DNA of 48,880 bases from Acidimicrobiia bacterium (GTDB taxonomy: Bacteria > Actinomycetota > Acidimicrobiia > Acidimicrobiales > Aldehydirespiratoraceae). Shown one piece after another: positions 1 through 48,880 of the stretch. The notes beneath the pieces are model-generated. The model ran no database searches and was not told the origin of the DNA. It saw only the letters and a list, made by a program, of their open reading frames with translations. The translations under genes and the position numbers were made by a program. Location of the stretch: NCBI GenBank assembly GCA_024421095.1, contig JAHQYM010000010.1:1-48880 (forward strand), in the 5' to 3' direction. Within the stretch, counting starts at the first letter, position 1; each line of letters starts with the position of its first letter.

Positions 1-108
1 TGCTTGCGTTCATGATGGCTGACTCGCCTACCGATGTCGCCAACAAAATCGATGCCTTTCACTCGAATCGCCGATCCGCCAATGTCTACACCGAATGCCG
101 TCAATAAA

Positions 109-183
109 CCACAAGGACACAACCCACGAGGACACAAACCACGAGGACACAAACCACAAGGACACAAACCACAAGGACATAAT
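109..183 (+). repeat. Five tandem 15-nt repeats, each carrying an SD-like core
   Basis: Five in-phase 15-nt units with the consensus CCACRAGGACACAAM. Read in the frame of the downstream gene they would encode Pro-(Gln/Arg)-Gly-His-(Lys/Asn) five times. Each unit contains AAGGA or GAGGA, which resembles a Shine-Dalgarno core. The last AAGGA (173-177) lies 6 nt before the GTG at 184. The array is therefore either a 5' leader with repeated ribosome-binding-like cores or a repetitive N-terminal extension of the aminotransferase. Confidence 0.85.
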
Positions 184-1293
184 GTGCTCAACCAAGCAAC
201 CAACACAAACCACAACTATTACGTTCCAGGGATGTCTAGCGAATACGTGGCACAACGCTATGGAATCGCAGTAGCCGACATTGCAAAACTAGGATCGGCA
301 GAGAACCCGCATGGCGCTTCACCGAAAGCGCGCGCCGCGGTAAGCGCAACAATCGACCGATTACACCTTTACCCCTCATGGACCGCCGAACCATTACGCG
401 AGAAAATAGCGGCAACCTACAACTACCAACCTGAACAGATAATCTGTGGAGCAGGTGAAACCGAACTCATCTCATTGATCATTCGTGCTTTCAGCGAACC
501 AGGCGGAAAAATACTAATGCCTGGCCCGTGCTTCCCGATCTACCACCTGTTCGCTGAAGCGGAAGGGCGAGTGGCGGTTCTAGCGCACGAAGCGACCGAT
601 CGCGCCTCAATGGCCCTTGACGTAGACACCTATATCGCGGCGATTGACGACAACACACGTATCGTGTTTGTAACAAATCCGCACAGCCCATCAGGCACTT
701 GGCTCAACGAATCCGATTTGCGCCGTATAACCGAGGCGGCACCGCATGCGTTGGTGGTGTTGGACGAGGCTTATGTTCACTATTCCAACACTGTTGGATA
801 CCTTCATCTACCCCAAGAATACCCGCACCTAATGGTGCTCAGAACCTTTTCTAAAGCATTTGGATTGGCCGGGTTACGTATCGGATTTGGCGTTGCTGAA
901 CGCACTGTCATCAATGCGCTTTTGGCGGTGAAACCGACTTGGAACCTCGGACAAATGCAGATTGCTGGAGGTGTCGCAGCCCTTGACGACCACGAACATG
1001 TGGCTTGGACTGTATCCACGATTCTTGATTCCAAACAGTACGTGTCTACCCGTTTTCGCGAGTTGGACAGGTTTCGCATGGTTCCCGAAAGCCGTTCCAA
1101 CTTTTTCTTAGTTGAGATCCTTGATCCAGACACAAACTCGACAGAAGTGTTCAACGGCCTGCTTGAGCGGGGTGTGATCGTGAAGGATGGGATGGATTCT
1201 TGGCGAGGGCTCAGCGACCGATTCCTACGTTGCGACGTGAACCATAGGCATTTGATGGATCAACTTGTTGACGCTCTAGCAGACTTGGAATAA
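184..1293 (+). CDS. HisC-like PLP-dependent aminotransferase (histidinol-phosphate aminotransferase family)
   Basis: Fold-type I class I/II aminotransferase. Family landmarks are visible in order: a YVPG motif near the N-terminus, SAENPHG (substrate-side ENP loop), NPHSPSGT, DEAYVHY, and the PLP Schiff-base lysine in RTFSKAFGLAGLR (about K224 from this start). The GTG start is chosen because an AAGGA lies 6 nt upstream and the resulting 369 aa is typical of HisC, with YVPG kept. An ATG at 34 would give 419 aa with an unusual His/Pro repeat extension, so the start remains open. No other his genes are near. The following genes are a Rieske oxygenase and an MmgE/PrpD protein, so the natural substrate may be another amino acid or amine rather than histidinol phosphate (inference). 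Confidence 0.85.
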   Translation: MLNQATNTNHNYYVPGMSSEYVAQRYGIAVADIAKLGSAENPHGASPKARAAVSATIDRLHLYPSWTAEPLREKIAATYNYQPEQIICGAGETELISLIIRAFSEPGGKILMPGPCFPIYHLFAEAEGRVAVLAHEATDRASMALDVDTYIAAIDDNTRIVFVTNPHSPSGTWLNESDLRRITEAAPHALVVLDEAYVHYSNTVGYLHLPQEYPHLMVLRTFSKAFGLAGLRIGFGVAERTVINALLAVKPTWNLGQMQIAGGVAALDDHEHVAWTVSTILDSKQYVSTRFRELDRFRMVPESRSNFFLVEILDPDTNSTEVFNGLLERGVIVKDGMDSWRGLSDRFLRCDVNHRHLMDQLVDALADLE

Positions 1294-1350
1294 CCCAGTG
1301 CAGAATTTTCCACACCGACGCAGACCACCAAACCAACAAGAAAGGTGACT

Positions 1351-2418
1351 ATGGCAGCGACCAACCATAGGGCGCTAGATGCCCAGTATTATACTGACCC
1401 AGAAATTTTCGCACTTGAACTTGAACGTATCTTCGCACGCACTTGGCAACTTGTTGGACACGTATCCCAAGTGTCGGAACCGGGGTGCTTACTAACCGCC
1501 CAAGTCGGCGACGAGAATGTAATCGTGGTCAACGATAATGGATTACTACGAGGCTTTTTCAACGTTTGTCAACATCGAGGGCATCAATTGGTCGATGCCG
1601 ATGGTGCCAAAGTGTCACGCATCACATGCCCCTACCACGCTTGGGCATACAGCCTCGGTGGCACTTTATTGAATGCGCGCGGCCAAGATGTCGGCGAACT
1701 GTGTGTGCCAAGGGTGCAAGTTGAATCGATGGCTGGTTTCTTGTATGTCAACCTTGATTCGGATGCTCCCTCGTTGTTAAACACCGTGCCGGGGATTGAT
1801 GCGGAACTAGCCGCGATCGCGCCCGACGCAACCAAACGTGTGCTGACTTGGCGGCGCAAACACCTCATCAAGGCCAACTGGAAAATAGCAGTCGAAAACT
1901 ACAACGAGTGCTATCACTGTCCGAACGTGCATAAGACCTTTACCGCAGGTATCATCGCTCCCGCAAGTTATCGCATCACCCCTAGGGGATACACGATCCA
2001 CCACACCGCAACAGCCGCGCCGGCAGAACGGTCAGCCTACGCTCGCCAAATCGACAGCAACGAATATGGTGCCTTCTACACCTGGCCAGTCTCCTCAATT
2101 CAATGTTACCCCGGACAGGTGCTCAACACTTTTCGTTGGGTTCCATTGACCGTTAACGAAACACTGCTGATCCGTGAGTGGTGGTTCGACCGGCCGGAAC
2201 CCACAACAGAACAACTCCAGGTGATTGAACTCGACTGGAACACCACCGTATGCGAAGACTTCGACATCATGGACTCGGTTCAAAGGGGTGTGGCTAGCCG
2301 CGGATATCAACCCGGTCCCTTGATTGTCGACCCAAGTGGAACCGCCGACGTGCATGCCGAAAACGCCGTGGCTCACCTAAACAACCTGCTACTCACAACG
2401 CTAAGCAAAGACGCGTGA
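1351..2418 (+). CDS. Rieske non-heme iron oxygenase, large subunit (betaine/carnitine demethylase-like)
   Basis: The Rieske [2Fe-2S] ligands are visible as C73-x-H75 (CQHRGH) and C93-x2-H96 (CPYH). The mononuclear iron site is the NECYHCPNVH motif, with an acidic residue later in DFDIMDS. The sequence around the iron site resembles GbcA, CntA and stachydrine demethylase, which remove N-methyl groups or cleave quaternary amines. This relation is inferred from motifs only. The ATG at 1351 follows AAAGG at a normal distance, whereas the in-frame GTG at 1345 has no comparable site. The gene starts 57 nt after the aminotransferase and its stop overlaps the GTG of the next gene (GTGA), so the three form one operon. 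No dedicated reductase is visible in the window, so electrons would have to come from elsewhere. Confidence 0.9.
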   Translation: MAATNHRALDAQYYTDPEIFALELERIFARTWQLVGHVSQVSEPGCLLTAQVGDENVIVVNDNGLLRGFFNVCQHRGHQLVDADGAKVSRITCPYHAWAYSLGGTLLNARGQDVGELCVPRVQVESMAGFLYVNLDSDAPSLLNTVPGIDAELAAIAPDATKRVLTWRRKHLIKANWKIAVENYNECYHCPNVHKTFTAGIIAPASYRITPRGYTIHHTATAAPAERSAYARQIDSNEYGAFYTWPVSSIQCYPGQVLNTFRWVPLTVNETLLIREWWFDRPEPTTEQLQVIELDWNTTVCEDFDIMDSVQRGVASRGYQPGPLIVDPSGTADVHAENAVAHLNNLLLTTLSKDA

Positions 2419-3779
2419 GCAACGCCGCATCGCCATCTCGAGAACTTGCGGAGCATCTTGTCGGCTGGCAAGGAAACGTTGAAGAACGCCTACTTCACAA
2501 GTCAACCAACGTCCTCATCGACACCTTAGGATGCATCACCTTTGGCGCAACCCTACCATGGTCAAAAGCCGCCGCCGCTTATGCACTAGCGACGGGAGGT
2601 ACCGGCGCAGCCACAATAATCGGGCAAGCCACCACAACCACGGCACCAATGGCCGCCTTCGCAAACGGGGCCGCAGCCCACGCTTTCGAATTAGATGATG
2701 TGCATGAAGAAGCGATCAGTCATCCCGGTGCGGTGGTCATTCCCGTAGCCATAGCGCTCGCCGAGCAAACCCAAGCAACCGTACTTGACCTCCAAGAAGC
2801 CGTGGTCATCGGCTATGAAGCCATGGGGCGTGCCGGATTAGCGGTGGGGCCAACGAGCCATATGCTTGCGGGATTTCATCCAACTTCAATGTCGGGAGTT
2901 TTCGGGTCGGTGGCGGCTGCCGCACGACTTTTTGGGTTTACTGGGGAACGCTTGAACCACGCCTTCGGGGTGGCGGTGTCGTTGGCTTCAGGAACCATGG
3001 AGTTCGCTTCTTCAGGTGGAATGGCCAAACGTATACACGCCGGGCGCGCCGCCGAAGCCGGGATAATGGCCGTACAACTAGTAGCTCACGGGTTTGAAGG
3101 GGCCTCCGACGGATTAGCCGGTAGGTACGGTTTTTGTCACGTATTTGGCACTAACCCCGAAATCGACCTGTTAACCGCAAAACTCGGCAGTCGCTGGATG
3201 ATAGACGAAATCACCGTCAAACCCTACGCCGCTTGCAGCGACATACACCCGCTAATCCAAGCCGCAACCGAGCTACGAACCGAGCATCAACTTCGTCCAG
3301 AACAGATTACACACATCGAAGCAGAAGCTCCCACAAAAGCCGTCACCCAAAACAACCTGGATGGAACATCATCGGTAATGGCCGCGCAGTATTCAGCGCC
3401 GTTCAACATCGCAGCCGCAATCCTCGCCAACCCCAGTGACCCGACAACCTATGCACCTGAACGAATCGCGAGCCAGACACTTGCTGATCTGCAAGCCAAG
3501 GTGCTGCTACGCGTTGCGAAACGATTTGACGCTACTTACGCTCACAAAATCGGTGGGACCGTAAGGATTTGCCTCGAAAGTGGAGAAGTTCTTGAACGCA
3601 CAGTGCATGGCCAAAAAGGTTCAATGCACAACCCCCTCAACCAACACGAAATCGATGCCAAATTCGCATCACTAGTAACTCATCGCGCGCCACACGAGCT
3701 ATCGCTGAACCTACGTAGCTACCTACAAAACCCAACAAACCCAGCAACAGGCCTGACGCAGCTACTGGTCCCCCAATAA
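2415..3779 (+). CDS. MmgE/PrpD family protein
   Basis: A 454-residue member of the MmgE/PrpD family, which includes 2-methylcitrate dehydratase and cis-aconitate decarboxylase. Recognisable segments are the N-terminal helical DTLGCITFGA region, the active-site-side FELDDVHEEAISHPG motif at about residue 95, a glycine/alanine-rich helical core, and a C-terminal lid region with KPYAACSDIHP. The GTG start overlaps the stop of the Rieske gene by 4 nt, indicating translational coupling. Family members act on diverse carboxylic acids and the precise substrate cannot be read from the sequence. The neighbours suggest a catabolic side path rather than the propionate cycle, because no prpB or prpC is present. 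Confidence 0.88.
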   Translation: MSNAASPSRELAEHLVGWQGNVEERLLHKSTNVLIDTLGCITFGATLPWSKAAAAYALATGGTGAATIIGQATTTTAPMAAFANGAAAHAFELDDVHEEAISHPGAVVIPVAIALAEQTQATVLDLQEAVVIGYEAMGRAGLAVGPTSHMLAGFHPTSMSGVFGSVAAAARLFGFTGERLNHAFGVAVSLASGTMEFASSGGMAKRIHAGRAAEAGIMAVQLVAHGFEGASDGLAGRYGFCHVFGTNPEIDLLTAKLGSRWMIDEITVKPYAACSDIHPLIQAATELRTEHQLRPEQITHIEAEAPTKAVTQNNLDGTSSVMAAQYSAPFNIAAAILANPSDPTTYAPERIASQTLADLQAKVLLRVAKRFDATYAHKIGGTVRICLESGEVLERTVHGQKGSMHNPLNQHEIDAKFASLVTHRAPHELSLNLRSYLQNPTNPATGLTQLLVPQ

Positions 3780-3856
3780 AACCACTAGGTCTGCCTCGGT
3801 CGCTGTCACACACCTTCGCTAAAGTGAATCTCGCTTAACTCAACGGGAGGCAAACG

Positions 3857-3955
3857 ATGAAGATCGACCACACACGAGCGCCAAGCTACGTCGTGACCGA
3901 TATTGGCCATTGCTTACAAATTGTGGCTGAACTCGCCGAATCTAAGGAGCGGTAA
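3857..3955 (+). CDS. 32-aa micro-ORF translationally coupled to the ion channel
   Basis: The ATG at 3857 follows a strong GGGAGG (3845-3850) at normal spacing. The 32-codon frame ends in TAA, whose last base is the first base of the channel ATG (TAATG). The product starts MKIDHTRAPSYVV and ends AELAESKER; it is soluble, slightly charged, and has one cysteine. I do not recognise it. The coupled arrangement and the better SD suggest either a leader peptide that controls channel translation or a real small protein. A possible -10 box TAAAGT lies at 3820-3825, but no convincing -35 was found. Confidence 0.55.
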   Translation: MKIDHTRAPSYVVTDIGHCLQIVAELAESKER

Positions 3956-4626
3956 TGAACTCATTGTTCGACATCAACACTGCGCTCGGACGGCGGATTG
4001 AAGGGGCATTGTCCGCGCTTGTGGTGCTCGCGGTGAGCACCTTGATTGCCGAAACGCTCGTTGACGAAGGAAGCCTCGCCACCTGGATAATCAGGCTTGA
4101 GATCGTCTTTGGCGCAATCTTCGGCCTTGAGTATCTTTTGCGAATCGTTACCAGCGATAAACGCAGGCGCTACATATTTTCGTTCTACGGTGTTGTTGAC
4201 TTGCTCGCAGCGCTTTCGTCGCTAGTGCTCTTGCCTGGCTTAGGAGCTGCCAAAATCTTGCGAGTGTTTCGAGCGTTCCGAATTTTCAAACTCGTTCGCT
4301 ACAGCGATGCTCTCGGCCGATTCTCCAGAGCCTTTGATGACATCAAAGACGAATTAGCGATATATCTTTGCGCAACCGGGATACTGACCTTCATCGCATC
4401 ATACGGCATCTACGTATTTGAACACGAAGAAAACGAACACTACAACAACCTTTTTGAATGCGTTTATTGGTCAATCGCCTCATTAACCGCGGGCGCTGAG
4501 GGGATAGCACCGGTGACGGTAGCAGGGAAATTATTGACGATCGTGCTAGTGATGATCGGTCTGGGGGTGGTCGCCGTGCCTTCGGGGCTTTTGGCTTCAG
4601 CGCTTTCAAGGCAAGACCACGAATAA
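3955..4626 (+). CDS. Voltage-gated-type ion channel with non-canonical pore filter
   Basis: A 223-aa protein with the six-segment layout of bacterial Kv-like channels. S1 lies near residues 15-35 and S2-S3 near 45-95. S4 has regularly spaced arginines and lysine (ILRVFRAFRIFKLVRY). S5 is around 135-150, followed by a pore helix (FECVYWSIASL) and S6 ending AVPSGLLASAL. The position of the potassium filter TVGYGD is occupied by TAGAEGI, which lacks the GYG/GFG signature. Ion selectivity is therefore uncertain and potassium conduction should not be assumed. Length is normal for a minimal bacterial channel without a cytosolic domain. The upstream micro-ORF overlaps its start codon. Confidence 0.8.
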   Translation: MNSLFDINTALGRRIEGALSALVVLAVSTLIAETLVDEGSLATWIIRLEIVFGAIFGLEYLLRIVTSDKRRRYIFSFYGVVDLLAALSSLVLLPGLGAAKILRVFRAFRIFKLVRYSDALGRFSRAFDDIKDELAIYLCATGILTFIASYGIYVFEHEENEHYNNLFECVYWSIASLTAGAEGIAPVTVAGKLLTIVLVMIGLGVVAVPSGLLASALSRQDHE

Positions 4627-4710
4627 CCTGACGAACCGAGAAAATCGCAAAACAACCGACCACACCGATGTCACAGTCGGCTTGTAGCATCTTTGTACGG
4701 AGGGTCGACA

Positions 4711-7700
4711 ATGACATTCAATGAATACCGCCAAAGCATTGGTGCCGCGCACAGCACTGGTCAAGCAACAGAGCATAGTTATCGTGCTGCTCTTGCTACC
4801 CTGCTCGTTGGTGTTGGCAGCGATGCTGTAGATGCGCTCAACGAGCCAAGCCAACAATCCTACGGTGCACCAGATTTTGTTTTGCAACGCCGAGGGGTGC
4901 CTATCGGTCACATCGAGTGCAAAGATGTTGGCACCAACCTTGATGCCGTTGAGAGGAGCGAACAACTTGCGCGTTATCTTGCAGCGCTTCCGAATTTGCT
5001 GCTCACCGATTATCTGGAGTTCCGCTGGTTTGTGCGGGGTGAACGGCGCGGCGTGGCGCGATTGGGGCAACTCAATAATGCCGGCCAACTGGATTTTAGT
5101 CCCAAATATGATTCCGACCTGCACCAACTGCTAAGCAGTTTTTTTGCCGCCGAAGAGCCATCGGTGGGGCAGGCCGGTGAACTCGCCGAACGAATGGCAG
5201 CCATGGCAAAGATGTTGCGTGTGGCTATTGAAAAAATCCTAGACGAAGATGGCGAAAACGCCCCTGCGCTTACGGGGTTACTCGAGAGCTATCGCAAAGT
5301 GCTAATCAACGATCTCAGTGTTGCCGATTTCGCCGATCTGCAAGCGCAAACAGCGGCGTACGGTCTTTTTGCGGCGAGGTGTCTGCACTCGGGGCCACCC
5401 GCCGAGTTCAGCAGGCAATCGGCGGTGTTCGCCGACACCACGCCGTTTCTGCGTGACGTTTTCGGTCATATCGCTGGGCCAAGCGCCGATAGTCGCATCG
5501 TTTGGATCATTGATGACTTGGCCTTGCTACTCGCTAACGCAGACATGGCTTCGGTGTTAGAAGGGTTCGGAAGTGCGACACGCAAAGAAGATCCGATAGT
5601 CCACTTTTACGAAGATTTCCTCGCCGCTTACGACCCCAAACTGCGTGAGCTTCGAGGCGTGTATTACACGCCTGAGCCCGTGGTGTCCTACATCGTGCGT
5701 AGCGTTGATTTGCTGTTGCGAGACAGGTTTGCGGTGCGCGATGGCCTCGCCGATAGAACTACTGTGAATGTTGTCGACAAAGACGGTTCGGAGCGTGCGC
5801 TGCCGCGAGTGGTGATTCTTGATCCAGCGGCAGGTACGGGCACATTTTTGCGTGAAGTGATGGCCCAAGTTCGCCGTGACTTAGCCAAACGAGGCGTAGG
5901 TGGTTCGTGGGGAGTGTATGCGCCGAAATATTTGCTTCCCCAATTGTTTGGTTTTGAACTTTTGATGGCCGCCTACACGATTTGTCACCTGAAACTCACT
6001 TTGGAACTCGGTGAAGCGGGTGAGAAGTACACTCTGAGCGAGGGGACGCGTTTGGGTGTTTTTCTAACAAACACGCTTAGTGATGCCCACGAAGCAACGG
6101 GCGGTCCGATGTTTGCCCCTGAGATTGTGCGGGAAGCTCGCGAGGCTGATGCAGTCAAGCGTGAGCATCCGGTAATGGTGGTGATTGGCAACCCTCCCTA
6201 TTCGGGGCATTCGGCTAACAAAGGGAAATGGATTACCGATTTGATGCGGGGGCGGATCCTTGACGATCCGCAGAGCTATTTCAGCGTGGATGGCGAACCC
6301 TTAGATGAACGCAATCCAAAGTGGATAAATGACGATTATGTGAAGTTCATCCGTTTCGCGCAATGGCGGATCAGCCAGACCGGTGAGGGTATTGTGGGTT
6401 TCGTAACTAATCACAGTTATCTGGATAACCCTACTTTCAGAGGGATGCGGCGGTCCTTGATGGAAACCTTTGATGAGATTTGGTTGCTTGATTTGCATGG
6501 CAGTGCGAAGAAGCAGGAGAAAGCACCAGGTGGTGGTCGAGACCAGAATGTGTTTGATATTCAGCAGGGCGTGGCGATCAGTATTTTTGTTAAGGACGGG
6601 TCTTCTGGCGAGGGCTTAGCGAAGGTGTATCACGCCGACCTTTGGGGTGAACGAGACGATACTGAGTCAGGGAAATATGCTTGGCTTGCCGAACACGATG
6701 TAAAATCCACACGATGGTATGAGCTTGCGGCTAAAGCACCCGATTATTTTTTCGTGCCACGCGATGATGCACTGCAAGTTGAATACGAATCTGGCTGGAA
6801 GCTGACCGACATCGCGCCGATTCATTCAGTGGGAATGGTCACGGCACGAGACAAACTTGCCATCCAGTTCTCTGATGAAGAGATGAGGCGGGTTGCCAAT
6901 GAATTCGTGGGTCTTTCTGAAACTGATGCCCGTGAGAAGTATGGTCTTGGAGAGGATTCTTCGGATTGGACGGTTGCTGCCGCTCAAGACGATCTCCGCA
7001 CGCACCCGGACGCGAAAGCACACATCAAAACAGTCCTCTATCGACCTTTCGACAAACGCACCACGTATTTCACGGGTATGGCAGGTGGGTTTATCTGCCG
7101 GCCACGAGCCGAGGTCATGCACCATATGCTTGCCGGCCCCAATATTGGTTTGATTAGCTGCCGACAACAATCTCAGCAAGGAGTTTGGAACCTAACGGGT
7201 ATTACAGACGGCATGATCGAATCGGCTGCGATCTCAAACAAGACTAAACAAATCAATTACCTCTTCCCGTTATACCTCTACCCTTCTGGGGATGATGCCT
7301 TGAATTTGGGTGTTGCCAGTCGGGTGCCGAATCTCGCCCCAGAATTCATTGCGGCTATCTCAGCAGCATCTGGGCTCGAGTTTGTGGTCAATGGGGCGGG
7401 AGACCTAGTATTGACTTTCGGCCCTGAAGATGTGTTGCATTACATCTACGCGATGCTCCACAGTTCTTGGTTTCGGTTCAGATTCGCAGATTTCTTACGG
7501 TCGGATTTTCCGCGAATTCCGTTGCCGGCATACCCTGCCCAGTTCTCGATCCTCGCGCAACACGGGTCTCGGCTTGCTGCGCTGCATCTTCTAACAGCCG
7601 ATGGTGAAGAAATGCCTGTGTTCGGCGTGGGAGGGTCAGGCGTAGTGGAAACAGTTCGCTATGTTGAACCGTCTAGCGACACTCGGGGTCGCGTCTGGTT

Positions 7701-7914
7701 CAATCAAGACCAGCATTTTGATGGTGTGTCACCGGAGGCGTGGCAGTTCGTCATCGGCGGATACCAACCAGCTAAGAAATGGCTTGAAGACCGCACAGGC
7801 CGAACGCTCAGTTTCGACGATATTTTGGCTTACCAGCAGATTTGCGCTGCGCTAGGGGAAACGCCACAGGTGGTGGCCAAGATTGATGCCGCGGTTGAAA
7901 CTTCAGCCGTCTAA
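4711..7914 (+). CDS. Single-polypeptide restriction-modification enzyme (type ISP/IIG-like, N6-adenine methylase)
   Basis: A 1067-aa protein. An N-terminal PD-(D/E)xK nuclease signature is visible: D55 in APDF and E69-C-K71 in IECK. A long helical linker follows, then the N6-adenine methyltransferase core, with a motif X-like YYTPEPVVSYIV, motif I DPAAGTGTFL (D371) and motif IV NPPY (N494). The C-terminal third is the probable target-recognition region. No helicase Walker motifs lie between nuclease and methylase, unlike full-length translocating ISP enzymes such as LlaGI, so it is closer to a compact type IIG layout. The ATG at 4711 follows GGAGGG by 6 nt; the TTG at 4693 is not needed. No separate methylase or specificity gene is adjacent. 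It stands alone between the channel gene and a convergent regulator. Confidence 0.85.
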   Translation: MTFNEYRQSIGAAHSTGQATEHSYRAALATLLVGVGSDAVDALNEPSQQSYGAPDFVLQRRGVPIGHIECKDVGTNLDAVERSEQLARYLAALPNLLLTDYLEFRWFVRGERRGVARLGQLNNAGQLDFSPKYDSDLHQLLSSFFAAEEPSVGQAGELAERMAAMAKMLRVAIEKILDEDGENAPALTGLLESYRKVLINDLSVADFADLQAQTAAYGLFAARCLHSGPPAEFSRQSAVFADTTPFLRDVFGHIAGPSADSRIVWIIDDLALLLANADMASVLEGFGSATRKEDPIVHFYEDFLAAYDPKLRELRGVYYTPEPVVSYIVRSVDLLLRDRFAVRDGLADRTTVNVVDKDGSERALPRVVILDPAAGTGTFLREVMAQVRRDLAKRGVGGSWGVYAPKYLLPQLFGFELLMAAYTICHLKLTLELGEAGEKYTLSEGTRLGVFLTNTLSDAHEATGGPMFAPEIVREAREADAVKREHPVMVVIGNPPYSGHSANKGKWITDLMRGRILDDPQSYFSVDGEPLDERNPKWINDDYVKFIRFAQWRISQTGEGIVGFVTNHSYLDNPTFRGMRRSLMETFDEIWLLDLHGSAKKQEKAPGGGRDQNVFDIQQGVAISIFVKDGSSGEGLAKVYHADLWGERDDTESGKYAWLAEHDVKSTRWYELAAKAPDYFFVPRDDALQVEYESGWKLTDIAPIHSVGMVTARDKLAIQFSDEEMRRVANEFVGLSETDAREKYGLGEDSSDWTVAAAQDDLRTHPDAKAHIKTVLYRPFDKRTTYFTGMAGGFICRPRAEVMHHMLAGPNIGLISCRQQSQQGVWNLTGITDGMIESAAISNKTKQINYLFPLYLYPSGDDALNLGVASRVPNLAPEFIAAISAASGLEFVVNGAGDLVLTFGPEDVLHYIYAMLHSSWFRFRFADFLRSDFPRIPLPAYPAQFSILAQHGSRLAALHLLTADGEEMPVFGVGGSGVVETVRYVEPSSDTRGRVWFNQDQHFDGVSPEAWQFVIGGYQPAKKWLEDRTGRTLSFDDILAYQQICAALGETPQVVAKIDAAVETSAV

Positions 7915-7960
7915 GCGCTGCGTGCTGGTTACACCGTTGAGCTTGTTTGGTGGCGTGTGG

Positions 7961-8707
7961 TTAGTCGTAGGTGAGGTTATCGGCGAGGCTTGTGGCGGCG
8001 TTGATGACTAGGTTGCCGAGATCGTGGGTGCGTTCGGGATTTGGGAAACGGTATGCCGGGCCGTGAATATGCAGCGCGGACTGCACTGTACCGTCTGCTT
8101 CAACGATGGGCGCGGCGATTGAGTTGATCCCTTCGGCAAATTCTTCGTATACCCAGGCGTACCCCAAACTGCGAATGGTGCTTAGCCGTTCACGAATTTC
8201 GTCGGGGTCGGTAACTGTCCAAGGAGTAGAAGCGGTGAGCGGGCCTTGCAGATAATTCTCAAGTTCGGTTTCGCCGAAGTGAGCCAGTAGAACCAATCCA
8301 GATGGCACCGCGTGAAGCGGAGCGAGTTCGCCAGTCCAACTCCTCACTTGCACGTCGCTCTCTGCTTCTACATGGTCTAGGTAATAGACCGAGCGTCCGT
8401 TGAGAATTGAGACACCGGCGGCTTCGCTAGCTTCGTTGCAAAGCTCTATCAGGTAAGGACGGGCGGTGGCTACTAACCCGCTGCCTGGTTGGGTAGCGCC
8501 GGCGATGTCTAACAGCCCGTCACCAAGACGGTATTCTCCGCCGATACCGGCTTGGGCGACGGCACCTTCGTTTTCTAGTGCCGCCAAGAGGCGGGCCACG
8601 GTCGACTTGGGGAGTTCCACACGCTCCGCCAATTCGGTAACGCCAACTGGCCCAACCGCCAAAGCTCGTAGCAACGCGAAGGCTCGCTCAATCGATTGCA
8701 CAGACAT
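7961..8707 (-). CDS. IclR family transcriptional regulator
   Basis: A 248-aa protein with an N-terminal winged helix-turn-helix (MSVQSIERAFALLRAL, then VTELAERVELPKSTVARLL, residues about 1-65) and a C-terminal IclR effector-binding domain (YYLDHVEAES, AVPSGLVLLA, YAWVYEEFAEGINSIAAPI). IclR proteins bind small metabolites and control catabolic operons as repressors or activators. The gene converges on the restriction-modification gene and is divergent from nothing obvious. Its target may be the demethylase-type operon upstream or the formate dehydrogenase region, but the sequence gives no direct evidence. Confidence 0.92.
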   Translation of the reverse strand: MSVQSIERAFALLRALAVGPVGVTELAERVELPKSTVARLLAALENEGAVAQAGIGGEYRLGDGLLDIAGATQPGSGLVATARPYLIELCNEASEAAGVSILNGRSVYYLDHVEAESDVQVRSWTGELAPLHAVPSGLVLLAHFGETELENYLQGPLTASTPWTVTDPDEIRERLSTIRSLGYAWVYEEFAEGINSIAAPIVEADGTVQSALHIHGPAYRFPNPERTHDLGNLVINAATSLADNLTYD

Positions 8708-8717
8708 AACCTAGTTG

Positions 8718-8723
8718 ACTATA
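8718..8723 (-). promoter_or_regulatory. Candidate -10 box (TATAGT) of the iclR-type gene
   Basis: On the minus strand TATAGT lies 10 nt before the ATG of the IclR gene. This would give a transcript with only a few leader nucleotides. A -35 box is not clear. Confidence 0.4.
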
Positions 8724-8768
8724 GGCGCGTTCTGATTATCCGTGCGGAAAAAGATTTGGCGTTGTTCG

Positions 8769-9323
8769 TTAGACCTTGATTACGAGAGTGCCGGCTAGTT
8801 TGTCGTGCCAACCCTGCCGAGTTGAATCCCACAAAAACGAAATATAAACGATTAGCGACAATATTGGCCCGATAGTCGGAATCAAAGATAACACGGCGGG
8901 GACAATCCAACGCGCGATAGATTTCGACCACCCAACAATCTCGCCGTTGTCTGCTCGCACTACCTTTATCCCCGCGGCCATCTTACCTAGCGTTTGACCT
9001 TTCAGTGCGATCATGGTCACCTCGTAGGCAAGGCCAAAGATTATGATCAGTATTGCGACGAAGAGAATAAACACGAGACCGCCACTGCCCGAACTGCTAA
9101 CGATTACAGCGAAAGCGATTAACAGAAAAACCACCGAAGCCCCAAAAACAATGAAAAAATCCAATACCCTTGCGCCGAACCGTTGGAGAGTGCTCGCGAG
9201 TTCTACTACATGACCGTTGCCGAGGCTTGCCCAACCGGTTGCACTTGATGGCGGAACGTAGCCTTCATGTGCTTGCGGGTGCGGATCGCTAGGTGGCGGC
9301 GGTGGCGGCGGTGTGTCTGACAT
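8769..9323 (-). CDS. RDD family membrane protein
   Basis: 184 aa. The start is taken at MSDTPPPPPP because AAAGGAG precedes it at a good distance; a longer frame to 9362 has no such site. After a proline-rich cytosolic N-terminus (about 50 residues) comes the RDD domain: the first membrane segment begins with RFGARVLDFFIVFGA (the Arg and Asp of the RDD signature), then LVFILFVAILIIIFGLAYEV, GQTLGKMAAGIKVVR, and a C-terminal pair of membrane segments. RDD proteins are poorly defined; some affect ion or proton exchange. It is transcribed away from the IclR gene in the same direction and lies between it and proS. Confidence 0.88.
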   Translation of the reverse strand: MSDTPPPPPPPSDPHPQAHEGYVPPSSATGWASLGNGHVVELASTLQRFGARVLDFFIVFGASVVFLLIAFAVIVSSSGSGGLVFILFVAILIIIFGLAYEVTMIALKGQTLGKMAAGIKVVRADNGEIVGWSKSIARWIVPAVLSLIPTIGPILSLIVYISFLWDSTRQGWHDKLAGTLVIKV

Positions 9324-9375
9324 GGCGTGCTCCTTTAGGTAGTTACATGTGCCACTTGACACGATAGCACAACGG

Positions 9376-11085
9376 TCAACGTTTCTGTTTGTTGACTATC
9401 TCGTTAAGGTGCTCCACCACCAACCCGATAGGGCAACGTAAGGTTTCGTTCGTTGATCTAGTGGTGATTTCCACTTCCCCTTCAGCTAACGCTCTAGGGC
9501 CAATCGTGACCCGATAGGGCACACCAATCAACTCTGCGTCAGCGAATTTCACACCAGCGCGCACACCACGGTCGTCCAACAACACATCAATACCTTGATT
9601 GAGCAGGTCTTGATAAAGCGTTTCGCTAGCGCGCCTAGAAACTGCGTCCTTGAGGTTCAGAATCGTTATCACCACATCAAAGGGGGCAACGGCCAACGGC
9701 CAGACAAGGCCCTTGTCATCATGGTACACCTCGGCAACGGCAGCCAAATTGCGACCGATGCCGATTCCGTAACTCCCCATCACCAAGGGCGTTTGCTTAC
9801 CGTTCCGGTCGAGCACGAACGCACCAAGCGCACTAGAGTACTTGGTCCCCAACTTGAAAATGTGGCCCGCTTCGATGCAACGAAGCACCTCGAGTGGCAT
9901 ACCGCAAACAACGCACGGCTCAGCCGCTTTCACCCTCCGCAAATCGGCCCAATCATCAACGGCGATGTCACGCGCGACATCCACGCCTGAGAAGTGCCAA
10001 TCGTCTTCGTTGGCACCTGTGGTCAAACCTCGCCGTCCCCTAAGAGCCGGATCGCAAATGATTCGTAAATCTTCAACATGCACCGCGCCGAGCGAACCGG
10101 GATGCGCCCCCAACCATTTCAACGCCTCGTCTGGCGTAGCTGGCCGAACATCTGCGGCCCCCGTGTAATCGGCGAGTTTTTGCAACTCGAGTTCATGGTC
10201 ACCACGCAGCAATGCCAATGTCACCTCGCCGTCAAGCACCATCACCATGGTCTTGATTTGATGTACCGCAGTCGCACCCCCCGCGACCGTTTCCAAAGCA
10301 GCAATCGTACGCACACCGGGGGTAGGGAAGCGCATCAAATCGGGCAGGTCACGATCCACGAGTTCCGCTATTTGAGCTTGAGCGCGTTCAAGATTGGATG
10401 CATAACCGCACTCGCGACAAAGCGCAATGTCGTCCTCGCCAGCGGGTGACGGAACCATAAACTCGGTAGACCCGGAACCACCCATCGCGCCAGAAGATGC
10501 TTGCACAGCGATAGTCGGCAGACCCAAAGCAGCAAAAATGCGTTCATACGCACGCCGATGTGCGTCGAAACTGCTGTCAAGCCCGGCCTCGTCTACATCA
10601 AAAGAATAGGAATCCTTCATGGCGAACTCTCGAACGCGCAACAGCCCACCCTTGGGGCGAGGTTCATCACGGAACTTCCATTGAATCTGAAACCAGATTT
10701 GTGGCAACGCCTTGTAAGAAGTGATCTCTTTGGCGACCTCAGCAAAAACCTCTTCATGGGTCATCCCCAAGACGTTGTCGGCACCCTTGCGATCCACTAA
10801 CCGAAACAATTCTTCACCAACGGCCTGCCAACGCCCGGACTTCTTCCAAATCTCAGCCGGATGCATCGCCGGCAACAGAAACTCCTGCGCGCCTATTGCC
10901 TCCATCTCGCGCCGCACGATCGCGGCGACCTTCTCATGAACGCGTAACCCAAGAGGCAGCAAAGAATAATGCCCCGAGTGCAGTTGACGAATGAAACCGC
11001 CACGAATCAGCAGGGTGTGGTTCGTTGCTTGAGCATCGGCGGGAGCTTCACGCAACGTAGGAATGAACAATTGTGACCAACGCAT
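9376..11085 (-). CDS. proS: Prolyl-tRNA synthetase
   Basis: A 569-aa bacterial-type class II aminoacyl-tRNA synthetase. Visible elements are the N-terminal FIPTLREAPADAQATNHTLL, motif 1 region RREMEAIGAQEFLLPAMHP, motif 2 region RPKGGLLRVREFAMKDSYSF, an editing (INS) insertion in the middle with TGANEDDWH, motif 3 region GIGRNLAAVAEVYHD, and a C-terminal anticodon-binding domain. It charges tRNA-Pro in the cytosol. The start is set at the ATG at 11085, because TATGGT lies exactly 6 nt upstream (leaderless) and this gives the usual family length. A longer frame to 11151 adds residues with no family support. Confidence 0.96.
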   Translation of the reverse strand: MRWSQLFIPTLREAPADAQATNHTLLIRGGFIRQLHSGHYSLLPLGLRVHEKVAAIVRREMEAIGAQEFLLPAMHPAEIWKKSGRWQAVGEELFRLVDRKGADNVLGMTHEEVFAEVAKEITSYKALPQIWFQIQWKFRDEPRPKGGLLRVREFAMKDSYSFDVDEAGLDSSFDAHRRAYERIFAALGLPTIAVQASSGAMGGSGSTEFMVPSPAGEDDIALCRECGYASNLERAQAQIAELVDRDLPDLMRFPTPGVRTIAALETVAGGATAVHQIKTMVMVLDGEVTLALLRGDHELELQKLADYTGAADVRPATPDEALKWLGAHPGSLGAVHVEDLRIICDPALRGRRGLTTGANEDDWHFSGVDVARDIAVDDWADLRRVKAAEPCVVCGMPLEVLRCIEAGHIFKLGTKYSSALGAFVLDRNGKQTPLVMGSYGIGIGRNLAAVAEVYHDDKGLVWPLAVAPFDVVITILNLKDAVSRRASETLYQDLLNQGIDVLLDDRGVRAGVKFADAELIGVPYRVTIGPRALAEGEVEITTRSTNETLRCPIGLVVEHLNEIVNKQKR

Positions 11086-11091
11086 GGCGTG

Positions 11092-11097
11092 ACCATA
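11092..11097 (-). promoter_or_regulatory. Leaderless -10 box of proS
   Basis: TATGGT on the minus strand, followed by exactly 6 nt and the proS ATG. The same layout occurs before guaB, the DtxR-type gene and the formate dehydrogenase gene, which supports leaderless initiation. Confidence 0.55.
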
Positions 11098-11183
11098 CCC
11101 GACAAACCGCCAACTAGAAGCATCGATGGCAAGGTTGCGAGTGAAACGCATGGAAAAGTTGCGCTAAACGCGTGACGCGGCGG

Positions 11184-11189
11184 TATGGT
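11184..11189 (+). promoter_or_regulatory. Leaderless -10 box of the formate dehydrogenase operon
   Basis: TATGGT followed by 6 nt and a GTG at 11196. A TTGCGC at 11159-11164 is a possible -35 at 19-nt spacing. The site is divergent to the proS promoter. Confidence 0.45.
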
Positions 11190-11195
11190 GACGGC

Positions 11196-13262
11196 GTGGA
11201 CAATGTTGGCGTAAATGCACGCGACAACAAAACCCAACATGAGGCCAAAGGGCCGACCCGTCAAGGGTTAAATCGTGGCAACCGTCGTCACCGCTACATG
11301 AAACCTCTGGAGCGCATCACCACGCCGATGGTCAGAGAAAACGGCGAGTTGCGTGCTGCTACTTGGGACGAAGCATTGAACCGCGCGGCCGAGGGTTTCG
11401 CTCGTATCCGAGACCAATACGGCGGTGAAGCTTTCGGCATGTTTAGTTGTTCCAAGTCAACCAACGAGATGAACTACGCAGCACAAAAGTTCATCCGCAC
11501 CGCCATGGGGTCGAACAACATCGATTCCTGTAATCGAACTTGACACGCACCTTCGGTCGTCGGTCTGGCGACAGTATTCGGAGCAGGCGGCGGTACGTCC
11601 TCATACAAAGAAGTTGAGAGCACCGATGTGGTCTTGTTGTGGGGTTCCAACGCCCGTGAAGCGCATCCGATTTACTTCCATCATGTACTCAAGGGCCTAG
11701 ACAATGGCACCAAAATGTATGCGGTAGACCCACGGCGCACCAGTTCAACAAAGTTCGCTGATGCTTGGCTCGGCCTTAATGTGGGCACCGACATCGCTCT
11801 AGCCAACGCAGTCGGGCGCGAAATCATCGCTGCCGACCTGCACAACAAAGAGTTCATTGCTCACGCCACGCAAGGCTTCGAGCAATACCAAGCTGCCGTG
11901 GAAGAATACACTTTGGAAAACACCGAAACGATAACTGGGGTACCCGCTGAAGCGATTCGTGAAATGGCTCACGTCTATGCCGCCGCCGGAACCGCACAGA
12001 TACTCTGGACATTAGGCATCACGGAACACCACAACGCCGTGGAAAACGTGTTGTCGTTGTGCAACTTGGCTTTGTTGACTGGCCATGTAGGGCGCTGGGG
12101 CTCTGGATTGGTGCCCCTGCGAGGCCAAAACAATGTGCAAGGCGGCGGAGATATGGGTTCGCTGCCCAACAAGTTCCCCGGCTTCCAAGACATCGGCGAC
12201 CCAACAGCTCAAGCAAAGTTTGAGGCCACCTACGGCATGCGCCTGCCAGCCAAACCGGGATTGCACCTAACTCTGATGTTTGAAGCGATGGAACGAGGGG
12301 AGATCAAAGGTCTATATGTCATCGGCGAAAACCCAGCAGATTCAGAAGCCGATGTCGCTCATGCCCGCAAAGTGCTCAGCGGCCTAGACATCTTGGTAGT
12401 GCAAGACATCTTGATGACCCGCACCGCGCGGTCCGCCGATGTGGTTCTGCCAGCGGCTGTTGGTTGGGCTGAATCGGAAGGAACGGTTACGTCGTCGGAA
12501 CGGAGGGTACAACGGGTACGCCCGGCGGTGTCGCCCCCTGGCCTAGCCCGTCAAGACACAGACATCATCGGCGATTTGGCCAACCGCCTCGGCGTGGATT
12601 GGGGCAACCCCACTCCACAAGAGTTGTGGGACGAACTCCGCTCGCTGTCACCAATGCATGCCGGCATGAGTTGGGAACGTTTGGAATCCGCAGGCGGGCT
12701 GCAATGGCCCTGCCGAGACTTGGAAGACCCAGGCAGCCCGTTTCTTCACGGTTGGCTGTGGGCCGAAGACCTTGAAGGCCGCGAACCCGCGCCTTTTAGT
12801 GTCTGCCAACATGAAGGCCCCAAAGAAAAACTCAGCGCAGAGTTCCCACTGCGGTTAACCACCGGACGGGCGCTAGACAGCTACAACACCGGTGTGCAAT
12901 CAGGGGGGTTCGCGTCGCCTATCCGCTACGGAGATAGCATTGACATAAACCCTACTGATGCACACGCTTTGGGTCTCGCGGATGGCCAACGGGTAAGGGT
13001 TTGTTCGCCTCGTGGTTCTATTGAAACGAAAGTGCGTATCCAACCCGACATTCCCGTGGGGCTAACGTTCACCACATTCCACTTTCCAGAGTTGATAGAT
13101 GTCAACCAACTCACCAACCCCGAATGGGATCGGCGCTCAGGAACCGCAGAGTTCAAAGCAGCGGCGATTCGGATAGAACATCTTCACTCAAACGGTGCGA
13201 AACCGATGACAGACGACCCGGCACTTGACCTGGAGCGGACAACCGAACCCGCTAATGGCTGA
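11196..13262 (+). CDS. Selenocysteine-containing formate dehydrogenase, catalytic (molybdopterin) part of a split alpha subunit
   Basis: The frame is continuous to 13262 except for one TGA at 11541-11543, which falls at the active-site position: SCNRT-(TGA)-HAPSVVGLATVFG. In formate dehydrogenases this site is Sec or Cys followed by His, so TGA is read here as selenocysteine 116 of 688. A SECIS-like hairpin follows immediately. Downstream are bis-MGD binding segments (VLLWGSNAREAHP, KMYAVDPRRTSS, GHVGRWGSGLVPLRGQNNVQGG) and the C-terminal molydopterin dinucleotide domain (LTTGRALDSYNTG, SPRGSIETKV). The protein lacks the N-terminal [4Fe-4S] domain normally required; that part is encoded at 15041-15910. 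It would oxidise formate to CO2 with NAD+ via the NuoEF-like subunit. The GTG start is chosen from the leaderless -10 at 11184; GTG 11172 or ATG 11298 are alternatives. Without Sec decoding the gene would appear as two broken ORFs. Confidence 0.88.
11541..11572 (+). promoter_or_regulatory. UGA (Sec) codon and bacterial SECIS hairpin
   Basis: The UGA codon is at 11541-11543. After 12 nt, positions 11556-11572 can form a 6-bp stem (GUCGUC with GGCGAC, one G-U pair) closed by a GGUCU loop. The loop sequence and distance closely match the well-known SECIS of E. coli fdhF, whose apical loop is also GGUC(U). This element would recruit SelB and Sec-tRNA. The sel genes themselves are outside this window. 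Confidence 0.85.
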
Positions 13263-15054
13263 CCTCTTTATCGGCGATGACTTAGCCGACGACATAGAAA
13301 TCGCGGCCGTGGCTGCTGCGGTAGGGGCAACCAATACCGTTGTGCATGCGGGTGAGCGCCTCGTTTATGGTGGCACTCAACGGCGGCGCGACCATCGCCA
13401 CCTTTTGCTTCCCGCCCTGCATGCGCTGCAAAACGCTAAAGGCTGGATTAGCCCGGGCGGGTTGAACCATGTATGCACGCTTTTGCAGGTGCCGCCGGCG
13501 GAAGCGTACGGGGTGGCAACCTTTTACGAAATGTTTCGCCTTGACGAACCCGACTACGGGCCAGGCGTGAGCCATGTTACCCACGTTTGTGTGGACGCGG
13601 CTTGCCAGATCGCCGGCAGCCGCGAACTGATCGCCGAACTTGAGGCAAGTGGAGCCCAGGTGCATCGTTCTCCTTGCCTCGGGCAATGTGAGCGGCCACC
13701 CGCGCAGTTCCATCAGGGTATTGGCCGACCCGATCTGGTACCAGCAGACTTTGCTGCGGGCGGTGCTGGTTTGGGGGGCTCGCCTACTGAAAAAATCCCT
13801 CAGCAAGGCGACCCATCGTTGCGCCTACTTCGCAATGTCGGTGTGGTCGATCCCACCTCGCTTGAGGCATATCGAGCCAACGGCGGTTACCAAGCCTTGG
13901 ATCGTGCGATCGCCATGGGAGCAGACGCCGTGTGCAGCGCGGTAGCCGGCTCGGGGCTCTCCGGCCGTGGCGGTGCGGCGTTCCCGACTGGTATCAAATG
14001 GCGGGCTGTTGCTGCCGAACAAGGACGACCTAAGCATGTGGTAGCCAACTGCGATGAATCCGAACCAGGTACTTTCAAGGATCGTGTGGTGATGGAAAAC
14101 GATCCTTTCGCGGTGATTGAATCGCTGACCCTCGCGGGGTTCGCCACGGGTGCCGAAAACGGATGGATATATATTCGAGGTGAGTACCCGCTAGCCACCG
14201 CACGTCTCCAAAATGCTGTCAACCAAGCTCAAGACGCCGGTTTGCTCGGTTCCAACGCGGCGGGCTCAGGCCAGCGTTTCGATATCGAAATCAGGCGCGG
14301 CGCGGGTGCTTATATTTGCGGTGAAGAAACCGCCCTTTTTGCTTCTCTTGAAGGTTTTCGAGGCGAACCTCGCAGCAAACCTCCTTTCCCCACGACGCAC
14401 GGTTTGTTCTCTGAGCCTACGGCTATCAACAATCCTGAAACACTGATCAACACGCTGGATATTGTGTTGTACGGTGCCGAACAATATCGCCGCCGAGGTA
14501 CCGAACGATCGCCGGGCACGAAACTGCTGTGCGTTAGTGGCCGGGTTACCAAACCTGGTGTGTATGAAGTGGAGTTCGGTGTCAGTTTAGGCGAAGTGCT
14601 GGCACTTGCTGGCCCGTTGACGGGTAGCGGTCGTTTGGCCGCGGTGCTGATGGGAGGGGCAGCTGGCTCTTTCGTGGGCCCCGATGCGCTGGATCTACCG
14701 TTGACCCTTGAAGACACTCGGGAGCGGGGCACTACCCTTGGTTCGGGCGTGATTATGGCTTTTACCGATGAGATTGATATGACCGCGGTGGCGCTGCGGA
14801 TTGCCGAGTTTTTCCGCAACGAATCTTGTGGGCAGTGCGTGCCGTGCCGGGTGGGGACTGTGCGTCAGCACGAAACGATGCTTCAACTGCAAACCGCAGG
14901 TGGTTTAGGTGCAAAGCGCCGTAAGTTGATTGAAGACATCTCGCAGGTGATGGTTGATGCGTCCATTTGTGGGCTCGGTCATACCGCCGCATCGGCGATT
15001 AATTCCGCGTTTGATCTAGGTTTGTTGCCCGGGGGACGTAATGACGATAACTGA
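13255..15054 (+). CDS. NuoE-NuoF fusion, NADH-linked diaphorase subunit of formate dehydrogenase
   Basis: 599 aa. Residues about 35-160 form a NuoE/FdsG-type thioredoxin-like [2Fe-2S] domain with C112, C117, C141 and C145. Residues about 180-599 form a NuoF/FdsB-type domain with SGRGGAAFPTGIKW (FMN/NADH binding), ANCDESEPGTFKDR, GAGAYICGEETAL, and the [4Fe-4S] ligands C525, C528, C531 and C572. It passes electrons from the formate dehydrogenase iron-sulfur chain to NAD+. The ATG at 13255 overlaps the end of the catalytic gene by 8 nt and the gene's own end overlaps the next start by 14 nt, so all three are translationally linked. Fusion of the two diaphorase modules into one chain is less usual than separate FdsG and FdsB. 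Confidence 0.92.
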   Translation: MADLFIGDDLADDIEIAAVAAAVGATNTVVHAGERLVYGGTQRRRDHRHLLLPALHALQNAKGWISPGGLNHVCTLLQVPPAEAYGVATFYEMFRLDEPDYGPGVSHVTHVCVDAACQIAGSRELIAELEASGAQVHRSPCLGQCERPPAQFHQGIGRPDLVPADFAAGGAGLGGSPTEKIPQQGDPSLRLLRNVGVVDPTSLEAYRANGGYQALDRAIAMGADAVCSAVAGSGLSGRGGAAFPTGIKWRAVAAEQGRPKHVVANCDESEPGTFKDRVVMENDPFAVIESLTLAGFATGAENGWIYIRGEYPLATARLQNAVNQAQDAGLLGSNAAGSGQRFDIEIRRGAGAYICGEETALFASLEGFRGEPRSKPPFPTTHGLFSEPTAINNPETLINTLDIVLYGAEQYRRRGTERSPGTKLLCVSGRVTKPGVYEVEFGVSLGEVLALAGPLTGSGRLAAVLMGGAAGSFVGPDALDLPLTLEDTRERGTTLGSGVIMAFTDEIDMTAVALRIAEFFRNESCGQCVPCRVGTVRQHETMLQLQTAGGLGAKRRKLIEDISQVMVDASICGLGHTAASAINSAFDLGLLPGGRNDDN

Positions 15055-15910
15055 AGTGAGCGTTAGTCTAACTATCAATGGCCGAGCGGTGTCAGTGCCG
15101 CAAGGCACTTCGCTCCTTGCGGCTTGCGAGTCGATTGGTATCGAAACGCCGACCTTGTGTTGGGCTGAGAACCTTACCCCGGTGAATGTTTGTCGGGTGT
15201 GTGTGGTGGAAGTTGAGGGTTCAAGGGCTTTGGTTCCCTCGTGTGCGAGGGCCGCCGAGGAAAACATGGTGGTGCATACCGAATCCCCTCGGGTGCGCCA
15301 TAGCCGTAAGATGGTGCTCGAGTTTCTCGGTTCTAGCACCGATTTGAGCCAGGCATCTGATTTGGCCGTTTGGATGCGTCATTATCAGGCCGACCCGAAC
15401 CGTTATGGCCAAACCGATGTGCCAGCCGAACGTATTGTTGAGGAACCAAAAGTTCAAGACGACTTGTATGTGCGTGACTACGACAAGTGCGTGTTGTGTT
15501 ACAAGTGCGTGGAAGCTTGCGGTGATGATGCACAACACACTTATGCCATCGCGGTGAGTGGACGTGGTTTCAACTCGCGGATTTCTACCGAGTTCGACAC
15601 TGTGCTACCCGACTCCGCTTGCGTGTATTGCGGTAACTGTATTGGTGTGTGCCCAACGGGTGCTATCCAGTTCAAAACGGAGTTTGATATGCGCGCCGTG
15701 GGGGATTGGCGGCCTGAATCACAAGACGTTACCACCACGGTGTGTTCGTTTTGCGGTGTCGGTTGCAACTTAGAACTGCATACGCAAGACAACAAAATCG
15801 TGAAGGTTACCTCACCCGCAGATCATTCGGTAACCCATGGGCACCTGTGCATCAAAGGCCGTTTCGGTTGGCAATATGTGCAACCCCCAACCGTTTCGCC
15901 TCGTGACTGA
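15041..15910 (+). CDS. N-terminal iron-sulfur module of split formate dehydrogenase alpha subunit
   Basis: 289 aa. A plant-type [2Fe-2S] domain (C40, C51, C54, C68) is followed by two ferredoxin-type [4Fe-4S] clusters (C150/153/156/160 and C194/197/200/204). The Fe4S4 motif that normally opens the molybdopterin domain comes next (C235, C238, C242, C270, ending IKGRFGWQYV). The chain stops 12 residues after this motif, exactly where a normal alpha subunit continues into the part encoded at 11196-13262. The HxxxCxxCxxxxxC cluster found in NuoG and many FdsA proteins between the [2Fe-2S] and ferredoxin domains is absent: no cysteine occurs between residues 69 and 149. The start overlaps the NuoEF gene by 14 nt. 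It probably assembles with the catalytic fragment to rebuild a complete alpha subunit. Confidence 0.87.
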   Translation: MTITEVSVSLTINGRAVSVPQGTSLLAACESIGIETPTLCWAENLTPVNVCRVCVVEVEGSRALVPSCARAAEENMVVHTESPRVRHSRKMVLEFLGSSTDLSQASDLAVWMRHYQADPNRYGQTDVPAERIVEEPKVQDDLYVRDYDKCVLCYKCVEACGDDAQHTYAIAVSGRGFNSRISTEFDTVLPDSACVYCGNCIGVCPTGAIQFKTEFDMRAVGDWRPESQDVTTTVCSFCGVGCNLELHTQDNKIVKVTSPADHSVTHGHLCIKGRFGWQYVQPPTVSPRD

Positions 15911-16002
15911 TACCTGCGCGAGAAGTCGTTTCGGTTGAGTGCCACGACTGCGGTTGAACATTCGTATTTCTATCTTGTTGTTCTAGTAGAGTGACGCTTG
16001 AT

Positions 16003-17541
16003 ATGAACGTAGCGTCTTCTGTGCGTCGGCGTGGTCGTCGAGCGCGGCCAACTGGCCCGATACCGCCGTCGCAACCGCCGTGGCATTTGCATGAACGCAG
16101 GTTTGCGCCCACAGCAGTGATTTCTGATGACGAACTTGAGGCTATCCACCAGTCTTCGCTGTTGGTGTTGCGAGATATTGGTATGGACTTCTTGCACCCG
16201 CGAGCCACGAAAATGCTCGCTGCTGCGGGTGCGGAAGTGCATGGCGAGAGGGTACGTTTCGACCCGGCGATGGTTACTGAGTTGGTTAGTGCAGCACCCC
16301 CTAAGTTTGTTTTGCATGCTCCCAATCCGGCACATGATTTAGTTGTTGGTGGCGACAGTGTGGTGTTTGGTTCGGTTGCGAGTGCGCCTAATGTGGTGGA
16401 TCGTAAACGTGGTCGCCGCACTGGGAACCGCACAGATTTCCGTAATCTCGTGCGTTTGGCGCAGTGTTTGAATTCGGTTCAAACGCATGGTGGTTACCCG
16501 GTTGAACCAACCGATATTCACCCTTCGGTGCGTCACCTTGAAGCGTTTCGTGATTTGTTGACGCTGTCTGATAAGGTAGTGAACGCCTATTCACTTGGGG
16601 CGCAACGCAACCGAGATTGTTTGGAGATGGTGCGAATCGTGCGAGGTGTGAGTGCGAACGAACTTGATGCACAACCGTCTATCCACTCGGTGATTAATGT
16701 TAGTTCACCGCTGCGTCTTGATGCACCGATGATTGAAGGGATTTTTGAGTTTTCGTCACGTAATCAAGTGATTATCGTGACACCGTTCACGCTTGCGGGT
16801 GCTATGGCACCGGTGACGGTGGCTGGTGCGGTGGTGCAACAAAACGCTGAAGCGTTAGCGGGTATTGCGTTCACGCAGTTGGTTCGCCCCGGTGCGCCGG
16901 TGATGTATGGGGGGTTCACATCCAATGTTGATATGCAATCGGGTGCGCCGGCTTTTGGCACCCCGGAATATATGCAATCGGCGATGCTTGGGGGGCAACT
17001 TGCGCGCCGTTACAAACTTCCTTACCGTTCTTCGGGTGTGTGTGCAGCTAATGCGGTGGATGCTCAAGCTGGTTATGAGTCGGTGTTTTCTTTGTGGGGT
17101 GCGATTATGGGTGGTGCCAATCTTGTGTACCACGGAGCGGGGTGGATGGAAGGCGGTTTGCACGCAAGTTTTGAAAAGATGGTGATTGATAACGACTTGT
17201 TGCAAAGCGTTGCGGCTTTCTTGTCGCCCGTTGTGGTTGATGTTGCTTCTATGGCGCTTGAAGCTATCGCTGATGTTGGCCCGGGTGGGCATTTTTTTGG
17301 TACTCAACACACTCAAGATCGGTATCGCGACGCTTTTTTTAAACCAGCGGTTTCAGATTGGCGCAATTATGAATCGTGGGAAGAGGCAGGGTCGCCGACT
17401 TCGCTTGACCATGCCGAGCGTTTAGTTGCACAACACCTTGAGGCATATCAACCTCCTCAACTTGATGAAACGAGAATAGAGGAATTGAATGCGTTCGCCG
17501 ATCGCCGTGTCGCAGAAGGTGGCGTAGCAACGGATTATTAG
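16003..17541 (+). CDS. Trimethylamine methyltransferase (MttB) family protein, no pyrrolysine
   Basis: 512 aa from ATG 16003; a GTG at 15991 would add four residues and cannot be excluded. After an Arg/Pro-rich start, the COG5598 MttB TIM-barrel fold is recognisable by the segments LLVLRDIGMDFLHPRA, VFGSVASAPNVVD, MYGGFTSNVDMQSGAPAFGTPE and LVYHGAGWMEGGLHAS. The frame runs without an in-frame TAG, so it belongs to the non-pyrrolysine branch. Described members of that branch demethylate quaternary amines such as glycine betaine or carnitine onto a corrinoid protein. No corrinoid protein gene is adjacent. It starts 92 nt after the formate dehydrogenase operon on the same strand. Confidence 0.88.
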   Translation: MNVASSVRRRGRRARPTGPIPPSQPPWHLHERRFAPTAVISDDELEAIHQSSLLVLRDIGMDFLHPRATKMLAAAGAEVHGERVRFDPAMVTELVSAAPPKFVLHAPNPAHDLVVGGDSVVFGSVASAPNVVDRKRGRRTGNRTDFRNLVRLAQCLNSVQTHGGYPVEPTDIHPSVRHLEAFRDLLTLSDKVVNAYSLGAQRNRDCLEMVRIVRGVSANELDAQPSIHSVINVSSPLRLDAPMIEGIFEFSSRNQVIIVTPFTLAGAMAPVTVAGAVVQQNAEALAGIAFTQLVRPGAPVMYGGFTSNVDMQSGAPAFGTPEYMQSAMLGGQLARRYKLPYRSSGVCAANAVDAQAGYESVFSLWGAIMGGANLVYHGAGWMEGGLHASFEKMVIDNDLLQSVAAFLSPVVVDVASMALEAIADVGPGGHFFGTQHTQDRYRDAFFKPAVSDWRNYESWEEAGSPTSLDHAERLVAQHLEAYQPPQLDETRIEELNAFADRRVAEGGVATDY

Positions 17542-17659
17542 GTAGACAAATGGGCCTTTGGGGTCGGCGAGCTATATCGGGGGTTGCGCGGTGGCTTTGC
17601 TTTAAGGCTTGAACAGATGTTTGCGGTTACGCTACGCCGATGGGATGTAAACTCAACAC

Positions 17660-20356
17660 GTGACTGGACAAGACTGGTTCGCCACCGCTCAGAGGCCGTC
17701 ATCGGGCGCGCATTTTTACAAGTGCGCGCTCCAAGTGAACCCCCATCACTACTCCGGGACGTTCCGGGGGCAGGCGAGTGGAGGCAGTTCGCTCGAGTAC
17801 GCGCAGGCAATCATCGCTGAAGCCGTAGCGCTCGAAGTGTCGGTACTTGCCATCACCGACCACAACAGCGTCAGTTCGATCCACGAGTTCCGAGCCGCCG
17901 CGGAAGGTCACCAAATCACGATCTTTCCCGGATTCGAGATCGCCTCGTCTGAAGGTATCCACATTCTCTGCTTCTACCCGCCGGACACCGCCGCGGAGAC
18001 ACTCGAACGATTTCTCGGCGAGTTGGGGATACGCAGTACCGAACCCTCCTCCGATCTGTCCAGCGACCCGTTCGCGCAGATTCTCCAGAAAGTAAGAGCA
18101 CAAGGTGGTGTCACTGTCGCTGCACACGTAACCGGCAGCAAGGGATTGTTTGAGGTACTTGAGGGCCAGGCCTGCATTCGCGCTTGGCGCAACGAGGATC
18201 TGCTTGCGATCCAGATCCCAGGACCAGTCAGCGCCCTGCCAGACAAGGTGCGCCAAATCGTGAATAACAAGAATCACGATTACCGTCGCTCCCATGCGGT
18301 TGGCGTAGAGCGAGCTGTGGCTACAGTCAATGCCAAGGACATCAGGAAACCCGAGGACTTGCACGACCCGTCCGCAACGTCTTGGATCAAGATGTCTGAA
18401 GTCAGCATTGAGGGCTTGCGCCAGGCATTCCTGGACCCAGACTCGAGAATAAGGCTCAACAGCGACCCTGAACCCGAAGAGCACGCAGAACTGGTGACCC
18501 TCGAATGGAATGGAGGATTCCTCGACGGGGCCGCCGTCCACTTCAACCCGAACCTGAACGTGCTCATCGGTGGACGCGGTGCCGGTAAATCCACGGTCAT
18601 TGAGAGTCTGCGGCATGTGCTCAACCTCGAACCCACCGGCGAAGATGCCCTCAAGGCACACACGGGAATGGTGCGTCAAGTAATTCGCAGTGGCACAAAG
18701 ATCACCCTCCGCACGCGGGTCTTCCGCCCCGCGGAACGTGAATACCTGATCGAACGGACCGTCCCGAATCCGGCGATAGTGCGCGAATCGAACGGGCAGA
18801 TCTCCAATCTGTCCCCTCGCGACATTCTTCCTAACGTTGACATCTACGGACAGCATGAAATATCGGAGCTTGCGAAGAGCCCCGAGAAGCGCACCGTGTT
18901 GATCGACAGATTCGTCCCGCGCGATGAGTCGTTGAATCGGCAGAAGACGAGCGTGATTCGCAGTTTGCAACAGACCAGAAAGTCAATCGTCGATGCGCGC
19001 GCCGAGATCGAGCAGATTGACGAACAATTGGCCAAGCTGCCCGGCCTGGAAGAAACCTTGGAAAGGTACAAGGAAGCCGGACTCGAAAATCGACTGCGCG
19101 AACGGAGCCTTCTGGTTCGCGAAGAACGCCTGCTCGACTCGATTCCCGAGCGAATCTCGGTTTTTCGCGAGTGCTTGGACGCGCTCCGACAGGAGTTGCC
19201 GATCGATCGAGCCTTCCTGTCCGAGAAGGCACTCGAAGAACTTCCTGGAAAGGAGATCCTCGCAAGTGCCGATCCCGTCCTCGAACAACTGAGCCGCGAA
19301 ATCGAAGCGTCGGCAACGCTGATTGAGAAAGCGCTCGAGCAGGCGCACGACGGCGTGACCGGTGTCATTCGCCGCTGGTCCGTCAGAAAGGGCGAAGTCG
19401 AGTCCGAGTATCAGCAGATACTCCGTGAACTCCAGAAATCAGCTGTGGACGGGGCCGAGTTCATCCGCCTCCAACGCGAGATCGAGGCTCTCCGCCCCTT
19501 ACGGGATCGCAGGACCTCACTGGATCGGCTCGAGACGGACTGCTCCGAGCAGAGACGTGCGCTGCTGGCCGAATGGGAGGATCTCAAGGCTCGTGAGTTC
19601 CGCGGCCTGGACCGGGCGGCCAAGAGCGTGAGCAGTGACTTGCGGGACCGAGTGCAGGTCAGCGTGACCGCCTCAGGCAATCGGGAGCCTCTGTCCAGAC
19701 TGCTCAGAGAGGAGATCGGCGGGCGCCTCTCCGAAGCAATCGACAAACTCGAACAGGCCCCAGATTTCTCATTGACCAATTTCGTCAAGTGTTGCAGGGA
19801 CGGCTCGGACGCGCTGCAACGCGCTTACTCGATCCCTGCGGCACAAGCAATAAGCCTGACAGAGGCTACGGCGGACACCTTGATGCGGGTAGAAGAGTTG
19901 GAACTCCCGCCCACAACAGACCTAGAGTTGAACACGGCTGCGGCCGACGACCCCCCGTACTGGCAGGCTCTTGAAGACCTCTCTACAGGGCAGAAGGCGA
20001 CGGCCGTGCTTTTGCTTCTGCTTTTGGAGTCTGACGCGCCATTGATTGTTGACCAGCCTGAGGACGACCTTGACAACCGTTTCATCACTGAAGTCGTAGT
20101 ACCACGAATGCGCGAGGAAAAGCGGCGTAGACAATTTCTTTTCTCCACTCATAACGCCAACATACCGGTGCTCGGGGATGCTGAGCTGATTCTTGGACTG
20201 ACCGCATCTGGTGATGCCGACAACAAAGGCAAAGCGGTTATCAGACCCGAGCACACGGGTTCCATTGATGTCTCGGGAGTGCGCGAACTGGTCGAAGAAA
20301 TACTCGAAGGGGGCAAGAATGCCTTTGAGACGAGAAGGCTGAAGTATGGTTTCTAG
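17660..20356 (+). CDS. PHP-domain/SMC-like ATPase (TrlF-like), putative defence protein
   Basis: 898 aa. Residues about 20-290 look like a PHP phosphoesterase fold: FYKCALQVNP in place of the usual DLHxH strand, then AITDHNSVSS, FPGFEIASSEGIHIL and VAAHVTGSKG. An ABC/SMC-type ATPase follows: Walker A GGRGAGKST (K310), a long central coiled coil (about 420-680, rich in Glu/Arg/Leu), signature-like LSTGQKA, Walker B LIVDQPEDDLD (D798), and the switch histidine in FLFSTHNANIPV. This architecture matches the family named TrlF in public annotation, often found with mobile or defence genes. The GTG start has no clear SD; the real start could differ. Base composition and codon use differ visibly from both flanks. 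The gene is followed after 9 nt by an AlbA_2 gene. Confidence 0.8.
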   Translation: MTGQDWFATAQRPSSGAHFYKCALQVNPHHYSGTFRGQASGGSSLEYAQAIIAEAVALEVSVLAITDHNSVSSIHEFRAAAEGHQITIFPGFEIASSEGIHILCFYPPDTAAETLERFLGELGIRSTEPSSDLSSDPFAQILQKVRAQGGVTVAAHVTGSKGLFEVLEGQACIRAWRNEDLLAIQIPGPVSALPDKVRQIVNNKNHDYRRSHAVGVERAVATVNAKDIRKPEDLHDPSATSWIKMSEVSIEGLRQAFLDPDSRIRLNSDPEPEEHAELVTLEWNGGFLDGAAVHFNPNLNVLIGGRGAGKSTVIESLRHVLNLEPTGEDALKAHTGMVRQVIRSGTKITLRTRVFRPAEREYLIERTVPNPAIVRESNGQISNLSPRDILPNVDIYGQHEISELAKSPEKRTVLIDRFVPRDESLNRQKTSVIRSLQQTRKSIVDARAEIEQIDEQLAKLPGLEETLERYKEAGLENRLRERSLLVREERLLDSIPERISVFRECLDALRQELPIDRAFLSEKALEELPGKEILASADPVLEQLSREIEASATLIEKALEQAHDGVTGVIRRWSVRKGEVESEYQQILRELQKSAVDGAEFIRLQREIEALRPLRDRRTSLDRLETDCSEQRRALLAEWEDLKAREFRGLDRAAKSVSSDLRDRVQVSVTASGNREPLSRLLREEIGGRLSEAIDKLEQAPDFSLTNFVKCCRDGSDALQRAYSIPAAQAISLTEATADTLMRVEELELPPTTDLELNTAAADDPPYWQALEDLSTGQKATAVLLLLLLESDAPLIVDQPEDDLDNRFITEVVVPRMREEKRRRQFLFSTHNANIPVLGDAELILGLTASGDADNKGKAVIRPEHTGSIDVSGVRELVEEILEGGKNAFETRRLKYGF

Positions 20357-20365
20357 GTGGCCAGT

Positions 20366-21613
20366 ATGAACCGCTTAGAACTCTCGCAGTTGCTACTTCA
20401 CGGTGAGAACTCCGGGTTGGAATTCAAACGCGACGACACGCAACCCCGGAAACTCGCTGGAGAGATCGCCGCGTTACTCAACCTGCAAGGTGGACACATA
20501 CTGCTCGGCGTCGAAGAAGACGGAACCGTTTCTGGTCTGACGCGAGACCCGAAACAAGCCGAAGAATGGGTCATGCAGACTGCAAGAGACAACGTCCAGC
20601 CAGCGGTGATCCCGTACTGGGAAACCCTTGAGGTGGACGACGGCGCAGTTGTCGGGGTTGTCACGCTTTCCGCGGATGCCCCAGACAAACCATACAAGGT
20701 CAAGTGCGGCAGTTCGTGGGTAACCCGAATCCGTGTGGGCACGACGACTCGGGATGCAACCAGAGAAGAGGAAGAGCGTCTTTACCAGCAGTCAGGCAGG
20801 TTGAGGTATGGGATGAAACCCGTGCCGGGAACGAGCACACAGGATCTGGACCTTCGGCGTCTTCGTGACTATTTCGTTCGAGTCCTAGGCACGAAGAGCT
20901 TTCCTGAAGACGACTCAGACGAACTCAAACAGTTGCTAATCAACCTAGAATTGGCAACGGTGGCGACCTTAGACGGACACACTTCGGCAACTGTGGACGG
21001 GTTGTTGCTCTTTGGCAAGAAACCTGAGCGTTTCCTGCCCCAATCAGGTGTGAGGGCAGTTTGCTATCAGGGAACCGAACCAGGTTATGCGGTTCGCGAA
21101 GACCAGGTCATAAAGGGTCCGCTGACTCCATTGGGTGCCGGTGGCGAGCCAGGTTTCGAACCTGGGATCGTGGACAGAGCGTGGGATTTCGTGCGGCGCA
21201 ACACAGTCTCTACAGCACGGCTGGAGGGAGCGCGGCGGCAAGAACGCTGGGAGTATCCGCAGGAGGTGCTCCGCGAGGTTCTGGTGAACGCACTGGCCCA
21301 CCGCGACTACAGCATCGCGGGGACCGACGTGATGCTGTCCATATTCTCTGACCGTTTAGAGGTACAGAGCCCGGGCCGCTTACCGAACACTGTGACCGTC
21401 GACGGCTTACGGTCAGGAATGCGCTATGCCCGGAACCAGACGCTCGTCAACATTCTGCGAGACTACGGTTACGTCGACGCCCGAGGCATGGGGATCCGCA
21501 ACAAGGTCATTCCGCTGATGAATGAACACAACGGAACAGATCCGGAGTTCATTGAGGAAGAACATCGATTCACCGTGCGCCTTTTGAAACAAGCCTCCAA
21601 CTCGCCCTCATGA
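20366..21613 (+). CDS. AlbA_2 (Schlafen-type) and GHKL-ATPase-like protein, partner of the PHP-ATPase
   Basis: 415 aa. The N-terminus carries an AlbA_2/divergent AAA_4 domain (LLLHGENSGLEFKRD, then EIAALLNLQGGHILLGVEEDG), seen in Schlafen-like nucleases and many bacterial regulators. The C-terminal half resembles the HATPase_c_4 domain (EVLREVLVNALAHRDYS, LEVQSPGRLPNTVT, DARGMGIRNKV) found with RecG-like proteins. The ATG at 20366 follows AGGTGG and lies 9 nt after the PHP-ATPase stop, so the two are co-transcribed. Composition matches its partner rather than the rest of the window. A nucleic-acid-sensing or nuclease role is plausible but not shown. Confidence 0.8.
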   Translation: MNRLELSQLLLHGENSGLEFKRDDTQPRKLAGEIAALLNLQGGHILLGVEEDGTVSGLTRDPKQAEEWVMQTARDNVQPAVIPYWETLEVDDGAVVGVVTLSADAPDKPYKVKCGSSWVTRIRVGTTTRDATREEEERLYQQSGRLRYGMKPVPGTSTQDLDLRRLRDYFVRVLGTKSFPEDDSDELKQLLINLELATVATLDGHTSATVDGLLLFGKKPERFLPQSGVRAVCYQGTEPGYAVREDQVIKGPLTPLGAGGEPGFEPGIVDRAWDFVRRNTVSTARLEGARRQERWEYPQEVLREVLVNALAHRDYSIAGTDVMLSIFSDRLEVQSPGRLPNTVTVDGLRSGMRYARNQTLVNILRDYGYVDARGMGIRNKVIPLMNEHNGTDPEFIEEEHRFTVRLLKQASNSPS

Positions 21614-21645
21614 GGCGCTGGGTTTTTCTTGGGCGGTATAGGGTT

Positions 21646-23103
21646 CTAGTTTTTTGCCGCAGATTGATCGTAATTCTTGGCTTTGCGTTTGCGTGCTAGA
21701 TACCAGAACAATCCTGTTGCCAGCGCCGCGAACGGTACAAACGGTAAGGCGGTGCCGATGATGATCAACAATGCTGAACCTAACCTAGTGATTGCAGACC
21801 AACCCGATGACACCGAATCGAAGAAGCCGGGTAGCGGTTCGGTAACGCTGGCTTCTAAATACACGAAACCAGAGACCCTTAGTTCCTGCTCATCGTTGTG
21901 TGGCAACAACGATGCGGCAGGCACAGCCGTGGCGTTCACCTCGATTTGTTCCACTTGGTTAACGTTGACGCGACGCACGAACCCGTCGACCGATTCGAGT
22001 TCAGCCACTGCAACCACAACCCCGCCCGGTTCTAAAGCGTTGAGATTGCCACTTCGCAGCGTGAGGTCGTCAACCCGCATCCGCAGCGTCGGCACATTAA
22101 TGTCAATACTGGTTAACACATCATCCCCAGTGTTACGCACCTCAACACACAAGACCGCATTGTCGTTGGCTTCGATAGTCAAATCTGTCAAACCAGGGCA
22201 GGCATCTTCTTCGTTATCACCAAGCCACACAACCATGTTGATGGACGCGTCTGGGTCTTCTTCACGCAACTCGTTGATGGTCACGGTTATGGTGGCCAGG
22301 CTCACCTGATTTTGGAGCGTTCTGAGGCGGCCTTTGAGTTGTTCCAAAAGGGTTTCACGCTCAAGTAGTTGTTGTTCTAGCTCAACCAAGCCTTCGATTT
22401 CTGTGGCGTTTGCTATGAGCGTCCGCACGCGCTCAACGCTCAATTCCGCAGTCGTGATACGGCTCTGCAGGTCAACAACACGTTCGGTTACGTCATCGGT
22501 TTGGGTGGTTTGGCGCTGCAACTCACCCACACCCTCTAGAGCACGCATCGCCTGATCAAAGACGCTTGGGTCAACTTTGTAGGTAAGGACGGTGCGTGGT
22601 CGCACATTCATACGGGTGTCTTGGCCGAACAAAAAACCTCCCAGCTCAGCGATCGCTTGGTTCGCTGCGAGGGTGGCTGCTGGCACATCAATCACCTGGA
22701 TAACTATCTCCGCGGTGTAAATTATCTGGCGTCCGACATCGATTGGGGTTGTCTCAGGAAGCGACGTTTCCTGTGCAGCACTCGTTGCGGACAGCACCAG
22801 CGCGGAATCTTCACTCATCGAATCGTCACTCATCGAATCGTCACTCATCGAATCGTCACTCGTGGGTGCGATAGTCGCGGACGAAAAAGCCACGACATTG
22901 CCCATCTCGGTATCTGCACTGGCATCCGACACGAATTCTTCACTGGAGTCCGACATTGTTTCCGCATACCCATCAGCAGGTTCGTCTGCGCTCAAGACGG
23001 TGGAATTCGCTGTGGTGTCATCATTGCTGCAAGCGCCTAAAAGCAGTAAACCCCCAAGCAACGCAACCACCACCCAAACAAAGCATCTCACAAAAGCAGT
23101 CAT
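21646..23103 (-). CDS. DUF4349 domain lipoprotein
   Basis: 485 aa. The signal peptide ends in a lipobox (LLLLGAC, then Ser), so the mature protein is anchored to the outer leaflet of the membrane. A low-complexity Ser/Asp/Met stretch follows. The DUF4349 domain is next (RQIIYTAEIVIQVIDV, the GGFLFGQDTR region, then a coiled coil LVELEQQLLERETLLEQL), and then a beta-rich extension. A single C-terminal membrane helix (ALLIIIGTALPFVPFAALA) precedes a basic tail. The start at 23103 is favoured because GAGGAG lies upstream; the TTG at 23121 would overlap that site. The function of the family is unknown. Confidence 0.88.
   Translation of the reverse strand: MTAFVRCFVWVVVALLGGLLLLGACSNDDTTANSTVLSADEPADGYAETMSDSSEEFVSDASADTEMGNVVAFSSATIAPTSDDSMSDDSMSDDSMSEDSALVLSATSAAQETSLPETTPIDVGRQIIYTAEIVIQVIDVPAATLAANQAIAELGGFLFGQDTRMNVRPRTVLTYKVDPSVFDQAMRALEGVGELQRQTTQTDDVTERVVDLQSRITTAELSVERVRTLIANATEIEGLVELEQQLLERETLLEQLKGRLRTLQNQVSLATITVTINELREEDPDASINMVVWLGDNEEDACPGLTDLTIEANDNAVLCVEVRNTGDDVLTSIDINVPTLRMRVDDLTLRSGNLNALEPGGVVVAVAELESVDGFVRRVNVNQVEQIEVNATAVPAASLLPHNDEQELRVSGFVYLEASVTEPLPGFFDSVSSGWSAITRLGSALLIIIGTALPFVPFAALATGLFWYLARKRKAKNYDQSAAKN
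22816..22860 (-). repeat. Three perfect 15-bp tandem repeats inside the DUF4349 gene
   Basis: The unit CATCGAATCGTCACT (plus strand) occurs three times head to tail, with a partial fourth copy at 22803-22815. It encodes a repeated Ser-Asp-Asp-Ser-Met pentapeptide in the linker after the lipobox. Copy number changes would keep the frame and only change linker length. Confidence 0.9.
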
Positions 23104-23124
23104 TTCAATAGAACTCCTCAACTA

Positions 23125-23142
23125 GTTAGCCAACTCGCTAAC
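23125..23142 (-). promoter_or_regulatory. Perfect 6-bp inverted repeat upstream of the DUF4349 gene
   Basis: GTTAGC and GCTAAC are separated by 6 nt, just upstream of the SD of the lipoprotein gene. It could be an operator or a small leader hairpin. No T-run follows, so it is not a typical terminator. Confidence 0.4.
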
Positions 23143-23219
23143 CGACCTGACTAGCAACTTAGACGACATAACGCTCCGGTTAGTTCCCACATCACGATAT
23201 CTATTTAGGCTGGTGGGGG

Positions 23220-23309
23220 TGGCGGAAGGTATGGGATTTGAACCCATGGTGACCCGTAGGCCACAACGGCTTTCGAGGCCGCCCCATTCGTCCGCTCTGG
23301 CAACCTTCC
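23220..23309 (-). tRNA. tRNA-Ser (anticodon CGA)
   Basis: On the minus strand the acceptor stem GGAAGGT pairs with ACCTTCC, followed by discriminator G and an encoded CCA. The anticodon stem GCGGC/GCCGT closes the loop CTCGAAA, giving anticodon CGA (reads UCG). A long variable arm (class II tRNA) and the T-loop GGGTTCAAATCCC fit tRNA-Ser. Length is 90 nt including CCA. Confidence 0.95.
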
Positions 23310-23372
23310 AAGGTTGAGGTTATCGCCTTGGTGTCTGCCAACCACTAATCCACTCAAGACATCTGCAATAAA

Positions 23373-24155
23373 TCAATACATGCTTGTGGAGGCATCGGTT
23401 GATGTTGAACTGCGAGCTAAAGCCAGTTCAGCATCGATGCCTTTGCGTGTTGCTCGCAAGTCGCTGGTCACGGTGACCATGCGGAAACCCGCAGCGATTC
23501 TCTTGGGGGTCAAAGCACCAGTTGATTGGATGCCGGCGATCACATTGTGCGCCGCGCAACGTTCCAAAATAAAGTTCAGTGCTTCGTCGAAGGCGGGTTC
23601 GCCATCATTGTTCCCAGGTGGTAATCCTAAGGTGATCGACAAATCAGCAGGTCCGACATAGATCGCATCGATATCGGGGACTTCTAAAATTGCGTCAAGG
23701 TTGGCTAACGCTTCGGCAGTTTCGATCATCGGGATGCAAGCCACGTTGCCGGGTTCCCAAGCGAAATAGTCGTGGCGCAGACTAGCAACTATCGGCCCCC
23801 AACTGCGGGTGCCACGAGGTGCGTAACGGCAAGCGCTAGCAGCTGCTTCGGCCTCTGCGGCGGTGTTGACCATCGGAATAATCACGCCGTGAGCACCGGC
23901 ATCGAATGATTTACCGATGATGCCTACTTCGTTGCGTGGTACTCGCACAATCGGGCTGACCCCGGCAAGCAAAATAGCCCCGATCATCCCTACCGAGTGG
24001 GTGTAGTCAAGTGGCCCATGTTGCGTATCAACACAGGCGTAATCGAAGCCGCAGCGTGCCGTGGCTTCAGCGGTGACCGTGCTAGGTATCGTCAACCAAG
24101 CACCAAGAGTTGTGCGGTCTTGTCGCCATTTTTCGCATATTGTGGTAACGGTCAT
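23373..24155 (-). CDS. HpcH/HpaI-type class II aldolase
   Basis: A 260-aa member of the HpcH/HpaI aldolase/citrate lyase family. Family landmarks are DYACVDTQHGPLDY (active-site His), IVRVPRNE, GAHGVIIPMVNTAAEAE, PMIETAEAL (metal-binding Glu) and YVGPADLSITLG (metal-binding Asp). Such enzymes cleave or form 2-keto-3-hydroxy acids with a divalent metal in the cytosol. It lies 33 nt downstream of the last permease gene of the nucleoside-type ABC operon and on the same strand, so it may be co-expressed; a role in breaking down a sugar-acid from the imported compound is conceivable (inference). Confidence 0.9.
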   Translation of the reverse strand: MTVTTICEKWRQDRTTLGAWLTIPSTVTAEATARCGFDYACVDTQHGPLDYTHSVGMIGAILLAGVSPIVRVPRNEVGIIGKSFDAGAHGVIIPMVNTAAEAEAAASACRYAPRGTRSWGPIVASLRHDYFAWEPGNVACIPMIETAEALANLDAILEVPDIDAIYVGPADLSITLGLPPGNNDGEPAFDEALNFILERCAAHNVIAGIQSTGALTPKRIAAGFRMVTVTSDLRATRKGIDAELALARSSTSTDASTSMY

Positions 24156-24188
24156 CGGTAGGTTCTATCAGCCGTCTCAGGTTTTTGT

Positions 24189-25124
24189 TCACTTGGTGTG
24201 ACGAATAAAGGGTCGGGCTAGCCCTGCGGGTGCGCGAACGCGTTTGGCGAATACGGCCATCACCACAATAGTGAGTAGGAAAGGTAGTGACTGTAATAGT
24301 TCGCTGTTGAGGTTGTATCCAAGCCCTTGAATCGAAAGTCTGAAGGACAGCGCAGCAGCAAAAATTGTGCAGCCGAGGATGCTGCCCCGTAACGTCCACC
24401 CCCCGAAAATGACCGCGGCAAGAGCGATAAAACCTCGTCCGCCAATGATCGTGTTTTCGAACCTGCCGACGTGTGCAAAGAGAATAAACGCGCCTCCTAA
24501 TCCGCAGGTAAACCCAGCGTAATATATTGATTGGCGCCGACGTTTGTTCACGTTGATCCCTGTGAGGTCTGCGGCGTGCGGGTTTTCGCCCACAGAACGC
24601 GCTTCTAAACCCCATCGTGAACGGTGCACCAGCCACCAAGAAAATGGGATTAGCGGATACAAAAGATAAAAGGGCCATCGTTGTGCAAATAAGGCTGTGC
24701 CAACTAGTGGTATCTCGCTCAACAATGGAACGTCCCAGCGTCCCGCCAATGTCGCTCTTGGTGATATTTGGTTGTTGAGAAATCCGCTGAGGCCGAGCAC
24801 CAAAATGTTTAGCGTCAAACCGACTACGAACTGATCAGCGAATAGCCGATGGCTCATCTCGGCTTGGATACCTGCAACCAACATTGCGCCTAGTACCGCG
24901 GTTATCAAGCCAATGATTATTGATCCACTGTAGTTGTATCCTAGTAGTGCTGCGAACGCGCCGTTTAACAGCATTGCTTCTATCGAAATGTTGATCGTGC
25001 CGGCGCGTTCGGCTACCCATTCACCGGTTGCTGCAAAAGCCAAAAATGCCGCGAATAATGCTCCGTTTAGGTAAGTGGTTTCGCTAGTAAGGATGTCTGC
25101 GATTGGGTTTAGCAAGTTAGACAT
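24189..25124 (-). CDS. ABC importer permease, BMP/nucleoside type (second permease)
   Basis: A 311-aa membrane protein of the BPD_transp_2 family (RbsC/NupC-like). Characteristic segments are GALFAAFLAFAATGEWVAERAGTINISIEAM and the loop SVGENPHAADLTGINV, which contacts the ATPase; about eight to nine hydrophobic segments are visible. It follows the other permease by 3 nt and pairs with it to form the heterodimeric channel of a PnrA/BMP-type importer for nucleosides or related compounds. Confidence 0.9.
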   Translation of the reverse strand: MSNLLNPIADILTSETTYLNGALFAAFLAFAATGEWVAERAGTINISIEAMLLNGAFAALLGYNYSGSIIIGLITAVLGAMLVAGIQAEMSHRLFADQFVVGLTLNILVLGLSGFLNNQISPRATLAGRWDVPLLSEIPLVGTALFAQRWPFYLLYPLIPFSWWLVHRSRWGLEARSVGENPHAADLTGINVNKRRRQSIYYAGFTCGLGGAFILFAHVGRFENTIIGGRGFIALAAVIFGGWTLRGSILGCTIFAAALSFRLSIQGLGYNLNSELLQSLPFLLTIVVMAVFAKRVRAPAGLARPFIRHTK

Positions 25125-25127
25125 CAG

Positions 25128-26225
25128 TTACACGCGTTCAGACATATTGGTGCGAAAACGCCTTTGGTCTCGAAGTAGCATTAGCGCCGTTGGAATCAGT
25201 AAAGACAATACTAATAGACCTGCAATAACATCGGTGATGCGTGATTCAACTCCGGTGCTGCTAACGAAGCCTGAGCCTGTGCGTAAACCGGCAAATAACA
25301 CAGCCACTGGAACGGCTGCTAACGGTTTTTCGTTCGCTACAAGTGCAACCAACAATCCAGTCCAGCCGATGTTCGCAGCAAACCCCGGAACAAACTGATA
25401 ATTGCCGAAAGTGTACCCTCCACCAGTCAGCATAAATGCACCAGCCAATCCAGCGAACGCGCCGCTTAGAAGCAGAGCTGTGGCACCGTATTTTCCTTCA
25501 GCGACCCCGACGCGTTGGGCGGTTCGTTTGTTGCGGCCGAGGATCTTGAGACGAAATCCCCAAATGGTCCGCGTCAGGACAAGAGTAACACCTAGCGTGA
25601 TCACAACCGAAATGGGGACAGTCAAGGGTATTTCGTTGCCGAAGATATTAGGTCGGGGAAGGCGGTTGTCAAGAGGGAGTTGTTCGCTTACTTGGTTACG
25701 GTTGCCACGGTCGGCTTCGGGGGCCAATAGCAACCAATCCCAACGAAATCCGTAGGCAACGGCGTGGCTTGCAACACTCACCAAAAGTAGCGTTGATAAT
25801 ACCTCTGGCACACCTCGCCAGTATTTTAGCGCTGCTGCGAACCCCGCCCAGATACCTCCGCCAAGAGCTCCGCAACCGAGTATCAAGACCACATTGAGAG
25901 CGCCTGGTCCACCAACGAGAAAACCGATAAAGGTTCCTACCGCAGCGCCGATATAGAGTTGGCCTTCTTGGCCGATGTTGACTAATCCGGCTCTAGTGGC
26001 GATCACCGTCCCTAGCGCTACTAGCAATATTGGGGCAGCGGTAGAGATGGTTTCACCCCAACGCCCGGGTTTGCGAATACTGCCGTCTAGTAACGCGTTT
26101 AGCACAGCACGCCAATCACCTCCAGTCGCTTCAACCAACAAAGTTGATAACAGCAAAGCAGTGAACAAGCTCAAGGAATACAGGACTAGCCACTCGCCTA
26201 ATCGTGAACTGACGCGTGTGTTCAT
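25128..26225 (-). CDS. ABC importer permease, BMP/nucleoside type (first permease)
   Basis: 365 aa, BPD_transp_2 family (NupB/YufP-like). A short cytosolic start leads into about nine or ten hydrophobic segments. Family segments include TISTAAPILLVALGTVIATRAG, LVNIGQEGQLYIGA, LKILGRNKRTAQRVGV (ATPase-contact loop) and GLLVALVANEKPLA. The ATG overlaps the stop of the ATPase gene (ATGA). Together with the next permease and the dual ATPase it forms the membrane part of the importer. Confidence 0.9.
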   Translation of the reverse strand: MNTRVSSRLGEWLVLYSLSLFTALLLSTLLVEATGGDWRAVLNALLDGSIRKPGRWGETISTAAPILLVALGTVIATRAGLVNIGQEGQLYIGAAVGTFIGFLVGGPGALNVVLILGCGALGGGIWAGFAAALKYWRGVPEVLSTLLLVSVASHAVAYGFRWDWLLLAPEADRGNRNQVSEQLPLDNRLPRPNIFGNEIPLTVPISVVITLGVTLVLTRTIWGFRLKILGRNKRTAQRVGVAEGKYGATALLLSGAFAGLAGAFMLTGGGYTFGNYQFVPGFAANIGWTGLLVALVANEKPLAAVPVAVLFAGLRTGSGFVSSTGVESRITDVIAGLLVLSLLIPTALMLLRDQRRFRTNMSERV

Positions 26226-27847
26226 GTTGGTGACCCACCCATGAGCAAACCGAGCGACTCTAAATTGGTTTCCTCTCGTGGTGTTTCGGTGATGATTCGT
26301 CCACTGTGGATGACTGCAATCCGCTGTGATATGTCGAATATTTCTTCAAGTGCGCTTGAGATAAACAAAACCGCAGCGCCGTTAGAAGCTGCATCAATCA
26401 AGTGGTTCTTGATGTATTCGGCGGCGCTAATGTCTAACCCGCTTAGCGGATGAGCGGCAACCAGAATCTTGGGTTGCGAAGCCAGTTCACGGGCTAAGAC
26501 TACACGCTGTTGGTTGCCACCTGATATCGTCCAGAGCAAGGCATTAGGTCCGGAACACACGATGTTGTATTTTGCGATTATCTGTTGGGCGAGCGAAGAG
26601 CGTTGCTTGCGGTTGATTACTCCCCATTTTGTGACACCGAGTGGATTGTTGAGCATGAGGTTTTCAGCCACGGTCATGTCGGTCACTAAGCCACTGCCTT
26701 GGCGGTCTTCGGGGATCACGTGTATGCCCGCTTGAGCCATCGCACCGGCTTTGCCTGTTGGTATCACAGTGTCGTTGACGGTCACAGTTCCCGACACGAG
26801 CGTCAATAAACTGCTGAGCAGGTCGACAAGCGCTGTTTGTCCGTTACCTTCGGCCCCAGCAACACCTACGATTTCGTGTGAATATAATTTGAGTGAGAAT
26901 CCGTTGAGTGAGGGAGCGTTTGCGGTACCTGAAGCAAGCGCATCTTTAATGCATAACACCGGTGAGTTTTCGCTTGAAACCGAACCCGTTGGAGAAGAAG
27001 ATGACGTGAGATTATCGCTATTTTTTGCACTCTCCTTGTCGGGAATGCGAATCCTGAGCGCGCCACCCCCGCTAGGCATTTCAACGTCGCGGCCAACCAT
27101 CGCTCTAGCTAAGGTGGGCGTATCGGCTGTAGCTGAAGTAAACCGATCAACGAATTTCCCTTGACGCATAACAGTAATTTCATCGGACGCCCGCAACACT
27201 TCATCAAGTTTGTGGCTCACCAGAATCACTGTCCGATTTTCCGTAACTATCATTTGCCGTAACGCGCCGAATAACTGCTCAGACTCTTCGGGTGAAAGTA
27301 TCGCAGTTGGTTCGTCCAGAATGATAATGTGCGGGTCTCGGCGCAAGCACTTGATGATCTCAACACGCTGCCGAAGGCCCACACTGAGTTCACCTACACG
27401 CAGATCCGGGTCAATCTCCAAACCGTAACGTTCAGCGATCCCAGCGATGCGTGCGCGGGTCGCGTTGGCATCAAGTCGGCCAGTTTCACCGAGGGTGACG
27501 TTCTCCCAAACGGTTAGTGCATCAACCAGGCTGAAATGTTGATGCACCATCCCGATGCCGAGCAACGCGGCCTTTGCGGGATCCAATATCTGCACTCGGT
27601 GACCGTCTATCTTGATTGTGCCCCGCTCGGGCTGCACCAACCCGAACAGGATCTTCATCAAGGTTGACTTGCCAGCTCCATTTTCACCGAGAAGGGCATG
27701 GATCTGGCCAGGCCAAAGCTCCAAATCAACGCTTTCGCAAGCCACAACGTTGCCAAAACGTTTAGTGATCCCATTGAGTGCAACCGCTGGGACAGGCGGA
27801 TTGGCTGGTGCGCCGATCCCGGTGTCGCGTGAGTCGAGGTTGCTCAC
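26222..27847 (-). CDS. ABC importer ATPase with two nucleotide-binding domains, BMP/nucleoside type
   Basis: 541 aa with two fused ABC domains. The first has Walker A GENGAGKST, signature LSVGLRQRVEI and Walker B IIILDEPTAIL. The second has the degenerate Walker A GAEGNGQTAL, signature ISGGNQQRVV and KILVAAHPLSGLD in place of a canonical Walker B, as is common in RbsA/NupA/YufO-type ATPases. A Ser-rich linker of about 40 residues separates the halves. The GTG start overlaps the binding-protein stop by 4 nt, and the stop overlaps the permease start. Confidence 0.92.
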   Translation of the reverse strand: MSNLDSRDTGIGAPANPPVPAVALNGITKRFGNVVACESVDLELWPGQIHALLGENGAGKSTLMKILFGLVQPERGTIKIDGHRVQILDPAKAALLGIGMVHQHFSLVDALTVWENVTLGETGRLDANATRARIAGIAERYGLEIDPDLRVGELSVGLRQRVEIIKCLRRDPHIIILDEPTAILSPEESEQLFGALRQMIVTENRTVILVSHKLDEVLRASDEITVMRQGKFVDRFTSATADTPTLARAMVGRDVEMPSGGGALRIRIPDKESAKNSDNLTSSSSPTGSVSSENSPVLCIKDALASGTANAPSLNGFSLKLYSHEIVGVAGAEGNGQTALVDLLSSLLTLVSGTVTVNDTVIPTGKAGAMAQAGIHVIPEDRQGSGLVTDMTVAENLMLNNPLGVTKWGVINRKQRSSLAQQIIAKYNIVCSGPNALLWTISGGNQQRVVLARELASQPKILVAAHPLSGLDISAAEYIKNHLIDAASNGAAVLFISSALEEIFDISQRIAVIHSGRIITETPREETNLESLGLLMGGSPT

Positions 27848-28962
27848 CCTCCCGAGTAGGCCTCGCCTGTAATCGCTCCAAGATCATCGAGTAACGCCGC
27901 ATCAGACGTGATGGCAGCGAACGCTTGATCAACTAGCTTTTGGGCTTGCGTTGATCCGTCACATAGCAGTGCCCCGTTGACACTGGGTTCGGTTGGGAAT
28001 TGAAAAGTTGCCCCTTCGGCTAAATCGCCAGCAATGATCAAGCGAAGCACTTGTCTGGCGTATACGCCACCGTCGAACACCACGCTTCCAGTCCAGTCGA
28101 TGCCGTCGTTGCGTTCGCATAGGTCGGCCGGCCCCGCAGCGAACACAGCTATCTTTTCCGCGGTCGCGAGTTCGCCAACCGGTTCAAGTGCATCGCTCAG
28201 ATAGGCGTAAGCTAAAGTCACGCCATCAGCGATCGCATTATTGAGTGCCGCGGTGGCGTTCGCGGAATTGTCGAAGTCGAATGGGAAATCGCCCGTGCTC
28301 ACGTATTGCATAGTGAAACTCGGGTCCACAGAGCGTAGACCGTAGACGGTTGCTGCGAACGCTTCGCGTTCAAAATTGATGTCGCAACATCCGAGAAACA
28401 CGGCTTTGTTCCCGCCTTGTTCTTGCAGTATTGCACCCATTGCTACGCCAGCCGTGTAGTGGATAGGTGAGCCCCAGTCGGTTGCTTGAGCCAAGCCTGG
28501 CAACTCCGCGAACCCTGCGCCGCAGTTGCAGTACCAGAAAATATTGGGGTATTGTTCGGTCAGGTCGGTGAGCGGTTCGGCAATCTCAGAGGCACCGACC
28601 ATGATGATGTCCACACCTTGTTGTGCCAAATCGGCAAGTGCTTGTGCCGCGCCGGCTGCGTCAATATTGTCTGCCACGATCGGTGGTGCGAAACCGTTGT
28701 CGGCCGAGAACTCTTCGGCGAATTTTACTAGCGACTGGTAGTAGCCGTTGTCGTCTCGTGGGCCCGCTGCTGCGACACCGATAGTGATGGTGTTGTCGTT
28801 GTTGCTGTCAAAGGTCTGCACGATTTCGCTGGTTTCGGTGTTGCTGCTGGTGGACGGGTTGCTTGAGTCGTTACTGGCGCAACCGACAGCAAGAAGCGTC
28901 AACACCAATAGCAGCGTTGCTTGGTGAAGTGGCTTCCCGACATTAGGTTTGTCGATGGTCAT
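27844..28962 (-). CDS. BMP family substrate-binding lipoprotein
   Basis: 372 aa. The signal peptide ends in lipobox LLAVGC-A, followed by a Ser/Asn-rich linker and a PnrA/BmpA-type binding fold (DNGYYQSLVKFAEEF, DIIMVGASEIAEPLTDL, FLGCCDINFEREAFAATVYG, VVFDGGVYARQVLRLI). Known family members bind purine nucleosides, but some bind other ligands. The ATG at 28962 follows GGGAG, whereas the frame extending to 29001 has none. It is the first gene of a five-gene minus-strand operon: binding protein, dual ATPase, two permeases, aldolase. Confidence 0.9.
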   Translation of the reverse strand: MTIDKPNVGKPLHQATLLLVLTLLAVGCASNDSSNPSTSSNTETSEIVQTFDSNNDNTITIGVAAAGPRDDNGYYQSLVKFAEEFSADNGFAPPIVADNIDAAGAAQALADLAQQGVDIIMVGASEIAEPLTDLTEQYPNIFWYCNCGAGFAELPGLAQATDWGSPIHYTAGVAMGAILQEQGGNKAVFLGCCDINFEREAFAATVYGLRSVDPSFTMQYVSTGDFPFDFDNSANATAALNNAIADGVTLAYAYLSDALEPVGELATAEKIAVFAAGPADLCERNDGIDWTGSVVFDGGVYARQVLRLIIAGDLAEGATFQFPTEPSVNGALLCDGSTQAQKLVDQAFAAITSDAALLDDLGAITGEAYSGG

Positions 28963-29148
28963 TAGTTGATCGCTCCCGTCGGCTGATTCAGTATGCTGCA
29001 CCTGCTGAACTGTATTCGCTAGGATACGATGGCCGACTAAATCTGGTGACTAAATCTCCTGACAAATTTCGCCACGCTCTGCGAATTTGGAGCAGCTAGC
29101 GCGAATGTCGCTATGCGCGGCAACCGTATACCCGCTAGGTTGGGGCGC

Positions 29149-29928
29149 ATGGATTATCAGAACCTTGTTTATGCACGTGAGAATGGCTATGTAACGCTCA
29201 CCTTGAACCGCCCCGAACGGCGCAATTGTCTGTCTACTGAGATGTTGGCTGAGTTGGCTGATGCCTTCCGAGCTATTGCTTCGGACGGTGAGGTTGCTGG
29301 TGTTGTGCTTGCGGCTGCGGGGCCGGTTTTTTCGTCGGGTCATGACCTAGCCGAAATGGCACGTATGAACGAAAATGAACTCAGGGAGTTGTTTGAGTTG
29401 TGTACCTCGGTGATGACCGCAATCGGGGAGATGCCACAGGTGGTGGTTGCTCAAGTGCATGCGTTAGCAACGGCAGCGGGCGCACAATTGGCAGCGAGTG
29501 CCGATCTAGTTGTGGCTAGTGAGCAGGCCGCGTTTGCCACACCGGGCGGTAAGGGCGGGCTGTTTTGTCACACTCCGATGGTGGCGGTGAGCCGTGCGTT
29601 GGGTCAGAAACGAGCTTTGGAAATGGCGCTAACTGGAGACTCGATCAACGCGGCCACAGCGTTGCAATGGGGTCTCGTGAACCGTGTGGTGCCAACCGAT
29701 GAACTCGAGTCGGCGACTTTAGATCTGCTCACGAAGGCCACCCGTGGCAGCCGTTACTCCAAAGGTATTGGCAAGCAAACACTTTATGCACAGATGGAGA
29801 TGCCTACCGCCGATGCCTACGAGTTGGCTATTCGGGTTATGGCTACGGCTGCCGCTAGCGGTGACGGCGCCGAATGGCCCAGAGCTTTTATAGAGAAACG
29901 CCACCCCAATTGGATACACACGGTTTAA
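29149..29928 (+). CDS. Enoyl-CoA hydratase/isomerase family protein, ECHDC3-like
   Basis: 259 aa. The crotonase fold is clear: VTLTLNRPERRNCLS at the start, the oxyanion-hole segment VFSSGHDLAEM, and AQVHALATAAGAQLAASADLVVAS. The latter part (AAFATPGGKGGLFCHTPMVAVSRALGQKRALEMALTGD) resembles the ECHDC3 branch. The two glutamates used by true enoyl-CoA hydratases are not in the usual places (Gln in AGAQLAA; Gly/Lys-rich loop instead of PEV), so hydratase activity is doubtful. Start ATG 29149 follows TAGGTT at 29136-29141, which may be a -10 box or an SD-like site. It is divergent from the BMP operon. Confidence 0.85.
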   Translation: MDYQNLVYARENGYVTLTLNRPERRNCLSTEMLAELADAFRAIASDGEVAGVVLAAAGPVFSSGHDLAEMARMNENELRELFELCTSVMTAIGEMPQVVVAQVHALATAAGAQLAASADLVVASEQAAFATPGGKGGLFCHTPMVAVSRALGQKRALEMALTGDSINAATALQWGLVNRVVPTDELESATLDLLTKATRGSRYSKGIGKQTLYAQMEMPTADAYELAIRVMATAAASGDGAEWPRAFIEKRHPNWIHTV

Positions 29929-29988
29929 AGCAACTGTTATGCTGGTAGCCTTGCACGACCATCACACTATTGAATCGGAGGATTCTAC

Positions 29989-31079
29989 ATGACACACACC
30001 ATCACACCCCCCCCCGAGAAGAATTTGCTAGCTCGGTCTGGCCTCGGTTTTCGCTGCGGGTGCTCTGTGCCGCGGTCGTAACGCTGGCGGTGACGATGGC
30101 GTTGGTTGGCCCGGCCAGACCCTCCGAAGCCCAAACGGTACCCAACTGCGGTCTCAACGCGGTCACAGTTGATGGCACCGCGGCGGTGTTGGCAGGTGAT
30201 ACATACACAGGATCTGTGAGTGCCGATTCTTTCACGGTGAACGTGTCGTTCACCGACAGCGAAGTTCGTTACGTAAACGCGAATCTGGACACCGGGAACT
30301 ATCGCGAATACCTGGGCAGGCTCGACAACTCGGGGAGTTTCACGTTCGATATCGCTGCCTCCACCGCGAAAATGCGGGAGATTCCGCTATTCCTTCAGAT
30401 ACCTTCAGGAGGCGACAACGAGTTGGTGAAGCATTACAACCATGTGAACCAGACGGTCCGTTACATGTCGAAGGAGGTCTGGTATGCAACAAAGCAAGGC
30501 AAAGGTTTTACGACCCGTGCAGCCACGGCCGCTGAGATAACCGAGGGTCAAGCGGCGGTGGAACGCGCAACAAATGCGCGGGCCAACCTGAGTATAGCCT
30601 TCCCTGTCACGTTCTCGATAAAGGTCTCCAACAATCGGTGGGTCGACTCACCCGAAGCCTCGTGGACCGACGACAACGGCAACTCGAGGCGTTGTCCATT
30701 GGACGTGACGCAATACGTGACAGTGCAAGATGCGCGAACCACAGTGATAGATGTGCAGCCTCTGGAGCCCAATGAGTTTGTCGGCGAACCGTTGAAGCAA
30801 CAACCGCAGCAGCAACAACCGCAAACGAAATCGCCTACAACAACCACGACACCTACAACAACCACGACACCAACAACGACAGCCACGTATTATCCCACGT
30901 ATTATCCGCCTCAACAAAGTGATACCACTACACAAGCCGAACCCGCTGACAATGAAGTAGAAACCGGAGATGACGGTGTCACCCTCACCGAAGTTCTGCA
31001 AGCTGCTAAAGCCTACAAGGAAGGCAACCTCAGCCGAGAAGAACTGCAAAAGATCATCCGCGCCTACCTTACCAACTAG
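29989..31079 (+). CDS. Secreted Thr/Pro-rich protein; frame interrupted by a C9 tract after the start
   Basis: The best initiation signal is GGAGG (29977-29981), 7 nt before the ATG at 29989. This ATG opens a frame that ends after about 28 codons. The long frame that encodes the rest (a hydrophobic signal peptide RVLCAAVVTLAVTMALVGPA, a beta-type ectodomain with NCGLNAVTV, a Gln/Thr/Pro linker PTTTTTPTTTTTPTT, and a charged C-terminal helix EVLQAAKAYKEGN) runs through the same region in another phase. Only a TTG inside the SD could start it. One extra C in the C9 run at 30007-30015 would join the ATG to the long frame exactly. So this is a slippage-dependent gene, a phase-off allele, or a sequence error. 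I do not recognise the ectodomain. Confidence 0.7.
30007..30015 (+). repeat. C9 homopolymer at a frame switch point
   Basis: Nine consecutive C residues beginning 18 nt after the ATG at 29989. A run of ten (or seven) would fuse the start codon to the secreted-protein frame. Such tracts are classic sites of slipped-strand mispairing, and also of sequencing error. Confidence 0.85.
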
Positions 31080-31085
31080 ACAAAA

Positions 31086-31162
31086 GGGGCTCGTCGCGTT
31101 TCGGGTCGGAGTGATTCACCACACCAACTCCCCCCGACGGGAAGTTTGTGTTGGCGAGCCCT
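31086..31162 (+). terminator. Nested inverted repeat between convergent genes (candidate bidirectional terminator)
   Basis: The outer arms GGGCTCG (31087-31093) and CGAGCCC (31155-31161) are perfect complements. Inside them GTCGG (31105-31109) pairs with CCGAC (31134-31138), extended beyond a small GG/GG internal loop by TTC and GAA. The structure fills the gap between two convergent stop codons. No strong T-run is present on either side, so intrinsic termination is only a suggestion; a structured RNA end is also possible. Confidence 0.4.
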
Positions 31163-31196
31163 CACGGTGACTGTGCTGGTGACGCATCTGAGACTG

Positions 31197-33506
31197 TCAG
31201 GTGTCGGTTAGGTGAGTGACTATCGCTACTAGAGCGCCACCGACTATTGCTGCGAGCGCAACCACGAGCCAGGCTGCGTTTGGCGGAAGATGCAGTTGGA
31301 AATACGTGCGAGAAAACGACCAAATCATGGTCAGCAAATAGACACCCGTCATTGCTAGCACCAATCCCAATTTGACCAGATTGAGCGGTCGGCTAACCAA
31401 CAACAGAATCACCAGCACTATCGCCAACAATGTTGCCGTGGAAACTGTGCGAGCCTCAGCTAGTGATACGCCGTCTAAACGCCTCACAATCTCATACGCA
31501 GCGTAAGTAACGGCACCGGCGATGAACCCGGCGGGCAAGGAAAAGCGCAGTACCCGCCGCAAAAACCCCGGTCGCACCAGCGCGTCATTAGAGCCAAGAG
31601 CCAAGAAAAACCCTGGAACACCGATCGAAAAGGTTCCTATTAAGGTGAGTTGGCGAGGCAGAAACGGGAAAGGCGCTCCGACCAGGCTCGCTAACGCTGT
31701 CAACAAAACCGCATAAGCAGCCTTAGAAATAAACAGGTTGGCTACCCGCTCAATGTTATTGATAACGCGCCGGCCCTCGGCAAGCACCCGCGGCAAGGTG
31801 GAAAATTTGTTGTCCAATAAAACCAACTGAGCCACTGCGCGTGTTGACGAGGCCCCCGCACCCATGGCGATACCCATGTCGGCATCTTTGAGTGCCAATA
31901 CATCGTTAACCCCATCGCCGGTCATCGCCACCGTGCGACCGCGGTCTTGCAGCGCATGCACCATGGCTCTTTTTTGATGCGGAGTCACCCGACCAAACAC
32001 CGTCCCCATCTCTAAAGCATCAGCGAATGCCTCAGGGTCAGACGGCAAGGTTCGAGCATCAACGTAAGCTTCAGCGCCGTCAATACCAGCACGGCGAGCG
32101 ACCGCGGCCACGGTTGCAGGGTTGTCGCCCGAAATGACCTTTAGGGTCACGCCCTGGTCACGAAAAAAGGCCAGAATCTCGGGGGCGTCGCTGCGCACAG
32201 TGTCGCCGAGTTGCAGCAAAGCTACCGCTTCCATTGATGTTGGCAAGTGTTCGTCGTCCCACGAGTCGGCGCTGTGAACAACCCCAAGCACCCGCGATCC
32301 ACCCGCCGCCAACCGCGCGGCCTCGGCTAGAACCGCAGTGTGACCAGTGCCAAAAATGATCTCCGGTGCCCCCAAAAAATAACTTCCACGGCCCCGAAAA
32401 GAAGCCGCAGCCCACTTGCGTGCTGACGAAAATGGCAGGCTTGAAAGCAAATCCCAATCTGCGGGTACAGGGTGGTGTGCGGCGATGGCGGCTAGTGTGG
32501 CGTTTGGCGCGGGGTCGGCAGCGGCGAGTGCTCCGAGGGCTTCGGCCACTTCAGCCTCACTAAAAGAACCACACGGGTCAACTGACTCCAAAGAAATCTC
32601 ACCAGTGGTTATGGTGCCGGTCTTGTCGAGGCAAAGTGTGTCTACTCGTGCCAATAGCTCAACCGAAGCGAGTTCTTTAGCGAGGGCTTTGCGGCGTGCC
32701 AAAGCGATCACACCAGCAACGAAACTCAAAGAGGTGAGCAACACCAAACCATCGGGAACCATGGCCACAGCTGCAGCTACTGTGGCTTGTAAGGCATCCC
32801 GCCAAGCATCAAGCTCAGCCAACTGACGGAGCAGCAACAAAAAAGCTGTAGGAGGAATTATGAACGACAACCACCGCAAAATGATGTTGACCCCACGCCG
32901 CAGTTCGCTATGTGCAAGCTGGAAACGGCGGGCATCTTCAGCCAACTTGGCAGCGTAGGCCTCAGCACCCACACGCGTTGCTCGGTATAGTCCCGAACCC
33001 GCAGACACGAAAGAACCCGATAGGACTTCACTACCAATGCCTTTTTCGACTGGATCAGATTCTCCGGTAAGCAGCGATTCGTCTATTTCGAGCCCTAAGG
33101 CAGTCAACACCTCACCATCAACCACCACTTGGTCTCCTGGTGCTAGCTCTAAAACGTCATCAGCCACCACGCCACTAACGGGAAGTTCGATCGTTGCCCC
33201 GTCGCGGCGCACATGCGCTTTGGGAGCCGAAAGCAAAGCTAGTGCATTCAGCGTGCGTCGAGCTTGCAACTCTTGGGCGATCCCGATAACGCTGTTGCTC
33301 ACGACCACACCCGCGAAGAGAGCATCGGCTGGATAACCAGCGATCAGAATCAGGGCAAAGAGTGTGGCGATGATGCCGTTAACGGGTGTCAAGACGTTGG
33401 CTTTGATGATTTGTGTCATGGAACGCACCGGCGCATTGGGTACATCGTTGATGCGTCCCTGCGCGACCCGTTCTGCAACTTGAGCTGTGTTGAGTCCGCT
33501 AATCAC
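31197..33506 (-). CDS. P-type cation-transporting ATPase, CtpE-like
   Basis: 769 aa. Visible P-type motifs are TGES (147-150, actuator domain), the membrane motif MVPDGLVLL (about 249-257), the phosphorylation site DKTGT (D294), and the hinge GDGVNDVLALKDADMGIAMG. About ten hydrophobic segments are arranged as in type II pumps. The PDGL membrane motif, the lack of N-terminal metal-binding CxxC domains and the overall length resemble mycobacterial CtpE, which is linked to calcium uptake; manganese or magnesium is also possible. The GTG start overlaps the end of the NUDIX gene by 8 nt. Being downstream of a DtxR-type regulator suggests metal-dependent control. Confidence 0.9.
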   Translation of the reverse strand: MISGLNTAQVAERVAQGRINDVPNAPVRSMTQIIKANVLTPVNGIIATLFALILIAGYPADALFAGVVVSNSVIGIAQELQARRTLNALALLSAPKAHVRRDGATIELPVSGVVADDVLELAPGDQVVVDGEVLTALGLEIDESLLTGESDPVEKGIGSEVLSGSFVSAGSGLYRATRVGAEAYAAKLAEDARRFQLAHSELRRGVNIILRWLSFIIPPTAFLLLLRQLAELDAWRDALQATVAAAVAMVPDGLVLLTSLSFVAGVIALARRKALAKELASVELLARVDTLCLDKTGTITTGEISLESVDPCGSFSEAEVAEALGALAAADPAPNATLAAIAAHHPVPADWDLLSSLPFSSARKWAAASFRGRGSYFLGAPEIIFGTGHTAVLAEAARLAAGGSRVLGVVHSADSWDDEHLPTSMEAVALLQLGDTVRSDAPEILAFFRDQGVTLKVISGDNPATVAAVARRAGIDGAEAYVDARTLPSDPEAFADALEMGTVFGRVTPHQKRAMVHALQDRGRTVAMTGDGVNDVLALKDADMGIAMGAGASSTRAVAQLVLLDNKFSTLPRVLAEGRRVINNIERVANLFISKAAYAVLLTALASLVGAPFPFLPRQLTLIGTFSIGVPGFFLALGSNDALVRPGFLRRVLRFSLPAGFIAGAVTYAAYEIVRRLDGVSLAEARTVSTATLLAIVLVILLLVSRPLNLVKLGLVLAMTGVYLLTMIWSFSRTYFQLHLPPNAAWLVVALAAIVGGALVAIVTHLTDT

Positions 33507-34236
33507 TTTGAGATGGTTGGTTGAGAGTGTCTAAATAACGGTATCCACCGCTAAACATTTCCAAACGATGCCGCGCGCCACTTGCTGCAGCGTCTTTGTT
33601 TTCGTAACCGGCATCGCCCGACCATAAAGCAATCGGGCCCCGCTCGGAGTACACCAATCGTGTAACGTGGTAGCGAGGTGGACTGGATTTTAGGTATTGC
33701 AACGCCTCTTGGGCGCTTCGGTGACCGCCTAGTCGCGCCAAAGTCACCCAGGTCGGCGCAGCGAGTTCAATAGCGCCGTCTTTGTGACGTTGCAGGCAGT
33801 CTTGAGGGGTCATCCATTCGCCTTCAACTATCTCGCCTTGATCTATTTGGACTGCACTGTTGCGAGTGCTTCGGTCTTGAACTTGTGCGGCGAAAAACCA
33901 GGTGGAATAACGTTTCGTTAGCATTTCTGGGGGATACCAGTAGGCGAACAAGATCATCGATTGCGGGTCGACGGTGATTGCGGCTTCTTCGAGAGCTTCG
34001 CGGGCTGCGGCGTGGCGAGCCGCGGTAACCTCGTCGAGGTGCGTACCGTTGCTATCTTGGCGGTCGGGATGGTCAACCCGTCCGCCGGGAAATACCCACA
34101 TTCCCCCGAAAGAGATTTTTGAATTCTTGCGCAACATCAAGGTTTCTAAACCGTGTACGGAGTTTCGCAACACCACCACCGTAGCGGCATCGATTGCGGA
34201 GCTAAGGTGTGTCGCAGGAGACAAGGGTTTGTGCAA
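33499..34236 (-). CDS. NUDIX hydrolase
   Basis: 245 aa. The NUDIX box is recognisable with an inserted loop: GGMWVFPGGRVDHPD, then AAREALEEAAI, containing the REXXEE metal ligands. The box is longer than the classic 23 residues, as in NUDT7/NUDT19-like proteins, some of which cleave CoA derivatives. The start is a TTG three nucleotides after the stop of the DtxR-type gene; no better start is visible before the domain begins. It is the middle gene of a DtxR-NUDIX-ATPase operon. Confidence 0.85.
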   Translation of the reverse strand: MHKPLSPATHLSSAIDAATVVVLRNSVHGLETLMLRKNSKISFGGMWVFPGGRVDHPDRQDSNGTHLDEVTAARHAAAREALEEAAITVDPQSMILFAYWYPPEMLTKRYSTWFFAAQVQDRSTRNSAVQIDQGEIVEGEWMTPQDCLQRHKDGAIELAAPTWVTLARLGGHRSAQEALQYLKSSPPRYHVTRLVYSERGPIALWSGDAGYENKDAAASGARHRLEMFSGGYRYLDTLNQPSQSD

Positions 34237-34239
34237 CGT

Positions 34240-34908
34240 TTAGCAGGCGCTTACGAGTATTCGGGCTGAGGCGAAGCCTCCGACTTTGACGGGGTTGCCG
34301 TTGATAATCACCGTGGATGTGCCGTCTGGCGCTTTGGCGCTCAATTGACCTGTTGACCCAGGGATTATTGAAGCTTCTTCTAAAAAGTCAAGCATTCCCT
34401 CGGTGAATTCGAGTTCTTCGGTGATTCGATGAATGGTTAGTTGTTCGCCTACTTCAATCGCGTTGAGTGCAACTAGGTCTGGGGTTTCGTAAGCGGAGCC
34501 GGGGATGGGGTTACCGTGTGGGCAGGTGGTTGGTTCGTCAAGCAACGCCATCATCGCTTTCTCAACGATCGGTGAGATAATGTGTTCCCACTTGCCGGCT
34601 TCTTGATGAGCTTGCGCCCAGTTCAAACCAAGCATGTCGGTAAGGAACCGTTCTGCTAAGCGATGACGGCGCACTACGGTTTCAGCCAAATGTAGACCTT
34701 TGGGGGTGAGCGTGATCTGGTCGGTGATTTCAATGAGGTTTTCGGCTTGTAGGCGTTTGACCATTTCCGATACCGATGGCCGTGACACCTCAAGGCGGTC
34801 TGCGATTCGTGCTTGGATCACGTCAAGGTCGTCTTCGTCTAGTTCGTATATTGTTTCGCAGTATTCTTCGAATGCGGGATGCCATTCAGGAGACTCGTAT
34901 TCTTCCAT
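34240..34908 (-). CDS. DtxR/MntR-type metal-dependent transcriptional regulator
   Basis: 222 aa. An N-terminal winged helix (EEYCETIYELDE, VIQARIADRLEVSRPSVSEMVKRL) is followed by the metal-binding dimerisation domain (HRLAERFLTDMLGLNW, EAGKWEHIISPIVEKAM, CPHGNPIPG) and a C-terminal FeoA/SH3-like domain. Length and domains fit iron- or manganese-sensing DtxR/IdeR-type regulators. The ATG at 34908 is chosen because a TATAGT box lies exactly 6 nt upstream, giving a leaderless mRNA. It probably regulates its own operon, including the cation pump. Confidence 0.92.
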   Translation of the reverse strand: MEEYESPEWHPAFEEYCETIYELDEDDLDVIQARIADRLEVSRPSVSEMVKRLQAENLIEITDQITLTPKGLHLAETVVRRHRLAERFLTDMLGLNWAQAHQEAGKWEHIISPIVEKAMMALLDEPTTCPHGNPIPGSAYETPDLVALNAIEVGEQLTIHRITEELEFTEGMLDFLEEASIIPGSTGQLSAKAPDGTSTVIINGNPVKVGGFASARILVSAC

Positions 34909-34914
34909 TCTCAC

Positions 34915-34944
34915 ACTATAGAACAATCCATCTGTCTATGCCAG
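34915..34944 (-). promoter_or_regulatory. Leaderless promoter of the DtxR-type operon
   Basis: On the minus strand, -35 CTGGCA (34944-34939), an 18-nt spacer, -10 TATAGT (34920-34915), then 6 nt to the ATG. Confidence 0.55.
34918..34939 (-). promoter_or_regulatory. Candidate autoregulatory operator overlapping the DtxR promoter
   Basis: On the plus strand ATAGAAC, 9 nt, then GTCTAT: an inverted repeat with one unpaired base. It covers the -10 box and spacer, where a metal-dependent repressor could block transcription. It does not match the classic DtxR/IdeR consensus well. Confidence 0.35.
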
Positions 34945-34975
34945 TCCAATCGCGAAGAAGTAGGATTTGTGGTCT

Positions 34976-36292
34976 TCATTGGTTGGTTGACGGAGCGAAT
35001 TCAAAAACTATGTTGTTCCTGCTGGCTTCAATGTCGGTGTGATCTAGGTGATGAATGACGGTTATCTTTTGTACGCCGCAATCACCGAAATCGTCACAGT
35101 TGATAGCTCCGATCAGCCCTTGATAATCGCGCAGATTATTCAAGTATTCACGTATCGCGGCGCGGTCAATCACTAATTCTGTGTCTTGAACCGTTGAGGC
35201 GGCACGGACGGCTTCAAGCAGCAACGTGGTGGCATCATATGCATGTGCCCAGTATGCGCCACTTGGGAGTTCCCCGTAGATGTGTTGGTAGTCTCCTAAA
35301 ACTTCCGCAGCGGTTTTCTGGGTGCTTTGGTTGGCTTCAACGCCGAACCTCGTGTCGGGGCCTGAGATATAGATGCCTTCGGATTGGGGTAGTGACATAA
35401 AGCCATCAATGAGTAAACCGGCATCGGTCAACAAGGTGGTGTTTTCGAGACCCACGACCCAACTCGTTTGGTCGGCTATGAAGTCGCCCACGGGTTGGAA
35501 AACGGGGAAGAACAGGGCATCAGGATTGCCTGCTGCGAGTTCGGTTAGCACCGGAACCATATCTGTGTCTTCTTTGTTGACGGCACTGAATCCGCTGACT
35601 TCTCCGCCGAGGTTCGTGAAACTGTCTGCGAAGGCTTGGGCTATGGACTGGGAGTACGGGTCTCCGTCGTGTATGGCCGCAGCCGATCGTAACCCGAGTT
35701 GGTGGTAGACCATTTGCGCCATCGCTTCGCCTACGTAGAGCCCATTGTTTGAGGTGCGGTAGTAGCCGGGGTTGTGGTCGGGGCCGGGGTTGCCGGCGAG
35801 GTCTGAGGTGAGTAGTGGGGATGTGTTGGATGGGGCGATCATGGTGATGCCGGCTTGGGTGATTAGCGGGGCTGCGGCGGTGGCGGCTGCTGAACAGCTT
35901 GTGCCAATCACACCGACCACGTCTTCGTCTGCGGCGATCACCTGCGCGGCTGCTTGTCCGCCGTCGGCCGAACAGAACTCATCAAGTCCAGCTCCTAGGT
36001 TGACATCAAACCCATGAATTTGGCCGAAGTCGGCGATTGCTAACTCAACGCCGCGTTGATTAGGTATTCCCAAGTAGGCAACGTCGCCAGTGATAGTGTT
36101 CAGTGACCTGATTTGTATGGCATCATCAGGGTCTACCGTCACTGTACCCAACGATGTGTCGCTAGCTGACGGGGAGGTCCCGCTACTAGCATTGTTGTTG
36201 TTTGTGCAGGCGACGCTCGCGGCTAACAACAGTGTCACTGCAACGCCGAGCAAGGTTCGGCGGTTGGGTGCTGTAATCGTAGCTGCGGCCAT
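34976..36292 (-). CDS. ABC-type substrate-binding lipoprotein, branched-chain amino acid (LivJ) type
   Basis: 438 aa. The N-terminal signal ends in lipobox LLAASVAC-T, then an Asn/Ser-rich linker and a Peripla_BP_6 type I binding fold (IRSLNTITGDVAYLGIPNQRGVELAIADF, VVGVIGTSCSAAATAAAPLI, MIAPSNTSPLLTS, YYRTSN). It would capture amino acids, amides or similar compounds outside the membrane. No permease or ATPase genes are adjacent; those of the nucleoside-type operon belong to another class. The gene is divergent from guaB. Confidence 0.9.
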   Translation of the reverse strand: MAAATITAPNRRTLLGVAVTLLLAASVACTNNNNASSGTSPSASDTSLGTVTVDPDDAIQIRSLNTITGDVAYLGIPNQRGVELAIADFGQIHGFDVNLGAGLDEFCSADGGQAAAQVIAADEDVVGVIGTSCSAAATAAAPLITQAGITMIAPSNTSPLLTSDLAGNPGPDHNPGYYRTSNNGLYVGEAMAQMVYHQLGLRSAAAIHDGDPYSQSIAQAFADSFTNLGGEVSGFSAVNKEDTDMVPVLTELAAGNPDALFFPVFQPVGDFIADQTSWVVGLENTTLLTDAGLLIDGFMSLPQSEGIYISGPDTRFGVEANQSTQKTAAEVLGDYQHIYGELPSGAYWAHAYDATTLLLEAVRAASTVQDTELVIDRAAIREYLNNLRDYQGLIGAINCDDFGDCGVQKITVIHHLDHTDIEASRNNIVFEFAPSTNQ

Positions 36293-36353
36293 ATAGGTAG
36301 GGGTTGATCTTAGCGGATACGGGGGTGCGTGTGTGGTGTGTTGTTGCGGTGTC

Positions 36354-36359
36354 TATGGT
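36354..36359 (+). promoter_or_regulatory. Leaderless -10 box of guaB
   Basis: TATGGT followed by exactly 6 nt and the ATG of guaB. No convincing SD or -35 box was found. Confidence 0.5.
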
Positions 36360-36365
36360 TAGGTA

Positions 36366-37823
36366 ATGAACGAAGATGTTTTTGCGGGTCACGAGGCGCT
36401 CACCTTTGACGACTTGTTGGTCGTGCCCGATTGGAGCGAAGTGTTGCCGGCTGATGTGGATTTGTCTACTGACTTAGCTGGGATTGAGCTGCAAACGCCG
36501 CTGATGTCGGCAGCTATGGACACGGTAACGGAAGCCCCGCTAGCAATTGCGATCGCTCGAGTTGGCGGAATCGGTGTGTTGCATCGAAACCTTAGCATCG
36601 TTGATCAAACCGCTGAGGTTGAACGAGTCAAGCTCGCTCAAGCGGGGATGATCGCGGCACCAATTAGTTTGTCACCGCAAGCCTCGCTCAGCGAAGCCGA
36701 AGTGTTGATGGCGACACACAAGATTAGTGGCGTTCCAATTTGTGAAAGCGATGGTCGTTTGGTGGGCATTTTGACTAATCGAGACGTGCGCTTTTGCACC
36801 CTTGATGAGTATGCGAAACCAGTGACCGATTTTATGACGTCTGAGCCTTTGGTGACTGCCCCGCTCGGTACTGACCTAGATGAGGCGATAGCGATTTTGC
36901 ATCGTCATCGCATTGAGAAATTGCCGTTGGTTGACGAGCACGGGGTGTTAGCGGGTTTGATAACGGTTAAAGACATCGCTAAACGAATCGAATACCCAAA
37001 TAGTACTGTTGATGATGCCGGGAGGCTGCGAGTGGCAGCCGCGATCGGCGTGACCGACACTATTGAACGGGCCGAAGCTTTGGTAGCCGCTGGAGTTGAC
37101 ATGTTAGTTGTCGACACTGCTCATGGGCACAGCGCCGGTGTGGTTAGCGCGCTTGAGGCCATCAAGATGCGATTCCCTGAACCAGTGCTGATTGCCGGTA
37201 ATGTGGTAACCGCCGATGGTGTTGAGATGTTGGTTTCTGCTGGTGCGGATGTGGTGAAGGTCGGTGTGGGTGCCGGGAGTATTTGCACGACGCGTGTTGT
37301 GGCCGGTGCCGGGATGCCGCAGATGACTGCCATTTTTGACTGTGCTCGGGCGGCTCGGGAATTGGGTGTACCGCTTATTGCTGACGGTGGGATTGTGGCT
37401 TCGGGCGATATTGTGAAGGCGTTTGTGGCCGGGGCGGCGGCTGTGATGCTTGGCAACCTTTTGGCTGGGGTGGATGAAGCCCCAGGGGAACTCGAACTTG
37501 TTGAAGGTGCCATGTGGAAGACCTATCGTGGCATGGGTTCGGCTGGCGCTATGCGTGGGCGGGCGAGCGATAGATACGGCAGCGGGCAAAGCTCAGGTAA
37601 GCATGTGGCTGAAGGGGTGGAAGCACGGGTGCGTTACTCTGGGTCGCTAGCTGAGTTTGTGGGTCAGTTAACGGGTGGTTTGCGTTCGGGGATGGGTTAC
37701 GCGGGTGCTGCAACTCTAGCTGATCTTCAACACCGCGCTCGGTTAGTTCGTGTGACTGGTGCGGGGTTGAGAGAAAGTCATCCCCATGATGTGGCTGTGG
37801 TGCGCGACGACTGGGCCACTTAG
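36366..37823 (+). CDS. guaB: IMP dehydrogenase
   Basis: 485 aa. The N-terminal [15 protein letters not shown] and [12 protein letters not shown] are typical, followed by two CBS domains (about 90-210) and the TIM-barrel core with [18 protein letters not shown]307 is the catalytic cysteine that attacks IMP C2. The mobile flap and C-terminal [10 protein letters not shown] and [23 protein letters not shown] are intact. It oxidises IMP to XMP with NAD+, the committed step of GMP synthesis. Confidence 0.97.
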
Positions 37824-37846
37824 TTGGACTGGGCCACTTAGTTGCG

Positions 37847-40800
37847 TTAGCCTTGCGCGATGGCTTCCAACACGTTGAGGCGGGCGGCGCGTCTTGCCGG
37901 GATGATTGCTGCGGCGATACCGGCGATGGCGGCTGCCACGAGGTAAGTCAATAGATCATTGAGCGGAATATCAAGTGCAGAAATAAATGCGTCGGGAACC
38001 ACTGTGACGGTCGCTGCCCCAAACGCGGTTCCTAGCAAGATGCCGAGCACACCACCAAACACCGCGATGATCGCGCCCTCAAATAGCACCATGCGCAGCA
38101 TTTGTTGGGATGTCATGCCAACCGCGCGCACCAACCCGAGTTCGCGGGTGCGCTCAAAAATAGACAACGCCAAAGTTATGGCAATGCCCAACAATGCGAT
38201 GGCGATCGAGACACCTAGTAGCACGTTGATCACGAGAAGGAACTGATCTATCTGGTTGGATTGACGGGTTTGAAACTCAGCTTGGGTTTCGAGGTTGACT
38301 GTGGGGTAGTTGGTGGTAACCGTTTGCAACGCAGTTCGAGCCTGCTCAACTTCAACACCATCGATGATGTTGACCGAAACAAATTGGTCTTGGGCGGAGG
38401 GAAACTTATCGTTCCACAATTCCAGAGAAATGACCCGATTACCAAAAATACTCGAATCGGTGTATATGCCCGCGATGGTAACGGTTTCAGTACTCAAATC
38501 AGGAAACTCAATATCAAATGCGGAACCCAAACCAAACCCGTTGTCGTTAGCCATGTCTTGATGTATCCAGATGCTGTTGCGGTTTGATTGCGTTTCATCG
38601 AGGGTCACAAAGTTGGGGTCGATGTGTTGAGCCGCGATCTCCAGGTCGGTGGCTGTGGAGTCACGCACTAGGTCATCGCCATTGAAGCGGGTGCGGTATG
38701 CTTCGGTTGCGAAACGTATGCGCAGCACCGTTTCTACTTGACTGATGCGTTCCAGATCATCAGCTAGAGCTGGACTAAATCTTGAATCCGGTCCGCCACC
38801 GTTACTCGGAGAAACAAACCAATCAGAAGTAACAGATTGTCGCAGCACATCGGCAACCGTGGCTTTGAAACTCGCTGCAACCACTGAAGCGGTGCTAACT
38901 AAAGCCAAACCGATCATTAACGCAGCCGCAGCTGAAGCGGTGCGTTTGGGGTTGCGTCCTGCGTTTTCTCGAGCCATACGCGCGTTGGACTTCAGCGTTT
39001 TGGGTAGCCAGCGGCGTACAAATGTCGCCAAACCCAAAATCAGAACACCGATTGGCGCTGCCGCAACCGCGGGCCAGTCTGCGGTGATTAACCCGACTAA
39101 GCCGCTCAAGAGGAACACTGCACCTAATGCACCCACAAGAAACAATGCGACCCCAGCAACCACCCAACGCAACTTCCAACCCATGATGAACGCGGCATCA
39201 ATCCCTCGCACTCCCACCAGAACGATCAACAGTGCGAGCGGTATTAGCGCTAACGAACCGAGTAGTTGAGCGATTGCTGCACCGTTGAAATCAGTGACAA
39301 GATTAAACGCTGACCATCCAAACAGAAATATCGTTCCCAAGGTTGCCAAAACGCCAACCACGGCTGTGGCGAAACCAACAATGCCCAACAAAATCGCTAA
39401 CGGCCAACGGCCAATGAAACTACTGAGCGGGCGGGCTAACACCGGGCTGGTGGCATTTACGCCCAAAAATATGGTGATTGCGGCTAACCCAACTAGCGCT
39501 AACACATCAGTGGTTGCTAAGTTCGAAACCAACGCGATCAGCAACGCCAATAAGCCAAAACCGAGTGTGCCATAGCGCCCGAACTTTGGAACGAGCCGGC
39601 GCAAGCCGAATGCGTTACCGACCGCCGCTAGAGCCCCCAACCCTAAAATGTTTTGCCAACCACCGCGTCCGATAGCAAAGAAAAACAAACCCCAAGAGGT
39701 CAGCACCAGAACCGCGCCAAGAAGAGCTTGAGCTTCGGGAACATGGCGTGACAAGCGGGCATCTTCACGCAATGCCGCCATGGGGCTAACCCGGCGGGCA
39801 CGCCACGCGGGTGCGATCGCACTAGCCATGGTAACTCCAATGCCCACGGCGATAGCCCAAACGTATGTCCAAGGCCCGACCAGCAATTCGTTGCCACTAG
39901 GCCCAAAGTTGATTTGAGCAAGCACCCAACGCAAACCCCAACCGAATCCGACACCAAGCACGGTGCCCACTACGGTTGCGAACAAACCGACCATCAGAGC
40001 TTCGCCGAGCAATGCACTCGTCACTTGGGAACCACTCGCGCCGACCGCGCGCAACAATCCCAGTTCACGAATGCGTTGCCCTATAAGAATCGTGAACACG
40101 TTGAAAATCACGAAAGCGGAAACAGCCAAGATCACGAAGGCAAATACCAACAAAAAGGTTTGGAAATCGCCGATAAAGTCGTTGAACTCGGCGGATTGTT
40201 CTTCAACAAGTGCTTCGCCAGTGAGAAGTTCAAACCCGGCAGGTATCGCAGCAGCTACCGCCGCGGCAATGGCTGCTGCATCTTGAGTATCTCTAGCAGT
40301 CGTTTCAAAAGTGACAGTATCGTAACCAGCTCCGCGATTAATCACTTCAAGAGCGGTAGCCGTATCAAAAGCGACAAGCTTTGCGCCAACGAGTGCATTC
40401 TCATCAGGAGAAGCAAAAAAGAACGTACCAACAAGTTCAAAATCGCTAGGACCCGCTGGGTTGACAACCCGGTAAGTCTCGCCGAGCACAAAATTGCCGG
40501 CCGCGAATGTGTCGGCATCTACTGTGAACTCGTTGGGCCCTTGCGGTGGCCGGCCTTGTTGGACATATAACTGCGAAATCGCACTCTGGCTTTGATCAGG
40601 CCAGTTGATCCCAAAGTTGGGCGCTGGATTAGCGCTTTGTTGGTTGCCGTCTCCATCAATCGGGATTGACCCGAACTTGAATATCTGCGGTTGCACGCCC
40701 GTCACGCCGTCCACGCTGCTGATCGCTTCAACTACATCTTCACCAAGCGGAGTGCCAACCAGGGTTCTTTCACCGAAATCCACTTCGGCGCGAACGAGAT

Positions 40801-40972
40801 ATTCTGTGTTGCCACCTATGTCTTGGGCGAGGTCACCAAAAGTCGCTTTGAGCCCATCAGTCAGTACGAAAACACCAACGGTAAACATAACCCCAAGCGT
40901 TACCGCGGAGCATGTCAACAGGAAACGAAAGGGTTTCCCGGAAATATTGCGGCGGATTAATTTGAGAATCAT
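37847..40972 (-). CDS. FtsX-like ABC exporter permease (MacB/LolC-type, duplicated)
   Basis: 1041 aa. An N-terminal membrane helix (FLLTCSAVTLGVMFTVGVFVLTDGL) is followed by an extracytoplasmic MacB_PCD-type domain, an FtsX domain with three helices (about 265-400), a middle block of extra membrane helices (about 420-640), a second extracytoplasmic domain and a second FtsX domain at the C-terminus. The duplicated layout is common in actinobacterial ABC exporters of lipids, peptides or lipoproteins. The start overlaps the ATPase stop (TGATG). Confidence 0.9.
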   Translation of the reverse strand: MILKLIRRNISGKPFRFLLTCSAVTLGVMFTVGVFVLTDGLKATFGDLAQDIGGNTEYLVRAEVDFGERTLVGTPLGEDVVEAISSVDGVTGVQPQIFKFGSIPIDGDGNQQSANPAPNFGINWPDQSQSAISQLYVQQGRPPQGPNEFTVDADTFAAGNFVLGETYRVVNPAGPSDFELVGTFFFASPDENALVGAKLVAFDTATALEVINRGAGYDTVTFETTARDTQDAAAIAAAVAAAIPAGFELLTGEALVEEQSAEFNDFIGDFQTFLLVFAFVILAVSAFVIFNVFTILIGQRIRELGLLRAVGASGSQVTSALLGEALMVGLFATVVGTVLGVGFGWGLRWVLAQINFGPSGNELLVGPWTYVWAIAVGIGVTMASAIAPAWRARRVSPMAALREDARLSRHVPEAQALLGAVLVLTSWGLFFFAIGRGGWQNILGLGALAAVGNAFGLRRLVPKFGRYGTLGFGLLALLIALVSNLATTDVLALVGLAAITIFLGVNATSPVLARPLSSFIGRWPLAILLGIVGFATAVVGVLATLGTIFLFGWSAFNLVTDFNGAAIAQLLGSLALIPLALLIVLVGVRGIDAAFIMGWKLRWVVAGVALFLVGALGAVFLLSGLVGLITADWPAVAAAPIGVLILGLATFVRRWLPKTLKSNARMARENAGRNPKRTASAAAALMIGLALVSTASVVAASFKATVADVLRQSVTSDWFVSPSNGGGPDSRFSPALADDLERISQVETVLRIRFATEAYRTRFNGDDLVRDSTATDLEIAAQHIDPNFVTLDETQSNRNSIWIHQDMANDNGFGLGSAFDIEFPDLSTETVTIAGIYTDSSIFGNRVISLELWNDKFPSAQDQFVSVNIIDGVEVEQARTALQTVTTNYPTVNLETQAEFQTRQSNQIDQFLLVINVLLGVSIAIALLGIAITLALSIFERTRELGLVRAVGMTSQQMLRMVLFEGAIIAVFGGVLGILLGTAFGAATVTVVPDAFISALDIPLNDLLTYLVAAAIAGIAAAIIPARRAARLNVLEAIAQG

Positions 40973-41715
40973 CAGTGCAACTTCTTCATCTCGTCAAGTA
41001 CCCGCTCGGCGGTGGGGTCAAGGAGTTCGTCTACTACTTTGCCGTCGGCCAAAAAGATAACCCGGTCGGCGAAAGCAGCGGCGACTGGATCATGGGTAAC
41101 CATCACGATGGTCTGGTGGTGCTTGTCGACAGCATCGCGCATGAATTGTAAGATCTCTGTTCCAGAAGTGGAATCTAGGTTGCCGGTGGGTTCGTCAGCA
41201 AAAATAATCTCTGGCCGACTCGCTAAGGCTCGACTAACGGCCACACGCTGCTGTTGGCCACCAGAAAGTTCGCTTGGGAGGTGGGTCATACGGTCGGCCA
41301 TTCCTACGGTGTTGATCACCTCATCAAGCCAGCGTTGGTCGGGTTCGGAACCAGCGAGGTCGGTGGGCAAGGTGATGTTTTCTAAAGCGGTAAGCGTTGG
41401 CACTAGGTTGAACGCTTGAAATATGAACCCTACTTTGTCGCGGCGCAGCAAAGTGAGTTGTCGTTCGCTAAGGGTGGAAAGATCAGTTTCTCCAATGAAT
41501 ACTTGGCCACTGCTCAATGTGTCGAGGCCGGCCAAGCAATGCATTAGGGTGGACTTCCCTGAACCCGAAGGCCCCATAATTGCTGTGAAGCGACCTTGGG
41601 CGAACGCCGCGTCGATGCCGTCGAGTGCTCGAACTGCGGTGTCTCCTGCACCGTAAATCTTGGTGGCACCAACGGCTATAGCCGCGGTTTCGATGCTTGT
41701 AGTATTTGCAGCCAT
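40972..41715 (-). CDS. ABC exporter ATPase, LolD/MacB type
   Basis: 247 aa. Walker A GPSGSGKST, Q-loop in GFIFQAFNLVPTLT, signature LSGGQQQRVAVSRAL, Walker B IIFADEPTGNLD and switch His in VMVTHDP are all present. The family-typical FNLVPTLTALENI points to the MacB/LolD group. GGAG lies 7 nt before the ATG. It powers the large FtsX-like permease encoded immediately downstream. Confidence 0.94.
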   Translation of the reverse strand: MAANTTSIETAAIAVGATKIYGAGDTAVRALDGIDAAFAQGRFTAIMGPSGSGKSTLMHCLAGLDTLSSGQVFIGETDLSTLSERQLTLLRRDKVGFIFQAFNLVPTLTALENITLPTDLAGSEPDQRWLDEVINTVGMADRMTHLPSELSGGQQQRVAVSRALASRPEIIFADEPTGNLDSTSGTEILQFMRDAVDKHHQTIVMVTHDPVAAAFADRVIFLADGKVVDELLDPTAERVLDEMKKLH

Positions 41716-41908
41716 TATCGCTCCAGGGATCTTCGGGGTTCTTGATACGTAAGGCTTGCAACGATACTAGACAAATCGCGAAATGAACACTAAAGGGATT
41801 GCAGCGGATTGCAGCCGACGCGGCGTACCGCACTGAGATTCGCAATGGCGGAGTTTACGTGGCTTTGCCAGACTCTTTGCCTCGTGTTGTATCCGAACGT
41901 GACGTTAA

Positions 41909-42351
41909 CGTGATTTGGCTCATTTGGTGGTGCCCGATGAGGTGCAGGTGTTGCGCGTTTCGGCTTCTGCGGTTGCGGGTTCTCCACGAGGCCGCAGTGG
42001 GTCGCGGGAGATTGCTCCAGCACTGGATTCTTTGCATGCGGGGGTTGCTGCGATTGCTGCGGCCGAACGACCTTTGGTGGTTGTGGGTGGCGGCGCACGC
42101 GCAGGTATTGAAGAAATTGTTGCTTTCGCTGAGGTTATTGATGCGCCGCTTGCCTCTACTTTCAAGGCGAAGGGTTTGGTCTCCGATCAGCATCGCTTGG
42201 CCGCTGGGGTTTTGGGTCGGTCGGGAGCGCCAGTGGCGAGTTGGTTCATTAACGAGTCGGATTTGAAGATTTACCTGAGGTGTTGGCAACGGCTTTGGCT
42301 TACGCTGGTCCGGCGCTAGTTGAAGTGATCACCGACCCGTTATTGGTCTGA
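41909..42351 (+). pseudogene. Remnant of a thiamine-pyrophosphate enzyme (pyruvate oxidase/acetolactate synthase-like)
   Basis: The fragment begins just after an in-frame TAA with RDLAHLVVPDEVQ and continues through the central TPP-enzyme domain (ERPLVVVGGGARAGIEEIV, IDAPLASTFKAKGLV) to WFINESDL near 42258. There the frame shifts directly to the C-terminal tail FEDLPEVLATALAYAGPAL, ending ITDPLLV-stop at 42351. The N-terminal pyrimidine-binding domain and nearly all of the TPP-binding domain are gone. It is a deletion-ruined gene, not a functional protein. The upstream interval 41716-41908 holds only the leader of the ABC exporter and no other gene I can support. Confidence 0.8.
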
Positions 42352-42394
42352 CGAGGGTGGCGTTGAGTATTGGTCTGACGAGGGTGGCGTTGAG
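42341..42394 (+). repeat. Perfect 27-bp tandem duplication
   Basis: A 27-nt unit (TATTGGTCTGACGAGGGTGG plus CGTTGAG) is repeated head to tail at 42341-42367 and 42368-42394. The first copy overlaps the stop codon of the TPP-enzyme remnant. The second supplies most of the -35 box of the next operon. Confidence 0.92.
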
Positions 42395-42419
42395 CGAAAC
42401 GTGATTTGTTTGTTATAGT
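42390..42419 (+). promoter_or_regulatory. Promoter of the double ABC-transporter operon
   Basis: -35 TTGAGC (42390-42395), an 18-nt spacer and -10 TATAGT (42414-42419), 9 nt before the ATG at 42429. No SD is seen, so the mRNA probably has a very short leader. Confidence 0.5.
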
Positions 42420-42428
42420 GCAACGGCT

Positions 42429-43358
42429 ATGAGCGTTATCGCTACCTCAAATTTGACGATGCAGTTTGGTGAGCAGCGTGCTCTAGATTCGCTGACTGTT
42501 GATGTGCCAAGTGGGGTGACTGGGCTGGTCGGGGCTAATGGTGCCGGCAAAACGACTTTCATGAGTTTGTTGTTGGGTTTACGGTCACCTACTTCTGGGC
42601 AGGTTTTGGTGTTTGGGTTTGATCCGCAGGTTCGTGGCGCGGAGTTGCGCGCGCTTATTGGTTATGGCCCCGAACGGAATATTTTGCCGGCGGATATGCC
42701 CGCGGTGGATTTCGTGAAGCATATGTCTGAGTTGCGGGGGATGCCTCGTAGTGAAGCTAAGGGTCGTGCTAGCGATGCTTTGTGGTTAGTGGGTTTGGGT
42801 GAGGAGCGTGCGCGTGCGCTTGGCACGATGTCTACGGGTCAACGTCAGCGGGTGAAACTTGCTCAGGCGATGGCTTCTGACCCTTCGATGTTGCTTTTGG
42901 ATGAACCAACTGATGGCCTTGACCCGGTGCAACGTGATGAGATGTTGTCGCTTATCCGCAAGATCAATCGCGAGTTTGGTATTGATGTGCTGCTTTCGTC
43001 TCATTTGCTTGAAGAGGTGGAAAGGATTTGTGACCATATTGTGGCTTTGGATTCGGGCAGCTTGGTGGCACAAGGTAGGCTTGTTGATCTCATCGGTGAT
43101 CAGCAGGGAGTGGTGGTGGAGTTGGCTGAGATTGCTGATTATCCGCACGCTTTTGCTGATGTGGTGAGCCAGTTGCGCGATTCTGGCCTCACAGTTTCTC
43201 ATGGTGATGCTGCACCGCGGATGGAGGTGGTTGGTGCCGATGTTGGTATGGTCGCCGATGTGGTACGAGACGCGATTGTGGATGCTAACGCTCGGGTTGT
43301 GCGTATTGAAACTCGTAGACGCCGTCTTGAAGATGTGTTTTCGGTTGGTGGACAATGA
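42429..43358 (+). CDS. ABC-2 type transporter ATPase (pair 1)
   Basis: 309 aa. Walker A GANGAGKTT, signature STGQRQRVKLAQAM, Walker B MLLLDEPTDGLDP and switch His in LLSSHLLEEVERI are intact. The C-terminal 80 residues resemble the extension found in CcmA/NatA-type drug or polymer export ATPases. It overlaps the following permease start (ATGA), so the pair is translationally coupled. Confidence 0.92.
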   Translation: MSVIATSNLTMQFGEQRALDSLTVDVPSGVTGLVGANGAGKTTFMSLLLGLRSPTSGQVLVFGFDPQVRGAELRALIGYGPERNILPADMPAVDFVKHMSELRGMPRSEAKGRASDALWLVGLGEERARALGTMSTGQRQRVKLAQAMASDPSMLLLDEPTDGLDPVQRDEMLSLIRKINREFGIDVLLSSHLLEEVERICDHIVALDSGSLVAQGRLVDLIGDQQGVVVELAEIADYPHAFADVVSQLRDSGLTVSHGDAAPRMEVVGADVGMVADVVRDAIVDANARVVRIETRRRRLEDVFSVGGQ

Positions 43359-44293
43359 ACGTTGAGATGAACTCCGAGATGCTGGAGCAAGACACTTTGA
43401 GCGCCAGCGCGAGTGACGATGGTGCAGAAATCCATGATCTGGGTTATCGCAAATTCGAAGGCGAACGTTCTGGGTTGGTTGGTGCGGTACGTTCGCTTTC
43501 TTGGCAGACGATTCGTAGTATATTGGGTTTGGGTCGTAAAGGTCGTCATAAGGTTTTTCCGATCATTGTGGGGGTGGTTGCGGCTTTGCCGGCGGTGGTG
43601 TTTTTGGGAGTGGCTATTGTGTTGGGCAACTTTGGAGAAGGAGCGACGCTGACTTATTCTGAATTGTTTGCTTTCTCGTTCACGGCTGCCGTTTTGTTTG
43701 CGGCGATGGTTGCGCCCGAGGCGTTGGTTCGTGACCGCCGTGATGCCATGTTTACGATGTATCTGTCTACGCCGCTGACACGCGTTTCTTATCTCAGTGC
43801 CAAAGTATCTGCTGTGCTTATTGTGATGATGACGATTGTTTTCGGGCCGGTGTTGCTTGCGTTGCTTGGTTGGACGTTTGTGGGTTCGGGTCCTGATGGT
43901 TTTTTCAACTGGATGTTAGCATTTGTCAGGTTGTTTTTTGGGAGTTTGATTATTTCTGCGGTTTTGTCTTCTATTGCTTTGGCTTGTTCTAGTTTGACTA
44001 ATCGCCGGGCGTTTGCTAGTATTGCAGTGATATTAGCTATTTTTGGTGGTATTATATCAAGCAATGTTTTGGTGGGGGATGCGGATTTTTCTAATGTGTA
44101 TGGATTGCTTGATCCAATAGGCACTGCAACACAAACAGCCACTTTGGTCCTTGGTGAATCGACGGAAAACTTAGACTCGCCGCCGTTGTTGGCCTCAGTT
44201 GATTCTCAGGTTGTGGTTCTTGGGACTTTGGCTTGGTTTGCTGTTGGAGCAGCCGTGGTGGTGTTTAAGTACCGTAAACTTGAGGCCATCTAG
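43355..44293 (+). CDS. ABC-2 type transporter permease (pair 1)
   Basis: 312 aa. A soluble N-terminus with a conserved-looking HDLGYRKFEGERSG precedes six hydrophobic segments: the first around 70-90 (VFPIIVGVVAALPAVVFLGV), then the FAFSFTAAVLFAAMV, VLIVMMTIVFGPVLLALLGW and LIISAVLSSIALACSSL regions and a C-terminal helix. It forms the membrane part of an exporter with the preceding ATPase. The substrate is unknown. Its stop shares one base with the next start. Confidence 0.88.
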   Translation: MNVEMNSEMLEQDTLSASASDDGAEIHDLGYRKFEGERSGLVGAVRSLSWQTIRSILGLGRKGRHKVFPIIVGVVAALPAVVFLGVAIVLGNFGEGATLTYSELFAFSFTAAVLFAAMVAPEALVRDRRDAMFTMYLSTPLTRVSYLSAKVSAVLIVMMTIVFGPVLLALLGWTFVGSGPDGFFNWMLAFVRLFFGSLIISAVLSSIALACSSLTNRRAFASIAVILAIFGGIISSNVLVGDADFSNVYGLLDPIGTATQTATLVLGESTENLDSPPLLASVDSQVVVLGTLAWFAVGAAVVVFKYRKLEAI

Positions 44294-45273
44294 TGTCTGT
44301 GGTTGAGAGTTCTTTGCCGCCGCCAGCACCGCGCACGCCGGATGCGGCTAGTGCAGTGTTGCCATTCGTTCAAGTTGAGGATGTAACGAAGACGTTTGGC
44401 GATGTGGTAGCGGTTTCTAAAGTGACTTTTTCGGTTGGTTCGGGGGTGACGGCTTTGTTGGGCCCTAACGGTGCCGGCAAGTCAACTTTGTTTCGGATGT
44501 TGTGTGGATTGACTGCGCCGTCATTGGGTACGGTTCGGGTGCTTGGAGAAAACGCCCGAACTAATCGTGATGTGCGGGGACGTATTGGTCTTGCACCGCA
44601 ACAGGATGCCTTGTTAGACCGCCTTACCGCTCTTGAGTTTGTTGCGCTGGCTGGCGAGTCTCATGGCATTGCTGAACCTTTGCTTCGGGCTTCTCAGTGT
44701 CTTGAATATGTGGGGCTTGATGCGCATGATTCGAAAAGAGTTGGGGCGTATTCTAAAGGGATGAGGCAGCGCGTCAAATTGGCTGCTGCTTTGGTTAATG
44801 ATCCAGATTTGTTGATACTTGATGAACCGCTTACGGGTCTGGATCCGCTTCAACGAAACCGCATGATTCGCCTTTTTCATGATCTTGGTAACCGGGGAAA
44901 GTGTTTGTTGGTTTCGAGCCATGTGCTTGATGAGGTGGCACGGATGGGTTCCAAGGTTTTGGTGATCGCTCAGGGTCGTTTGGTTGCGTCGGGTGATTAT
45001 CGGCGTTTGCGTGAATTAATGGATGATCGCCCGCACCGCGTTAGGGTTCTTGCAGATGACACGCGCCGGCTTGTTGCTGTGTTGGTTTCGCGGGCGCTTG
45101 TTGATGGTGTGTCGGTGCGGGGCGATACTGCTTTGATCGACACGCTTGATATTGATAGTTTCGGGCGCAACATCGCGGTTGTTGCGGCCGAGTTGGGCGT
45201 TCGTTTGCTTGAGGTGGTTCCCACAGATGACGATTTGGAAGCCGTGTTCAGATACTTAGTGGAGCGCCGATGA
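44293..45273 (+). CDS. ABC-2 type transporter ATPase (pair 2)
   Basis: 326 aa with a GTG start that shares its G with the previous TAG. Walker A GPNGAGKST, signature YSKGMRQRVKLAAAL, Walker B LLILDEPLTGLDP and SSHVLDEVAR are intact. It resembles the first ATPase in order of motifs but is not a near copy, so the two pairs may form one heteromeric transporter or two separate ones. Confidence 0.92.
   Translation: MSVVESSLPPPAPRTPDAASAVLPFVQVEDVTKTFGDVVAVSKVTFSVGSGVTALLGPNGAGKSTLFRMLCGLTAPSLGTVRVLGENARTNRDVRGRIGLAPQQDALLDRLTALEFVALAGESHGIAEPLLRASQCLEYVGLDAHDSKRVGAYSKGMRQRVKLAAALVNDPDLLILDEPLTGLDPLQRNRMIRLFHDLGNRGKCLLVSSHVLDEVARMGSKVLVIAQGRLVASGDYRRLRELMDDRPHRVRVLADDTRRLVAVLVSRALVDGVSVRGDTALIDTLDIDSFGRNIAVVAAELGVRLLEVVPTDDDLEAVFRYLVERR

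Positions 45274-48880: not shown

Follow-up and report, generated by a model that had tools for sequence, protein, structure and literature searches.

What does a two-gene block do for its cell when it couples a coiled-coil ATPase with an N-terminal PHP-like domain to an AlbA_2 protein, and does it have a name? Both reading frames are intact in the 48,880-nt window (the whole stretch of DNA analysed), at 17660–20356 and 20357–21613. The upstream protein belongs to the TrlF family: it matches NCBIfam model NF045780 over positions 2-944 of 944 with 523.5 bits (1.7e-156), above the curated cut-off of 350 bits, and its top Foldseek matches are SMC/Rad50 heads and PHP nucleases. Its features are:

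17660..20356, + strand: trlF-like gene, GTG start, 898 aa, PHP plus SMC/Rad50-like ATPase (NF045780; Foldseek)
17705..18445, + strand: PHP domain, aa about 16-262 (alignments; PHP folds of RNase AM and Endonuclease Q)
18569..18592, + strand: Walker A GGRGAGKS, aa 304-311 (sequence; GGRGxGKS across window-type TrlF)
18926..19645, + strand: coiled-coil (long helical) section, aa about 423-662 (AlphaFold2 model)
19979..20068, + strand: ABC signature LSTGQ (aa 774-778) and Walker B region LIVDQPEDD (aa 795-803; alignment conservation)

Taken alone, the PHP match scored 23.4 bits, under the Pfam cut-off of 26.4; a low score is expected because the first metal motif is replaced, and structure comparison supports a PHP fold despite it. 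The metal site is incomplete: HxH reads Q25-x-N27, and SDxH is only partly retained, D227 aligning with its Asp and the final His alone missing, while H68, E93, H101 and H156 are also kept.

The downstream protein, TrlG, combines SLFN_AlbA_2 (PF04326, 1.7e-14) with HATPase_c_4 (PF13749, 1.1e-21):

20357..21613, + strand: trlG-like gene, AlbA_2 (Schlafen) plus HATPase_c_4, 418 aa from the listed GTG start (PF04326, PF13749)
20405..20749, + strand: AlbA_2/Schlafen domain, aa 17-131, carrying E17 and E22 plus an acidic residue at 53-55 (profiles, alignments, structure matches)
21275..21583, + strand: GHKL-like ATP-binding part, ExxxN box E307-N311 and HATPase_c_4 at aa 322-409 (profile, alignment, folds)

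The AlbA_2 domain was also matched by SLFN profiles and, in structure, by the SAMD9 tRNase (Z 10.2) and SLFN5 (Z 9.3), all of which indicate a Schlafen-type fold. E17, E22 and the acidic residue at 53-55 align with the SLFN13 catalytic triad (E, E, D), which is needed for tRNA cleavage, the window protein having Glu54 at the position of SLFN13 D248. The C-terminal part resembles histidine-kinase and PDK/BCKDK folds. AlbA_2 domains frequently just bind nucleic acid; from its sequence, TrlG is nevertheless predicted to be the probable RNA-cutting partner. The architecture proposed by a sequence-only reading of this DNA, a PHP and coiled-coil ATPase followed by an AlbA_2 and GHKL-type ATPase, is thus borne out by NF045780, PF04326, PF13749 and structure comparison.

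That reading also knew of no named system with such a pair, and here it was wrong: trlF and trlG of the temperature-restriction locus trlF/trlG/trlR of Photorhabdus laumondii, also found in Yersinia ruckeri and described in 2020 (PMC7554251), have the same architecture and order, and NCBI curates the TrlF family with the model that covers the window protein. As in Y. ruckeri, the AlbA_2 and HATPase_c_4 gene lies directly downstream of trlF with tight spacing, at low identity (TrlF 25%, TrlG 30%; pairs of the Photorhabdus-type branch are 25-30% identical to the window pair). The named locus includes trlR as its third gene, with a product of 79 aa in Photorhabdus, whereas no plausible trlR-like regulator was found in the 118-bp gap between the MTTB gene and trlF, and the next gene downstream of trlG encodes a DUF4349 protein on the opposite strand. 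Because trlR is absent, we file the window locus as a TrlF-TrlG pair and not as a TRL operon. The architecture of TrlG had not gone unreported either: Schlafen RNases fused to a C-terminal histidine-kinase-like domain, of the TrlG kind, adjoin BREX and BREX-related loci in more than 1000 taxa, in the same BREX/DUF499 (Hma) contexts as the relatives described below (PMC12839542); the main text of that paper mentions neither PHP nor Trl. A match to an already named system, which was to count against novelty, therefore exists in part, the name having been given for temperature restriction and not for phage defence.

We then asked how closely the two genes travel together. TrlG lies immediately 3' of TrlF in 10/10 of the nearest contig relatives, and across 296 genomes of the phylum all five strong window-type TrlF sites adjoin a strong TrlG, and vice versa, so that the expected conserved co-occurrence is confirmed. 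The two proteins share descent: their phylogenies correlate with a Mantel r of 0.92 (22 pairs, 0/2000 permutations), and of 0.70 when restricted to the window-type clade (0/2000 permutations). Within the genus the pair is sporadic, present in its own genome and in two of five genus mates, and in four the left flank is retained with no pair at that site. The coupling is not absolute, as TrlF proteins with an identical PHP alteration (QxN) commonly occur alone on plasmids, without TrlG (four loci), and TrlF therefore probably acts also without TrlG. These solo proteins weaken the idea that TrlG is a one-to-one stand-in for a dead PHP. A plain DNA-repair or recombination pair, in which a Rad50/RecN-like TrlF works with a RecG-like helper and has no defence role, is what annotations and profile matches suggest when they label genes of this kind recG-like, RecN-like or DNA repair protein; this is highly improbable, given that domain profile search found no helicase domain in TrlG and that a repair gene would not be expected to be patchy within a genus or to lie inside restriction operons.

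The block was also said to differ in composition from its surroundings, and it does: GC3 is 0.676 in trlF and 0.635 in trlG against 0.546 +/- 0.036 in the 31 other window genes (ranks 1 and 2 among 33), and synonymous codon usage deviates with z 12.3 and z 3.4, respectively. Composition alone is moderate evidence, because further window genes deviate as well, with z 6-8 for the ABC genes at 42-46 kb. About 9.7 kb upstream of the pair, at 4693-7914, lies a gene for a type ISP restriction enzyme; the other annotated window genes are metabolic, transport or housekeeping genes, and the window itself is not a defence island.

Relatives of the pair, in contrast, are embedded in defence loci. One lies between pglX and pglZ of BREX-1; two tandem TrlF-TrlG pairs precede PglZ and BrxL; a further one is found in the order HmaA-HmaB-TrlF-TrlG-HmaC; others are flanked by hsdS and hsdR on an IncC plasmid, separate hsdR from hsdS on an NDM plasmid, or have an AbiLi-like ATPase, RloB and a DUF1156 methylase nearby. 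Relatives are thus genetically linked to BREX, Hma and type I restriction, and an anti-phage function is suggested because the pair co-travels and often sits inside known anti-phage systems. The anti-phage plan of the earlier reading gains support from these operons in relatives, and not from the window itself. A module published so far for temperature restriction hence appears inside several unrelated anti-phage systems of distant bacteria; we found no phage experiment on the pair in the literature.

These contexts bear on whether the pair is instead a stress-response growth regulator, sensing temperature or another stress and arresting growth as has been proposed for Photorhabdus, its place in restriction operons merely reflecting shared mobile elements. 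Direct genetics speaks for it: in Photorhabdus, trlG mutants and the operon deletion escape heat growth arrest and the locus is induced upon shift to 36 C (PMC7554251). The window copy, too, lies among metabolic genes. Repeated insertion into the cores of unrelated defence systems is hard to reconcile with this explanation, as are the sporadic distribution and plasmid carriage typical of defence modules, and heat can also make a growth-arrest toxin misfire; we judge a stress regulator to be distinctly unlikely.

Among named defence systems, PADLOC 2023 returned none for the pair, as the best matches were a partial one to Ppl for TrlF and pAgo-associated models alone for TrlG. Ppl combines a PHP domain and an NTPase and senses DNA ends (PMC12904381, the review beyond which we found nothing on its mechanism). 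It shares this plan with TrlF, which matches it at 5.8e-58 (NCBIfam) and 2.1e-42 (PADLOC), but Ppl is a single gene, TrlF reaches 196.6 bits against an equivalog cut-off of 1000, and the window pair has a PHP without HxH and a Schlafen partner. TrlF likewise matches the related Spaf_1101 family of AAA-like ATPases (NF045781, 1.3e-56) below its cut-off (192.5 vs 475 bits). PARIS, an ATPase with the tRNA-cutting partner AriB that can sit inside BREX loci (PMC12839542), resembles the pair in joining an ABC-type ATPase to an effector and in being BREX-embedded; identity was rejected, since AriB is a TOPRIM protein whereas TrlG is Schlafen (AlbA_2 plus HATPase_c_4) with no TOPRIM match in domain profile search, AriA is an OLD-family protein without PHP, and it matches TrlF only at 1.6e-10. 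Septu and Gabija were rejected with PARIS, similarity being confined to the ATPase, and a phage gene pair was rejected on generic PHROGs matches only.

Active sites differed by branch. In all checked members of the window branch, PHP HxH is fixed as QxN and SDxH lacks its last His, while TrlG retains both Schlafen Glu residues; the Photorhabdus-type branch retains HxH and has Gln in place of the second TrlG Glu (E22). As read from the alignments, this branch-linked pattern is what is new here, the trlF/trlG pair being already known. The changes bear on direct DNA-targeting defence (Ppl- or SMC-nuclease-like), in which the TrlF PHP would both recognise and degrade foreign or linear DNA, with TrlG as no more than a nucleic-acid-binding accessory. 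The Photorhabdus-type residues would suit it, as would the many plasmids carrying TrlF without TrlG and the ssDNA exonuclease activity of Ppl, a PHP protein and, among named defence proteins, the one whose profile comes closest; the window branch, with its altered PHP motifs and intact Schlafen Glu pair, argues the other way, and we hold this alternative to be rather unlikely.

Altogether, we consider it fairly likely that TrlF-TrlG is a mobile, defence-linked guest module that arrests the growth of its own cell, TrlF sensing and TrlG acting. TrlF, with its SMC/Rad50-like ATPase and remodelled PHP pocket, would monitor the cell for infection, signalled by DNA ends, depleted nucleotides or a failing restriction or BREX system, and, upon this signal, release or activate TrlG, whose GHKL-like domain would bind ATP as a switch and whose Schlafen domain would cut RNA, most likely tRNA, arresting the cell before the phage multiplies. 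The comparable plans of Ppl and PARIS speak for this model. The module would probably serve as a backup trigger, stopping the growth of a cell once it is infected. We infer all four of its key elements: phage as the trigger, TrlF as the sensor, RNA as the target and direct TrlF–TrlG contact. Several observations count against this model: the sole published phenotype of a relative is temperature-dependent arrest, the window copy lies outside a defence island, AlbA_2 is often a mere binder, solo TrlF is common, and the Photorhabdus screen yielded no trlF mutation (PMC7554251).

More tentatively, the pair may be an unrecognised anti-phage module guarding BREX, Hma and restriction systems as a guest, its nuclease centre differing by branch: a QxN sensor pocket in TrlF with Schlafen cutting by TrlG in the window branch, and a kept PHP HxH with Schlafen Glu to Gln in the Photorhabdus-type branch. 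If the pair guards defence systems as PARIS does, the Photorhabdus arrest could be a misfiring defence toxin, and a Schlafen-based guard system would be added. The complementary active-site changes allow direct, cheap mutant tests of effector identity in each branch.

At the locus itself, trlG probably starts at ATG 20366 rather than GTG 20357, because homologues open with MNxTEL and the GTG falls inside a putative ribosome-binding motif:

20355..20360, + strand: Shine-Dalgarno-like AGGTGG, overlapping the trlF stop codon (from sequence, inferred)

No match to a sigma-70-type promoter was found at the trlF-trlG locus, and no flanking repeats marking an insertion end were found around it. A tRNA-Ser gene lies close to the pair, at 23220-23309.

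The window pair is a member of the already named trlF/trlG kind, and consists of:

17660-20356, + strand: trlF-like gene, 898 aa
20357-21613, + strand: trlG-like gene, 418 aa, back to back with trlF

The ATG at 20366 is probably the true trlG start. In a profile search, TrlF matched NCBIfam TrlF_fam_ATP over its entire length with 523.5 bits (cut-off, 350 bits), and Walker A, a long coiled-coil section, ABC signature and Walker B are all present; the PHP-like domain scored slightly below the Pfam threshold (23.4 bits). Foldseek matches of the predicted TrlF structure (mean pLDDT 74.6, C-terminus poor) point to SMC and Rad50 heads, and also to the PHP domains of RNase AM, Endonuclease Q and PolIII-alpha. 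TrlG carries SLFN_AlbA_2 and HATPase_c_4 domains, and its model (pLDDT 83.3) matches DIP2311, the SAMD9 tRNase domain and Schlafens in the N-terminal part and histidine-kinase-type ATPases in the C-terminal part. The profile and structure-model results match what had been read from sequence, a PHP/coiled-coil ATPase beside an AlbA_2/GHKL-type protein, but the accompanying claim that no named system has this pair was too strong: trlF and trlG are named in Photorhabdus (PMC7554251). There, the temperature restriction locus of P. laumondii comprises trlF, trlG and a small trlR; growth at 36°C is permitted by trlG point mutations, stops or insertions, or by operon deletion, and arrest is restored by the trl operon (PMC7554251). 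Photorhabdus TrlG shares the AlbA_2 and HATPase_c_4 architecture of window TrlG, with loss-of-function mutations in both domains (PMC7554251). The window pair is without trlR and is only distantly related, with 25% (TrlF) and 30% (TrlG) identity to the Yersinia ruckeri pair.

TrlF and TrlG form a genuine pair. A TrlG relative lies directly downstream in 10/10 nearest TrlF loci from genome_contigs, and across a sample of 296 genomes from the phylum, each of the five strong window-type TrlF places has a strong TrlG as its neighbour, and the reverse also holds; the coupling proposed in the sequence-only reading is borne out by conserved co-occurrence. The two proteins also share descent, as their trees agree across 22 proteins (Mantel r 0.92), inside the window-type clade (r 0.70; for both, 0/2000 permutations as high) and for the 15 closest pairs (r 0.34, 5/2000). 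One locus, L014, holds two different pairs in tandem (1-3717 and 5848-9901), whose TrlFs are 28% and 58% identical to window TrlF. A second, distant TrlF in the window's own genome (L033, contig C41:2784-5606, 25% identical) has intact PHP motifs (HxH, SDxH); the contig stops about 280 bases past it, where the partner would fall.

The pair was rightly singled out as compositionally distinct: GC3 of trlF (0.676) and trlG (0.635) are the top two among 33 window genes (others 0.546 ± 0.036), and codon usage deviates, most strongly in trlF. Distribution is sporadic, with the pair in the window genome and 2/5 other species of the genus. Four genus mates share the left flank of formate dehydrogenase genes and MTTB, with a Rieske-type gene after MTTB in place of the pair; in three, the right-flank DUF4349 gene is located elsewhere. 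The pair is naturally read as acquired by transfer. A 15-base repeat in three to four copies (22805-22876), encoding repeated DDSMS, lies inside the DUF4349 gene. Elsewhere in the window, four consecutive genes (42429-46028), at least two of them ABC-transporter-like, depart strongly in codon usage (z 6-8) and have a high GC skew. The neighbourhood of the pair is metabolic, with a sole exception about 9.7 kb upstream:

4693-7914, + strand: type ISP/IIG restriction-methylation enzyme, 1073 aa (PF18135; PADLOC REase_MTase_IIG 3.8e-271)

A Comamonas plasmid (L071) likewise carries a type ISP enzyme fragment, by annotation, just upstream of a TrlF match.

Relatives are genetically linked to defence systems. 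On a Vibrio plasmid, one sits inside BREX-1 between pglX and pglZ; PglZ- and BrxL-like genes follow the tandem pairs of L014; and the pair is embedded in Hma operons (HmaA-HmaB-TrlF-TrlG-HmaC in L053, HmaA-TrlF-TrlG in L054). Others are flanked by hsd genes (hsdS before and hsdR after in a Citrobacter IncC plasmid, the opposite order in pNDM102337), adjoin methylase and specificity genes (L013), or lie near an AbiLi-like ATPase, RloB and a DUF1156 methylase (L006). Others, among them L010, L012 and L015 and, apart from its type ISP/IIG enzyme, the window, showed no defence gene in the limited annotation made, and no PglZ was matched in the window's own genome. The anti-phage reading first made from sequence is favoured by the relatives within BREX, Hma and hsd operons. 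According to a 2026 survey, at least 1017 taxa have, beside BREX and DUF499 systems, Schlafen RNases fused to a minimal histidine kinase, for which a backup-effector role is proposed; the survey's main text mentions neither PHP nor Trl (PMC12839542). The range of defence systems hosting TrlF-TrlG is new as far as the literature consulted shows.

Two analogues suggest how the pair may work. Ppl, which shares the PHP plus NTPase plan of TrlF, is a 3'-5' ssDNA exonuclease released once phages have depleted the nucleotides and generated DNA ends (PMC12904381). In PARIS, a system recruited to BREX loci, an ATPase that senses a restriction inhibitor is coupled to a partner that cuts tRNA (PMC12839542). 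Because of this analogy, we propose that TrlF would be the sensor and TrlG the executor: a trigger would act through TrlF-TrlG contact, and TrlG would cut an RNA substrate and arrest growth, to the presumed benefit of the host.

The active sites show branch-specific changes, also new as far as the literature consulted shows. In 20/20 window-type TrlFs examined, QxN (Q25, N27) replaces the PHP HxH and SDxH lacks its final His, while H68, E93, H101, H156 and D227 are retained; that the replacement is so strictly conserved points to a functional pocket rather than to decay. Window-type TrlG retains E17, E22 and an acidic residue at 53-55, which align with SLFN13 E205, E210 and D248; SLFN13 E205A and E210A are each fully inactive. 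The Yersinia, Pseudomonas and E. coli plasmid branch (L046-L048) shows the reverse, with HxH retained and the second Glu of TrlG changed to Gln, and a third type in a genus mate (L034) retains HxH, SDxH and both Glu. This pattern, drawn from few branches, suggests that which partner's site is competent differs by branch. It is not a simple swap, because QxN is also shared by the four solo TrlFs checked (L016, L017, L050, L051). These and L069 and L070 are plasmid genes with no annotated TrlG adjoining, and on plasmids TrlF may serve some function by itself.
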